Shown here in pieces: positions 1 to 64,000 of a stretch of 64,000 nt of DNA. The stretch lies in assembly GCA_030374765.1 (NCBI GenBank), contig JARGXX010000003.1:806001-870000 (forward strand). Reading direction: 5' to 3'. The position numbers and the translations under genes were made by a program. Origin of the DNA: Agarophyton chilense. Lineage: Eukaryota; Rhodophyta; Florideophyceae; Gracilariales; Gracilariaceae. Positions within the stretch are counted from its first letter, which is position 1, and each line of letters opens with the position of its first letter. The notes under the pieces are model-generated. The model ran no database searches. It was not told the origin of the DNA and saw nothing but the letters and a program-made list of their open reading frames with translations.

Positions 1-1755
1 CTGAAAGGGCTGAGTTCCAAGGAGATACATCCTGAACTTTTTCAATGCGAAGATAACTGCAAGCGCTTCTTGTTCACAGACTGCATACCTTCTTTCTGCC
101 GCCGTCATCGTCTTACTGGCGTACTGTATCGGATGAAACATCCCATCCGATTTCTTCTGCGCGAGGACCGCTCCCAATGCAACGGAAGAGGCGTCGGTCT
201 CAACACGAAAAGGTATACTGAAGTCCGGGAATGCTAACACAGGCGGGCTGGTAAGTTTCTGCTTAAGGGTATTGAAAGCTTCCAGCATCTCATCGGTGAA
301 ATTCAATTTGCAGTTGCCAGTTGTTGAAGCATGAAGTACAGCAGCCGTGTCGGCAAAGTGGGTGATGAATCATCTGTAGTACCCAGCCAATCCTAAAAAG
401 CTTCTGAGTTCAGTGGTATTGGAAGGGATCGGGGCCTGTTGAATAGCTTCAATTTTCTTTGTGTCAACGGCCACGCCGTTCTTATCCAATACGTGCCCCA
501 GGAGTTCTATCTTTGGCTGAGCGAAATGACACTTGGATATCTTTAGCTTCAATCCATGTGACGCTACAATTCTCAACACGTATTCAACATGTTCGACATG
601 CTCTTCCAATGACTTGGAGAAGATCACTACGTCATCGATGTAAACGCGGGCGAACGGTACCTTGCTGAGAATGGAGTCCATCATTCTTTGGAAGGTTGAC
701 GGAGCGTTCATCAGACCAAAAGGCATGACTTCAAATTGAAACGTTCCCTGTCTGCAAATGAATGTCGTCATTTCCTTGCATTTGGGCGACATCCTTATCT
801 GCGAATACCCGGAGAAAAGGTCCAAGGTGGTCAAAAATGAACAACCTCCCAAATCGTCGAATATCTGCTCCATGTGCGGCAGAGGCCAGCGGTCGGCTTT
901 CATCACATTATTCAACGGTCTGTAGTCAATGCAAAACCTTGGTCTGCCATCCTTCTTGGTAGCTATGACCACAGGAAAAGACCAGGGGGAAGTGCATCGC
1001 TTGATTATGCCGGCTTTTAGCATCTTGTCCACTTCCTCTCGAACAACTTGGTCATATCTGGGCGGGAGTCTCCTAACTCTTGAATGGAGCGGGGCATCAC
1101 ATGTCACTGTGAACTCGTGCATGACAGGAGCATTGGTCGGTCTGAGATCATACAAAGACCATGCTACAACATCGAGGCTCACCAGAATGGAACGGATCCG
1201 GTCTTTTACCTCGTTAGGCAAATGGACAAGTCTTTCAACAATCAATTCTTCTTGACTTGCATCTGGCGCAGAGTTCTCGATGACGGTCGAGTTCTCATCT
1301 CGTTTCATTTTCGTGGGCATTTGCCATGAATACTCATCTTCGGATTGTGGGCACACAATGTCACCATGACTCATGCAACCAGCCACACATATTTTCGCGG
1401 ACTTTTCCCGATTTATGTCGGGGTTCGTATCACTTCGGCCAATTCCTGCTTCCGAATCTTCCTTCTTCTGTTGATGCAATCTTTCGCCAGTTTCTGCGGG
1501 TGGTCTGTTCGGATCCTCGTCTTCTCCACCCACGGAGAGCGGGGGCTGACTCGTATTCTCTTCAGGTGGTAGTTCTTCTTCAAATGAGATCAAATAATGA
1601 CCATCATCATCTTCCTCAATCATTCCAGTACTATTAAAAGGAAGGTTATGAGCTCCGAAGTGAGGCGGATGAGCAGGTAGGGGAACAGGGTACCGAATCC
1701 GGACACGAACCTCCAGAAAATCGTCTATTGGTTCTCCTACCTCTTTTGGCAGCAA
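1..1755 (-). pseudogene. Element A pol: reverse transcriptase and RNase H (partial, nonsense)
   Basis: The reading frame begins directly after the stop of gag-protease and stays in that frame. It contains the RT blocks in order: a CIDYRPLN-like block, LDLFSGYSQI, MPFGLMNAPSTFQ and the catalytic YIDD near 631-645, then the connection block ending in SFLGLAGYYR. An in-frame TGA at 370-372 sits where the family usually has Arg (YYRRF), so CGA to TGA is the likely change. Translation in the same frame resumes at once (FIT, later FRVETDASSVALGAVL and an RNase H start) up to base 1. The copy is therefore a pseudogene with few lesions. Confidence 0.85.
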
Positions 1756-4479
1756 TTAAACCTCATCCTTAATCGGGATAGTAAGGACGGGATCACGATA
1801 GAGGGGGGTCTCGGACATCTGCACTTCTTCAGGGGAGGAATGGGCACTAACGCTCTCTTGGTCGGCCTCGTCCATCAAGACGAGGCCTACCGTGTCTCTT
1901 GGCTGAACGCTAGTGCCCGTAGAAGAACTCTGAAACGATGACGGGTTCGGGCCTTCAAGGGCTAGCTCACCACCACCCTCGCGTTCTGCTGTTGCTACAG
2001 GTGGCGCGTAAGACAGGTCGTCATCTCCAATGTCCGGGATAGGCCATCCGGCTTCAAACCGAACAATCTGTTCTCCATGGTCGTCAAGCTCTAGGACCCC
2101 CATATTTCCATATGGTAGGTCTCTCGTTTCGGCATGTATCGGGTCACCTGGCAGCAGTTCGGGGTCACGACGATAGACCCTGAAAATGAGGCTATCTGGG
2201 TTTCCATCAATGTCTTCGGGATGCAGAAGAACAACGTCATTTCTTACTGGAAGAATGAAATGAGGATCAGGTAGAGGAGAACCATCAGAACTTTCATCGT
2301 CCGTCTCCTCGTACAAGGCTTCTTGCACTTGTACTTTCTCAGCGACGGCCTGTTCTATCTGATCCAGCTCGACAGAAGGCAAGGCGGGCTCGTCTTCTAA
2401 TGTCCAAGTTGGACACAAACTTTCAATCTCGGCCATGTCTAAGGGACGCACGGTAGCCAAATCATGCCAGCAAGTAATTTCTTCTGCTGCGTCATAGTCT
2501 GGGAGTCTGCTCAGAAATTTCCTGCTCCAAGAAGATGGGGAACCGCTGTCTTGAATGGTCGCCAACGCGTAAGCTGAAGTATTAATATTCTTCTTCTTAT
2601 CGTGAATGGGTTCCTCTTCTTCCTCGGTGCTGCTATCAGAGATCAAAGCATAAGTATCGGAAGTGAAGTCGGCACTATCTGTGGCTGACAGTTCATCGAA
2701 CAAATCGGCTCCGGGCCGATGGTAGTCCAGCGGCAAAGTCGTGGCCTCGTCATCGAACTTCATCGATACTTGCTGCGTTCCAAGGTCAAGACAAGCTTGT
2801 ACCGCTTCTAACGTGGGGCATCCAACAATCAAATGGAAGGGTGGATTTTCTACCACCAAAAAATCCAAAGGTACTGGCAGAGAACCGAACTCAATCGGCA
2901 TATTCTTCAATCCACCACGGACCAACGACTTTGTTCCGTCTCCTACCACGATCCTTCTATTGGAAGGCATCATCTCTAGAGACAGTCCGTGACACAATGC
3001 AACGAACATCAGATTAGGTATGGCCCCTGAGTCTAACAAAGCCTGAGACTTGGTTCCATGCACGGAGACATTGCCAACCTTCAAAGACGGGGGCAAGGCC
3101 TGCGCGTGGGCGTAATTGATTCTTCGCCCGGAAAAGCTTCCAGCTAGTATGCGACGAAGGTCTTTCTTTGCTTGCTCAGCGTCTCCACGAGCTAACTGAC
3201 CAAAGGTTAATCCTGAAGGAGCCTTTGCCAGCTCCTCATAAGCATTGTACTTCGCGATATGTTCCTGAATTCTGACTTTCTTCGACTTGGCTTTCATGGC
3301 CTTCAAAGAGGGTTTTCGAGCTTTGGAGGAAGCTTGTGGGGTACTTCTTCCAGTTGGTGTCACTGCTTTGGTATCCTGGCTTTCGGGAAACATCACCGGT
3401 GAAATACCAGAGAGGGGCGCAGTCTTTGGCTGCTTTGGGAGCGGAGCTCCCTGCGCATCTCTTTTCGTCGTTGCCACCAGTTCCTCTTCGTCGGAGGAGT
3501 CATTGACGACAACCGAAACGTGATTCGTCTCATTCTTTTCTGCAGGACGATTATTCTTCAGAGCCTCTTCACGAGCGGACTCTGATTTGGGCTGGGCAAA
3601 TGAAACCCTCTTAAACGCTTCGTCAACCGGTTTCTTCCAACAGGTTGCCGAAGAGTGTCCCACCCTTCCACACGAACCGCAGCACGTGTTTCGGTGGGGA
3701 TTCGTCGGACACCTATTCGCGTAGTGCCCCGGTTGCTGACAGAATATGCACACTCTTTCTCCTGCTGACTCCGAGCGTGCGCCACCTGATTGGGTTTTCT
3801 TCATCATCAGATGGAGCTCCGCCATCTGTTCGGCAAGCTTCTCAACTTTATCTTCAAGTGGGGCCGATGTGGGAAGTTCACTCTTCCTCGGCCTTTGTAG
3901 GACCTTCTTAGCTGCCGTCAGGGCGCTCAAAGCACCATAGGACCCTAGGGCTTTCTTTCCACCAACGAAATCTTTGACTAACGCCTTCAATGCTTGATAG
4001 TCATCTGCACCTCGGAAAATAACAAACTGGGCCAGGTCCGCATATTCCATTACGGCATTTCGAAGCAACCCGAACTTTTCTTCGGGATTGAAGCTTGCCT
4101 GGTCGAAGAGCGAGTCCATCTTCTTCAAGGACCCAAGGAGGTCAGCATACTCTAAACGTGCTGAAACCGCCCGACGGATTCTTTCCGCCGGTTCTTCGAC
4201 AGAGCCGAAACGCTCAAAGAGAGCGGACTTCACTTGACCAAAATCTTTCGCTTTTTCCGAAAGCGTACCATCAACAGCATTATTATCATAGTAGAAATCG
4301 AAGGCTTCACCCACAAGGTAGCCTAACAGATTGACAGCCTTTTCACCTCCATCGGTGCCAGCTGCCGCAACATTCTCAAAGTAGAACAGAAACTTCCTGA
4401 TATCAACGTTGGAGCCATCAAAAGAAGAAACAGACTCACGCGGGACAGAGCCCTTCTGGGGGTACCATGTGGACGCCAT
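1756..4479 (-). CDS. gag: Element A gag-protease polyprotein (907 aa)
   Basis: The 907-residue ORF encodes an N-terminal gag region, two CCHC zinc knuckles (about residues 244-257 and 267-280, both CX2CX4HX4C and intact), a basic Ser/Pro-rich linker and a retroviral-type aspartic protease with active site LLDSGAIPN near residue 483. The acidic tail after the protease leads into the RT. The start follows MASTWYPQ at 4479. The ORF ends in TAA and pol continues in the same frame on the next codon, so pol needs readthrough, or the TAA is a decayed CAA. Role: RNA packaging, particle assembly and polyprotein cleavage. Confidence 0.85.
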   Translation of the reverse strand: MASTWYPQKGSVPRESVSSFDGSNVDIRKFLFYFENVAAAGTDGGEKAVNLLGYLVGEAFDFYYDNNAVDGTLSEKAKDFGQVKSALFERFGSVEEPAERIRRAVSARLEYADLLGSLKKMDSLFDQASFNPEEKFGLLRNAVMEYADLAQFVIFRGADDYQALKALVKDFVGGKKALGSYGALSALTAAKKVLQRPRKSELPTSAPLEDKVEKLAEQMAELHLMMKKTQSGGARSESAGERVCIFCQQPGHYANRCPTNPHRNTCCGSCGRVGHSSATCWKKPVDEAFKRVSFAQPKSESAREEALKNNRPAEKNETNHVSVVVNDSSDEEELVATTKRDAQGAPLPKQPKTAPLSGISPVMFPESQDTKAVTPTGRSTPQASSKARKPSLKAMKAKSKKVRIQEHIAKYNAYEELAKAPSGLTFGQLARGDAEQAKKDLRRILAGSFSGRRINYAHAQALPPSLKVGNVSVHGTKSQALLDSGAIPNLMFVALCHGLSLEMMPSNRRIVVGDGTKSLVRGGLKNMPIEFGSLPVPLDFLVVENPPFHLIVGCPTLEAVQACLDLGTQQVSMKFDDEATTLPLDYHRPGADLFDELSATDSADFTSDTYALISDSSTEEEEEPIHDKKKNINTSAYALATIQDSGSPSSWSRKFLSRLPDYDAAEEITCWHDLATVRPLDMAEIESLCPTWTLEDEPALPSVELDQIEQAVAEKVQVQEALYEETDDESSDGSPLPDPHFILPVRNDVVLLHPEDIDGNPDSLIFRVYRRDPELLPGDPIHAETRDLPYGNMGVLELDDHGEQIVRFEAGWPIPDIGDDDLSYAPPVATAEREGGGELALEGPNPSSFQSSSTGTSVQPRDTVGLVLMDEADQESVSAHSSPEEVQMSETPLYRDPVLTIPIKDEV

Positions 4480-4814
4480 TTTCTGGGCTGCTAATGGCGC
4501 GGGTGGTGACAGACCCAGTAGAACGAAATGCCAGGGGGTACCAGTCTACAACCGTAGACAAAACGACAGAGGCCGGCGGAAACGGCCAAGCAGTAAAGGC
4601 CGAGGGAGCACTAACAAACGATACAACCACTCCGATGAACACCTACGAGCGCCAGCAAGACACTGCAGGGCTGCACTCTTAGTGGGGAAAGGTTGATGCT
4701 AAAGACGGCGGGGAGCGGAGCGAGGAAGAACCGAAAGCGGGAAGGAGACGGCGCCGCGGACGGTCGCCGCGCCGTGTGGGGAGGTGATCAAGGGTGATGA
4801 GGCCTCTGGAGGAA

Positions 4815-4885
4815 GTTGGAGTGGGGGTGGTGGCTTTGAAGCGGATCTCAATCTCGAGATTCGCTTCCACTTCCACCACCCCAAC
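4815..4885. repeat. Imperfect hairpin upstream of element A gag
   Basis: GAAGCGGATCTC at 4838 pairs with GAGATTCGCTTC across a six-base loop with one G-T mismatch. Outside it, GGTGGTGG pairs with CCACCACC and GTTGG with CCAAC, giving a stem of about 70 bases with small bulges. It lies about 400 bases upstream of the gag start, in the leader or LTR area of element A. Confidence 0.6.
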
Positions 4886-4891
4886 TGGCCG

Positions 4892-4920
4892 TTCCACACC
4901 AACCAATTGTTGGTGTGGAA
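4892..4920. repeat. Perfect 11-bp inverted repeat at the likely PBS/LTR edge of A
   Basis: TTCCACACCAA at 4892-4902 and TTGGTGTGGAA at 4910-4920 are exact inverse complements separated by seven bases. The left arm runs into ...AACCA and the right arm follows TG, so the palindrome overlaps the candidate primer binding site and LTR start of element A. Confidence 0.6.
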
Positions 4921-5280
4921 GCCCCAGGTGCAGGGACAGGGGGATTGCTCCGGTCCACAGGACAAGTACAGTGAGACATCACCCTATCCTTGCTGGGCGG
5001 TTACAGTTCGCACCCATTGTCGAATTTTTCGACCACGACCACTGCAGGCGTTTAAATTTACCCGTTTCAACCCGTTTTCTGTGTTTCGAGTGAGCGTCGT
5101 GGTGATTCTTCCTGTTTGAATACTTCCACTTTCGTCTAAAAGCGACACTCGATTCTTCCAAAGGCGACTTGTCCGTTGAAGGCCAGCTTTGTTCGATCCA
5201 CGTAACAGTGACGGAAAAAGGTGAGCTGCTTTTGAAGCGTTAGGCTTTGGGCATTCGCTGTTATCAGTTGTATCATCCAC

Positions 5281-8200
5281 CTGACAATTATTAGTGGCAG
5301 ATATGTGGGTAGTACAATGTGGGTGTAGTGACGTTGTTTAGCACAGCTTTCTGTAGGGATGAAACAAGGCAGTGAGTTTGCATTTGATAAAATAGCTACG
5401 CCGGAAGGAACAGCTGGTATGATTTGACGAGATCAATCTGTCTGTCTTTGAAACGAAGCAATAATAAGAGAAGCTGACATTGAAGCCATCGTTTTGCCAT
5501 TGAATATCGCCTGGAACCCATTTTTTTGAACCAAAAGAGTCAAAAGAGAAGAAGGCCTGTAAAAGGAAACAAAAAAAAAATGAGTCGCTGGTCCTTTTTG
5601 TTGCGGCCGTTTGCCCGCTTCTTGCGCTTTAGTCTACATTAATAACTGTACAAACAGAAATAATGTGGGCCACATTATTTGTCTAGGATAGTATCTGAGA
5701 CAGATCAAAATTAATGTAGGCTACATTACTCATGGTACCCACAATAATTTCGAACCCGCAGTAGTTTCGGTCACTGGGCGTACCTCTGTTGCACTACAAC
5801 TATGTCATACACAGTTGAAACAGAGCTACAAAGATTATGTAAAGCTCAAAACGAAGATCAATCATGAAAGAGATGTTCGGATGAGTTTAAAGACGCTAGT
5901 ATGGAGTTTATTTAACCGACCAGTATCTCGTCCAAAGAAGAGAATAATGGTAAAGATGAAAAGAAAACTGACAAATGCAGAGCAGCGGCGGATATATCCA
6001 CCTCTTCATTCACTCATTTACTGAATCGAAGGGAGCTTTATGGGTAAGTTGTAGTGGAAGAGGAGATATTGAAGAAAAGAAAGAATACTAAGAGTTAGGA
6101 AAAGCAAATCGAGATGATTACTCGAGCTATTGGTGACCTTGATAAAAAAGCCTCTTGGATATCGTTTATGATATTTTTATTTTTTGTTTCGTTTTCTATC
6201 TGCTTAGGTATTTTTCTGATTTTTAAGCACGTGGTTTTTCTTTTCGCTAATTCACTTCTGTGTCCATACTAACACAGTCACACTTACTTGAGTTTTCGTT
6301 GAAGTTGTGGTGACTTTATGTGACGAGAATTCGAAGACGCTGTCGATTGCATGCGTATAACCAGCAGATTCAAGTCATGAAATAACGCCTGTTACCGTTC
6401 GATATACGGTAAAGAGGCCAATCTTTCATGCAAAAGCCCGATTCACAGTTCCAAAGGTATATAGAAGACCCCCACCTTCATGTTCCCTACCAACTTCTTT
6501 TGAAAGGCTGTCTGAACTGTTCCGATATAGCCTGTGTGCGGCTGAGTATGGTGATGATGTGGATTCTGTGGTGAACGTCTTCAAACTTGGGACGAAGGTT
6601 CTTGACGAGACATTATTTTAAGTGGTAAAATTGAACAAGGAATTGTGACAGACGAGGTCAGAAACGGTTTTCAACAATGACGTGAACGAGCGGAGTGGGC
6701 TTCGTCCATTAGTTTGTTTGGAATAAAGCAAGCGCTCTTCGATTTATTGGAGCATTAAAACGAATGCTTTGAATTCCGTTGGCGACAATCAACTTTCCAT
6801 AGTGTTAGAAAACATTCAAGCTTCTAAAAGTGGTTAGTGTTTTGATCGCACTTCGCCATGCAGTCTGAATCTACTTTCCGTAATACCAGGGATACACCAT
6901 ACCTCTATTTTTGACATTTTCTCAGGTCTCTACGTCTGCTATGCCTCACATTGATGTACTTGTGCGTTACGCTCTTACTTTCTCATTGAGTTAAAGAGCT
7001 TCACCAGGCTTCAGGTTCCTTGCACTACTTCTCATGAAGACTTTAGAGTCAAGTTGATGGATGCACTGACGTTTGAACAACGTCATTTTGCTCTTTTCTT
7101 TATTTTAGAGGGCATCAAGAGCATTTTCCACAACATGAAGAAAGTTGGTCACGAACTGGTGCATCTGCGATCCATACTCCCTTGTGCCAAAAAGATAGAA
7201 GAACAATTCCATATCCGGCTAAGCTTCAAGTGGCTTCGAAAATTTTTCGTTTCTTTTCGATGCTATTATCTTTTCGAACACAATGTTGAACTTATCATGT
7301 TGAATAAAAGTAGGAGCCATCCACCACATTAGTTCTTTAACTGGATTACGTTTTGATTCATCTATTTTGGGAGTACAATTGATAAATCTGGACTCCGACA
7401 TGTGAGATAAACTCTGCAAACGCCGTACACATGTTCCGGTAACTCTTCTCCGCGGGGACTGTTCCATCGAAAAACACGTACTGCGCGATGATTGAACCGT
7501 TCCAACCTTTATTTCTCCTCTATTTCTACGGTGGCATCGGTTTTCTATTGATTTTTACTAGATATGGATCTCTCAAAGTCATTTAAAGTGAGCGATGTCT
7601 GCGTACTGGTAATGCAGCCTCTATTTTTTTCTCTGTGAACATTTGAATCCTTTCTTTCGAGTTGGACTTCGTTCAAATTGCTCTTTGTAAAGCTAGTTGT
7701 TTTTTTGGCTTCACTTTTTTCTGATAAGGACCATTGCGGACTAGAGCCAATCTGAGAAACGCTCTCAGGTGGGAATCCTTCAGAATAATCTGCAGAGGCA
7801 CAGGCAATGACGCTTCGAAAGCAAATTTCGGGTCTCGATAAATCTCTGTTATATAAATGAAGGATATTGACACCTTCACCATGTTTATCTTTATATGTTA
7901 TGCGGAATAAAGAGTGAAAGTCTGAATGCACTTCGGGCTAACAGCTACCTGTTTTCACAAATACAATATGATGTACAATGTGACCGTCTGAGAGACTGGC
8001 ACACACCGTGGGGATCTTTGCACCACCCGTGCCACTATGAGCAGGAATACATGTGCGCCGATTATTTTTTGGGGTGTGAATCTCTCCAAAGATGTTACGA
8101 ATCACTTTTTTGTGGGTGAGAAAATATGACACGGGGTTCTAGAATTACTTTTTGCAACGTCATAGTTTGCATATTCGGTCCAAGCCAATCGAATTAAGAA

Positions 8201-11200
8201 GACATTTGGAAATCATTCTTAAATCTTTTATCTGCAGCAAAATGAACACAAAACAAATTCCACTTCGTGTTCAGTACAAATGTTTACCTTTACGTCCACC
8301 TCGGATAGTACAATTCTCCGCTCTTCAAGCGGCAAACCCTATATATGTGACAGATAGAAGTGCCGTTCTTCTCGAAGATATCATTGGCTCCATCTCAGTC
8401 TCGTTGAAAATGAAAAGGTGGTAGGGAAATCCGTTTTGTTCTCTGATCTGGAGGTGATTTGGATTCAGCATTTATTGGACCAGAAGAAAGAACTTTGAGC
8501 ACTTGATCGACAGATTGAACTAATTGGTACATGTCATCTTCGCCGTATTGATACTGCGTAACAAAGAGAAGTGATTCAAGAACGCGGAAGGGAACTAGTC
8601 TTACATTATGATTTGAATCAACAAGTTTCTTAGTGTATGAACGCCGTCGTGGGGTTTTCAAAGCTTGGGTTGTTACACTTTTCTAAGACAAACGACGATC
8701 GGACAGAGGAGCATCAGCTACAAACAAATAGGATAGCCAAGCACTAGTGACACGAAAGACATGGAGCTCTTGATAGAGATGCAATTCAAAAAATGCTTTG
8801 GATGTATGAAAGCAGTTTCGAGGGTGTGAAAGGGAAAGCATCGTTCCAGTACCATTCAATTTGCTGAAATAGGGAGGCAACGGATATCTCTTCGATGGGT
8901 ATCTTTGCACGTCCTGTGTGTTCGAAAATGAATTACAACTTATCTGAAAAAGAAAGAGAACGTGTGTCAGACTCATAATTGAATTTGGGATTAGAGAACC
9001 ATTGGCAAAAACGACTGAGGTTTATGCTGGACGGCCTTTCTTGCCAGAAGCCAGGTTTGGAGACCGTGTTTTGAGAGACAGACAATGCATGAGACATAGA
9101 AAGACTGCGAGCGAAAAATGCTGTGCATTGTAGTTAACATTAGATGGAAGTTAATACATCTGAAGACGTTGAGAGCATAATTGTACTGTGCATGGGCTTG
9201 TTATAAGCTCTAATTGAAATGGGCTTTCGAAACAGTTTTTCCTTCATTTCTGTCGGACGGGGTTAAAGGAGAGAAGGTCAAGCCGCAGTCGTACAGGGCA
9301 ACTTGGAAGTGAGTTTTGTGAGAAGGGATTACCGATTCTGTCTCCGCTGCACGACATGAGAAGTTGATCGATGTGAGGAGGATTGGTGGATGGACCACTT
9401 TGCAGAATTGGACATAAGCAAACGGCAGGGTGTAATCTTATGAGATTCAAAAAGAGCCCAATGACTAAGTTTCAGATGGCAACAACTATTCAAATGTCCT
9501 CGCTTTATTCCCGATAGGTTTCCTGTTCTTGCAGTGGTCCAGGGGAACGCCATGAAAGATTTCTTTCGTGCATGGGCGTATTTCCGCAAGAGCTGGGACA
9601 GAGAATTATGGTGGCGGGATGAAAGTCTGATAATGGGAGCCAGTGCGTCCGCAGGTTGTTCTCTGTGCAAAGCCTCGTCAGTGAATATAATCTTCAAGAA
9701 AGATAGCCTGCCAGTTTTGCGTGTACGTAGATCTGCTAGCTCTCGTTCTCGCCTCTTAGATATGGTGGTCTGTGGAACATATCGAGGTATGAGTACGGAT
9801 GGAAATGGCGTCGGTTGCAGTTCGAGATAAGGCGGGGGCATGCGTTTAATTAGTGAGAACAGTCTTAGATGCTCCTCCATTTCGATGACAACCGCGTTCT
9901 CGTGAGAAAACATGCTGCTTTAATACGAATGTAGTTCTGCCAAAACGTATTTACCCGCAGCGAAAAGATTGTTAAAAATCTTATACATCGTACAGAAGAA
10001 CGTAGAAATTTTAGCCTTTCAGTTATTTGACAGAGCCTGGCTCGAGAATATGAGTCCTTACCCTCGAAACCGATGCTGTCGTTTGATAGAACACTGATCA
10101 CGGTACACTTATTGCCACTCAACGGATCGATAAACGAATCGTATCCATTCTCTAACTACAAATAAACCTTTATAAACTCTCATGATCTTCATATTTAAAC
10201 ACACTCCACTCAAACAACGACATGTCTCCAAAATCGCCCAAGTTCACGCAGTAATTATGAAGCCTTATGGAATTGTTCAAAAATAGAAACGAATTTGGTA
10301 ATTCGTGCTGCAGTGGCCTCCAAAGAATTCCCTACCCTCCCTGAAGCCTTCCAGATGCCTGCTAGACATACAAGTGGCGAGATAAAAGCATAAAATGGAA
10401 TTCCTCTTGACACCTTTCAGTCATCGATCGCCTAACAGCAGTCAAAATGAAGTTAGGAAAACGATAGGATTCGTCTTAAGCATATCAAAATACCAGCAGT
10501 AGTCTTTACATGCTCCAAAAAAACTCCCAATCTTGGAAAGTAACAAGGCCTTTGCATCCACCGTGGAAGTTACACACAGTGCGGAAGAGACAAAGAAGCG
10601 GTATATTATGTAAACAATGCTCTGTCCGGGCACCCCAAATCCGACTTCTCTAGTACAGAATCTTTGATTTTTTAGTTCCCTGCTTCGCTTCTGCAGAAAA
10701 ATTAAACTCCAATTCAGTGCTTCGATACATTCAGGAAGAGGAAGATTCAGGGTTCTTCCCCATTTTGAGAAACAAATCGTTTGATTTTAATAAGTTCCCT
10801 CATTTGACTTCTTTGAAGGAATCATAAAAACCAAAACAGAGTCGAAAACTCGCAGAACTTCATCAGAGATGTGGTACACTGAAAATCGCGGTGTATCGTA
10901 AGTTAATGGTACTTCCCATTTGCTTTCCTCTAACGTTACAAATCAGAAGGCCCCCAGTGTCACGGCCGTCTCAAGTGCGCTGAAGACAAAAAGCACAAAA
11001 AAGTTGAGTATTTCTCCTCGAGAGTGTAGCACAACAACGGAGCCTCTTTGGCAATGCGCGATGAAGTCGGGGTGTAAGTCTGAGGCAAATCGGCACGCCC
11101 AGCGAAGAGAATGAATAGGAAAGGATGAGTCTACGGGTATTGGTTAAAAGAGGTAGTCAGCCGCGAGAGTGGGGGAAAGGAAAAGAGTTTCACCCGATGT

Positions 11201-12551
11201 GGCGAACGTGGCGTAGGGCACGGGTGCCAAAGAAAACGAAATAGAAAGAAACGTACACAGGGGCGACAATACCACAAGTATTAAGTAAGGAACACCAAAG
11301 GCGGTAGTAGTTCTGTTGAAGATGTGGGATGGGTAAGTCTACCGTAATGCAAGTAACGACTGCCAAACTCCGAAAAGAGTAGTAGCCCCCGAAAGCGGAA
11401 AACATTTGAAGCTAGAAATGCCGGTTGGCAAAAGGATTACTGAGGGGAAAGGCTAGATCGTTTAGCTACTATATAGTGTATAATACTACAATGAACTCCC
11501 TACTTCAATATGAATAATGCAGATAAAAAATAAAAAGACCAGCAGTGCTGGGCGCACACGTGTACACCTCGCGCCCACGACCAGTCTTTTGGGGAATAAT
11601 TCTTTCTAATATGGGCTAGATTCAGAACAACGCGCAAGCGGGGAAAATGTTTCAGTCGGTCGGAGCCACCTTCAGAACGGTTGTGCTTCAAAGAGAACTA
11701 TTTCACAAATTCAAAGGCCAGTATCAACAAAAGCATGAGTCACAAAACAGATAATGACCATTGTGCGTCTGCACCAGACAAAAGACATTGGATGATACTC
11801 CATGCGGCGAGTTACGATAGAAAAATGCGATTGATTTCAAGGAGGGCGGAGGACTGCATGATTTGTCGTGAACAAACGCTTGAAGACTTTATAACGCTTA
11901 TGAGGATATTGTGGCAAGATTGAATATGTATTTGAACTTATAGGCGCATTAACGGTGCTCGAGATTCGTCGCATCTATAGGAAAATATAGAAATCTCTGG
12001 TTTTGGCACCTGAGATGGCCTCTAAAAGCAGAATATATGGCCTACCGGACACATGTTGCCAATGTAGACCGTTTCAATACCCTACGCAGTTGCTGGTGAC
12101 CGACCATCAAGACCCCTCTACTTTTTCCTTCTTCTATCCGTTCTTTTATCGCATTTCTGTAGAGTCTGTGTACTGTTTGAGTTTTTGGCGGGCTTTCTGG
12201 ACATCATTGTGTTATTTTTGTTTACTTTTGCTGCGCTTCACGTCCCATACGGCCATTTGCGGTCCCAACCTTGAATAGTCTCTTCTACACTGCTTCGGAG
12301 CCCGCACAAAACTTTTGTGGTATATTGTTCTATTTGTATTTGGTTGAAAATGTCAATTGGGAGCGTTTTTATTCTTTTTTTCAGATTTGCCGTAGTTGAC
12401 CCATCCCTCGTTCTCCTTCGAAATAAAACCCAAGCCACTGCTGGTACAAGTTGCTTCCAACTTGCTCCATTGGGCCTATTTAGTTTCCCGGAATGATGTA
12501 TTGGGGAATCTAATTCACATTAGATCTCCCAAACAAAATCTGAATTGTTAC
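5281..12551. other. AT-rich intergenic region, no supported gene
   Basis: Reading frames here are short. The longest is 194 codons on the minus strand at 9329-9913; none shows a domain I recognise, and coding signal and neighbouring exon signals are lacking. I see no RNA gene, no LTR pair and no tandem array. Decayed mobile DNA is possible but cannot be shown by eye. Confidence 0.5.
5659..5728. repeat. Two related short palindromes
   Basis: AATAATGTGGGCCACATTATT (5659-5679) and TAATGTAGGCTACATTA (5712-5728) are both perfect palindromes around a central G and share the core AATGTRG-G-CYACATT. They lie 33 bases apart in AT-rich sequence. They could be remnants of a small inverted-repeat element or paired binding sites; no gene is next to them. 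Confidence 0.5.
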
Positions 12552-12556
12552 ATTAC

Positions 12557-13174
12557 TGTAGTATCCGCTCTACGGAGTGAGCAGACACCTGCGACAGTGT
12601 TCAGGACTGCCGAATGGGTGCTTGCGGCTAAGGGGAATGTGTGGTAGAGCACAACACCAGCGAGCTGGAATGGGGGTTTTAAGGCCCCACTCGCCAATTA
12701 GGGTGGTTGGTACTATAGAATGGACAACTACTTGTTGTAGATTGTCCGGATCTCCGGTTAAGGAATCCTGAACAAGGAACAAGTGAGTTGTGAACCCGTT
12801 TGTTGTCTCCTTTACTTTGGAGTGGGCGCTCCCTTCTGTGCCTTAAGTAAAGTGCACAGGGGTGAGCGCCGCACATAAAAATATCTAGATATAAACTTGG
12901 TTACTTGATCAACCCCACTACAGTACGGGATAATGGTTTCCACGTGGCTACTCACTACAGTATATGCGCCGTTTCCAATCCGGTATTTCCCTACAAAGGG
13001 TCGAATCGGATGCGCCGTGGCAGACCGAGGTCCCACGTGTAACATACCACCTCACGGACCATCTGCGGGGTGCCGCTTCATAACTTCATCCTAGCCGTTG
13101 CACTCAGTTATGAGTATCATTATATTAAGCCAAAAAAATCTTCCATCGGCATTCCGACAGTGCAGAACACTACA
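12557..13174 (-). repeat. 3' LTR of element B
   Basis: It starts TGTAGTATCC and ends ACACTACA, is 618 bp long and matches 21122-21739 throughout. ATTAC lies directly outside it. Confidence 0.93.
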
Positions 13175-13183
13175 CATCCCCCC
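13175..13183 (-). other. Polypurine tract of element B
   Basis: Read on the minus strand, GGGGGGATG abuts the 3' LTR, the expected place for the plus-strand priming site. Confidence 0.6.
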
Positions 13184-13296
13184 GTTAAGCGCGAAGCACC
13201 GGCGACGCAAGACATCCTTATAGACCGGAGCATGCATTGGTGTTCCGAAATTTCCTCGTCTCCACGAAAGAACCATCTGTTTCGAATTGCTCTGCG

Positions 13297-14983
13297 ATGA
13301 ACCCATACGCTCCGCATAACTCCAACAACGGAGACGAACCCTCCGAGGGTCCTTATGCCATCAGTGGCTTCGATTCGCAAGCTGCGCCGCCTTCGGTCCT
13401 GCGATCAATGTGGTCTCTTCGCATGGGTTTCCAATCCTTGCCCTTACAGCCTTCGGCCTCAGGTGTGATGTCGAATGCGGCTTATGTATCCTCCGCTGGG
13501 ATCATTCGCGTGCCGTCTCGTCGGGCTCAACACAGCTATCCACATCCCACGGACTTGGTGGGACGAGACCCTGTCGACGGTGTTGACCTCTTCGTGCAGG
13601 CTCCATGGTTTGACGCAGTCGCTCTTCGCGATGACGCTTTGATCAACCGATACGTCTTCAGCGGTTACCTTCCCGATGGCCTTCCGTATGCAGCTATTTG
13701 CAGCCACGATTGTCTTACCCACTGTGCTTTGAAAGATAACGCAATTGCCCGCTATACCAACGAAAGTAGGGACGAAGCGCAAACTTGGTTCACCAAGCTG
13801 ATATACCAGCGTCTGCACCGGTTCAGTAGCACGGGCGTTCTCACTGGAGATTGGGATCTGGATCCCTGGATGGCTCGCACGAGTGGCGAAGGATACTCGT
13901 ACATTGACACCTTATACGAAGTCGACGTCGACCAATGGCGCTGCCTACGCAATGTACGCAACGCTGCACTCTGCTTTCGCCGGCCCTTGCTTCGTGCGGA
14001 CTTCCGCTTCCTCCATAAGAGAGACATTCCGTACTGGAATTATCCTCGTTGGGAACGGCGTATGAGATCCGGCTTGGGGTACCTGGTTCCATACCAAATG
14101 ATTGAGATTGATCGAATTAGGCGGAATGCTTGCGTCGAACGCTATGTCGCGCTGCCAGAACACTGGGCCGAGATGGAGAGCCCTCGTGGATGTCCGGTGG
14201 AGCTTCCTCCAGCCATAATCTATATCGGTTCCGCGTTTATCAACGACCCGTTCTCGGGATACTGGATGGTCGTGTTCTCCGAGTTCATTGCCAAGATGGC
14301 AGCGTATATCTTCTGGGATTCATACGATACCTATCGGGCTTGGTACATGTCGCCAACAGCGCGGAGATATGCTAGAGAACTCGATCGATGTTTCCCTTGT
14401 GTAGGGATCGCGTGCCAATTATGACGAATTCCTACTCCTGGCAGACTTGATCGACAGTATCCACTGGTATGGGGTTCTATTGGAGCAATCAGCTAGAGGC
14501 AAAAGCGTGCGCCATCGAGATCATTTGCCGAGACGCACAGCTAATGCTGGAGACTTTGTATGGTACAATCCCTGGACCGGCCAGATAATCACTTCTGATC
14601 AGGCTCGTGACCTTTGTGCGAGTCCTAGAGAGTGCCCTAAAAATCAGCGTACTGGATATATGTACGAATCCACACCTTCTGAGTTTGCAGACCAGGAGTA
14701 TGAAGAAGCTCCAGGTGCTGAGGCAGAACTCGATTTCGAGGATGAACCCGAACTATCCGGTACTGCGCCCATGACGGCTGCTTTAACACCAGCGGCTATG
14801 GCTTCGGGTGTCAACCCGTCGCTGGGGAACCATCATGGGTTCGCCCAACAATCGAGAAATGCGGAGGATCCCTTTTCGGCGCCGTTGAGACAATTCCTTT
14901 TAGACATGGGCTTCCCCGAAGAACAGCTCCAAGGAGATCGTGCTGATCTTACCGCCATGCTGAATAACCATTCCCGTGGGTAA
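13297..14983 (+). pseudogene. Antisense ORF of element B (one frameshift)
   Basis: This plus-strand ORF faces gag-pol and belongs to the same family as the intact one in element C. I place the start at ATG 13297 because MNPY is also the matching N-terminus in C; an upstream ATG at 13237 is in frame. The first part (13297-14424) carries APWF, RDDALI, a YQRLHRF block and LPPAIIYIGS near residue 303. A single frameshift near 14408-14415 moves the reading to the frame that holds DLIDSIHW and GDFVWYNPW and ends at 14983. The C-terminus is acidic and Pro/Ala-rich. I recognise no known domain, transmembrane segment or catalytic motif. Confidence 0.75.
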
Positions 14984-15029
14984 GTACCTTGACCGACTTT
15001 AGATGTCATCAACACCCTTGAGGCGATAA

Positions 15030-15035
15030 AATAAA
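15030..15035 (+). terminator. AATAAA after antisense ORF of B
   Basis: AATAAA lies 46 bases after the stop of the plus-strand ORF and before the converging end of pol. It could serve as a poly(A) signal for an antisense transcript. Confidence 0.4.
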
Positions 15036-15059
15036 CCAAATTCTTCTATTTCCATGACT

Positions 15060-15722
15060 TCACGTGTTCCTAAGTACTTTATCTTCTTCTTCTCGCGTCT
15101 TCTCGTCTTCTTCTTCTTCTGAGGAGACAGGGAAGTCGCAGTCGCTCTGCGAAGTCGCGTCTAGAAAGCCCATCATCGCGGTGTAGATCTCTGCAGGGAG
15201 TGGTAGTCGATTGCGACGATGATAAAGCACAACCTGCGAGCGCGGAACATGAGTTATAGGGGCCCACGTATCCGCTTCCGGAGGAAAACCGTACCAACGG
15301 ATACGATACAGTAGTCCGTAGGTGTCTTCGTCTTCGCCTTGATCGATCATTCGATCCATGACGTATTCCTGGGCCTTTTCCAACGTTTCGGCGGATGGCG
15401 GGAGGTTTCGGTTCACCAGTTTATACCTTCTAACAATCAAACGCGTTGAATCCTGACGGGATGTGCCAACGTTTTCGTTTCCTTGAACCTCCCGAGAGGG
15501 CGCTTGGGAACTCCCTATATCTTCAGGTTGAACCTGCGTATTCTGATCGGACAGCTGAAGATCTTTTTGTGCCAATGTAGCGCCGTTCTCGGCTTCTGAC
15601 TGCATAGTCGTCGGGTCTATTGTTACCCGTTTTTCTTCACGTTGCGTGTTCTTTCTGTCCTTCTTAGAGTCTTTAGCCAAATGGGGCTTCTTCACCGAAT
15701 GTTCGGCCGGAGGTGCATCCAT
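15060..15722 (-). pseudogene. Element B chromodomain tail of integrase
   Basis: A charged linker of about 110 residues leads to a chromodomain-like block with YVMDRMIDQG, YRIRWYGFPPEADTWAP and VLYHRRN. This is the pattern of C-terminal chromodomains of Ty3/gypsy integrases, which guide insertion by binding chromatin. The upstream integrase core is absent: the ORF joins almost directly to the integrase zinc-finger region around 15.72 kb. It ends in a run of Glu/Asp/Arg, 76 bases from the stop of the converging antisense ORF. Confidence 0.8.
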
Positions 15723-18661
15723 AAGTAATGGAGGTTTAGCTTCATATTCGACTTCTTCTTATATAGTTTCACGGGATTCATCGCACACGTTCGGCATAGC
15801 TTTAACGTAGCATGGCAGTCCATTGCCAACGTTGGCCAATAGAAGTCCCTTCTTAGGGTCATAAACCACTTTGTTCCTCCTGGGTGTCCAGATAGCTTCG
15901 CATAATGGGCCAAGTAGAGTACCCGACTCTTCAAAGCGCGCGGAACCACGATCTGATCATGCTTCTCGACATATCTGAACAATATACCTCTTGAATCGAG
16001 CGAAAAATGCAACTTCTCCCCCCCGTTAAGACAAGAGCGTATCGCTGTACAGAGTTATCTGGAAGTTGCTCATTGAGGAGCTTAGTGATCGAGATAACGC
16101 TCGAGTTGATCAGGAGATTCGGTTCCATGGGTTGCCATGAGAGGGTTCAATAGGAAGTAATCGCCTTCATCTTCTTGATCTTCAAGTCGCGTTTCATCTT
16201 TGTTCATTTCCATTGAGAGACATGGTAAATCGTCATCGATTTCCCCTTGGGTTTCCCCTAAAGTTTCCAATCGCGATAAAGCGTCGGCTTGTATGTTAGC
16301 CAGTCCCTTCTTATATTTAACTTCGAAATCGAATTCAGATAAGCGTAAGCACCAGCGTGTTAATCTCCCGGAGCGGTCTTTTATTGATAATAACCATCGT
16401 AGGGACGAATGATCCGTATGGATGGTAAACGTTTCTCCCTGGAGATAGGGTCGTGAAGTAGTTAGCACCCACACTACCCCAAGGCATTCGTTTTCTGATA
16501 CGGAGTAATTCTTCTCTGCAGAGTTCAGCGTTCGTGACCAGTAACCGATTGGTTTCCTCTGACCGTCCGGATGGGTCTGAAAAAGGGCACACACTACCTG
16601 ATACTCACTGGATTTGGTATACAAAGAATAGGGTAGGTTAGGTTTGGGCAAGGCCAAGATTGGTGCTGTGACGAGTTTTGTCTTCAAAGTCTTGAAGGCT
16701 TCGTGTTCGGCGAGTCCGAATTCCTCGAGCTTAACAGGCTGTCCTTTACGAAACAATGCGTTCAAGGGAGCTGCAATGTACGAGTAGCTCGGTATGAATC
16801 GTCTGTAGACGTTACATAATACCAGGAAGGATCGCAATTGAGTCTGTGTGGACGGTGGTTGCGATTCGCAGAATGCCGCTGTCTGAGCTTCATAAATTGC
16901 AAGCTGACCAGGCTTAATTATAAGACCCAAATACTTCACAGCATTAGCGAACCATTCGCATTTCTTGAACTTCAAAGTTATACCTGCTGTCTGGAACGCT
17001 TTGAGGATCTCCTCCACATGTCGCATATGACTTTCCATATCTTGAGAGAAGACAATGACATCGTCCAAATAGACTAGACATGTTTTCTATTTATACTTCG
17101 AGAGTAATATGTCCAGGGCGCGCTGGAAAGTTGCTGGAGCATTGGTGAGTCCAAAGGGCATCCGCTTGAAACGGTATATTCCAGCGTGTGACACAAATGC
17201 AGTCTTATCCTGATCTTTTTCGGCTACAGAAACCTGCCAATAGCCAGTGTTGGCGTCGAGCGTGGTAAACACGTTTGCATTGCCTAAGCTGTGTATACAC
17301 TTGTCCATGAGAGGAAGTGGATAGGTAACCCGTATCATAACTGCATTGAGTTTCCGGGAGTCGACACAGAATCTTAAAGAACCATCAAGTTTTGGGACAA
17401 ACACCACAGGTGAAGCCCAAGCGGATTGTGCTGCTTCTATTACTACTGCTTCGAGCATCTTGAAAACATCGTCCTCCTCGATCTGACGAGTTCGTGGTCC
17501 TGCTCTGTTAGGTGGATAAGAAATGGGTCGAGATACCGGAATAGCATTAATATGATGTTCTGTAGCGGAGATCTCTCCTAGTTATCCAGTTCACATAGAG
17601 GCATACTTTTTCAACATTTGTTTGATTCTTTCCTTATATCCTTCGGGAACATTCTCGAGAACTAGTTCTTCTACCAGCTTGTCTTGGTCCTTCTGTTCTT
17701 CTGACGGTTGCAACTGCTCTCTGGGACCTTCATGTGCGCCAATTGATTCGTCTGACGCATCAGTGAAGCCTAGGACTTCTGCGGTAGAGACATGAGTCGG
17801 AACCACTGCTATTCGGTGCGGCAGAGCAGCTGCAACGATCTGATTCTTCGGTAAATGATAATCATTATCGGTAAAGTTACTAATGAGTATTCGGAAAGGT
17901 TTTTCCGGTTCAACTTGGGCAATTCCATTCGCTGCAAGAAGTCCTCGATGCTCGCACATTGCAGCATTAGTCTGGGATACAACGAGACCGTGTCGTTGTG
18001 TTATCACTTGTGCCCAGGTTTGGGATTGAGCCTTTAACTCTGTAGGTTTCGACACACGAATCTTTGGTGATGTAAGACCGCGAGCAAACTCGTATTCCAT
18101 TGAGGGTGGAAGTGGAGCAGCTGTAGGGACTCTTCGTAGTGGTCTTCTCACTATAGGCACTGTCGAGCCATCGTCTAACGTAATCAGTCGACTCCGAAGG
18201 CAGATTGCTTCGAGAAATCTTTCACAATAATCACACCCCAGAACAACTGGTGCGGCCAGTGACTTGCAGACAATAAACGTCACCTTCACTAAAAAGTCTC
18301 CGAGTCGAACCAGCAACTTAACTGTTCCAAGTATTCTCACTGCATTCCTATTAGCATCTCGGATATCCGGCAACGGACCGTAACGAATTTGGTCCTGATC
18401 GGTGGGTCCTAGTTCGGATATCCGAATAAAGTTCGGTCCGGCGCCTGTGTCAAGAACTGTCAGGCGGCGGGTCAATAAATCCTTGTCCGAGCCGATGTCG
18501 GCATAAACTTTATAGTTCCGCTTCTGCATTATCATAATAAAATTTTCCCGTTTCGATGGACAAGTATAAAGTCTCCAAGAACGTTTGAGTTCACAGTCAA
18601 ACTGTACTCGCTTTCCAACAGACGGATTCAATCCGCTCGACGGAATATGATGAGTCTTCAT
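15692..18661 (-). pseudogene. pol: Element B pol: protease, RT, RNase H and integrase HHCC finger
   Basis: All pieces are in one frame from 18661 to 15692, broken only by in-frame stops. In order they are: protease VLDTGAGPNF, a linker domain also present in C and D, RT blocks FCVDSRKLN, LDANTGYWQ, MPFGLTNAPATFQ and YLDD (near 17068), RNase H with TDHSSLRWLL, and the integrase zinc finger (HYAKLSGH then CRTC). Two stops replace a Trp found in C: TGA at the PMW position near 17608 and TAG just before the YLDD block near 17086. The expected integrase core after the zinc finger is missing. Confidence 0.85.
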
Positions 18662-18759
18662 CAGGACCTTGGGTCTCCAAGCGCGGGAACAAGGAGGCGA
18701 GTACTCCCTGGTCGGCTCTACGCAATGGAATAGGGCCGACCCCCTATGGGTTCCCTCAC

Positions 18760-20940
18760 TTAGTTTCCCGACTGAGGCGGGTCGTTCGCCCTTGGGGCGT
18801 TGCTTCCAACTTGCGAATTAGCCTGTGGTGCTTCAGTGTTGTCAATTACTAGAGCTACAGATTGACGTCCAGGATGGTAGCTAGGCCATGGTTTGAACTT
18901 CCAGTAGGTACCAGCCGGCACTCGGGTTCTTTGCTCCTCTGAAAGATTCTCGTAGTTCGTGAGGACGCGAACTAAATCCTTAGCAGGAAGGGTACATTCC
19001 GAAGACAGATGATGACGGCCATAGCACAGATAGCACATTAAGGCTTCACGGCGTTCTGCCGAACTCGGTTGTGATCGAGACGCTATTCGCGTGGCCTCCC
19101 ATCCAGGTTTTCAATTCTTGAATCCTTCATCCGGGGATTTCATGTATGCACGGGGTACTGGGCGTCTGCCCTCCATAGCCATTAGAGCTTCTGCCTCCTG
19201 GGATTCTGAGTTAGGTAGATCCTCTGTGGGCACCGATGAGTGCCAATAATCCATAAGGTGAATAGCATCGTGTTGCGATTGGTTATCGTGGCTAACGAAC
19301 GAAGACTCTCGAGAATCAACGGGAGAATCCAGGCGGAACACCTTTCGAGTGGGTTTCGCGGCTTGTTTGCGTCTTTCCTCTGCTTTGGATGCGACGAACG
19401 TTGTGGTGTTCTGCGTAAATCCTCGAGCTCTTACCGCGTCACCTTCAGCTTGCGCAAACTGAACCAACTCCAGAAATGGGAATCTTTCATGCTTTTCTCG
19501 AAATCGAGCCCATCGATGAACAAGGTAATCTTATCCTCCGTTGAGTGAACGTTTCCACAGCGCGTGGCCATTCTGCTAAGCCTCGAGCTGTACTATGCTT
19601 CTCCCTCGCTAGATTTCTGGGTCACATCACGAAGGTCCAGGATAGCCTGTCGGATTGCGTTCGATGTCGCATAGCTGCGAAGTAAGTACTGTACTGCCTC
19701 CGGCCAGGATGTTACACCTCCTTCGTCAGCGGTCAGGGATCCGCAAACGGAACGATATTGCTCGGACGCAAAACCCGTCAAGAAATGTGGTAATGAAACC
19801 CAAACTTGAGGTTCACTCATTTTTAAGTTGTCTACCTCGGCACCAAAACGAGTAAGGAACTCGATAAAGAGAATAGGCGTTCTGCCATCAAAGACTAGAT
19901 AATTCAATCCATTCTTCAACCACCTAATGTGGTCCTTAATCTTTACGGTTTCGCGACCCGATCACTTCTTTCCTCCTCTCTTCAGGCGATAATACCTGTA
20001 ATCCTGGACTTTCCGGTACAACGGATTTGTAAAAGGAAGTAGCCTCAGATGCTTGTACTTAGGACCTTTCTTCCTTAATAGCCAAGAAGACTTGTTCCTC
20101 TTCCTAGAACGGGAACTACGACGATCATCACCACTGGCATCGTCAGGGGACGTATGCGACGAGTCAGACTCGTCAGCACTGGAGTCCTCATCCTCCGATC
20201 CTGACTAATCATCACTAGTGTCCTGCTGGGACTTTCTCTTCTTGCGACGTCTTTACTTCGATTTCCTCGATCGCTCTTCCCTCAAGGAGACTTCATTTTC
20301 GTCTATCACGACTTGGGCAGCAGTAGTCTGCGCATTTACCACTGCCTCCAGGCGTTCCAGACGAAATTTAACTCGAGTGAGGATTTCCTCCACGTCAACG
20401 GTCAGGCCCGGTAAAGCCTCCGGAACATTGCCATGCCTTTCCCTTACTTGGTTCAAATCCTCTCGCAGAGTTCTCACAACTGAGGGCATCTGGTCCCTTT
20501 CTTCTCGACGGGCGAGTACGCCTTGTTCTCGGTGCAAGCGCTCGACTTCTTTGGTATTGATCGCCATCTGCGATTCAAATCCAATGATTCGCTCACGATA
20601 GGCTTATGACTCAAATTTGGGACTAAGCACATGAGCGCGTAAATCAATTTCTCCAAAAGGGGTTACGACCTGTTGGTTTCTAGGTTCATTATGGGAACCA
20701 TCGGCCTCCGTGGATGGCTCAATAGCCCCCTCCACGGGCATGGGTACATCCAAAAGATCTCGTCTATCGGACACCGAACAAGAGCGCGTCATCGCCTGAC
20801 GCTATAGTTGCTCTCCGGCTTCTGTAGATGAGGCGAGCCTCGGTCGTGGGCGTGGGTCCGAAGGACCCGGGGCACCCGTACTAGACTGGGTCTTCTTTTT
20901 CGGAATTCCGAACAAATCCAATGTTCGGCGACGAAATAAT
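18760..20940 (-). pseudogene. gag: Element B gag (frameshifted)
   Basis: The gag is split into several frames. A coiled-coil-like segment (20253-20567) and a capsid-like segment (19593-19919, with WVSLPHFLTGFASEQY) match the gag of element C in order. The C-terminal zinc knuckle CYLCYGRHHLSSEC at about 19038 is a complete CX2CX4HX4C, whereas C has lost its last Cys. At least two frame changes and several stops make this a pseudogene. Confidence 0.75.
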
Positions 20941-21102
20941 TGAGGTCTTCAATTGAATACGACAGCGTAGTTAATTACGGAACTCCGTAATAGCTGGACA
21001 TGGTCGGAAACCGCTCCCGAGATCATATTCCATTCGAATTAAAGATCGGTATCGATTCCACGTTCCAGGTGCGAAATACTTGGAGTAGCCAACCACAGTG
21101 TT

Positions 21103-21119
21103 TCTAAGTCGGAAGACCA
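21103..21119 (-). other. Primer binding site of element B
   Basis: On the plus strand TCTAAGTCGGAAGACCA ends in CCA two bases before the 5' LTR. It matches the sites of C and D with one difference, so these families use the same tRNA primer. Confidence 0.75.
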
Positions 21120-21121
21120 CT

Positions 21122-21739
21122 TGTAGTATCCGCTCTACGGAGAGAGAAGACACCTGCGACAGTGTTCGGGACTGCCGAATGGGTGCTTGAGGCTAAGGGG
21201 AATGTGTGGTAGAGCACAACACTAGCGAGCTAGAATGGGGGTTGTAAGGCCCCACTCGCCAATGAGGGTGGTTGGTACTATAGAACGGACAACTACTCGT
21301 TGTAGCTTGTCTGGATCTCCGGTTAAGGAATCCTGAACAAGGAACAAGTGAGTTGTGAAACCGTTTGTTGTCTCCTTTACTTTGGAGTGGGCGCTCCCTT
21401 CTGTGCCTTAAGTACAGTGCACAGGGGTGAGCGCCGCACATAAAAATATCTAGATATAAACTTGGTTAGCCGATTAACCCCTCTACAGTACGGGATAATG
21501 GTTTCCATGTGGCTACTCACTACAGTATATGCGCCGTTGCCAATCCGGTATTTCCCTACAAAGGGTCGAATCGGATGCGCCGTGGCAAACGGAGGTCCCA
21601 CGTGTAACATACCAACTAACGGACCATCTGCGGGGTGCTGCTTCATAACTTCATCATAGCCGTTGCACTCACTTATGAATATCATTATACTTGGCCAAAA
21701 AAATCTTCCATCGGCATTCCGTCAGTGTAGAATACTACA
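21122..21739 (-). repeat. 5' LTR of element B
   Basis: It is 618 bp long with the same termini as 12557-13174 and is followed by the target duplication ATTAC. Confidence 0.93.
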
Positions 21740-22361
21740 ATTACTTTAATCGTTTTTCCAAAGTGTCGACTTTATCCAAAGAACTAGAATAATACCTCAA
21801 TTTAATCAAACACATCATAATAATATCGAAAACGCAATCGATCCTAAACTGCACAAAAACGCTATTTTTGCACAAAGATCAACGTATTACACTAATCATG
21901 AGAAAGTTTTCAGATTAATAATACCTTCATCCGAACCTGTTTCATGATATTTGGATTCCATATGTCTCCTAAGTTTCTCTCTATACTTTTTTTGCGTCAT
22001 TGCTCGCTTTCTCCCAACTTCCTTACCAACTGCATATAATCTAATTTCAATTCAATTATAGTGAGCACCATCTTCGGCACGAAGTGGATGCCTTCAAACT
22101 TGCGCGTTTGTCATGGACACACAAAACAATAATATTTCGTCATAAAACTTCTCCCTCTGTCGGTATTATGACCTTATTACATTCCATAGCTGTGTTAATC
22201 CATCGTAATAATTTTTCACAATAAACCTATCCGATGAAAGCTTTTGAGTACCATTATCTTCTGATTGAAATAAGATTCCCCACATCGGTTTTTTCTTCGG
22301 GTCAAATGCTCTAACATGCTCTGAAGACCGTGGTATACCTTCTCCATGTAGACCTCCCATT
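21740..22361. other. AT-rich spacer between elements B and C
   Basis: About 620 bases separate the two elements. The right end (22216-22361) holds the tail of a minus-strand reading frame interrupted by element C, listed separately; I see nothing else. Confidence 0.5.
22216..22361 (-). pseudogene. Tail of a host reading frame cut by element C
   Basis: Removing element C and one CCATT copy joins this frame to 32829 onward without a break: the residues SDQW before the junction continue as EVYMEKVYHG after it, and the frame then stays open for about 48 codons to a stop at 22216. The product is not identified. The Trp/Tyr/Leu spacing slightly resembles the N-terminal repeat region of cullins; I hold this only as a weak idea. 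A second frame overlapping the end suggests an additional frameshift. Confidence 0.4.
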
Positions 22362-23274
22362 TGTGGAGCAAAACCCGGCGACGGGAAGTGCTCTCAAGGT
22401 GTTCGAAGCCTTGCTCCCTGGGGGAGGCAGACTCAGAGACAGAGCCCTCCGTTCCACCCGTAGTGTGGGGTGTAACTCCCACGGGGGATTCCGGCAGTAC
22501 CGACGGAGGTGAGGGGTGGAAACCGTTGGATCGGGAATGGGTATGGGTATCCCAAAGAATGGGGGAAAATCCGGCGAAGAGGAAAAACGGGGCGAGGGTC
22601 GGGCACTAACAGGCACCGGACCCGAGAACCAGAAAATGGGCGAAACAACAAAAGAAACCCAATACAGGGGCGAAAACCTGTCCTCGAAAGGAAACACAAA
22701 AAGCACGCAACAAGTAAGCAGAACCCCCACGGGGTATCGTGCACGCAGGTCGTCTGAGCGGTCCCAAGGGGGTGGTTGCACGGAACCCAAACGTGGGCAC
22801 TCTCCAAGTGGAGTCGTGTCCCTACGCAGGCGTTGCTAACCAGAGCCCGTTCCGGGTTGTAAGGCCGAAACGATGGCGACGAAGAACCTCTAAAGGTATC
22901 GAAGACCAACCTTCGTTGTCATTTACTCTGAGCTCGGACTGTCAGATCTCGCCTCCCTACGTAGGGCCCACTAACTAAACTCTACAGTAGTTCACACCTG
23001 CTCAGGGCCATAAACGTGGAGATCCCACTGCCAGGCCCCAAAAGTCCAACGTTTTACAAATATCCGAAAATCGGTGCCAAAATTAAGCCACGTGTATCAC
23101 GGGGCCAATCCAACCATGGGCCATCCGAATTTTCCCTTATAGGCGAAATATAACCGGAAAACAGTGCCACCTCAGCACACCTTAGAGGGTATCATAATCA
23201 TAACCCTCGGAGGGTTCAATCCTCATTCTATGAGTTGCATCTTCAAGTATCCCCTGACTGGGCGTTGCTCTACA
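22362..23274 (-). repeat. 3' LTR of element C
   Basis: It is 913 bp long, almost identical to 31916-32828, preceded by CCATT (22357-22361) and followed by the polypurine tract. The 158-residue frames seen inside both LTRs exist only because the LTRs are copies of each other. Confidence 0.94.
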
Positions 23275-23287
23275 TCTCCCCCTCCTT
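23275..23287 (-). other. Polypurine tract of element C
   Basis: On the minus strand AAGGAGGGGGAGA directly abuts the 3' LTR. Elements D and E have very similar tracts at the same place. Confidence 0.75.
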
Positions 23288-23482
23288 AAGACGAGGAAGA
23301 ACATTCCGAGCCGCGGGTGTCTAGCTTTCCGATCACTATACATACTTCTCCCAATGGGGTCCTTCACCACTTCTGAGGATCGCCACAAAACCGGCACATC
23401 GGTACAACTTTCTTCTACTCCTCCGACTTTCGGCGATACGCAACTTCTCGCAGCAGCGATTTCGACTAGCCCTCTCAAGGGA

Positions 23483-25210
23483 ATGAACCCGTACGTCATC
23501 AACCCACTCTCGGGGCCATCGGCCTCCGCGCCGGCGGACAACGAAGCTCCCCAGCAGGGTGGATATTTATCCGGTTTGGATGCGGCTCCGTCAGGTACCG
23601 AACCTTCCGCCTCGGCGGGCAACCGACATCCTCAGGAGGATTTGGACATCACCGCGGTGGCGTGGAACTCCGCTCATGCGATGCCCTTGGTAGAAAACTC
23701 CAGAGGTTGGATCTCAAACGAATCCTTTCGAAGGTGGAGTCCCCTTACCGATCCGGTGATATATTCCCGCGCTCCGTGGTTCCATCCGACAGCGGTTCGC
23801 GACGATGAGCTCATCGACTCCTACGTGGAGGACGGCTTATTGCCGGGTGGCCTACCTGTTGAGGTTGTACGTTCTCCCGATTGGAGGGCGCGGGTAGCCA
23901 TAGAGCCTCAGTATCTATACCGCAGTCGCGGGGAGTCCCTGGACAAGGCGCGCGCAGCGATGGCGGCTCTGGCCTACCAGCGATTGGAGAGGTCACGCTT
24001 TGACCATCTGGTTCCCCCGGAGTACGGGTTCGATGTCGCCTATTACCGCACGTACGGTGAGGTCTCCTACGGGGATAACCTGGCAGCCTTTCCCGAAGCC
24101 GAGTTCCGCGGACCGGGTTTTCCTCTCCGAGAAGATATGCTCCAATGGAGTCGTCCCATCCTTCGGGCTGAATTCAGGTACCTTCAGCGGCAGTTTACCC
24201 AGTATGGGTTCGATCGACGCGTGCGCTTCGAGCGCCTCTCGCGCTCCCGTTTCGGGTTCCTTGTCCCGTTTCCTCACGTGGAACTGGAGCGTATCCGTAA
24301 CACGGCGAAGGTTGGGCGATTCGTGCCCCTTCCAGCTTGGTGGAGTAAGGTCGAGGTCCTCCGAGGGTGCTTTGCTGAACTGCCCCCATGTATCTACTAT
24401 ATCGGGTCTCGTTTGATGCACGACCCGAACTCGAGATACTGGGCCCTCGTTGCAGCCGAGTGGGCAGCCCGCGTAGCGGCGCACCTCCTCTGGGATGCTC
24501 ATGACCATTTCCGTTTCTGGTATATTACTCCGATGCTACGGACCATCATGCGTCAGATCGACCTTGTCCCAGCGTTGGGTTCGGCCAGCAACGTGCAGGA
24601 CCTGTATCCAATCTTGGACGTGATCGACAACACCCAATGGGATCGAGTTCCAGTGGCAAATCAGCCCGCAGGGGAAGGATCCGCCCGAGACAAGTCTCCT
24701 GGCCGGTACGATCCGGGCTCCGGTAACTGGGTCTATTACAATCCCTTCGAAGGGGTTCGCATCAGCGCGGCGCAAGCACGGGCGCTGATTGACCCGCCTC
24801 GACCGATGCCGGTTGGACACCCGACGGGGTTCATTTATACCGAGGATTACGAGTACGAGCCTCCAGTAGACCTGGACGATCCAGCGTTGGATAACAAAAT
24901 GCCAGCTCCTAGTGGAGTACTCCCTGTGGAGCCATCTACACCCTTCCAACCAGTGGGAACGACCTCAGCTGCGGCGGCGAATGCATCCGGTGGCGGTTCA
25001 TCTGCTCCCCCCGGGTGGGGTGTGAACACCCTTGCGCAGGCGCCGGTTGCCACTCCGCAAGCGGATAGGGTGCGACAAGGCCTCGTGAACGCAGGCATTC
25101 CGATTCCCCCGGTTATGACGGATGTGAGCCAGATGTTGGCTTTCGCCTCGGCGTACCATCAGGGTCAGAATCCCAACGGTGGGGCGGGTCCCTTCTCGGG
25201 CTTTCCGTAG
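23483..25210 (+). CDS. Intact antisense ORF of element C (575 aa, unknown family)
   Basis: This is the only unbroken member of the antisense family. I chose ATG 23483 because its MNPY start is shared with element B; an in-frame ATG at 23354 would add 43 residues. Visible parts: a disordered Ser/Pro/Gly/Ala N-terminus, a conserved centre with RAPWF, VRDDELIDSY, LAYQRLERS, LRAEFRYLQ and FGFLVPF, LPPCIYYIGS near residue 300, NWVYYNPF near residue 415, then a Pro/Gly/Ala-rich tail. No signal peptide, membrane segment, zinc motif or known catalytic signature is seen. It starts 208 bases inside the LTR and runs toward the chromodomain end of pol. Its survival beside damaged pol suggests it is used. 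Function unknown. Confidence 0.8.
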   Translation: MNPYVINPLSGPSASAPADNEAPQQGGYLSGLDAAPSGTEPSASAGNRHPQEDLDITAVAWNSAHAMPLVENSRGWISNESFRRWSPLTDPVIYSRAPWFHPTAVRDDELIDSYVEDGLLPGGLPVEVVRSPDWRARVAIEPQYLYRSRGESLDKARAAMAALAYQRLERSRFDHLVPPEYGFDVAYYRTYGEVSYGDNLAAFPEAEFRGPGFPLREDMLQWSRPILRAEFRYLQRQFTQYGFDRRVRFERLSRSRFGFLVPFPHVELERIRNTAKVGRFVPLPAWWSKVEVLRGCFAELPPCIYYIGSRLMHDPNSRYWALVAAEWAARVAAHLLWDAHDHFRFWYITPMLRTIMRQIDLVPALGSASNVQDLYPILDVIDNTQWDRVPVANQPAGEGSARDKSPGRYDPGSGNWVYYNPFEGVRISAAQARALIDPPRPMPVGHPTGFIYTEDYEYEPPVDLDDPALDNKMPAPSGVLPVEPSTPFQPVGTTSAAAANASGGGSSAPPGWGVNTLAQAPVATPQADRVRQGLVNAGIPIPPVMTDVSQMLAFASAYHQGQNPNGGAGPFSGFP

Positions 25211-25609
25211 TTCCGCCTTCGGGCAATTGTGGAGTCCATAGCTTGGCGACAATAGTAAACTTCTGATATTTGCATAACTTCCTTTCTTCTTCCTTCCTAG
25301 GATCTTAACTTCTACTTCTCTTCTTCTTCCTTCTTAGGATCTTCTTCATCATCTTCTTCATCTTCTTCCCTTCCTAGGGTCCAATCTTCTTCTTAATCTT
25401 CTTCTCCACTTCGTGGGTCTTCTTTTCCTTTTTCATTATAAACTGTCCCGATAACCGGTGTTGTGTTCCCCGGTTAACGGCGCTAGGCCGAGGGCCAGTA
25501 GACATTCCCTCTCAATACGTGTTCTTCGGGATACTCTCCTCAATTCCTCTTCAGAGATCCAACATTTTCTTCACTTCGAGGTCGCATCCACACCAGTTCC
25601 CGTGGTGGT

Positions 25610-25957
25610 TTACCCGACTTGGGCACGATCCAGATTTGGAGGCAAGGTTACCCGAGCGCGTCGGTGATAGGATAAAACCTTAGACCTCGGAAGGTGCTCA
25701 ATGGGTTCCACTGTATCCTCCTCAGGCGAGAATCCGTACCATCGGACTTGGTAGCGAACTTCTCCCTCGGGGGTGTAGATGTGACGCACGATGCGATCGA
25801 TAACGAATTCCTGCGGGTACACTTTTCCCTGTTCGGGCTTCTCTTCCATCTTGGAACGCTGTAGTTCCCTTGAGGGTGTCAACGTAGGGTCTAGACACAC
25901 CCCGGTGGGTTCTTTTCCGTGTTGCGAGCGGGTCTCAGAACTTCGTCCAAACGGCAC
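25610..25957 (-). pseudogene. Element C chromodomain tail
   Basis: The ORF encodes FVIDRIVRHI, YQVRWYGFSPEEDTVEPIEHLP and VLSYHRRARV, a chromodomain as at the C-terminus of Ty3/gypsy integrases. One aromatic-cage-type position reads TVEP where relatives have TWEP. The integrase that should precede it is missing, so this fragment is orphaned. Confidence 0.75.
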
Positions 25958-26180
25958 CGAGTGGCCTGTGGGCTACGTTGTAACTTCCGTCTACGGGATC
26001 AAAACGGCCCAATTTTGGGTTCTTCTTAAAGCTGAGATCTTCCCGATAACAACGGTGTTCTTAGATTCTGTGACGGTTGAGAAACCGCGACGCGGTAGCG
26101 TCTCCAGTCTCAGGGGAGTAAGACTTCAACGTCAACCCGAGCTACGGGGACGAAGGTTGCTCTGGTGCAACGCGCCGTGC

Positions 26181-26317
26181 GACGGTTGGTCGTCAGAGCC
26201 TTTTGATTGGCTCAGTGAGGCGGGTTGCGCGGCGGTTGGTCGTCAGAGCCTTTTGATTGGCTCGGTGAGGCGGGTTGCGCGACGGTTGGTCGTCAGAGCC
26301 TTTTGATTGGCTCGGTG
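26181..26317. repeat. 50-bp tandem repeat in place of integrase (element C)
   Basis: Copies begin at 26181, 26231 and 26281 with the core GCGGTTGGTCGTCAGAGCC and continue TTTTGATTGGCTC; the third copy is incomplete. Units differ at only a few bases. Confidence 0.85.
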
Positions 26318-26481
26318 CCATTCGACATGGGCCACATAAATGCGCGGGCGCCGGTTGCCACTCCGCAAGCAGATATGAGGTGGCGCTTTAGGCACGCGCT
26401 AGCACTCTCCTGAGCTGTCCCCGACGGGTCTCACTCATTTCTTTCCAATTCCTGAGGGTTCCAGTGTCTCCATAAAAGTTC

Positions 26482-29400
26482 CTATTCCCATTCCGTAACG
26501 GAGAGCCAAATTTGGTCAACCTCGTCGTCGAGGTCTTCCCCGTGTGGGTCCGCTGACACAGCTCGTTGTCGAGAAAGCGGGGTTTGAGTGTGCGACACCT
26601 CAGTGTCTCTTCCGCGGCGGCGGGTGATCGTCGGCTCTATAGGCGTTCCGGGTGTGGAGTTCTTTACACGACTCTCCCTAGGCGGGTTTTCGTCATCTTT
26701 TCTGACGTCGTGCTCGGCTGGGTCGGCGGTGATGTCGCTACCCATACGCTGGGGTTGTGACTTCTCTGTCGCCGGCTCGGTCAGGCTCGCCGTCTCACTG
26801 TGAGAACTAGATTCCCTGTTAGGGCGACTGGCTGACGCCGAAACATCGTCCTGCGAAGGAACTAAGTCCTCATCCCCCTCCTTAGGCGGAGAGCCAGGAG
26901 GCTTGACTACCTTCGGTGGGGGAGTAACTCTGTAAGAGTTCGTTGGCTGGGCCCTTGAGGGAGCGGGCCCAGGTTCGGGAGTATCCGAAGTTAAAGAGCC
27001 GGTCGGCGAATTTAGACTCTCGTTGACGAGTATGTCGTCACAAACATCATCCGTCAGCGGTTGAGCTCCTCCCTCGAGGTCCGATTCCATAAAGCATGGG
27101 ATGTCATCGTCCTCGTAGGGTTCCGTTTCCGCTGTGGTTCCCAAGCGGGATAGTGCATCAGCCTGAGTGTTCAGCTTCCCTTTCTTGTACAGGATCTCAA
27201 AGTCGAATTTCGACAGTCGGAGACGCCAGCGCATAAGGTGGCCCGAGGGTTCGGAGATCTCCAGGAGCCAACGCAAGCATGCGTGGTCCGTATGGACTTT
27301 GAAACGAGTACCCATCAGATAGGGGCGAAGTGTAGCTAAGGCCCACACAACGGCTAAACATTCTTTCTCGGAGACCGAGTAGTTCCTTTCATGGACATTC
27401 AGGGAACGTGACTAGTACCCAATAGGGTGACGTTCACCATCCTCAGAGGATTGGAACAGTGCCCACCCTACTTGGTTTGCACTAGCATCGGTGTCCACTT
27501 CGTAAGGGAGCCCAGGATTGGGTAGAGCCAAGATTGGCGGTGATGTTACTGCATTCACCAGTGCCGTGAAGGCAGACGCTTCCGCGTCGCCAAAAGGTTC
27601 CAGTTCAATTGGTTGTCCCTTCGTCAGGAGCCTGTTGAGGGGGGTGGCAATATCCGCAAAGTTCGGGACGAATCGGCGATACACGTTACACAGACCTAAG
27701 AAGGATCGCAACTCCGTTTGAGTTTTCGGGTGTTTTGCTTCCTTCAAGGGTTTCACTCGTACTTCATCGATTGAAAGCTGTCCGGGACGGATGATATGAC
27801 CCAGATATTTAACCGAATCGGTGAAAAACTCGCACTTCTTGAGTTTCAAGGTGATTCCCGCGTCGCGAAGTATCTTCATTACGTCCCTGACGTGTTCGAG
27901 GTGATCATCCAGGTTGTTTGAGAAGACAATAATGTCGTCTAAATACACTAGACACGTCCTCCACTTGAAGGGAGCCAACAGAATGTCTATCGCCCGTTGA
28001 AACGTTGCGGGGGCATTTGTCAACCCAAAAGGCATCCTCCGGAATCGGAAAAGTCCTTGATGACACACGAAAGCCGTTTTTTCTCGATCTTCCTCCCTAA
28101 TATGGACTTGCCAGTAGCCCGAATTGGCGTCAAGGGTAGAGAAAACAGTAGCGCTCCGAAGGGAGTCGATGCATTCGTCCATCCGAGGGATCGGGTACTC
28201 ATCCTTAATGGTTACCTCGTTCAGGCGTCTGTAATCGATGCAGAAACGCCACGATCCATCCGGTTTCGGAACTAACACCACTGGTGAGGCCCAAGCGGAC
28301 TGGGCAGGTTCAATTACGCCCGCTTTAAGCATCTTCTCCACCTGAGATTTCTCCTCTTCCCGAGCTTTCGGTCCAGCCCTGTAAGGGTGTTGGGCAATAG
28401 GCCGAGTGTTCGGTAACAAGTCGATGCGGTGTTCTGTAATCCCAATAGTTCCAAGGGAGCCATCCCACATGGGGGTGAATTCACGAAGCATGTGCCTCAG
28501 CTTCTCCCGATGAGATGCGGGTACATGGTTGAGATCCCATTTTTCCAATTCCTGAACAGGATCCGTCTGGTCTGCTCCTGTGATAGGGGCCGTAACCTCC
28601 TGAGGTTTAAAGTGTTCAGCGTGTGGAGCTGCAGTCGTATGCTCACCGTCTTCCGCGATTTCGGCAGTGTCCTCCCCCTACTTAGGGTCCGCCACACCAA
28701 GGACCTCTGCGATAGAGATCTTTGTAGGTACGACCGCATGCGGGTGTGGAAGAACAGAACCCAGGATCTGGTGTTTGACCAAATGCTGCGTTGTCTTTCC
28801 AAAGTTGGCTACCAAAACCTTGAAAGGTTTATCCGGTTCCACGGAGACAACCCCATTCGCAAGGGCGAGTTGACGCCGCGTATACAGAGACGGGTTCGGT
28901 TGTACCACATGCACACCAATTTGCTTGGTAACAACTGTGACCCAAACCTGGGTTTCTGGCGGGATAGCCACTGACTTCGCAACCTTTACCCGTGTAGACA
29001 CCGGGTCCTTCTTCACAGATTCCTGCGCGACGGGGAGAGGAACGCGTGTTCGCGCTGCTCCCTGTAAGAGTTTACGAACGATTGGGATCGTTAACCCGTC
29101 TTCGAGTTCCACAGTTCTATTCCGAGGACGGATGGCTTCCACGAAGCGGTCGCAAAAGTCACAACCCAGTATGACTGGTGCTGCAAGTGACTTGCATAGA
29201 ATAAACTCCAGTTGAACGAGATAGGAGCCTAACCTCACCATGAGGGAAATTGTACCCAGTGTCCGTAGCGGGTTGTTGTTCGCATCGGCGATATCCAAAC
29301 GTGGACCGGTACTAACTTGGACCCGGAGCAGCGGGGGTAACAATTCCACATGAATTAAGTTAGGAGCGGCTCCTGTATCCAGGACAGATATTTGACGAAC

Positions 29401-29655
29401 CATAAACTGGTTGGACAGGCCTAAGTCGGCGAATACTTTATAATTCCGCTTGGCCATTACCATAACTCGATCCGGAATACGGAGATTACGGGACCGTATC
29501 CACGGGCGACGGAGGACACTAAAGTATCCCGAGTTAACGTCGGTGTCAGCCGTTTTCCTTGAAAGGATTGTCACAGCTGGGGAGCGAAGCTGGAGCGCCT
29601 CGGGCGTCTTCAACTCCGGCTTAGAAGACGCCCCTCCCGCAGGGGAGACTCCCAA
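26482..29655 (-). pseudogene. pol: Element C pol: protease, RT, RNase H (two TAG stops)
   Basis: One frame runs from 29655 to 26482 with in-frame TAGs near 28678 and 27412; the second replaces the Trp of the conserved GYWSRSL. Protease active site: VLDTGAAPNL. RT blocks: FCIDYRRLN, LDANSGYWQ, MPFGLTNAPATFQRA and YLDD near 27930, all intact. RNase H shows VDTDASANQV, EKECLAVVWALA and TDHACLRWLL. A disordered tail of about 200 residues follows. Pol is in the -1 frame relative to gag, so frameshifting between gag and pol is the expected expression mode. No integrase follows. Confidence 0.87.
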
Positions 29656-29777
29656 GTTTAGTTTTTCGAAGCCGACCCCACCGAATTCGGTGCAGCTGCC
29701 TCGAAGGGGACCGGTTGTTCTCCGTTTGCGGGTACAAGTTCTGTATCCCTGTCAGCAAGGTGAGCTCGGAGTATCCT

Positions 29778-31688
29778 TTATTCCTCATAGGACCTACTCG
29801 GGACTCGAGCTTTCTCCTCAGGGGTCAGAGCCTCGTACTGAGCGATAATTCGTGAACCCTCCCGCAGGGGAAATGTGCTGTCTGGTGCTTTGTGACCACG
29901 GAGGTAACACAAATAGCAAATCAGCTCTGCCGGGTTCGGTTGTGGACGTGAATCCATGCGACGTGGTGCTGTATCCCTCCATCCAGGGCGAGAGAACCGA
30001 GCAGCGGTATTCGCAAAAGGTAGCGATGCGGCTGGCACCCTCCGTTCGCGGGTATAGAGCGCAGGGTCTTCATCCGTAGTCGGAGCGGATGTCGACGGCA
30101 ACTCAGACGTACCCATAGATTCGGGGTTACTTCCCATGAAGTGAATGTTATCATTGACCCCCAAAGGGGCAGGGCCTCCCGCGAGTGACAAAGACGAGGT
30201 ACCTCCATCGGCGAGGAGTGCACGTGTCGGCCGACTCTTTTGGTTCTGCCGGGCACGGAGAGTATCCCCCTCAGCCTGGGCGTACTGAACCAATTCCAAG
30301 TAGGTCAGCTTGCGCTTCTCTTCCCGATGTCGGGCAACCAATGCCCTTATCGAAGGGTCCAAACCATCCACAAACATGGAGAATCTCTCGTAGGCGGGGA
30401 ATACATTCCCGCATCGGTGAAACGCTTTATTCAAGCGAGTTGAATACACCGTTTCGGTTTCCATCGGCTTCTGCCGCGTATCCCTTAATGCAAGGATTGC
30501 TTCCTGAATCGCATTTCCAGTAGCGTATGACCTCAAGAGGTACTGCACCGCTTCGGGCCAGCACGTGACTCCCCCTTCCCAGGCTCGGGATGATCCACGG
30601 ACGGAGTTGAACTGGTCTTCAGCCATTCCCTTTAAGAAATAGGGTAATGCAAGATACGCTTGCGCTTCACTCATACCGAGGATGTCAGCCTCCTGGACGA
30701 ACCTCGCAAGGAAATCGAGCACCAGAATTGGGTCTGTTCCTGTGAACTCCCTCTTCTGTAGGGTGATGCTCAGCCTTTTGATGTAGTCCTTGACCTTACC
30801 CGTTCCGCGGGATGTTCGATCTCCCGAAGGGTTATCCAACCGGTAATAGCGGTACGATAGCAGCTTCCGATAGAGAGGATTCGTCGGCTTCAGCTCCCTT
30901 AATCCAAGGGGTTTCCTACCCTTCTTCCGGGTACGGATTGCCCCTTGAGAGGTGTAAGTAGCCTTCGACCGAGTCGCCCGGGATGACCGGCGTTCATCTT
31001 CACTATCCGAAGATTCGGAGGACGAACTCGATGGCGAGCGATTGGGATCGGAATCCGATAAATCCTCTTGGAGGTGAACCCTCTTCTTGGACTTGCGGCG
31101 GTCCCGTTTAGCGGAGCGGTGTTCTTCGTCTTCCGAAACGTCGGGTTTATCCTTCGAGGCTTCTGTGTCTCCGTCCATACGGATAATGGCCTCGACGGTG
31201 TCCAGCCGAGCTCGGAAGCGTTCCGCTTGCACGCGGTGTTCCTCCACGAGGCTCCGGTACTCCTGGATAAAGACCTCAGGGATACCAAAGCTTTCCAAAA
31301 GGGAGTTCACATCCCTCCTCAGGGTACGAAGGTCATCGGCGACTCCCCGCACCTGGGCGTCCTCCACCTTGAGGCGGAGGGTAGTAACCTCCTGAAGGAG
31401 CTCGATGTGAGCCGCGTTGGCGATATCAATTCGAGTCTCCAGGCGCTGTAATTCAGGGTCGGCCCGACTTCGGGGTGCTGCTGAGGGGGTCTCCACCACT
31501 GGAGCTGGGCCCACAGCCACGACCTCTCGAGGACCTGAAACCACTGAGGGTGCTCTCCGAGTGTCCGGATCGATACCGGAATCGTTCCGACCTTCGGGAA
31601 TAGAGCTCCTCGACCTAGGCGGGGCCGGGGGCACTGAATCCGCTTGACGGTTCGATCCAGTCCTGGAACCACTGGTAGGCGGCGACAT
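29778..31688 (-). CDS. gag: Element C gag (636 aa)
   Basis: The full-length gag starts at 31688 with a Ser/Pro-rich head, then a leucine-rich coiled-coil-like region, an acidic and Arg/Lys/Ser-rich linker, and a capsid-like region (YLALPYFLKGMAEDQF, CWPEAVQYLLRSYATGNAI) that matches B. The C-terminal zinc knuckle begins CYLCYLRGH at about residue 591, but the fourth ligand position holds Ser, not Cys, so it is probably impaired. The start lies 209 bases from the primer binding site. The protein would form the particle and bind RNA. Confidence 0.85.
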   Translation of the reverse strand: MSPPTSGSRTGSNRQADSVPPAPPRSRSSIPEGRNDSGIDPDTRRAPSVVSGPREVVAVGPAPVVETPSAAPRSRADPELQRLETRIDIANAAHIELLQEVTTLRLKVEDAQVRGVADDLRTLRRDVNSLLESFGIPEVFIQEYRSLVEEHRVQAERFRARLDTVEAIIRMDGDTEASKDKPDVSEDEEHRSAKRDRRKSKKRVHLQEDLSDSDPNRSPSSSSSESSDSEDERRSSRATRSKATYTSQGAIRTRKKGRKPLGLRELKPTNPLYRKLLSYRYYRLDNPSGDRTSRGTGKVKDYIKRLSITLQKREFTGTDPILVLDFLARFVQEADILGMSEAQAYLALPYFLKGMAEDQFNSVRGSSRAWEGGVTCWPEAVQYLLRSYATGNAIQEAILALRDTRQKPMETETVYSTRLNKAFHRCGNVFPAYERFSMFVDGLDPSIRALVARHREEKRKLTYLELVQYAQAEGDTLRARQNQKSRPTRALLADGGTSSLSLAGGPAPLGVNDNIHFMGSNPESMGTSELPSTSAPTTDEDPALYTRERRVPAASLPFANTAARFSRPGWRDTAPRRMDSRPQPNPAELICYLCYLRGHKAPDSTFPLREGSRIIAQYEALTPEEKARVPSRSYEE

Positions 31689-31896
31689 GCAGCAGACACG
31701 ACACCGACGATTCGGGGTAACAATGAAATTCGATCACGAGATTCCCGGAGAACGGATGACGTAACACAAAACAAAAATAAAAACCAATTCCACCCTTTCC
31801 AAAGGGGACCACTACAACAAATCTTCACGACGGTGCTTCCTCTTCCAAGAGATATTCCAACACGTGGATAACCAACCCAAAAGTCCGAGAACGGAT

Positions 31897-31913
31897 TCTA
31901 AGTCGGGAGACCA
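31897..31913 (-). other. Primer binding site of element C
   Basis: The plus strand reads TCTAAGTCGGGAGACCA, a tRNA 3' end with CCA, two bases before the LTR. The same 17-mer occurs in element D. Confidence 0.85.
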
Positions 31914-31915
31914 CT

Positions 31916-32828
31916 TGTGGAGCAAAACCCGGCGACGGGAAGTGCTCTCAAGGTGTTCGAAGCCTTGCTCCCTGGGGGAGGCAGACTCAGAGACAGAGCC
32001 CTCCGTTCCACCCGTAGTGTGGGGTGTAACTCCCACGGGGGATTCCGGCAGTACCGACGGAGGTGAGGGGTGGAAACCGTTGGATCGGGAATGGGTATGG
32101 GTATCCCAAAGAAAGGGGGAGAATCCGGCGAAGAGGAAAAACGGGGCGAGGGTCGGGCACTAACAGGCACCGGACCCGAGAACCAGAAAAGGGGCGAAAC
32201 AACAAAAGAAACCCAATACAGGGGCGAAAACCTGTCCTCGAAAGGAAACACAAAAAGCACGCAACAAGTAAGCAGAACCCCCACGGGGTATCGTGCACGC
32301 AGGTCGTCTGAGCGGTCCCAAGGGGGTGGTTGCACGGAACCCAAACGTGGGCACTCTCCAAGTGGAGTCGTGTCCCTACGCAGGCGTTGCTAACCAGAGC
32401 CCGTTCCGGGTTGTAAGGCCGAAACGATGGCGACGAAGAACCTCTAAAGGTATCGAAGACCAACCTTCGTTGTCAATTACTCTGAGCTCGGACTGTCAGA
32501 TCTCGCCTCCCTAAGTAGGGCCCACTAACTAAACTCTACAGTAGTGCACACCTGCTCAGGGCCATACACGTGGAGATCCCACTGCCAGGGCCCAAAAGTC
32601 CAACGTTCTACAAATATCCGAAAATCGGTGCCAAAATTAAGCCACGTGTATCACGGGGCCAATCCAACCATGGGCCATCCGAATTTTCCCTTATAGGCGA
32701 AATATAACCGGAAAACAGTGCCACCTCAGCACACCTTAGAGGGGATCATAATCATAACCCTCGGAGGGTTCAATCCTCATTCTATGAGTTGCATCTTCAA
32801 GTATCCCCTGACTGGGCGTTGCTCTACA
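31916..32828 (-). repeat. 5' LTR of element C
   Basis: It is 913 bp long and nearly identical to 22362-23274; CCATT follows at 32829-32833. Confidence 0.94.
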
Positions 32829-33184
32829 CCATTGATCGGAGTATTTTTCTAATAAATCTCCACTGTCCATTATATAATTATTCATGGCATCTTTTCTCGT
32901 CTGCAACGTATTTTTGTGATTTTTTAAATTAAAGATAAATAAAAAAAATTTTGAGCCAGGGGCATGTGAAGGATTATTAATTGTCGTTCCATTTGAGAGT
33001 CAGAATTTTTCGTTTTAAACCATAAAGATATGTTTGCCGCTAAAAGTTCTTTTGCCTTAGGCCATGCCACTAATTGGACGAAAACATTGTTGGAAGAAAA
33101 TATCTGTCGCGTATCCACAGAATTAAAAAATAATTTGAATCCCAAACTGCGGCGCAAAATACGCTTCATCGTCCAAAGCCCCAT
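32829..33184 (-). pseudogene. Interrupted host reading frame between element C and a solo LTR
   Basis: A minus-strand frame near 32829-32923 (with MDSGDLLEKYSDQW) reads across the empty site of C into 22361. A second frame, 33184-32924, precedes it in another phase; TTGCAG near 32900 could be an old splice acceptor joining them. Its start coincides with the solo LTR target site at 33180-33184, so the LTR cut the gene as well. The protein is not recognised; cullin-like spacing is only a weak possibility. Confidence 0.35.
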
Positions 33185-33521
33185 TGTTGGGAAATGTTAC
33201 TGTGCAGCTGGTAGGGTGAGGTAGGAAGTAGACACCCACATGGTCGCGAGGTAGAAGTGGTCCCTCTCCTCCCCTCCGCCCCTCTCAAAACTCTGTTCAT
33301 TTTATTTTGGTAAGGTGCGGTATTGATACTACTTGTGTAAGTGTTCTGACATGTAATAAGGCGCAGCTAAATGTCTGCATGACATCGATGGCTGACAAGG
33401 CCTCGATGTCAGTATCAGCGAGGTCAGATAAAACTAATTGAAATAATCAATTTGCCTTGCTGTCAACATACGACGACGATGAGTTGGCCGTCTTGGTCCT
33501 CGAGTACACCAACTCATAACA
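33185..33521. mobile_element. Solo LTR, copia-like termini
   Basis: The segment starts TGTTGGGAAATG and ends CTCATAACA, with CCCAT directly before (33180-33184) and after (33522-33526). The length of 337 bp, the TG...CA ends and the 5-bp duplication fit a solo LTR left by LTR-LTR recombination. The TGTTG start resembles copia-type LTRs. Confidence 0.7.
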
Positions 33522-35560
33522 CCCATCCATTTTACCGACGTAGTTATTGAAAAATAAAAAGAAAACAGAGTGGACAAATTTCATTATCAAACTATCACAT
33601 TTGGTGTCGTATAATGGCGGAAGGGCTGACCTTTGAGGTGTCCCAGACACTTCGCTGACCTTGTAGGGGATGGGTGCGAGGAATCATCGGCCACCTAGCT
33701 CCGGGCGAGCTACCATCTAGATGTTGTCAGCCAAGTGTAGTGTTGACATGTACCTTCTGGTTGAGTAATTGTTAGTGATAGTAATTGTAATTATGCGTAT
33801 TTTAGTATAGTAGTTGAGTGGCAACCTGGCACTGTAGCTAGTGTTGGCCATGTATCTGACACTAGGTCAGAGACAGTGCCTTGCTGGCACCTCCTGGGTG
33901 ATTTGGAGAGTGCAGTCCACTGCATATAGGGAACTGCACCTCCACCATCCTAATCTGATAAAGACAGGCATCACTTGTGTTACGACTATACCTTTTGGTT
34001 TATTGTTTCTCAACTACGACACAGGCTTTCTCGCGCATCAACGCCTACCATCGTTCACCTAAACGGTATAGGCTAGTCGCCCCGCCGTTTACCCCTGCGG
34101 GTTTTCACGGTGCCCTGTTACCATTGAGGTTTACTACGTCTACCTTCTAAGGTTGAGCTTCAACACTCTCCCTACGATTGAGCGTCACTACGCTCCCGAG
34201 ACAAGACAGTAGCATACCCCAGAGGTGATTGTACGACATGTGGCCCTATTGATGTTCAATAATTGGCCAAAAAAGCCCCGTTTTCCTTTTTTTCTCCATG
34301 ACGCATGGTCGTTAACGTCATAAAAAAAATCTTTATCCGTAAAGAAATATCGGGGGCCTTTTACACTACTCTAATCTTCGATGATTGTTCACATTCTATT
34401 ACACAGTATGTGTAATTATTTTGCAGACAATTACTTATTTTCATGATAGTATGTGATCTATTTTGGAAATAAACCGATTCATAAATGGCACTTGCTGAAT
34501 CAGTTTATTTGTGTGTATCACGGTTATTCTTTTGAGAAGTACTGTTGTAATTCTTTCCTGCTCAAGTAAATTTTCGGTAAGGATATTCAGCTCTTGAGCT
34601 GCATGCTTGGGGATACTGTGGCTCATGTTGAAAAGAATTGAAGTAGACTTGGTTGAGCTTGAACTTTTACGTGATTGTACTTGGGAGAATATTAACTTGT
34701 GAAATAAATACTTTTTTTAGTGCGTAGTAACTATTGAATTGTATTTAAGACTGACTTGTTACCTATTTGACGAGTTCATACATGGTTTTTGTTTTAGTAA
34801 TTGTGATATTGTTCATGATACTAATCTGCAATTGAGCTTACCAATACGAGGTGATGCTTTTAAAGAATTTGGAATGGAGGAAAAGAGTATGAGCATAAGC
34901 CGGAGAACAATATTTGTCAGCTGGATTTATGTAGGTATCGAAGTGATTGTGGCTGTTGTGTTTTTTTTTCTTCTGTCCATCTCTACCCCTATGTCTTCGT
35001 TGCTTTTCGTTTTTTGCTGTTAATTGTTCATTGAATTGGGTATACGTGCTCATGTAAATAGTGTTGTCGGATTTACTGCTCTCGCGAGCTGCATTATTTG
35101 ACGTGTTGTCATTTATTTGTCATGTGAGACATGGTGGAGACAAAACTACAAAGCAAAATAACGATCTAATGGTGATTGTTGCCGTCTTTTTACGAAAATA
35201 CTGTTTTTCAGTGACGAGTTGTTATTTACGTCAACGCGCTGTATTTATTTGAAAGATGTTTTGGTGATGATCAATGACAAATATTACGTTTTTGGAGTTT
35301 AGGGGCTTACGAGTTGTGCAGAACATAATGAGATGAAATCATTAGTTGACTGTGCGTGTTGTAAACTGTTAGATTTGGTGTGTTGGTGTAATGTGCTGCG
35401 TGGGTACTTTTGTTTTGAAACGACACACTAGGCTCAACAGTTTTGTCGGTGTTGATCGAATATAGCATGGCGAACACAGTTGGAAGAAAGGGGTTGATGG
35501 ATTGAAAAGTAATGTGTACTTTTGGGCAAGTTGACTTACAAAGCGTTAGCAATGTTGCGC
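33522..35560. other. AT-rich spacer, no supported gene
   Basis: Only short frames occur. One at 34739-35023 (+) encodes a hydrophobic C-terminal segment but has no recognisable family and no homologous context. I see no RNA gene. Confidence 0.45.
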
Positions 35561-37647
35561 AACTTGCCTACGTACGTTGGTACGTTTCTTGCACAAGGCG
35601 GCGCGTGGGAGAGGGTTAGCAAAGCTCGCGCGCGCGCGCTGCCGTGAACGCGGCAGCAATGCAAACTTATTCCAAAGCGCCACCAGCTCTCTCTCTTTCT
35701 CAGCAAGTTACATGCCCACAAAGGCGTGCAATGCACCACCACCACCACCACCACCAAACCACGTCGTCGTCGTCGTCGTCGTCGTCATGGCCGTCGTGCG
35801 TGAAGGTGGATGCGAGGCGCGGATGCGAGTGTGAGTGTGACCACGTCGTACTGCACGTCGCGTCATGCGCGCCGCGCCAACAACAGCGCGTGCAATTGCG
35901 TAGCGCGCAGGTGGGGTGCTCACAACCAAGCCAAACTCTTCGCCTGTTGCCGCTACGCTGCGTCTGGTGCACGGCGACGACGACGACGACGACGACTACG
36001 ACGACGCGCACACCGTCACACATGCTTTCCGCGCACGTCTGCGCGCAACGCAACGCGCCATGAACGACGGCCGCGACGACCGACGTTGCAACGGCGGCCA
36101 CCACCACAGAGAACCATAACGATATCCCACACACGCACGCACGCCTTCATGCATGCATGCATGCATGCATGCACGCTCTCGGCGTAGCGCGGCGGCGCCG
36201 GGGGGAAACGACAGTGCAACAACGGCCAGAGCGATTAGGGTTGGCGGGTTGTCTCAAGTGGCGCAGCGAGTTTGGACGTCTCTCCCTGCGCGGCGACGCG
36301 CGGCGCTTGTGCGGTGCGGTGCGCCAGCGGACGGGCGACAAGCGCGGCACCGCCGCCGCAACCACGCAGCACGCGCGACGCCGACGAAGACGACGACAAG
36401 AGAAGGCGCGCCGCCGCCTCGCGCAGAGCGTGTACCGCGCGCCAGTGGCAGACGACGCGGTCGAATTACAAGCCGCAAACGCAAACGCGCGGCGAAAAAA
36501 AAGGGGCGCACGCGGCGTGCACGCGCAGCAGTGCCGCACAGTGCGCTCGGGTGGGCGGGGGCGCGCACACACACAGCGGGGGGGGGGGGGCTTCGGCCAC
36601 GGCGTCGGCGTGTTGCTACACAACACAGCGTGTACAGCCGCCGGTCGGGGGCACACGACGGGGGCGCGGCAGCAACGGCGGCGGCGGCCCGCGGGCCGAA
36701 TGTGTGGTGGTGGCATTGGGCGCGTGACGCGCGCTGACACGCGCGGAGAGCGCGGCCGACGACTGAGCGCGTCTCAATTGAAAGCGAGTGCACGGCACGC
36801 GTCACGCGCCACGTCATCCAGCGCGCACACGCGTGCGCGCTGGCGCCGCTCTCGCGCCGTCGTTTTTGTCAGTGCCGTCGCCGCGCGCGGGGGCGGGGGG
36901 GTCACGCGGCGCTCCGTGTTGCGCTTTGCTCATCACGTCGCGCGCGCGAAGAGCGCCTGCGCGCCGCGCGCCCTTCGTGTGCGCTCGGTTGCCCCCACCG
37001 CTTCCCCCCCCCCCCTCCCCCCACCTCTTCCCCCTCCCCACCGTCGCTCCCCCCATCTTTACCCGCCCCGACTGCCGCGCGTCGACGCCCCTCCCGTCGT
37101 CGTCGCCGCCGCCGCCGCCCCCTCCGTCGCGCCCCCCCCCCCCCCCCCCCCACCCGCGGGCGTCTCCGTGTCTCCCTCGCTTCTCCGCCCCGTCGTTTCG
37201 CTGCTGCTGTTCGCTGCTTCCCGCCCCGCCACAAGCGCCCCGGTCGAGTGGCCCCGTACCCTCTCGCGCGCGCGCGCGCGCGCGCTCTCCCCCCCTACTC
37301 TCACCGCGCGCCTCCGCTCTCCGCGCGCCACCGCCACCGCTCCCGCTCCCCCGACACACACACACACACACACACCGCGCGCTACTTAACCGCGCCCGAT
37401 CGTGCTCGCGCCCCTCCGTCGCGCGTGTAGCGCCCTCCCCTCTCCTCTCCTCCCCTTCTCCCCCACCCCCACCCCCCTTCCCTTCCTCCCCCTCCCCCCC
37501 CCGCTCCGCTGCGTCGCTCCCCGCTCCCCCCCCGCGCTTCCTTTTCCGCCCGCGCGCGCCGCCCCGCTCTCCCACGCCGCGCGCCCTTCGTGGTCAGTGC
37601 CCCACCCCCCAAAATCGTGCCGTTTTTCGCGCCTTCCGCCCGCCGCC
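35560..37647. other. GC- and CpG-rich tract with simple repeats upstream of the C2H2 gene
   Basis: Base composition changes sharply near 35.6 kb from AT-rich to very GC-rich. The tract holds CAC and GTC trinucleotide runs (35738-35790), GAC runs (35970-36000), an ATGC run (36149-36173), poly-G (36578-36590), poly-C (37132-37151), a CG run (about 37265-37283) and a CA run (37353-37374). Long open frames on both strands reflect lack of stop codons in GC-rich sequence. It probably includes the promoter and 5' UTR of the following gene. Confidence 0.6.
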
Positions 37648-38070
37648 ATGCGCCCCGTCGCGCCGCCCTGCTCCGAGTGGCTCCAAACGCCCGCCGCAGC
37701 CGCAGCCGCAGCCGCAGCCGCAGCCGCAGCCGCAGCCGCCGTTGCTTCGTCCTCTCCCTCTCGCTCTCCCTCTCGCTCTGTCGCCGCCGCCGCGCCCGCG
37801 CCGCCGCCGCCGCCGTCCTCGTTGTCGCCGCCGCCGCCTCCGCCGCCGCCGTCGCCGCCGCTGCCGCCGTCGCACCAGGCCCCGCAGCCGCAGCCGCAGC
37901 CGCAGCCGCTGCCTCTGCCGTCGTACGCGCCCACGTCGTCGCCACCGCCGTCGTACGCGCCCCACTACTCGCACCCTCTGCCGTCGTACGCGTACGCCCC
38001 GCCGCCGTCGTCACCGCCGTCGTCACGCTCGCACGCCACGCTCACAACCACCGCCGCCATGCCACCGCCG

Positions 38071-38107
<37 letters not shown>

Positions 38108-39021
38108 CGTCGTCGTCGCACCCGCCTCCGCCGTCGCAGCACTACCGCACTGCGTTCACCCCGGCCTCAAACGCGCTGTTCGACGCCATCAACGCCGCGG
38201 AGCATGCGTCCTCGCATAATCCCCTCTCCACTGTTGCTGCACTGGCCGCCGAACAGCCGCGCGTTCCCACTGCGCCCGCGTCGTATGCGTCGTCGCCACA
38301 CCCGTCCTTCTCATATCCACGCTTCCCTGCCGCCATGCCGGAGTTGTTTTGCTACACTTCAGCGCCGCCGCCCCTCATGCACCACCACCCCCACCCCCAC
38401 CATCACCATCACCAACAGCAGCAACCGCCGCCACCGCCACCACCACCACCACCACCGCCGCCGCCGCCGCACATGCCCATGGCGCCATCCAGCATGGCGC
38501 CATCCAGCATGGCGCCATGCATGCCAAAGCGCGGCGGCAAGCGGCGCACGCCCTCCAACGAGTTGCCGCCCGCCAAGTTGCAAAAGATCCCGCCCGATCC
38601 CAACAACGCTTTCCACTGCGGCGCGTGCGGTGCCACGTTCGCCATGAAGCGTCAACGCGACCATCACGTGCGACACCAACACGAACGCACGTTCGAATGC
38701 TCAAAGTGCACCAGTCGATTCAAAACCAAATCCGATGCCAACCGACACATTCGTATTGTTCACGACCGCATTCGCCCGTATGCGTGCGACATTTGTCCAC
38801 GCACCTTCTCCGAGCGAAACAAACTGCGTAGGCATCGCGAGACGGTGCACCAAAAGCTACGACCGTACGCGTGCCCTGGATGTAACGCTCGATTTGGCGA
38901 ACTCGGAAACTTGCGTCAACATACCGGCTCTCTGCACCCGGAACTCATTTTGGATACGGCTGCTATCAGAAGTCGCGCCGCTGCTTCCATGCAATCTCAA
39001 CACTCACAAATTCAATCGTGA
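37648..39021 (+). CDS. C2H2 zinc-finger protein with four fingers (457 aa)
   Basis: A single-exon ORF from ATG 37648, the first Met followed by coherent sequence. Residues 1-320 are low complexity: an Ala run, long Pro runs, Ser/Pro/Ala/Tyr segments and a His-rich stretch. Four consecutive C2H2 fingers, all CX2CX12HX4H, fill about residues 322-437: CGACGATF, CSKCTSRF, CDICPRTF and CPGCNARF. Linkers such as HDRIRPY and HQKLRPY resemble the usual TGEKPY linker. This predicts a sequence-specific nuclear DNA-binding factor, with the N-terminus as a possible regulatory region. The gene converges on the oxidase gene. No target can be named. Confidence 0.85.
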
Positions 39022-39883
39022 CGACGCCATCAAACCATCAACAACTGTCATTCGCCCTACCCCTTCGCCTTCCCCCCTTCCCATCTCTTCTAACTACTAC
39101 CACTTGTGCTCTGTGTCTCTCTGTGTGTGTGTGTGTCTCTCTCTCTATGTGTGTGTGTGTGTGTGTGTCTCTCTCTCTCTCTCTCTCTGTCTGTTCTATC
39201 GCCGAAAACAAACAAAACAAAACAAAACCTAACATAACAAAAAAGAGAAAAGTGCCTTGTTCTTATCGCCTGTGCAGTGTGTCTGGGCTGCGCGTCTGCT
39301 GTGCTGTGTAACTGTTTGTGCTTTATTTTGCGGGCTTGTCTATTGCTACAGTTAGCTAGCTAGTGGCAACGGACGGTGTATACGTTTGGTGTTGGTGTTG
39401 TTGTTGTTGTTGTTGTATGTTTGATTGTGTTTACTGGTTGCCTGGTGCTCACCGCCAACGCGCACCATTTTCATGTTTGAATAGCTGTGTAAAAAAGAGG
39501 CTGACACTGAGGCCGCGGCTGCGCGGGGGAAGCGCGCGCCCAAACTGACCCGCGAACCATATATGCATGCAAAGACGCGGTAGACGCGTTCACCCACATG
39601 AGATCGCACAGCGCAAGCGAGATCAGTTGCGATGTGATGCGTGCGATGCAGCGGGAGGCGTGGCGAAGGGCGAATGCAAGCGATCACATGGCGCCGAGCC
39701 GTACACAACTTACGTAGAGCACAGCACGTCAGGCGCACTGACGCCATCGCCACACGTGTGTGCGTGCGTGCGTGCGTGCGTGCGTGCGCGCGCAATGGCG
39801 GACAACGCCCCGCCCACACTCGCTGCCACCATCTTCATTTTCACACGCCGTAGCCCTTCTCTCTACTTAACTTGCATACTTGT

Positions 39884-39914
<31 letters not shown>

Positions 39915-40498
39915 GCCCTGCATGCGAGATCAACCTCGCGCGATACTCTGTTACGAGCGCTTTCGCCGTGATGGTCGTCGTGTGTCTGCACGCGCTACGT
40001 CATGTGCCGTCGCTCTCTCAAGTTGGTCACAGATACCAATCGCGGATCCCGACATGTTTGCGCGTCGCCGTGTGTCGTATTTGCCTTGTTCCACGTCCAT
40101 ACCACTCGTAGACGTGGTGCATCCACCCGACGGCAACGCCCCGTTGCGTTACTCTACACGCTTCGTCCTTGCCGCTGTTCGCTGTCGCCTTTTTTATGTG
40201 GAATAAACAGTCCATATCGACATGAGTGCTTTTCCCTAGCTGCGCCGTCCACACGTCTCACCCGTCGTTCCACTCTATAACAAATAAACAACTTACTTGC
40301 ACAAATGAAAAAAAGGCATCCGTTCCCCATACTTTTTTTTTTTACACACAATCACTCGCGGAAACGTGTGACAAACCAAAGTGTGACGGCAAAACGGGTC
40401 ATCTCACGACGCCAACGGGCGCACCAAGCAAGCAAGCCACATGTTCACAGCGAACTTCACACACAAGTTCCTCTTCAAGCACCGGCTTCCATTCAAGC
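39022..40498. other. 3' intergenic region with microsatellites
   Basis: The stretch between the converging genes holds TG/TC runs (39121-39190), a GTT run (39388-39415), a TGCG run (39759-39790) and a TC run (39887-39914). AATAAA occurs on the plus strand at about 40203 and 40283. No further gene is supported. Confidence 0.5.
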
Positions 40499-41870
40499 TT
40501 AGTGCTTTTTGTTGTTGGCGTTGAGCTGCTCCCACTTGCGCCAAAACTGTTGACGCTTCTCCAACGGGATTATCCTCGCTTTTCTCGCGCTGCCGGTCAC
40601 ACTCTTGCCGTTGTACCAGAACGTGGCGCCGTTGAGAATGTACTCGGAACACGCGTCCATTGTCTGCGTGTGTTCCATTTCATCTCGAACAACGCTCTCA
40701 AACACATCGTACAACGATTCCAGCTTGGGCGACCGCCGTTGCGTCTCAGTGGCGGCAGCTGCCTTGTCTGAGATTTGAAACTCTTGAAAATAATACAAAA
40801 AGTTGTCAAAGTACTCGTATGCCACGTCTGGCACCGGCAACTCACGCAGTCTGCTTTCGTTTTCTTCTAGAAACTGACTGTACGTGTCCACGGCGTGTCC
40901 TTCCAGCTTTTGCGAGAACCGATACGACTCCGTGGGCGAGATCATGAACAAAACCACAAGAAACCTGAGCACCTCCTTTGTCAGTTAGCTACCTACATTG
41001 CTACCTTGTCGTCGCTTGGCTTGTTCGTCTTCATTAACATACCAATAGTACCCAAGGCTCACGTGGAATGCCAGAAACCGATCCTGTTCGCTCAAATCCC
41101 CCGTCGCCGTCGCGCATTATGCTCGCCAGTCAGTATCAAATCATTTCATCACCATCACACAATAAAAAAAAAAACGCTTCACGTACAAACCACCGACGGT
41201 CGCCGCCCAGACTTTCCATCACAGCAAGGTGATACGCTTCGTTCAGTTCTTCTGCGTGGTGCACATTCATTAAAGTAGGCGAGCGGTACCACCCCAGCGT
41301 GGAGAACAGATGCAAACAGCTCGAGTATGCAAAGTACGGCATTCTGGCCACCGTTTCCAAAACCCAGAAACGCGGTATAGGTCGATCTTTGAATATTACA
41401 TCCAATAACCGACAAGTTGCCGTGTACACAAAGTTAACAAACGGCGACGCCTGCACCACGCCGTCGGCCTGCTCACGCTTCTGCTCCCGTTCAAGCACCT
41501 TTGCATCGTCCAAACTCAGCTTGAGACAGTCGGGCGGAGTGTACTCCTGTGGGGGCAAAAACCCCATTGTGCGCCCGATGGCTATGCGAATGTCGGTCAG
41601 TTCCACAACAAAGTTGTTAAAAGCAAGCTGGATGGCAGGTGCCAGCTGCGGCTGAAAACAAGAATCTTCCGATGCGTAGTACGCTTCCAGTTGCTCTGCT
41701 GGCAACAACAACGCCTCGGCATCCTTTTTCGATCGCTCGGGGTCATCGGTTACAACTGCGCGCACACCACGATTGCAGCGCGCGCGGACCGCGCGGCGGC
41801 ACCCATACGACGACAGCCGGGAGCACTGACGTTTCCGCGCCAACAAGGGGGCTGCAACGAAGCACACCAT
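40499..41870 (-). CDS. PTOX: Plastid terminal oxidase (plastoquinol oxidase), three exons
   Basis: My gene model has exons 41187-41870, 41043-41083 and 40499-40964, coding 396 residues. Introns are 103 bp (donor GTACGT, acceptor ACAG) and 78 bp (donor GTATGT, acceptor CTCAG). The phase-2 second junction gives GYYW-FLVV, which restores the spacing of known PTOX proteins. The di-iron ligands are present: Glu in VLETVAR, Glu and His in NEAYH, Glu in LEGHA, and Glu and His in RDEMEH. GGDRRWFDRFLAFH is typical of PTOX rather than mitochondrial alternative oxidase. The N-terminus MVCFVAAP with Arg/Ala/Ser-rich sequence fits a plastid transit peptide with the Phe of red algae. The enzyme oxidises plastoquinol with O2 at thylakoids in chlororespiration and carotenoid synthesis. 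Confidence 0.88.
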
Positions 41871-42449
41871 GTCGCAAAACCGTTGCGGTTTGGGCCCGCG
41901 TTTTGGTCGCGGTCTCGAAGACGGTGTCGCGGCACTCCGCGGCCGTAGTGCCACAGCTCGAGGGAGTTTGAACTGTTGAAGCAACCCGAGATGCCACCCA
42001 CGTACGTGCCGAGTTGCGTGTGAATCGCGCGCGTGCTGGTCCTGACAAATTTCTCTATCCAACGTCCGTACCAAATACAGTACAGGAGCGCTCCTGGGAC
42101 TATTTTTTTAATGACGTGGCCGCACAAAAGAAAAACTTGACACCTTCGTAACTTGGCACTTGATGACATTATTGTGTGTCGTTTCCAATGCAACGTCTTA
42201 CGGCGTTCTTCCTAACCCTTACGCGCTCCGCTTTTACCACCTTCGCTACTCCGCTTCACGAGTAAGCCAAAGTGCCACTGAGATAAGACCATTGACTTGC
42301 CCCCCTCAAATATCTACAACACAAAACTCATGCAAACAGGCCAGCCTGTTCCTCCCCACCAACACTCACCAAGCTAGATTCCAGTCATCACTCAACCCTA
42401 AACGCATTTCAGCAACCTCCATTATCGCTCCAACAAGTGTTCTGCTCCG
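41871..42449. other. Spacer between two minus-strand host genes
   Basis: These 579 bases should hold the 5' UTR and promoter of the oxidase gene and the 3' UTR of the upstream proline-rich gene. Frames that overlap here are shadows. No clear TATA box is seen. Confidence 0.4.
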
Positions 42450-43956
42450 TCATGACATCCCAACTGTCGCTCCATTGCCGTTCGCAAGTGCACGAACCGA
42501 ACTCCTGTTATTATCAATGTGCTCCCTCATTTCTTCATTAATAGCCATTGCCGCACCAATTACTGGCTCTCCCGTGTTGTCCTCCTCACTAATAATGATA
42601 TCTTCAAACCGCATTGCAAGATTGCAATGCTCTCTGGTGATCATTGTTCTCCACCCTTTGAACGAGATAAGATCTTTCGTACGCATGTGCGACAACGCCC
42701 AACGCTTCATCATTCGATCGGGCATCCATTTTGCCAGTAATACCAAATTGCGATTATAACCATCAGAGTTTCTAAAGGCCGATACGATTTCCTTCAAGTT
42801 AGCTTCTTTCTCCTTCTTGTTAAACAGCGTTTGTAAGTAATTCGGGAGAGTTTTCGCAACGTCGGAATGGTGTTGCAACAACTGATCAAACCCGGTAATT
42901 AGCACCAACAGACCCTCGAGCCGTTCGCCTACGGGCAAATACGGCAAGAACTTTTCCTTATACTCATTCAACTTCTGAATGGTGTTACGCGTTGCTCCAT
43001 ACACCCGCATTCGCTCGCTCTTTTTGAATGGGCCGCGAAGATAGTCCTTGGACCCTACCCAGCCGTAGTACACTTCTTCTTCTATTGTGATAGCAACATC
43101 TAGAAACTGGCTGAAATCATTCCACCAATCGTAGAAGATGTCAATGTGGTTGAGGGTTAGAAGCATCTTTCGCTTCTGCATCACGTACGCCATGTTCTGA
43201 AGCTCACGAATTTCAGCCTTGATGGCGTTATGGACAAGCGCAAACGAATCCGTGGCCCAATCTTGACCGAACGGAGTAAATTGCACCGGTGCGTACTTGT
43301 GCGTAATCTCCCCTTCAAACATCTTCTTGGGTATTCGCGCAGTTCGCAGAATATCGAGCGGGGCTGGAACTGCAGGCACTTTGGGTCCTTCCTCAACCGA
43401 GTCACTGGTATCCGAAGACGTATTGGCAGCGGAGGCTGATGATCGCTTCCCAAATAGTGATGAATGCTGCCTCTTTCCCTTTCTCCTTGACTTCAAGTTT
43501 GCTTGCGGTTCCGGATGAGTTTCCAGCTTCTTCCTGGCTGCCTCTGTCTTGTCTGTGCTGACGTCCGGAAGCGACGGTGCGTCCTCGGGCACTTCCTGTG
43601 CCTTTGTGAGTAAGCTCTCCTTATTAGCGCCACGCCCGAGCCGGTTTCTGAAACTTTTGCTGGACAAGGCCGCGCGTCTGGTGTTCTCATCAGGTGTAGT
43701 TCCCTCCTTCCGACGCCCGAAGCGTCGGACGGATCGTTCGGATCTGTCGGCGTGTGTGGCAGCAGGTGCAGAGCCTGGACGCGGGGGCTTTGCCGGGGTT
43801 GCCTTGTTGTTCTGTGAAGCGGCGTTCTTGGTCTTAAAACTGGACGGTTTCAATGGGGGTGGAGGGGGGGGGAGTGACGCTGGACGCGAAGATTTGGAAA
43901 CTGGTGGCGGCGGTGGCGGCGGGGCGGATGACGTGCCTGACTTGTTCAATGGTGGA

Positions 43957-43994
<38 letters not shown>

Positions 43995-44333
43995 GGCGGA
44001 TGACGTGCCTGACTTGTTCGATGGTGGTGGTGGAGGTGGTGGTGGAGGTGGTGGGTGGCCGCCGCCCCTTGCGTTGTTCGGCGCTGCCGGTGGCGGGGGC
44101 GGCGGTGGCGGGGGGGGACTGCCTCGCGCCGTGTTGGGCGCGGCAGGGGGCGGCGGTGCAGACGGGGGTGCAGACGGGGGTGCCGACCGCGAAGGCGGTG
44201 GGGGTGGTGCAGACGATTTGGCAGACTTTGCGGATGGCGGAGGGGGAGGGGGGGGTGGTGGAGGGGGATACGCAGTTCCAGCGCGCTTTGCTAATGGCGG
44301 CGGCGGCGGAGGCGGCGGCGGAGGCGGACCCAT
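42450..44333 (-). CDS. Proline-rich protein with HHE-like helical domain (627 aa)
   Basis: I start at ATG 44333, where poly-Pro coding begins; the frame is open further upstream but that part looks like 5' UTR. Residues 1 to about 175 are repeated poly-Pro blocks broken by short Ser/Lys/Ala linkers, as in actin-regulating FH1 or WASP regions. A basic Ser/Thr-rich middle follows. From about residue 320 to 600 the sequence is helical, with FALVHNAIKAEI, WWNDFSQFLDVAITIEEEVYYGW and FDQLLQHHSDVAKTLPNYL. The His/Glu spacing resembles hemerythrin HHE proteins, but I could not confirm all ligands. No FH2 domain signature is present. Function unassigned; actin or metal binding is only suggested. Confidence 0.6.
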
Positions 44334-46060
44334 GACGAGAGGTACGGTGGGACAGCGGGCAGCGAAACGCGACCGAGAAGGACCGGGGGGGATGAAGAAG
44401 GCGGACGTGGCCGACAGGCAAACGGCGTCCGCGGGCTGAGTGAGGGGGAAGAATTCCCACACCGAGCTGCGACAATGGCGGGGTGGAGAACGTCGAGGAC
44501 GGGAGGGGGCGCACGGCTTATCTGTTTGGTTTGTGGACGCAGTTTTTGGGCGGTGGCGCGCGTGCCGTGTTCTGTTGCTGCCAGTTTTTGATTCTGCTGG
44601 TGCGCGTGTGGTGGCGCGCGGCTTACAGCGACACGCCCGTTTACAAAAGCGGCATGTCGTAGCCGCCGTTGACGCCGCAGCGCACACGCGTCGGGCGCGC
44701 TTGTTTCCGAGCCGCGAGACGTCTCTGCCGTTGTCTCAGATGGCCTCTTTTTTGTCGCCCGTGCATAGTAGGTATCGCTGGCGGCCCCTTGACAGTGTGG
44801 CTGTCGCGCCACCCAGCTGTCCCACGCACCCGCCTCATCACGCACCCTTCGGCCTACGTCCCTTCTCAGTTCTTTTTTTTTTTCCCCTGCGAAAATGCAC
44901 ACTCAGGCATGCGCTTAAAATGGTACTTTTTTGGCTTCACGCACAATTCTCTGCTTGTGTTTGTCTCCGAAAACATAGAAAAGTACAACCTTGAGACCCC
45001 GCAAAAGTCACTATTTAACGTACAAACATCATCTTGTGCCTCAGCTTGTCCTCAGTGTCCCTGGCCTGACTTTTTGGCCTGCATCATCTGTGCTGGTACC
45101 TCCCATACAGGGCTTGCTTTGGACACATTTCAAATAATCTTTAAATGTAGCTTACACTGTTTACTTGTAGAGATCGCCACATCTACTTTTGGGTTCCAAA
45201 CTCGGTGTCGACACGATTTGACATCCACAACACCACAAACAGCTTTGTTGTCTCTCAAAACCGGATACAAAGTCGGTGATGGACACTAACAATCCCCCGC
45301 TGCCGGCGAAAGAGATCGGTCACCACTTTTGAGCCTAATCCACCCACGTTCAATGTCTTAATTCAATTGTTCTAGGCTCTTATGTTAAACCTACGCAGTT
45401 TCACATGTTTGTACTATCGTTTTCTTATATTCACCAGATAGGTACAATACAAATTGGTTTGATTTTTCACTTGCTTTTGCGCTTTTTTGTCAGCAGCCGC
45501 GCTTCTTTCCTGGCACACTCTCTCCCTCTCTTCTTTTTCTTTAATTCTGCTTCTTACTCAATCTGAAACTGGTCTATACTTAATTTTGCCTGACAGTTCG
45601 ATACCTCCCGTTTCCCGGGAAGGACATGTAGCCTGGCGACCCCTTTTGAAGGCGTCAAGAAGGGTGTCGGCACAACGTAAGAGCCCCATGCCCACTCTAT
45701 TGCGTGTCGGCCCCCTCTCCTGGAAGGCGGGAAACTTAAGCATGTGACATACATGACAAAGTAAACGTAAAACTAGCATTAATCCTTTCAAATGCACCTC
45801 TAAAACCACCTAAAAGATAGGGGTCAGCTTCTCCTGGGGAAAACCTGCCAAAACGTCTAGATAATGAGGGCTGTACACCACTCGCTGAAAGGTAGTACTC
45901 AGCTTTTCAGCGTTTCAGTGTTGCACTGTTGCCATCCTACACTTTTGACGTGCTCCTCAACAATCTTTTCTCAAGCTAAATATATTCTAGTGCATGTGAG
46001 TCAGAAGCCCGTGTTGGACAATATACTCATGAAATTCTGCAGGTAAAAATTCCCTCAAAA
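44334..46060. other. Intergenic region, no supported gene
   Basis: The first 500 bases are GC-rich and likely the promoter and 5' UTR of the proline-rich gene. The rest is AT-rich with short frames only. No RNA gene or complete repeat unit was found. Confidence 0.45.
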
Positions 46061-46326
46061 TCAACGAAATCTCTGGTCGGTCACCATTGCGCGTCGTGTG
46101 TAGAAGAATTTTTGAATAACGTTAACCATTGCTTCTTTTCGTTTTCTACGCCGACGACTTAGTATTTTGTTCACATAAAATACAGATCTTTTTTTGGGGA
46201 CTTTCACCGGAACAGATTTAGTTAGAATCGGGTTAGCGATACCATCTGGTGGCATTATAAAGGGTCTTATCAACGATACATGCACCTCAGATTTGATCTT
46301 AATGTGAGAAGAAAAGTCGACGCGCA
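46061..46326 (-). pseudogene. Old Ty3/gypsy integrase tail with degenerate chromodomain
   Basis: VHVSLIRPFIMPPDGI matches the HVSLLRPY block at the end of Ty3/gypsy integrases. It is followed by FYVNKILSRRRRKRKE and a decayed equivalent of the YLVKWKGY..TWEP chromodomain segment. It belongs to none of elements B-E and lies directly outside the left LTR of D, so D landed in or was joined to an older element. Confidence 0.55.
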
Positions 46327-46877
46327 TGTGAATTAAACCAAACAAGTAGCGAAGGATTGTAAAACCTGAAAGTTCTAGGGAGTAGGCGATGTGCTCGAAC
46401 TAGAAGGAGGAGATTGAGAATACCTTTAATGTATGACAGCACCAGCCATTGAAGGGTGCGAAAGGAACGGCAGGCTTACTGAGACAACGTTGGTAGACGG
46501 TGATGCACAGCGCACGCCGGGCTTAAACCCCATAAAGACCTTTACTTGCCTTTATGGTCGATTGCAGAAACCAAAAGGGGAAAAAAGTAGTCTAGTAGGG
46601 GCTTAATATTACAATTGTGACCGAGGTTGCCATGCTTGGTGAAGATATATATCTCATCGGCCACCCGATTTTCGGTGGTGCTCTTCACCACGTGGCCACG
46701 ATGAGGTGCACTTGAGAGGCGCCTCCCTGTCTACTTATTCCTATCATTCTAATAATAAGTTATCGAAAAGCTAAAATAATTGCTACCTGAACCACTGTAG
46801 TACGCGGTGCATCCCGGCAACCAAACAGGACCACCGCGTGGAATCATTACCTCCTTAGTGTAGCTCACTTTAATACA
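46327..46877 (-). repeat. 3' LTR of element D
   Basis: It starts TGTGAATTAAACC and ends TAATACA, and aligns with 56295-56849 across its length. Confidence 0.8.
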
Positions 46878-46889
46878 GATTTCCCTCTT
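46878..46889 (-). other. Polypurine tract of element D
   Basis: On the minus strand AAGAGGGAAATC abuts the LTR, like the tracts of C and E. Confidence 0.6.
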
Positions 46890-47606
46890 AGCGACGGCCA
46901 GGTCCTGTGGCGGTATCTTAGTGCGTTCGCCCGTGCGGTGCACTATATGGCGGCAGCCGTTTGTGCGGGATGCACCACACCGTTCGGTAACGCTAATCGG
47001 CCTTCGGAACGGTTTCGATTACTGTTGGGGCGCTTAAGGTCCATTCTCCGTGGCCGTTCGTAATGGCTTAGCAATTAAGCTTTCTTTGAGGGTTGCCCAG
47101 ATTGGTCGGGAGTTTTTGTACAAATTGGTTTCGTCGTATCCTCCGTTACGCGTTTTGAGTGATCGAATGTCATAACGCACAGGGGTCTTCTCCGCCTCTT
47201 CTTTTTCTTCGCGCTGGACCTTTCCGGTGTTATCGTTTCCATTCGTCTTCCTTCTTTTTTTCTTTTCTTTTTCTTCTTGTACCGTATCGGATGGATTGTA
47301 CTACGTCGCGATGCACGGGGACTCCCTAAAACCTCTTGACGGGAGTCGCATGTCCGCCGAAGGGTCAATCAAACACAGTGAGAGCTCTCGTCGTGTGTAA
47401 ACCCCGGTCACGGGTGTGATTTCGGTGTCGGCCGGGCCTCTTCGGTTCTTTCCGCGCATTCAGCAGAGAATTCGAGCACCTCTGCGGACACATTGCACGA
47501 CCGTCACGGGTTTCATCGGGCGCGAGAACCTACCGTCGATGTGTACAAAGACCATGGCGCCGAGGCAATTCCGCGCCGGTCTGCCTCTCGATCCCTGTTG
47601 GCCACC

Positions 47607-49603
47607 ATGTCTATTAAGGGTCCCTGCGGTTTGAACCACACCCGTGATATCTCGAAGCCTCTGACCCGCTCCCGCTCTAGAGGTCGTGGTCGTGGCCAGC
47701 CCCTTACCGCTCTGGTTTTCTCGTCATCCCTCATCCCTGGTGCATCATTCGGTTTTCTTCTAGGTTCCGGGCATTACGATCCATATTTGTTCAGCACACC
47801 GCCTTCCACCCTCAACCCTTTCGAGTTGCTCCAGAAGGAGCTCAACGCACTACGCTTGGAGGCCACCTCTCGGCCGGTCCCAATCAGCACCGCTGGGTTG
47901 AGTTTGCATTACAAGCATCCCACACTTCCTTTTTATGTCTCATGGAATCGTTGAGACATTCACCATCTTGGCGCCGTGCCACTAGCTCCACCGATGCAGT
48001 CCAGGGAGAATCTTTCACGTCCCGGAAGACATGCTTGCTTTCAGAAGCGTCAGAAGCATTCACCATTTCGGTTTTTTTTCCCAAACACCATCTCAAGCAA
48101 TTTACCATATCTGCGGGGCAAGGACGAGTTTTTCTACTTCCGCAACCTGGTGGGACTGTTGCACCGTATCGATCCGTCGACGACGTGGCTGAAGCTTGAC
48201 TGCAAAATGGTGATATTTAACACACCCTTCGATACCATTCACTGGTTGGATCGTAACCGTTGGGGCCAGGACGCTGCCACCGAGGCCTGGATCCGTCGTC
48301 GGAGTAGTCTCGTCCGAACCATGCATCGTTTCCATTGCACAGAGTTCTTTTATCGAACGACTGAGAATCGCCGCAAATGGTATGTTACCCGTTCTGACTG
48401 GTGGGAGGGCTTCGAGGAACCTCAATGGTTGTGTGTTCCGACTCCTCCCGTGCTGGCATACTTCGGCAGCCATTGCGACCGAAGCAAGGGGTACTATCAT
48501 ACAATTTGGTCTGTGGCTCTCGCGGAGTGGTCCATTTTAGTGACCCTTTTCGCTGTTAAGGCCTCCTGTGACGGTATTACCTCGGACAGACGTTGCTCTT
48601 ACCCCCGGATTACCAGCTACGGTTTCTTACCTGTTGGCCGCATCTTCCGGATTCCCCGCTCCACCGTGGATTTTATACGCCAAATTGATGTGGAGGAAAT
48701 TCTCCTCGGTACTGAATAGAGCTGGAGACTTACTTCGAGGTGTCTCTGTCGCATCCGTGGAAGGATGACCAATGTTGGGGTGTTTTGTACTTCGAGAAGC
48801 CATCCATCCCCAGTCAGGTGAACCTGGTATTTCCAGGAGATGAGCCCATTTGTGGGTCCCCTCATCGCTGTATCCATGAGTTGGAGATTGCGGAAGGTAT
48901 TACCCCCGTGCCTTCGACCCCTGAACTTGATGGTTCTGCTTGTATTTCTTCTATCTGCGTCACCCGTATTCTCTGTTCGGTTCCTGGTCCTTCTGCTGGG
49001 CCTGTACAGTCCCACATGGTGAATCGTATCACAGTTGGCGTTGATGAGTCTGTTACAGCTCTTTCTCTTAGTGGTGCGCTCATGAGGATCCAGCTCGTTT
49101 GCGTCTCTCGTCTCAAGCGTCCCGGTCCGCGCTCTCTTCAAGAAGCTCTCGCGCTTTTGGAGCAGCTCATCTCTCGGCACCCAGACTATATCTCCGCTAT
49201 CAACCAAGCGGTGGCCTTCCGTAATCGGGTTCAGGCCGGGATGTACCAGGCGGTCACGCACCACGTTGCGTATCTCAGCACCACAGTGGAGCGAGCGGAC
49301 ACTTCGAGCAATCCTCTCGTGGGCACCACGGTCGGTTCTTTGCTGGCTTCCGCCTGAAATTACCCTGTGGGAAACGTGCCGATGACCATGCCTGAATCTT
49401 CGCCCTTCCATGCTCCTCCATCCCCTTCGGGTACCTCTTCCGGTCCGCCGCCGTTGTCTCCGACTGCTCAAGGTTCTGCTCCTAACTGGTCTAGTGTGGG
49501 CTCACAGTCCCATACTCCGAAACTTCCTGGTACTGGTTCCAGGCCTTTCGGAGGACCGTCTACCATTCCTGGCGTGGACCCCTTCCTGGAGGGGTCTTTG
49601 TAG
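47607..49603 (+). pseudogene. Antisense ORF of element D (two stops, one frameshift)
   Basis: The likely start is ATG 47607 in a good context (GCCACCATGT). The frame runs to 48719 with one TGA at about 47952, then shifts near 48715 and continues to 49603 with one further TGA near 49357. Family marks: TPPVLAYFGS near 48444 with a following ALAEW segment, and WGVLYFE about 111 codons later, matching PPCIYYIGS and WVYYNPF of C. The tail is Pro/Ser/Gly-rich as in C. The N-terminus is Arg/Ser/Gly-rich and differs from the others. Compared with gag-pol of the same element, this ORF is far less broken. Confidence 0.7.
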
Positions 49604-49617
49604 GTTTCTTACCTTAC

Positions 49618-49623
49618 AATAAA
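49618..49623 (+). terminator. AATAAA after antisense ORF of D
   Basis: AATAAA occurs 14 bases after the stop of the plus-strand ORF, a candidate poly(A) signal for a transcript antisense to pol. Confidence 0.45.
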
Positions 49624-49729
49624 CTCGATATCTCTTCTTGATTACGCCTTTTCTTTTCCTTCGCATTGAGCCATCGCACAGCTAACGTCTCTTCTCCCCC
49701 TCCGTAGCGCCCTGCACCAGTGTAGGTCT

Positions 49730-51181
49730 TCATCCATCGGTTGGTGGGAGTTCGTTACTCCTGCGCCAGTACCGTAATCGGAAGTTGCGTGGTAAATGGT
49801 GAAGAGGTTCCCATGTGCCATCTCCAGGGCCATAGCCATACCACCGTACAGAGTAACAAAGACCTGCTGGTATTCGATTGTGACCTGCAACGGTGTTGAT
49901 TGTGCATTCGGAGGCCGGGACCTCTGTGTTCCCGCCTAGGTGAGGTGCGGAGCCCTGACCTTGGGCTCCTTGGGTTGTCGTAGGGTCTATAGTGTTCTCC
50001 AGAACTTGCGATCGAACGCTTCTCATCCCACTTGGTGAATCCGACTCCTGTTCTGGGGGTGCCAGGCCAATGGCTGGGTTCGCTGTAGGGCCATCCTTCC
50101 TAGGGTCTATTGAGACCCGGTATACCGATGCGATGTTTTCGAGTCCATCCATTCGAACCGTAGCGGTGTGCTCATTCACTGAGATTACCTCACATGGTTC
50201 TTTAGATTTAGGGAGTAGCTTCGATTTGATATCCGCATCAATGCGAATATCGTCTCTTTCCTCGGATGGTGTCGGTCTGGACTCACTGGAAGGGATATCA
50301 ATGAAGACATAGTCCCTGGTTTCCACCTTCCTATTTCTCTTCACCCCTTGGTCGTAGTAAGCTTCACACCGCTTTTGGGCTACTGTCAATTTGGCATTGG
50401 TTTCACTTAAGGTTTTACTGAACTTGTTGAGTATATTCTTCTTCACCTGAGCGGAGGTATGTGTACCAGCTGCTCGGTAGTCATCGGGTCCTGGTTGCAG
50501 GACAATACCATGAGGTGTACGTGAGAGGACTAAGTCAAAGGGAGTAGTCTGCGTAGATCGTTGTACCTGGACGTTATAGGCATGTGTTAGGGGTTGTACA
50601 TAATAATCCCATCCAGTTTGGTGTTCTTCTACATAGTGTCGTAGTCTTGCCACAAAAGTTTTGCTGAAGCGTTTCACTTGGCCGTTCGTCTGCGGACTGT
50701 ACGTTGTGGTGAAGTAATGCTTCAACTCAAGCAATGGTACATACTGGTTCAAGTAAATTCGATGCAAAGTTCGAACCATTGTCGGTAAGGAAGTACATTG
50801 GGGCACCGTACGGGTATACCCCATTTTTGAGGAAGGCTCTTGGCAAGACCGTCGAGATTGTGCTCTTCAAATTGTGGTGCTTGTGAGTTTGGAAAGCCGG
50901 TCGGTGATGACCACCACGAATCGGAAACCCTCTGGGGTTTTTGGAAGTAGGCGCAGGATGTCGATAGCTACATATTTCAAGGGCCCAGCCGCCGGGAAAA
51001 GCTTCAAGTACTTCCTGTGCTTTCGTAAACCACCTAAGGTCTTTACACACGAGGCGCTGCGAGCCACATAGGTGTAAACATCGTGGACCATGTGGGGCCA
51101 GTAGAAGGGTTTCCTCAAGATATAATATAACCTTGTGGCTCCTGGATGACCTGCCGGCTTTGGATAATGCCCTAAATACAA
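49730..51181 (-). pseudogene. Element D integrase and chromodomain (inactivated)
   Basis: The segment holds the zinc finger (GHYPKPAGH, then SASC where CASC is expected), the core first Asp in YVAIDILRLLP, the second Asp in LTDNGSNF, and then, after a frame change near 50.77 kb, the third catalytic block TNGQVKRF. Relatives have Glu where this copy has Lys (GAA to AAA), so the DDE triad is broken. The C-terminus has a chromodomain-like segment, YSVRWYGYGPGDGTWEPLHHLP. The end lies 126 bases from the stop of the antisense ORF. Confidence 0.8.
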
Positions 51182-52623
51182 TACCTTCGGGCGTAGGGAC
51201 TATGGTACTCCTTTTGAAATGCTCCGTTAAGGGTAGAACGACGCACTAGGTAACCTTCATGGTACATATCTAACTGCGATCCTTTGATGCCTATTTGGTT
51301 GCTCAATGTCACGCGGTAGGTGTGCGGAATTAACGCTCGCAAGAATTTCTCTCGGGTTATGGGAGTGTCCCCCCCTTTTTCGATAGCTCCTAACATTTCA
51401 GACATTTCTCCCTCCATCCCTCTTCATCATCCCATTGTCCTTTTTGTTCTTCCTTATCATACGGTTGTGAGAGCTGAATCGTGAAGCATGATATATCATC
51501 CGCTACCGGTTCGGTCTCCAGCTCATCGGTATTTAACCAGGAAATCGCATCAGAGATGTTCTGTTTTATACCAAGGCGGTATTGGACTTCATAATCAAAC
51601 TCCAAGAGTCGCAGTCTCCATAGAGCTAACCGTCCGGAGGCGTCTGCTAACCCCAATATCCACCGTAAGGCTTCGTGATCCATTCGTACAGTAAAACGGG
51701 CACCATTTAGCTTAGGTCGCAGCATCAACATGCTCCATACCACTGCGAAGCACTCCTTTTCCGTGACGGATTATATTAGTTCCGTCTGTGTGAGCGCTCG
51801 GCTCCAGTAACCAATTGGTGCCCTTGATTCATCGTCCTGCTCCTTCATTAAACAGCAACCAATCTGGGCGTCTGAGGCATTAGTATCCAATTTGTATGGC
51901 TTTCCCGTCTTTGTTAATGCCAATATAGGACGTGAAAACAGCGCTGTTTTCAACAGATGGAAAGCGTCCAGTTCGTCGTATTCTAAATAAAAATATATAT
52001 AAGAACCATTTTGGTTGTCCTTTTTGGAGACGTCGGTTTAGAGGGGCTGTTATCTTTTCAAAGCCTTTGATAAACCTGCGGTAGACGTTGCACAAACATA
52101 TGAAAAAGATATCCGTTCGGGTTCTAAGGATTTTCGCTTCTAGTACCGCTCTGAGGTTTCGTTTGGCTACTTCAAGTTTTCCTGGGCTGATTGTGTGCCC
52201 TATATACTCCACCTTCTGGTCGAAGAACATACACTTCCTTAACGTCAGAGTTACTCCCTCCTTTCTCAGGAGCTTCTGTACGGTCAGAACGTGTTCGTTG
52301 CGCTCCTCAACGGTTCTGGAGTAGATCACCACGTCGTCTATATACACCAATTCGGTTGTCCATCTTACTTTCGACAGTATAAAGTTTAGAGCCCTTTAGA
52401 AGGTTGCTGGCGCATTGCGTAAACCTAAAGGCATCCTTTGGAATCGGTAAAAACGAGCGTGATATGTAGACGCAGTCTCATCTCTGTCCTCCTCGGGTAT
52501 CTCTATTTGCCAATAACCACAGTAGGCATCCAGTGAGGTGAATATATTTGCATCTCCACAGGAATCGACGCATTCATCCATTCTTGGTGTCAGATACGAG
52601 TCTCTTCCCGTAACGGCATTCAA
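51172..52623 (-). pseudogene. Element D reverse transcriptase and RNase H
   Basis: RT blocks include LDAYCGYWQI, MPLGLRNAPATF and YIDDVVIYS (near 52350). An in-frame TAA follows APATF where relatives have Gln (CAA to TAA). The RNase H part (ALTKTGKPYKLDTNASD, VWSMLMLRPKL, MDHEALRWIL) is in a second frame, showing frameshifts near 52.0 kb. This copy cannot make an active enzyme. Confidence 0.8.
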
Positions 52624-53090
52624 CTTCCGAAAGCTGATTCAGACCCGAATTTGGGTTTTTTTTCGTTTTTTCACAAGTACCAAGGGGCTTGCCCATTCCG
52701 CATTTGGGGGTTCAATTACACATTCACAGAGCATTCCCTGCCCCTCCTGTACTTCTACTTCACGGGATTCTGGACCGGCCCGCTACCGTTGCTGATGAAT
52801 ATGCTTGGCGCTTGGCCCCAAGTCTATGCGATGCTGTATTCAACTCAGCAAGTTGCTTCTATTGCACCCAGCCATCTCGACCACATGGTTTCGAACGGCT
52901 CTAGTAGGGAGAGTATCCTTTTTCGGTTTCTTTCACCTTGAAGGCCGATATTTACTTCTTCTCTCCGATCGTTTACCCTCTCCACTTCCATGTTGGTGTC
53001 GGCCTTCTCTCTGTTTTCCGCGTTTTCGTATACCTTCTGGTTTTCATTCTCCCTCGCCTCCCCCTTCTTATCGTTCACCTTCACGTGAGA

Positions 53091-53959
53091 TCATGATGGT
53101 TTCATTGTGAAGATGTGACCTTGCCCCGGGAGCGCTAGGCCGGTAACGGTATTTTTGGGGAGCTTTACCCTGTGTTTGCTGAAGTTGCTGAGGTATACTT
53201 TGAACGGTTTGTTCGGTATACTCTCAACAATTCCATGGGCAATCAAGGTCGTGTGTTTGTCTACCAACTTGGCTTGGTTCTGAATGGGTACCATACCTGG
53301 TCGCAAGGATGTGACTTATTCTACCATTTTGTTGGAAGTCGGAATGGATACCCTGTGGGCTAATTGGACCTTATTGGAAATTGTACCCGCTGGTCGGTTT
53401 ACAATCTTCCGTCTGGTGTTCTGTTCCCGGAGTCCTCGGCGCTTACCAATTATTGCAATGCGGGGTCCATTGTTGAAAAGAACCATCCGGGATTTGGGGA
53501 ATATACCCCCCGAGTGTGGCGGTTGATTAACGATGTCCCCAGAATGCAGTCCGTTGCCGGTTCGTTGATCAAGATAAAGCTGACCCTTAACTTTAGGTTT
53601 TTATCCATGACCATGAGGGGAAGGTAACCACGGACTGAAAGAGGTCTGTTGCTAGCATCCACGAGTGGGTTCTGAAATGTACAGGCCTCCATGCTGTCCA
53701 ACAACCTTGTTGGTAGTAGTCTAGCATTCACCAGATTGCGTCCTGCTCTTTTATACAGGAAGGTAACACATGGAACCAAATGGTTAGTAGTAACCCCAAG
53801 GGCGATGCTTACATTGTAGTTAATGTGTTTATTGGAGCATATAGTGACTGGGCCATCCATAACCTCTTCCTCTTCAGTAACCAATAGGTATTCATCAATA
53901 CTTGAACCAGATGGTATTGGAAGGCCTTCCGAGTGGGCCCGGTTGGGGATGGCCTTCAC
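53091..53959 (-). pseudogene. Element D protease and linker domain (active site lost)
   Basis: 53091-53306 encodes GIVESIPNKPFKVYLSNF, matching the protease-RT linker of C (GVVSVEPDKPFKVLVANF). 53450-53959 matches the protease region, but where B and C have LDTGAGPN this copy has LYKRAGRN, so the catalytic Asp, Thr and Gly are all replaced. Confidence 0.6.
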
Positions 53960-56115
53960 GCCAACCGGTTGGCGTTTTCAGCATCGTGGATGGGCTCAGT
54001 TTCCTGAGTTCCGTCCTTGGCCAAATTGATCTGTAGAGGTAGCATAGGAGGCCCATTCGAGTTCCTTTTTGGACGAGCCGCTTCGGGTTTGGGACCGAAA
54101 TCTTCCCGATGGTTTTGCTGCCCCACCTGTTGGAGCATGGGTCGTACCTAGGGAGCCACGCGGCTACACTGCGTCGTGAAATGGTGGAGAGATAAGCAAA
54201 ACCAGCAAATAAGGTTGACTGTTGCGGGGTTTGTTCATGTCATTATGGTTGGTTTCGGTTGCACCTTATTAGGTAATGGCATTGCCGTTCTGTATAAGAG
54301 CCGCCCACTAACTTGGTTAGCATATGGTACTGCAAAAACCTGTTGGGGTGGAGCGGATACCATCGTTGAAGGAGTCGACGGTGGTTCCGATGGTATCCCA
54401 CCAGATTCTGACCTCGACCAGTTGGAACTGGGAAACGAATGTTCCCAAACTCAAAGGTGTCGATTAGATGAATTTCTTTCCCATAAGGTGTGTGCCCAGC
54501 TGATGGGTCATCGTTTGTGGATGCTTCTTCGATCCCAAAAAACTGACCGTTTCGGTTCATCCTTTGTCCCTTCCGGTGTTGGAGCTATTGTTCTTTTCAC
54601 CATTCGTAGCGCATCTCCTAGGCGCTGCGCATATCGCGCTAGTGCATTTTAATCAATTTTTTACGGTTTGTATAAAGGAATTGCCTTACCTGCGCCCTTA
54701 TTGATCCGTCAATGTTAGCAGCATACATTTACTTCAACCCCATGATAGTAAAAACGGTACGGCATCGGGAAGCAGTCGCCCAGGGCGAGCGGGCGTACTC
54801 CTATTCGGTTTTCCTTTTCGTTGACGGTGTGTGAGCACCTCAGAGTAGGCCTCCTAAAACACCTCATCGATTGCATAGGTTTCAAAAGTGATGTCCAGTA
54901 CCGGCGGGTATGTAGTAAGCATTTCCATCTGTTCATCATCCACCGCCATTATGTTGCCCTGTAGGCGGGCTGTATACCATGTCGCAGCCCTGATTTTTGA
55001 GGTAGAACTGAAATAACCACACCGGGGCACCTACTGAAACCCCATTTTGGTCACACGCTATCTTGAACCTCTGAAGAAAGTCGATAATAGCTATGGGGTC
55101 ATCTCCTGAAAAACAGGTATTCCCCAACTGGAATCTAAGCTTCCGGTGATGCTTAGTAATCTTCACAGACACCTCTTTGGTATACTCAGAGTTCTTGTTA
55201 CCCCACAGTTAGGTATGATAGTCGACCGCCATTGTAAAAAGGTCGTTTAACGGGACGATCACCTGTAGGTCGGGATCGATGTTGGAATCTGACTCCGACG
55301 AGTCATACCGTTTGGTATTACCCTTGCCGTTTTTTTGTCCTCGTTTCGACTGAAATCCTTCCCGCGTTTCCGTGAACCTCTTCGGTTGTTATCCGTTGAC
55401 CCACCAGATTCGGTTTCCGAGCTCGAAGAGTCAGAGTCCGACTGGTGCCCCTTTCCCTTCGCCCTTTTGGTTTTTTCTTGCGAGATGGTCGTCGCTGTCG
55501 CTTCTCTTCCGAGCTTGACGACCCCTTTACCACAAGGGTCTCCGCCAATGGTTCCCTGCGCAGCTCTACCAACAGGTTTCGGTAGGTCATAATACCCGGT
55601 GTCTTCAATTGCCGGAGGCTCCGCCCCTCTCCGAATTTGGTCGTGCGGCTTTCCACTAGTTTGCGAACTTGAATGGTTGGTTTGGAGATAACCAAAAATA
55701 CCATGAGGTTTTTGAAAAGGGGCTCGGGCCTTCACCTTGACCGTGTTCACATTCGCCCCTACTTTGGGTTGGCAAACCCCATGAGTATGTAGGGATAGCG
55801 TTCCCAATTGGTCGATTCGTCATCTTTCGTCGTTGTCGAGGTAAGTGATGATAAATACCGGCACATGGTCCATCACTTTTAAATAGGCCCGATCCACCAC
55901 CACACCGGTCATTGAATCGATATCTAGACAGGGACCAGGGGGTACATCCTGTTGCCCAACCACATTGGTATTTCGGGCTTCTGTCGAGAGATCTTCTGTC
56001 TCTTTTCCTGCCGTATCGACCCGAGTGCTTCTCGGCTTCCGAACAAGTTCCTCCGGGTTGTCCAGGATTTGTTGTGCAAGTCCTTTCCATTAGGAAAGAC
56101 CACTAACTGGTGCAC
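53956..56115 (-). pseudogene. Element D gag remnant
   Basis: The region lies between the protease and the primer binding site and is broken into many frames. Gag-like traits are an acidic Ser/Glu-rich segment with KRGKDFS (55259-55807) and DPIAIIDFLQRFK at 54936-55172, matching DPILVLDFLARFV in the C gag. No intact zinc knuckle is seen. Confidence 0.55.
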
Positions 56116-56274
56116 AAGGAGCCCTAGTGACGCGTCTCGGTACGTTTCTCGATGATTTCTGCATTAAGATAACCTAATGAGTCATGAGTTGATATTTCGG
56201 TTACTCCTTAATTAATCAATAAGGATTCAACTCCAAATCCTCCTTTTCAATTCTAACTATAATGAATACCAACT

Positions 56275-56291
56275 TCTAAGTCGGGAGACCA
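56275..56291 (-). other. Primer binding site of element D
   Basis: TCTAAGTCGGGAGACCA on the plus strand is identical to that of element C and lies three bases before the LTR. Confidence 0.85.
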
Positions 56292-56294
56292 AAT

Positions 56295-56849
56295 TGTGGT
56301 GCAAACCAAAACAGTAGCGAGGGGATGTAAGACCTGACGGTTTTATGGAGTAGGCGATGCGCTCGACCTAGGAGGAGGAGATTGATAATACCTTTAGTGT
56401 GTGGAAGCACCAGCCATTGAAGGGTGCGACAGGAACGACAGGCTTACTGAGACCACGTTGGTAGACGGTGATGCACAGCGCACGCGGGTCTGGAAACCCA
56501 TAAGGACACTTTACTTGCCTTTATGGTCGACTGCAGAAACTAAAAGGGGAAAAACGTAGTCTAGTAGGTGCTTGTCTTTACAATAGTGACCGAGGTGGCC
56601 ATGCTTGGGGAAGATATATATCTCACCGGCCACCCAACCTACTGTGGGGCTGTTCGCCAAGCGGGCCACGGGGAGGTGTGCACTAGAGGTGCGCCTCCCT
56701 TTCTACTTAATCCTATCTAAATAATACGAAATTATCGAAAAGCTAAGCTATTTGACAATTAAACCACTGTAGTACACGGTGCATTCCGGCAACCATCCAG
56801 GTCCACCACGGGGCATAATTACCTCATCGATGTGGCTCACTATACTACA
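56295..56849 (-). repeat. 5' LTR of element D
   Basis: It starts TGTGGTGCAAACC and ends TATACTACA, and aligns with 46327-46877. The start resembles the LTR start of C (TGTGGAGCAAAACC). Confidence 0.82.
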
Positions 56850-57910
56850 CCCCTCCATAAACCTGGTGTGTATGGCGCACAAAGTAAAATGGTAACTCTT
56901 GAAAACTGTGAATTGTCGGAAACCAGGTTAAAATGAGATTTATGAACTCTTATTTAATAAAGAATGCCCCTAAAGAACGGCAGCTATAGAATAACACATA
57001 ATGCCCGAGTGAAAAGTAAAAGAAAGATATTTTTTTTCTTGCAGAGCAGAACAGAAAACGAGTTTTAATACCCTTAGCTCTTTGAATAAGCTCCAATTGC
57101 AACCATGAAAAGAAGTGGCATGCTTCTAGAAAGCATATTGAGGACTTTTGTGTTTATTTTGACCACTTATCAAAAAGTGTTTTTTGCGCTTTTCTTTTGA
57201 AACAAACTGGCGATGATTAGCATACACCCTGTAAGTCAAATGCTCCAAAAATTCTGGATAGGATTTAGAGCCAGTCAATTTGCAGGCCATTCCAAACGCT
57301 CAATATTTTCTTCATTAATCTTAGCTTTAAAGTACCTCGATACTTCAATCAGGGCATTTTTTTCCTGAAATATGAGTTGTTCTTCAGTGTTTTCGTCCAT
57401 ACAAAGTAGAACATTTGACATCACCATTTCCACATATTGTTCGGAAGTAATATTAAGATCAAGAAAACCCAAAGGTCTTTTAGCATAACGAGAAAAGTAT
57501 GCCAAGACCATTACTGAAAATGCTTCATTCTTCTTCTTAGGTAAAAGTTGTTCATCATGACAAAAACCAAGTCATTTAGAACACCACCCGTCTAAGCCAT
57601 CAATGCTAAAAAATGTTCGGCACTCTATACAACAGTAGTTTATTCGTAAAGGTAAAATTGCTTTTATTGCATGGCTTATTCAAGAAGAGCAAGTCGATGA
57701 GGTTTCGTTATCAAAGGTTTTATTTCTTGTATTTTTACTCAAAAGTATTCAGACTATTAATAACTTTTGTCACAGTAGACCGAGAAACGTCCAGATTGGG
57801 ATTTCTTTTTAACAATTTACCTGAGCAAGATTGCTCAGAAATATTTTCTTTATATGGACAGTGTCATAAGGTGTTAGAATTTGATTTCTTCCATTTCTTT
57901 TTCATTACTG
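56850..57910. other. AT-rich spacer between D and E
   Basis: Two short frames (57275-57511 minus, 57613-57915 plus) show no convincing family. Nothing else is supported. Confidence 0.45.
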
Positions 57911-58356
57911 TGTAACGCAATGACGGGTGGGTCAGCGTACGGGTCTCGACTGGTGGTTGCGTGGTAGAGCGGTTCGTAAGGTTCGAATCCTTGACGGCGG
58001 CACTCCCAGAGTACTTTGTGCAATGGGCTGGCGTTTAGTGCGTAGTCCTACAGAGTGCAGCTACGGAAACGATGGCTTGAAGACCAAAGGGTAAAACTAA
58101 TTTACCAAAAGGGTTTATTTAGTATCCTAACGGTGCCTAACGTACTTTAAGGGAGAAGCGTCACTCGAGCCAAGTAAAGAGTACTAGAGAGGCGCTGGGA
58201 TCTCCCTGGCACTGTAATGCTAATCTATTCCACTTATTAAAATAAATTAATAATCTACACGAGTCCACCTGAGGTCGAATCGTCCACGTGTCGTCTGTAA
58301 GATACCTCAGGGCCCGGCGGCTTACAGGGCTCAACCGTAATCATTGCTCCTTCACA
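57911..58356 (-). repeat. 3' LTR of element E (left edge approximate)
   Basis: The right edge ...CTTCACA is set by the adjoining polypurine tract. The left edge is set at TGTAACGC; TGTGTAACGC two bases earlier is equally possible because the partner LTR is not in the window. Confidence 0.6.
57945..58003 (+). other. tRNA-like A-box and B-box inside LTR of E
   Basis: TGGTAGAGCGG resembles a pol III A box and GGTTCGAATCC (57980-57990) is a perfect B box, whose AAGG/CCTT arms close a seven-base TTCGAAT loop as in a T arm. Only nine bases lie between the boxes, so there is no anticodon arm and no functional tRNA. Confidence 0.35.
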
Positions 58357-58369
58357 TATCTCCCTCCTT
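58357..58369 (-). other. Polypurine tract of element E
   Basis: On the minus strand AAGGAGGGAGATA abuts the LTR and nearly matches the tract of C. Confidence 0.7.
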
Positions 58370-58906
58370 AGGATTCGGCCGCCACGGCGAAGTCCAGATG
58401 GCCTCATGCTTGACCCAGGGGACGCGAGCACTTCGTTGTTCCCGGTATAATTGGGCGCGACGGGACGTCGCGTCGTTATCGCCCGCGGGGATGCGGGGAA
58501 GCGTGAATTGACCATAGGCGCCGGAGTGCAATTAATTTGCCTAAGAATTGAAACTCCTACGCGCCGTGAGCGCTGGCCATAGGTTCATCGCCGGCGCATT
58601 CCTTGCGTCGCGTTGCCGAGATGGTCCATTGGCTTCTTCTTCTCTGACGGTCACTGGGGCCTTCCTTAGTCTCCGTTCCTCCTTTGGCGAACCTCCGCGT
58701 TTCGTCCACAGTGGCTCACGCCTCTCAGTCCGTCTGGGTTGATTCCGTCACCTCGCCTTCCCATCGTGGTACTTTTCCAATGGTCGCGCGCGATTCCGAA
58801 CTCGCCTTATAAGCCCGTCAGATATGCCATTCTCCCTCCGGACTTTGTCGCTTCCGTTGGGCATCCTATTCACTTCCCGGCGGACCAGCCTGTGGGCAGC
58901 GGCACC

Positions 58907-60873
58907 ATGGCTTCGAAAAACCAAGCGGGGAGCTCTTCGGGATACCAAGTGGCTTACGAACGTCCCAGGGACGGTTACGATCATACCATCGGACGGAATC
59001 CGCGGGCAGTTCATCATGACATGCTCCCGTCTTCTCTGGAAGAATAATAGCGGTTCAGTCATATGTATCTCGACGCCCGAAAGTTTGCCAAGATACCCGA
59101 TTTCCGGAGGGGCAGCAAGAACGCGCGAACCGTCCCGTGGTATAACCGATTGTTGCATTGTCCTGTGGATCGGCGTTTGGCAACGCGATGTCGCACTTTC
59201 ATCCAAGCGGACATGCCATACGTCCGCTGTGAGGAGGAAGCCGAATACCAGTTCAGGGTCAACAAACTCCTTTCGGATCTATACACGGACTTCATTTCGC
59301 CACATGTGCGATTTCCTCCCGCGGGTCACAATCTCTTGGCTCTTATGTGCTTTCAGGCGCCGTATGACCGCCTGTTTTGGATGTCCAATAAAGTCTATTG
59401 GAACGATATGCACGAGCCCGATGGTCATTTGCGTCAATCCCTGGGGTTCTTCTTTTGTTGGCACCAGATGGAGTTCCACGACATGAGCGCAGACAAACGT
59501 CTTCCGTTATATCCTTCGCTTCCCCACGAATATGAAAACCAATGGGCCATGTATTGGCGTGTATCGTCGCTCCTTTTGGTTCCCACGCCGTCTGTGGTGG
59601 CGTATTACTCGTCCGAACTCATGGGCGATGACAATGACTCAAGGTCGTGTCTGTCCTGGCAGGTACTCCTCGTTGAGTTCGGCTTGATGTCCCTCTTGGC
59701 CTTCCGGGATACAACGAAGTACGAAATTCTTGGTAATGTCCGTTCGAAGGATTGGAGGGTGGGGTACGATGAGAACATAGCCAGTCCTCGAGGTCGCCTA
59801 ATCCCGCTCCCAGACATCATTATCCGTTTCCTAAGGAACCTGGGCATACAAAACATCGTCCGCGGGATCCAGTTCGACGTCGAAGAGACCGAGGCCCTTT
59901 TGTATCAGGTCCTACAAGTGAAGTGGGGCAAGACTAAAGGTTCCTTTGGTATGAATGGGATACGGATTCGTTTACGCCGATTCCGCTGCATCCGCAGGGT
60001 CGGGACGGCGCCCGTGCCTATCCCGCCAAGTCCTTGAGGAATCAACCATGGGGCATTCCGAGGGGTCATGTGCCCGACGACTATCTGAAGGCCATTGGTT
60101 TCGATCCTATTTGCTTCGAGCCTGATGTGGAAGCCACGTCGTTGGTTCCTGCTGGTATGTCCGACGGAGAATCCTTCGGTGAAGATCCCTTTGTCCTACC
60201 CTTAGAGGGCGTTAGTCCTCCGGTCGGGTCCGCTGTTGTGTTGCCGACCGCTTCCCCTTCTCCATTTCCTCCAAGCGCTGCTCCTCAGGATGAGCTCTCG
60301 TATGAACCGCCCGTCGCCCAAGTGAACAACCCTCCTGGCGAGGTTATTGTCGAAGCCGGAATTCCTGGAGGCGATGTACTTGCTCAAACGTCCACTGGGG
60401 GCGTCGACATCGCTCCGTCTTCTCCATTGCCAAAATTTCCTGCTTCGGTCCCGGCTGCAGCCGCGAATCTCGTTCATGTCTGCGGTACCGTTCGTATAAC
60501 GGCCTCGATGGACATTGCCACAGTCCTTATGGAAGCCTGCTCCTGGGGGAGTCACTCGGCTCGCTACGACGCGTTTGTCCAACAGGGTCAGGATGTGAAG
60601 ACCGCCATGGTCAATATCCTGCAGCAGAATGCGCAGGGTATGTCCCAGAGGGTTACTGCCGACTTGGATGCCCGGTATGGTCTCAATTTGAGTGACTGGG
60701 ATGCTTCCGATGGTGGCAATAGTTTCTCAGGTGAATCTCCGCCGAAGAAGCGTGCTTGGCTCGCTAGGGCCAGTTCTAGTCGTCCAGGTGGCTCCTCGGG
60801 TGACCCTGGTCACGGTTTCGCTTCTGCAGGTTCAAGTGAGGACGACGGAGTTACACCTGCGCCGCCCCCGTGA
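58907..60873 (+). pseudogene. Antisense ORF of element E (stops and one frameshift)
   Basis: The likely start is ATG 58907 in a strong context (GCACCATGG). Two adjacent stops (TAA TAG at about 59046-59051) are followed by the same frame, 59063-60037, which holds VPWYNRL and VPTPSVVAYYSS near residue 228. Near 59945 the family alignment shifts frame: the other phase reads FLWYEWDTD, the counterpart of WVYYNPF, and continues openly to 60873. The C-terminus is longer than in the others, with a Pro/Ser region, a helical segment and PPKKRAW, which could be a nuclear import signal. It is convergent with pol, with 172 bases between the ends. Confidence 0.7.
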
Positions 60874-60948
60874 GTCCTGTTGATGTTCCGAGCGCTTCCG
60901 CGAACCTTGAGGTCATGGTGAGGGCTGTTCTACCTCTGTTAGTTGTCA

Positions 60949-60954
60949 AATAAA
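60949..60954 (+). terminator. AATAAA after antisense ORF of E
   Basis: AATAAA lies 75 bases after the stop of the plus-strand ORF, as in B and D. Confidence 0.4.
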
Positions 60955-61045
60955 TTAATGCTTGTGCTTTCCCAAGGTCGTTCTTGTATTTCAAACGTGC
61001 GTGCCCCGGGACGGCGTCCGATCTTGAGAGCGTTTCAAGTCTTCC

Positions 61046-62413
61046 TCACGTGTCTCCGAAGGACTGACCTTGTTCCCTGATGCGGGAGCTACGACGAACC
61101 GTCGTGTCGGGAGGCGGTTTGGGAGACGTTTTGGGATAATTCGGACCAATGGTTGCCTCCTCCTGAAGGCCGCGCTCCATGTGGCTGATTCTGCGCCAAT
61201 ATCGGGCGATATAACTAGCCGGAATGGCTTGAGGCTCTTGCCAAGTGTCATCCTCAGGTTTGTAGCCGAACCAATGGACGCGATAGCGCATAGTTCCATC
61301 TTTTCCCCGACCGGCGGAGATGATGCGCTCAATCACAAATTTGGGTTGGTGGTCATTCTCCGGAAGGAGAGTGTGGTCCAGAGGAGCGAATCCATCGGAG
61401 ATGGTTGGGAGAGATGTGTCATAGGAGTTGGCGTTGACCATCGGGTCGGTAGTCGAGTCCGCGGGAAGTGCCTTGGGGGGTATGGAGACTTGAACGTCGA
61501 CCCGAGGTCGTGGTGCTTCCGTTGGGTTAGGGGGCTGGAACTTTGGTGGTCCGGAGACACTGGGAGTTCGTGTCACGCGATCAATAGACACGGTGTTCTC
61601 TAGGCCGTCAATTAGCAACGTGGTGGTGTGTTCATTAGCCTTAAGGACTTTGTATGGTCCCGTAGAGCGGGGTAAGAGCTTCCGCGTAGTGTGCTCGAGT
61701 TCCTCACTGTCCTTCGGTGGCCGGTCCAGGTAAAAAAAGGATCCTTTCCCAAAGGTCGGTGTCTTCCAAACCGCTTTGTCGAAATTGATCTTGTAGCGCC
61801 GTCGGGCTTTAGTTAGTACAGTTCTGGCCGATTGGATAATGCGGTCGATGCGTCGGGGCGAGTAGCGCTTCGCCTGGGTAGGAGTCATTCCTTTGGTTAT
61901 GTCCTGGGGTATGATAGACTGCTGAAGGTCATCAGGTATTGGCGGCGGCGCTCTCGTTGGCGTTAAGTCGAACGGTGTTGTCCCCGTGGAAGCGTGCACT
62001 TGCGTTTTGTAAGCATAAACCAGTACCTCAACGTATTCGTCCCAGTCCAATTGATTCTCCCAAACGTAGTGCGCCAATCGTTCCAGAAGGGTGCGGTTTA
62101 AACGTTCGGTTTGGCTATTTGCCTGCGGGTGGCACGCAGTGGTGGTCATATGTTTGATCCCTAAGGTAGCAAAATCGTGTGAGAAGAGTTTGGATACAAA
62201 TTGGTTGCCGTTATCCGTGAGAAGGTAGAGTGGCATGCCACATGGATATACCCAGTGGGAGAAGAAGGTCGTGGCGACATCCGTGGCCGCTCTCCTTCCT
62301 AGGGGTAGGGCTCGGGTAAGTTTGGTAAACCTATCGGTTATATCCAAACCAAACCGTTTCCCATGGGAAGACTTAGGCAAAGGCCCAAGTATATCCACTG
62401 CGACAAATTCCAT
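61046..62413 (-). CDS. Element E integrase core and chromodomain (open segment of pol)
   Basis: This open stretch of 455 codons is part of a longer pol frame that has stops upstream. It contains the integrase core with AVDILGPLP (first Asp), LLTDNGNQF (second Asp) and NSQTERLNRTL (Glu), then a GPYKVLKANEHTTTL block, a Pro/Thr-rich linker and a chromodomain: FVIERIISAGRG, YRVHWFGYKPEDDTWQEP and YIARYWRR. All catalytic and most chromodomain positions look intact. The protein would insert element cDNA, the chromodomain steering it to marked chromatin. Expression is prevented by the upstream stops unless they are bypassed. Confidence 0.82.
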   Translation of the reverse strand: MEFVAVDILGPLPKSSHGKRFGLDITDRFTKLTRALPLGRRAATDVATTFFSHWVYPCGMPLYLLTDNGNQFVSKLFSHDFATLGIKHMTTTACHPQANSQTERLNRTLLERLAHYVWENQLDWDEYVEVLVYAYKTQVHASTGTTPFDLTPTRAPPPIPDDLQQSIIPQDITKGMTPTQAKRYSPRRIDRIIQSARTVLTKARRRYKINFDKAVWKTPTFGKGSFFYLDRPPKDSEELEHTTRKLLPRSTGPYKVLKANEHTTTLLIDGLENTVSIDRVTRTPSVSGPPKFQPPNPTEAPRPRVDVQVSIPPKALPADSTTDPMVNANSYDTSLPTISDGFAPLDHTLLPENDHQPKFVIERIISAGRGKDGTMRYRVHWFGYKPEDDTWQEPQAIPASYIARYWRRISHMERGLQEEATIGPNYPKTSPKPPPDTTVRRSSRIREQGQSFGDT

Positions 62414-64000
62414 CGGACCTGTAGCCGGGAAGGTTTTCTATTTGGCCTGATGGTTGACGCCAGACCCTCGGATCTGTGCGCACGATGCACAGTTCCGTGC
62501 GGTTTGCCATATGTCCTGCGCCATTATTGGCTAGTAGAAAAACTTGCTTAGGGTCTGGTACATTCGTCGGCCTTCAGGGTGACCAGGGAAGTGGGGGAAA
62601 GGGGTGAGGTATAGGAATCGCGCCCTTAGCGAAGTTGGTGTTACCCGTTGGAGTGCGCCATCCAGCGGTGAGCGGCGACATAGTAGTCCAAATCGGTCAT
62701 AGTCGAACAGGAATCCTGGGGTTCCTACCAATTGGGCTGTTTCCTTGCAGTACCCGTCTTCGACCTGCGCGTGTAGGAGTTCCTTAATAGTTATAGAGAG
62801 GAGCTCTTTTTCCTCCGGGGCTATCGCAAAAACCTGAGGTGGTGCCGAATTGGGCTGGACTGTCTCCCTGTGCATTAGGTATACTTCGTTCTCCTTTATC
62901 TCAGGATCCTCCGATTGCACCTTACCCATAAGGTCATCTGTTTTTGTATAGTCCTAAGGCCCATCGTCTGTAAAGGGGGTAGGAATTCGGTCGTCGAATG
63001 GAGTGTCGTCAGTTCCCTCGATAATAATTCGCTAGAGGGCATCTGCTGCCTGGTGCTTGATGCCTGGCCTATATGTTATCTCGTAGTCCGATTCGGAGAG
63101 CCTGAGGCGCCATCTAGCGAGGCGACTCGATGCATTGGTCATATTGAGTAAACAGCGGAGTGAATCGTGGTCTGTCCTAATGGTAAACATGGTTCCCTCG
63201 AGGTACGAACGGAGTGTCAATACGGACCATACGATGGCTAGACATTCCTTTTCGGTCGTACTGTTGTTTCCCTCAGCGCTGATGAGCTATCTGCTCCAGT
63301 ATCCAATATGTCGATAGTCCTTCGGTGACTCCTGTTCCTGTAGCAGTGCAAAAGCCACTTGGACATCAAAAACATCCGTGTCTAGGAAAAAAGGCTTTTT
63401 GGACTTTGGTAAAGCCAATATGGGTGGGTTCAGCAATTTGTCTTTTAGGGTCTGAAATGCCTCGTACTGGTCGTCGGTAAGGGCTTGGAACTCTGAAGGT
63501 GTTTCTTTCTTTAGCATCGCGTTGAGAGTGGCCGAGATCTTGGAAAACTCTTGGACGAACCGTCGGTAAACGTCTCACAAGCCCACGAAGGATCGTAGTT
63601 CCGTGTGGGTCCTAGGAGGCTTAGCCTGGCAATTCGCATTTGTTGTACGTGTGGCCACGTTTAGCTTTCCTGGGAGGACGACGTGACCGAGATAGTCCAC
63701 CGAGGCCTGGAAGAAAGCGCATCTGCGGAGTTTCTGTGTTACTCCAGCGCCCTGTAGGATGGTTAGCACCTTCTTCACTTGGCGAAGGTGTTCCTTTACG
63801 GTCCGTGAGAAGATTATAACGTCATCCAAATAGACCAGGGCGAACTTTCATTTGACTCTGGACAGTATATTGTCCAATACCCGTTGGAAAGTGGCTGGTG
63901 CGTTCTTCAAACCAAAGGGAATGCGAGTAAATCTGAACAGACCTTCATGGGTGGTAAAGATTGTCAGCGCTCTCGCGTTTTCGGGCAAAGGGATTTGCCA
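62414..64000 (-). pseudogene. Element E RT, RNase H and integrase zinc finger (nonsense-rich)
   Basis: The frame is the same as the integrase core throughout, interrupted by stops near 62531, 63030, 63285, 63573 and 63841 but with no frameshift. It holds the integrase finger (HFPGHPEG and CASC), RNase H (TDHDSLRCLLN, SRLARWRLRLSE), the RT connection (YLGHVVLPGKL), YLDDVIIFS near 63830 and, at the edge, FGLKNAPATFQRVL. The TGA near 63841 replaces a Trp conserved in C, the same position that is TAG in B. RT continues outside the window. Confidence 0.82.

Follow-up and report, generated by a model that had tools for sequence, protein, structure and literature searches.

A window of 64,000 nucleotides from the red alga Agarophyton chilense (the window being the whole stretch of DNA that was analysed) holds four Ty3/gypsy retrotransposons, here called B, C, D and E, in which a protein-coding frame appears to run on the plus strand, opposite to gag-pol. 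This raises the question of whether the frame is a gene that the elements have inherited and kept, and what such a gene could do for them. The best reading is that it represents an antisense accessory gene of the type found in the plant elements Grande, RIRE2 and Retand and in fungal Boty, encoding a protein family of its own in red-algal chromodomain elements.

Layout of the elements and position of the antisense gene

Element C (22362-32828), with gag-pol on the minus strand, is delimited by its matching LTRs and by a 5-bp target duplication. The 3' LTR (22362-23274, minus strand) is flanked by CCATT at 22357-22361 and the 5' LTR (31916-32828, minus strand) by CCATT at 32829-32833; both are 913 bp long and share 98.8% identity over a match of 918 bases. 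The minus strand carries, in this order, gag, protease, reverse transcriptase (RT), RNase H and a chromodomain. The putative gag ORF (29778-31688) is assigned by position and by similarity to B, without a Pfam match, the protease-region ORF (28678-29655) has a weak aspartyl protease match (E 0.086), the RT ORF lies at 27412-28548 and the RNase H end at 26482-27348, and the chromodomain match at the end of pol (25658-25810) was recognised by similarity to B and E. A purine-rich stretch adjoining the 3' LTR (23275-23290, minus strand) resembles a polypurine tract in its sequence. On the plus strand, an uninterrupted ORF of 618 amino acids extends from an ATG at 23354 to 25210. A methionine at 23483, from which 575 codons are counted, is also found in B and in the database relative P0001, and the antisense gene of C is accordingly given as 23483-25210. 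In the remaining five frames over this stretch the longest open runs comprise 103-180 codons. Since the chromodomain lies at 25810-25658 on the minus strand, the antisense gene sits between the chromodomain and the 3' LTR.

Seven further copies of C are 93.6-96.6% identical to the window, in alignments that begin at 22358-22362 and end at 26671-26710. The window copy has no integrase core and shows a break near 26992-26995. Loss of integrase by the family as a whole is ruled out by another copy, L078, which retains the core between the flanks that are fused at about 26992-26995 in the window. A further copy (L077) is devoid of the protease-through-RT stretch (about 26992-29643 in the window). 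The interval between chromodomain and RNase H of C also contains a 50-bp tandem repeat (2.8 copies, 26179-26317), and a long pyrimidine-rich stretch (25240-25450) lies between the stop of the antisense gene and the chromodomain end; being purine-rich on the sense strand, it might serve as an additional polypurine tract or belong to a 3' end.

The other three elements have the same orientation. In B, whose 3' LTR (12557-13174, minus strand) has a partner at 21122-21739 (94.3% identity), the plus-strand gene is broken by a frameshift into a first piece (13297-14421) and a second piece in a different frame (14384-14980), both recognised by similarity to C (39% identity and 2e-53 for 13567-14421; 26% and 8e-12 for 14384-14980). 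The 3' LTR of D (46335-46877, minus strand) matches 56303-56849 at 83%, its LTR ends are degenerate, and its gene region (about 47607-49603, plus strand) has several breaks, with an open piece at 47976-48716. The gene region of E (about 58907-60873, plus strand), likewise with several breaks, includes a piece at 59063-60034 and a C-terminal region in a different frame with a PPKKR-type stretch (60034-60873); the partner LTR lies beyond the window, and the placement of the gene rests on its orientation and on the side of pol. The first-pass annotation had described a large plus-strand ORF between the 3' LTR and the chromodomain end of pol in each element. The position is seen directly in B, C and D, which thus have the arrangement termed aORF-3R (between pol and 3' LTR, opposite to gag-pol), and in E the orientation and the side of pol agree with it. 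The frame is open in C, but in B, D and E it is interrupted by stops and frameshifts. Against the Pfam cut-off of 25.1 bits, the chromodomain of E passes (28.6), that of B falls just under (24.5) and that of D is weak (15.3). A chromodomain at the end of pol, as in chromoviruses, is thus found in E by the cut-off, in B and D with scores below it and in C via similarity to B and E.

Elsewhere in the window, a fifth, different element (A, 1-4479) has gag-protease and RT, with its 3' part beyond the window. A host-like ORF with C2H2 zinc fingers (37402-39021) lies close to long C-rich and CCG-rich runs, and an ORF at 41136-42074 on the minus strand has a partial match to alternative oxidase.

The antisense protein and its relatives

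Searches with the protein in Pfam, PHROG and PDB sequences gave no significant match, and in agreement with the earlier annotation no domain was recognised. Two AlphaFold2 models (from 8 and 7 sequences) reached a mean pLDDT of 47-48, which is too poor for interpretation, and Foldseek against the PDB and viral models found no significant fold match (best E 2.0 and 1.3). With pI values of 5.1-5.8, the proteins examined from C, the B-type and the E-type are acidic as a whole. Basic or nuclear localisation signal (NLS)-like stretches are the sole functional hints, and they differ between families. The NLS-like, PPKKR-type stretch occurs in the E-type only, at 20 of 30 loci, the opposite strand giving 1 of 30 (with a narrower pattern, 17 versus 0), one of the 20 cases being oddly placed and one reading PPKNR; it is also found in two A. 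chilense proteins. RGRGRGG or similar, followed by a basic stretch, was found in the D-type only, and the C protein has neither of the two.

These properties bear on the possibility that the product has a structural function, as an envelope-like, a movement-like or a second capsid-like protein, and that its antisense position is due to chance. The low-confidence models, mainly helical with disordered tails, would suit such a protein, as would one moderately hydrophobic stretch in the D- and E-types (maximum KD19 1.75-1.82). However, values of this size are borderline for a membrane-spanning segment and those of B and C are smaller (1.0-1.2), the basic stretches of the D- and E-types suggest nucleic acid or the nucleus instead, and the domain searches point to no structural protein, so that a structural role appears unlikely, if still worth considering.

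The reading as an accessory gene of common descent depends on homology among the four proteins. C shares 39% identity with the first piece of B (E 1e-58 for the pair). With plain BLASTP, C matched the D piece at E 0.02, at a PxPxxxYxGS-like motif, and the E pieces gave nothing below E 0.35. Since BLASTP is too weak for the comparison of C with D and E, profiles built from open relatives were required; such relatives of the broken B, D and E genes exist in the genome, and the open D-type and E-type sequences were drawn from there. With hhalign, B/C matched D over 242 aligned columns (E 2.7e-8, probability 95) and E over 151 (E 2.3e-5, probability 76), and D matched E over 308 (E 1.8e-14, probability 98). 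Reversed-profile controls gave E 0.08-0.15, and the best values among 30 shuffles per pair (90 in total) were 0.016, 0.13 and 0.07. The proposed relationship of the four families is therefore borne out by the profile comparison.

Two shared motifs had been noted, and these fare differently. All three profile comparisons include the PxPxxxYxGS-like motif, at C residues 343-352 of 618, in their aligned region. WVYYNP (C residues 459-464) is common to B and C, but lies outside the regions of C that align with D (172-431) and E (283-433), so that its sharing between B/C and D/E is unconfirmed. The alignment between D and E takes in a tryptophan-rich stretch of their own, which is not aligned with the WVYYNP stretch of B/C.

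Pairwise RT identity among B to E is 40-58% over 202 common columns, as expected from the description of four different families. B groups with C and D with E, whether judged by summed RT distances or by how strongly the antisense proteins match, and this is the one branching that four families allow to be tested. This agreement is as expected for one inherited gene, and descent from one ancestral gene is what we infer. Together with the profile homology and dN/dS values below 1 (see below), it supports the earlier proposal of a single inherited element gene. By contrast, a captured host gene that was recently exchanged among the element families would not be ancestral to them. Some room for a host source is left by searches that cover host and element copies together, but the four families have one orientation and, where it can be checked, one position, and their branching equals that of RT, even though only this single branching is testable. 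Capture is thus improbable, and inheritance with the element is preferred.

Fourteen database proteins were found to be related, of which 11 are from A. chilense; the other three are P0001 (an ENA contig), P0003 (a short ORF of 263 amino acids from a Trinity transcriptome) and P0014.

Copy number and selection

The genome searched (80 Mb, 135 contigs) has 14 of its 15 phycobiliprotein matches on one contig (C39), as expected of a red-algal plastid, and light-harvesting matches on other contigs, in keeping with a red-algal host. Protein searches in it gave at least 76 C-type, 109 B-type, 123 E-type and 150 D-type matches. A whole-genome pattern search for markers of family C, allowing up to 3 mismatches, found 246 for the antisense gene and 278 for RT, with 0 in the control. 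Among the markers listed, an RT marker lies at a distance of 3.5-5.3 kb on the expected strand for 65 of 100 antisense markers, and for 2 there is an RT match within 6.5 kb on the other strand. Within the comparable part, 64 of 96 RT markers have an antisense marker among the matches listed, such that the gene is present in most copies of the family. An apparent lack of the gene at RT copies on some contigs (C4, C8, C77, C96 and C111) is at least partly an effect of which matches were listed; the pattern search, whose listing ends before C96 and C111, finds the gene on C4, C8 and C77. The spacing is 5.0-5.3 kb in 52 of the 65 pairs and 3.5-3.9 kb in 13, including the window copy, and the shorter class fits copies with an internal deletion. 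Preferential retention of the antisense gene by deletion derivatives is unsupported, as among the markers listed 35 of 100 antisense markers are without RT and 32 of 96 RT markers without the antisense gene. The window copy of C is without an integrase core and 13 of the 65 pairs are comparably short-spaced; shortened copies may thus be multiplying as a class that relies on integrase from another source.

Selection was assessed by pairwise Nei-Gojobori estimates for each frame, excluding codons with stops or gaps. The sets comprised the window copy of C and seven of the at least 76 copies (28 pairs), the window copy of B with 29 loci and L074-L076 (33 sequences, 527-528 pairs), the window copy of E with 29 loci (435 pairs), and the D-type sequences L069-L072 (6 pairs). 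In the antisense frame dN/dS is 0.51 for C (1.13 and 1.08 in the other plus-strand frames), 0.55 for B (0.94 and 1.03), 0.38 for E (1.06 and 1.19) and 0.47 for the D-type subfamily (1.11 and 0.79). Between B and its subfamily with a protein of 611 amino acids the value is 0.15 (1.22 and 1.66 in the other frames), which is rough because dS is near saturation at 1.85, and within this subfamily (three copies, 3 pairs) it is 0.70 (0.89 and 1.11). The ratio thus lies below 1 in the proposed frame, as the proposal of a conserved gene led one to expect, and at 0.79-1.66 in the other two plus-strand frames. Furthermore, stops per codon amount to 0.011 in B and 0.010 in E, compared with 0.035-0.048 in the other plus-strand frames, and 41 of the 76 scored C copies (of at least 76 that exist) have a stop-free match by hand count. 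The antisense frame is under purifying selection, with the caveat that the copies are the best matches of protein searches in the same frame, which favour few amino-acid changes and stops, so that the within-family ratios may be too low. Ratios near 0.5 are also expected if many of the changes arose after insertion, free of constraint.

Selection on the amino-acid sequence also argues against the active product being the antisense RNA instead of a protein, acting as double-stranded RNA or by interfering with the sense transcript. LTR elements are reported to be regulated by their antisense RNA, or silenced in response to it (PMC7264820, PMC12786077), but given this selection an RNA as the active product is very unlikely here. 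That there is no gene at all, the frame being open by chance through base composition or as a shadow of selection on the sense strand, can draw on low minus-strand ratios in the C copies (0.54 in frame 1, 0.78 in frame 0) and is nevertheless judged already refuted, with a negligible probability left, since a frame with common third codon positions is expected to show a low ratio anyway, the minus strand is closed (longest runs 103-180 codons versus 618), the homology across families lies in a single frame and the cross-subfamily dN/dS is 0.15.

Candidate promoters, proposed role and known antisense genes

The leaders of B, C and E were scanned for TATA-like boxes. In E, TTATAAG (58807-58813, plus strand) lies 100 bp upstream of the conserved methionine, is intact in 26 of 29 other copies and is the most conserved of 164 leader 7-mers; the strict pattern TATA[TA][ATG] occurs in 28 of 30 copies, with 2.1 expected from shuffles. 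In the B leader this pattern is found at 19 of 30 loci (4.7 expected from shuffles), 16 of them at 78-81 bp before the match start. None of the 29 other B loci has the form of the window copy, TTATAGA, intact, and 14 of them have TTATATA in its place, which suggests that the window copy is mutated at this box. In C, the TATA-like TATACATA (23337-23344, plus strand) lies 146 bp upstream of the conserved methionine and is intact in six of seven other copies, but its conservation is not above the leader mean, and the strict pattern occurs in 1 of 8 copies (1.3 expected). Judged by sequence, TATA-like boxes thus precede the gene in B and E, and weakly in C, and are candidate promoters from which transcription would probably start.

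In the explanation that we propose, each element would hold a second transcription unit, namely a protein gene opposite to gag-pol that lies between the chromodomain end and the 3' LTR, with a short promoter of its own in the leader adjoining this LTR. The gene would date back to an ancestor shared by the B/C and D/E families, and would have been inherited together with pol and kept by selection. Its protein would enter the nucleus and act in trans on the life cycle of the element, be it on transcription, on silencing or on the import of the integration complex into the nucleus. We lean, with due caution, towards this explanation as a whole. Nuclear entry and action in trans are themselves only moderately likely; a nuclear accessory role is thought most likely because of the basic and NLS-like stretches and the analogy with plant antisense genes. 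The more specific idea that the family is a nuclear regulator, such as an anti-silencing or transcription factor, kept since before the split of B/C and D/E, is a tentative one, and if it is true, antisense accessory genes came into being in elements of a lineage remote from land plants.

HBZ, the antisense product of HTLV, is a bZIP protein whose gene overlaps sense genes. The antisense gene of the algal element C is, by contrast, clear of the chromodomain, and no bZIP match in Pfam was listed for the antisense proteins searched (C, L070, L053, L075 and P0001). The likeness to HBZ and APH-2 of the HTLV group lies in an antisense gene that is read from the 3' end, as is described for the retroviral gene (PMC7264820), and APH-2 is nuclear and binds regulators (PMC11963269). 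Nuclear action in trans, as proposed here for the algal protein, is reported for retroviral antisense proteins.

The closest resemblance in arrangement is to the plant aORF-3R genes (maize Grande gene23, rice RIRE2 and Silene Retand), in which an antisense ORF likewise lies between pol and the 3' LTR. Grande gene23 has its own upstream promoter that drives its transcription, and the GENE23 product is reported to be nuclear (PMC7264820). A trans role in the element life cycle has been proposed for it. Retand is described as a non-chromovirus lineage with a Transposase_28 antisense ORF in 97% of clusters (PMC11963269). The algal elements, in contrast, have chromodomains and are set apart by the Pfam search, in which no match to Transposase_28 (PF04195) was listed for C (E up to 0.001) or for L070, L053, L075 and P0001 (E up to 1). 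Fungal Boty, outside plants, resembles the algal gene in arrangement, with an antisense ORF between pol and the 3' LTR (PMC7264820).

Antisense accessory genes of LTR retrotransposons have been described from flowering plants and one fungus. No red-algal element with an antisense gene was found in the open-access literature searched, within which it is new that chromodomain elements of a red alga have an antisense protein family of their own, with evidence of selection and promoter-like boxes. With measurable selection and a high copy number, this family offers an independent case for asking what such genes do. If the plant and algal proteins are unrelated, the arrangement arose more than once and must pay; if they are related, it is very old.
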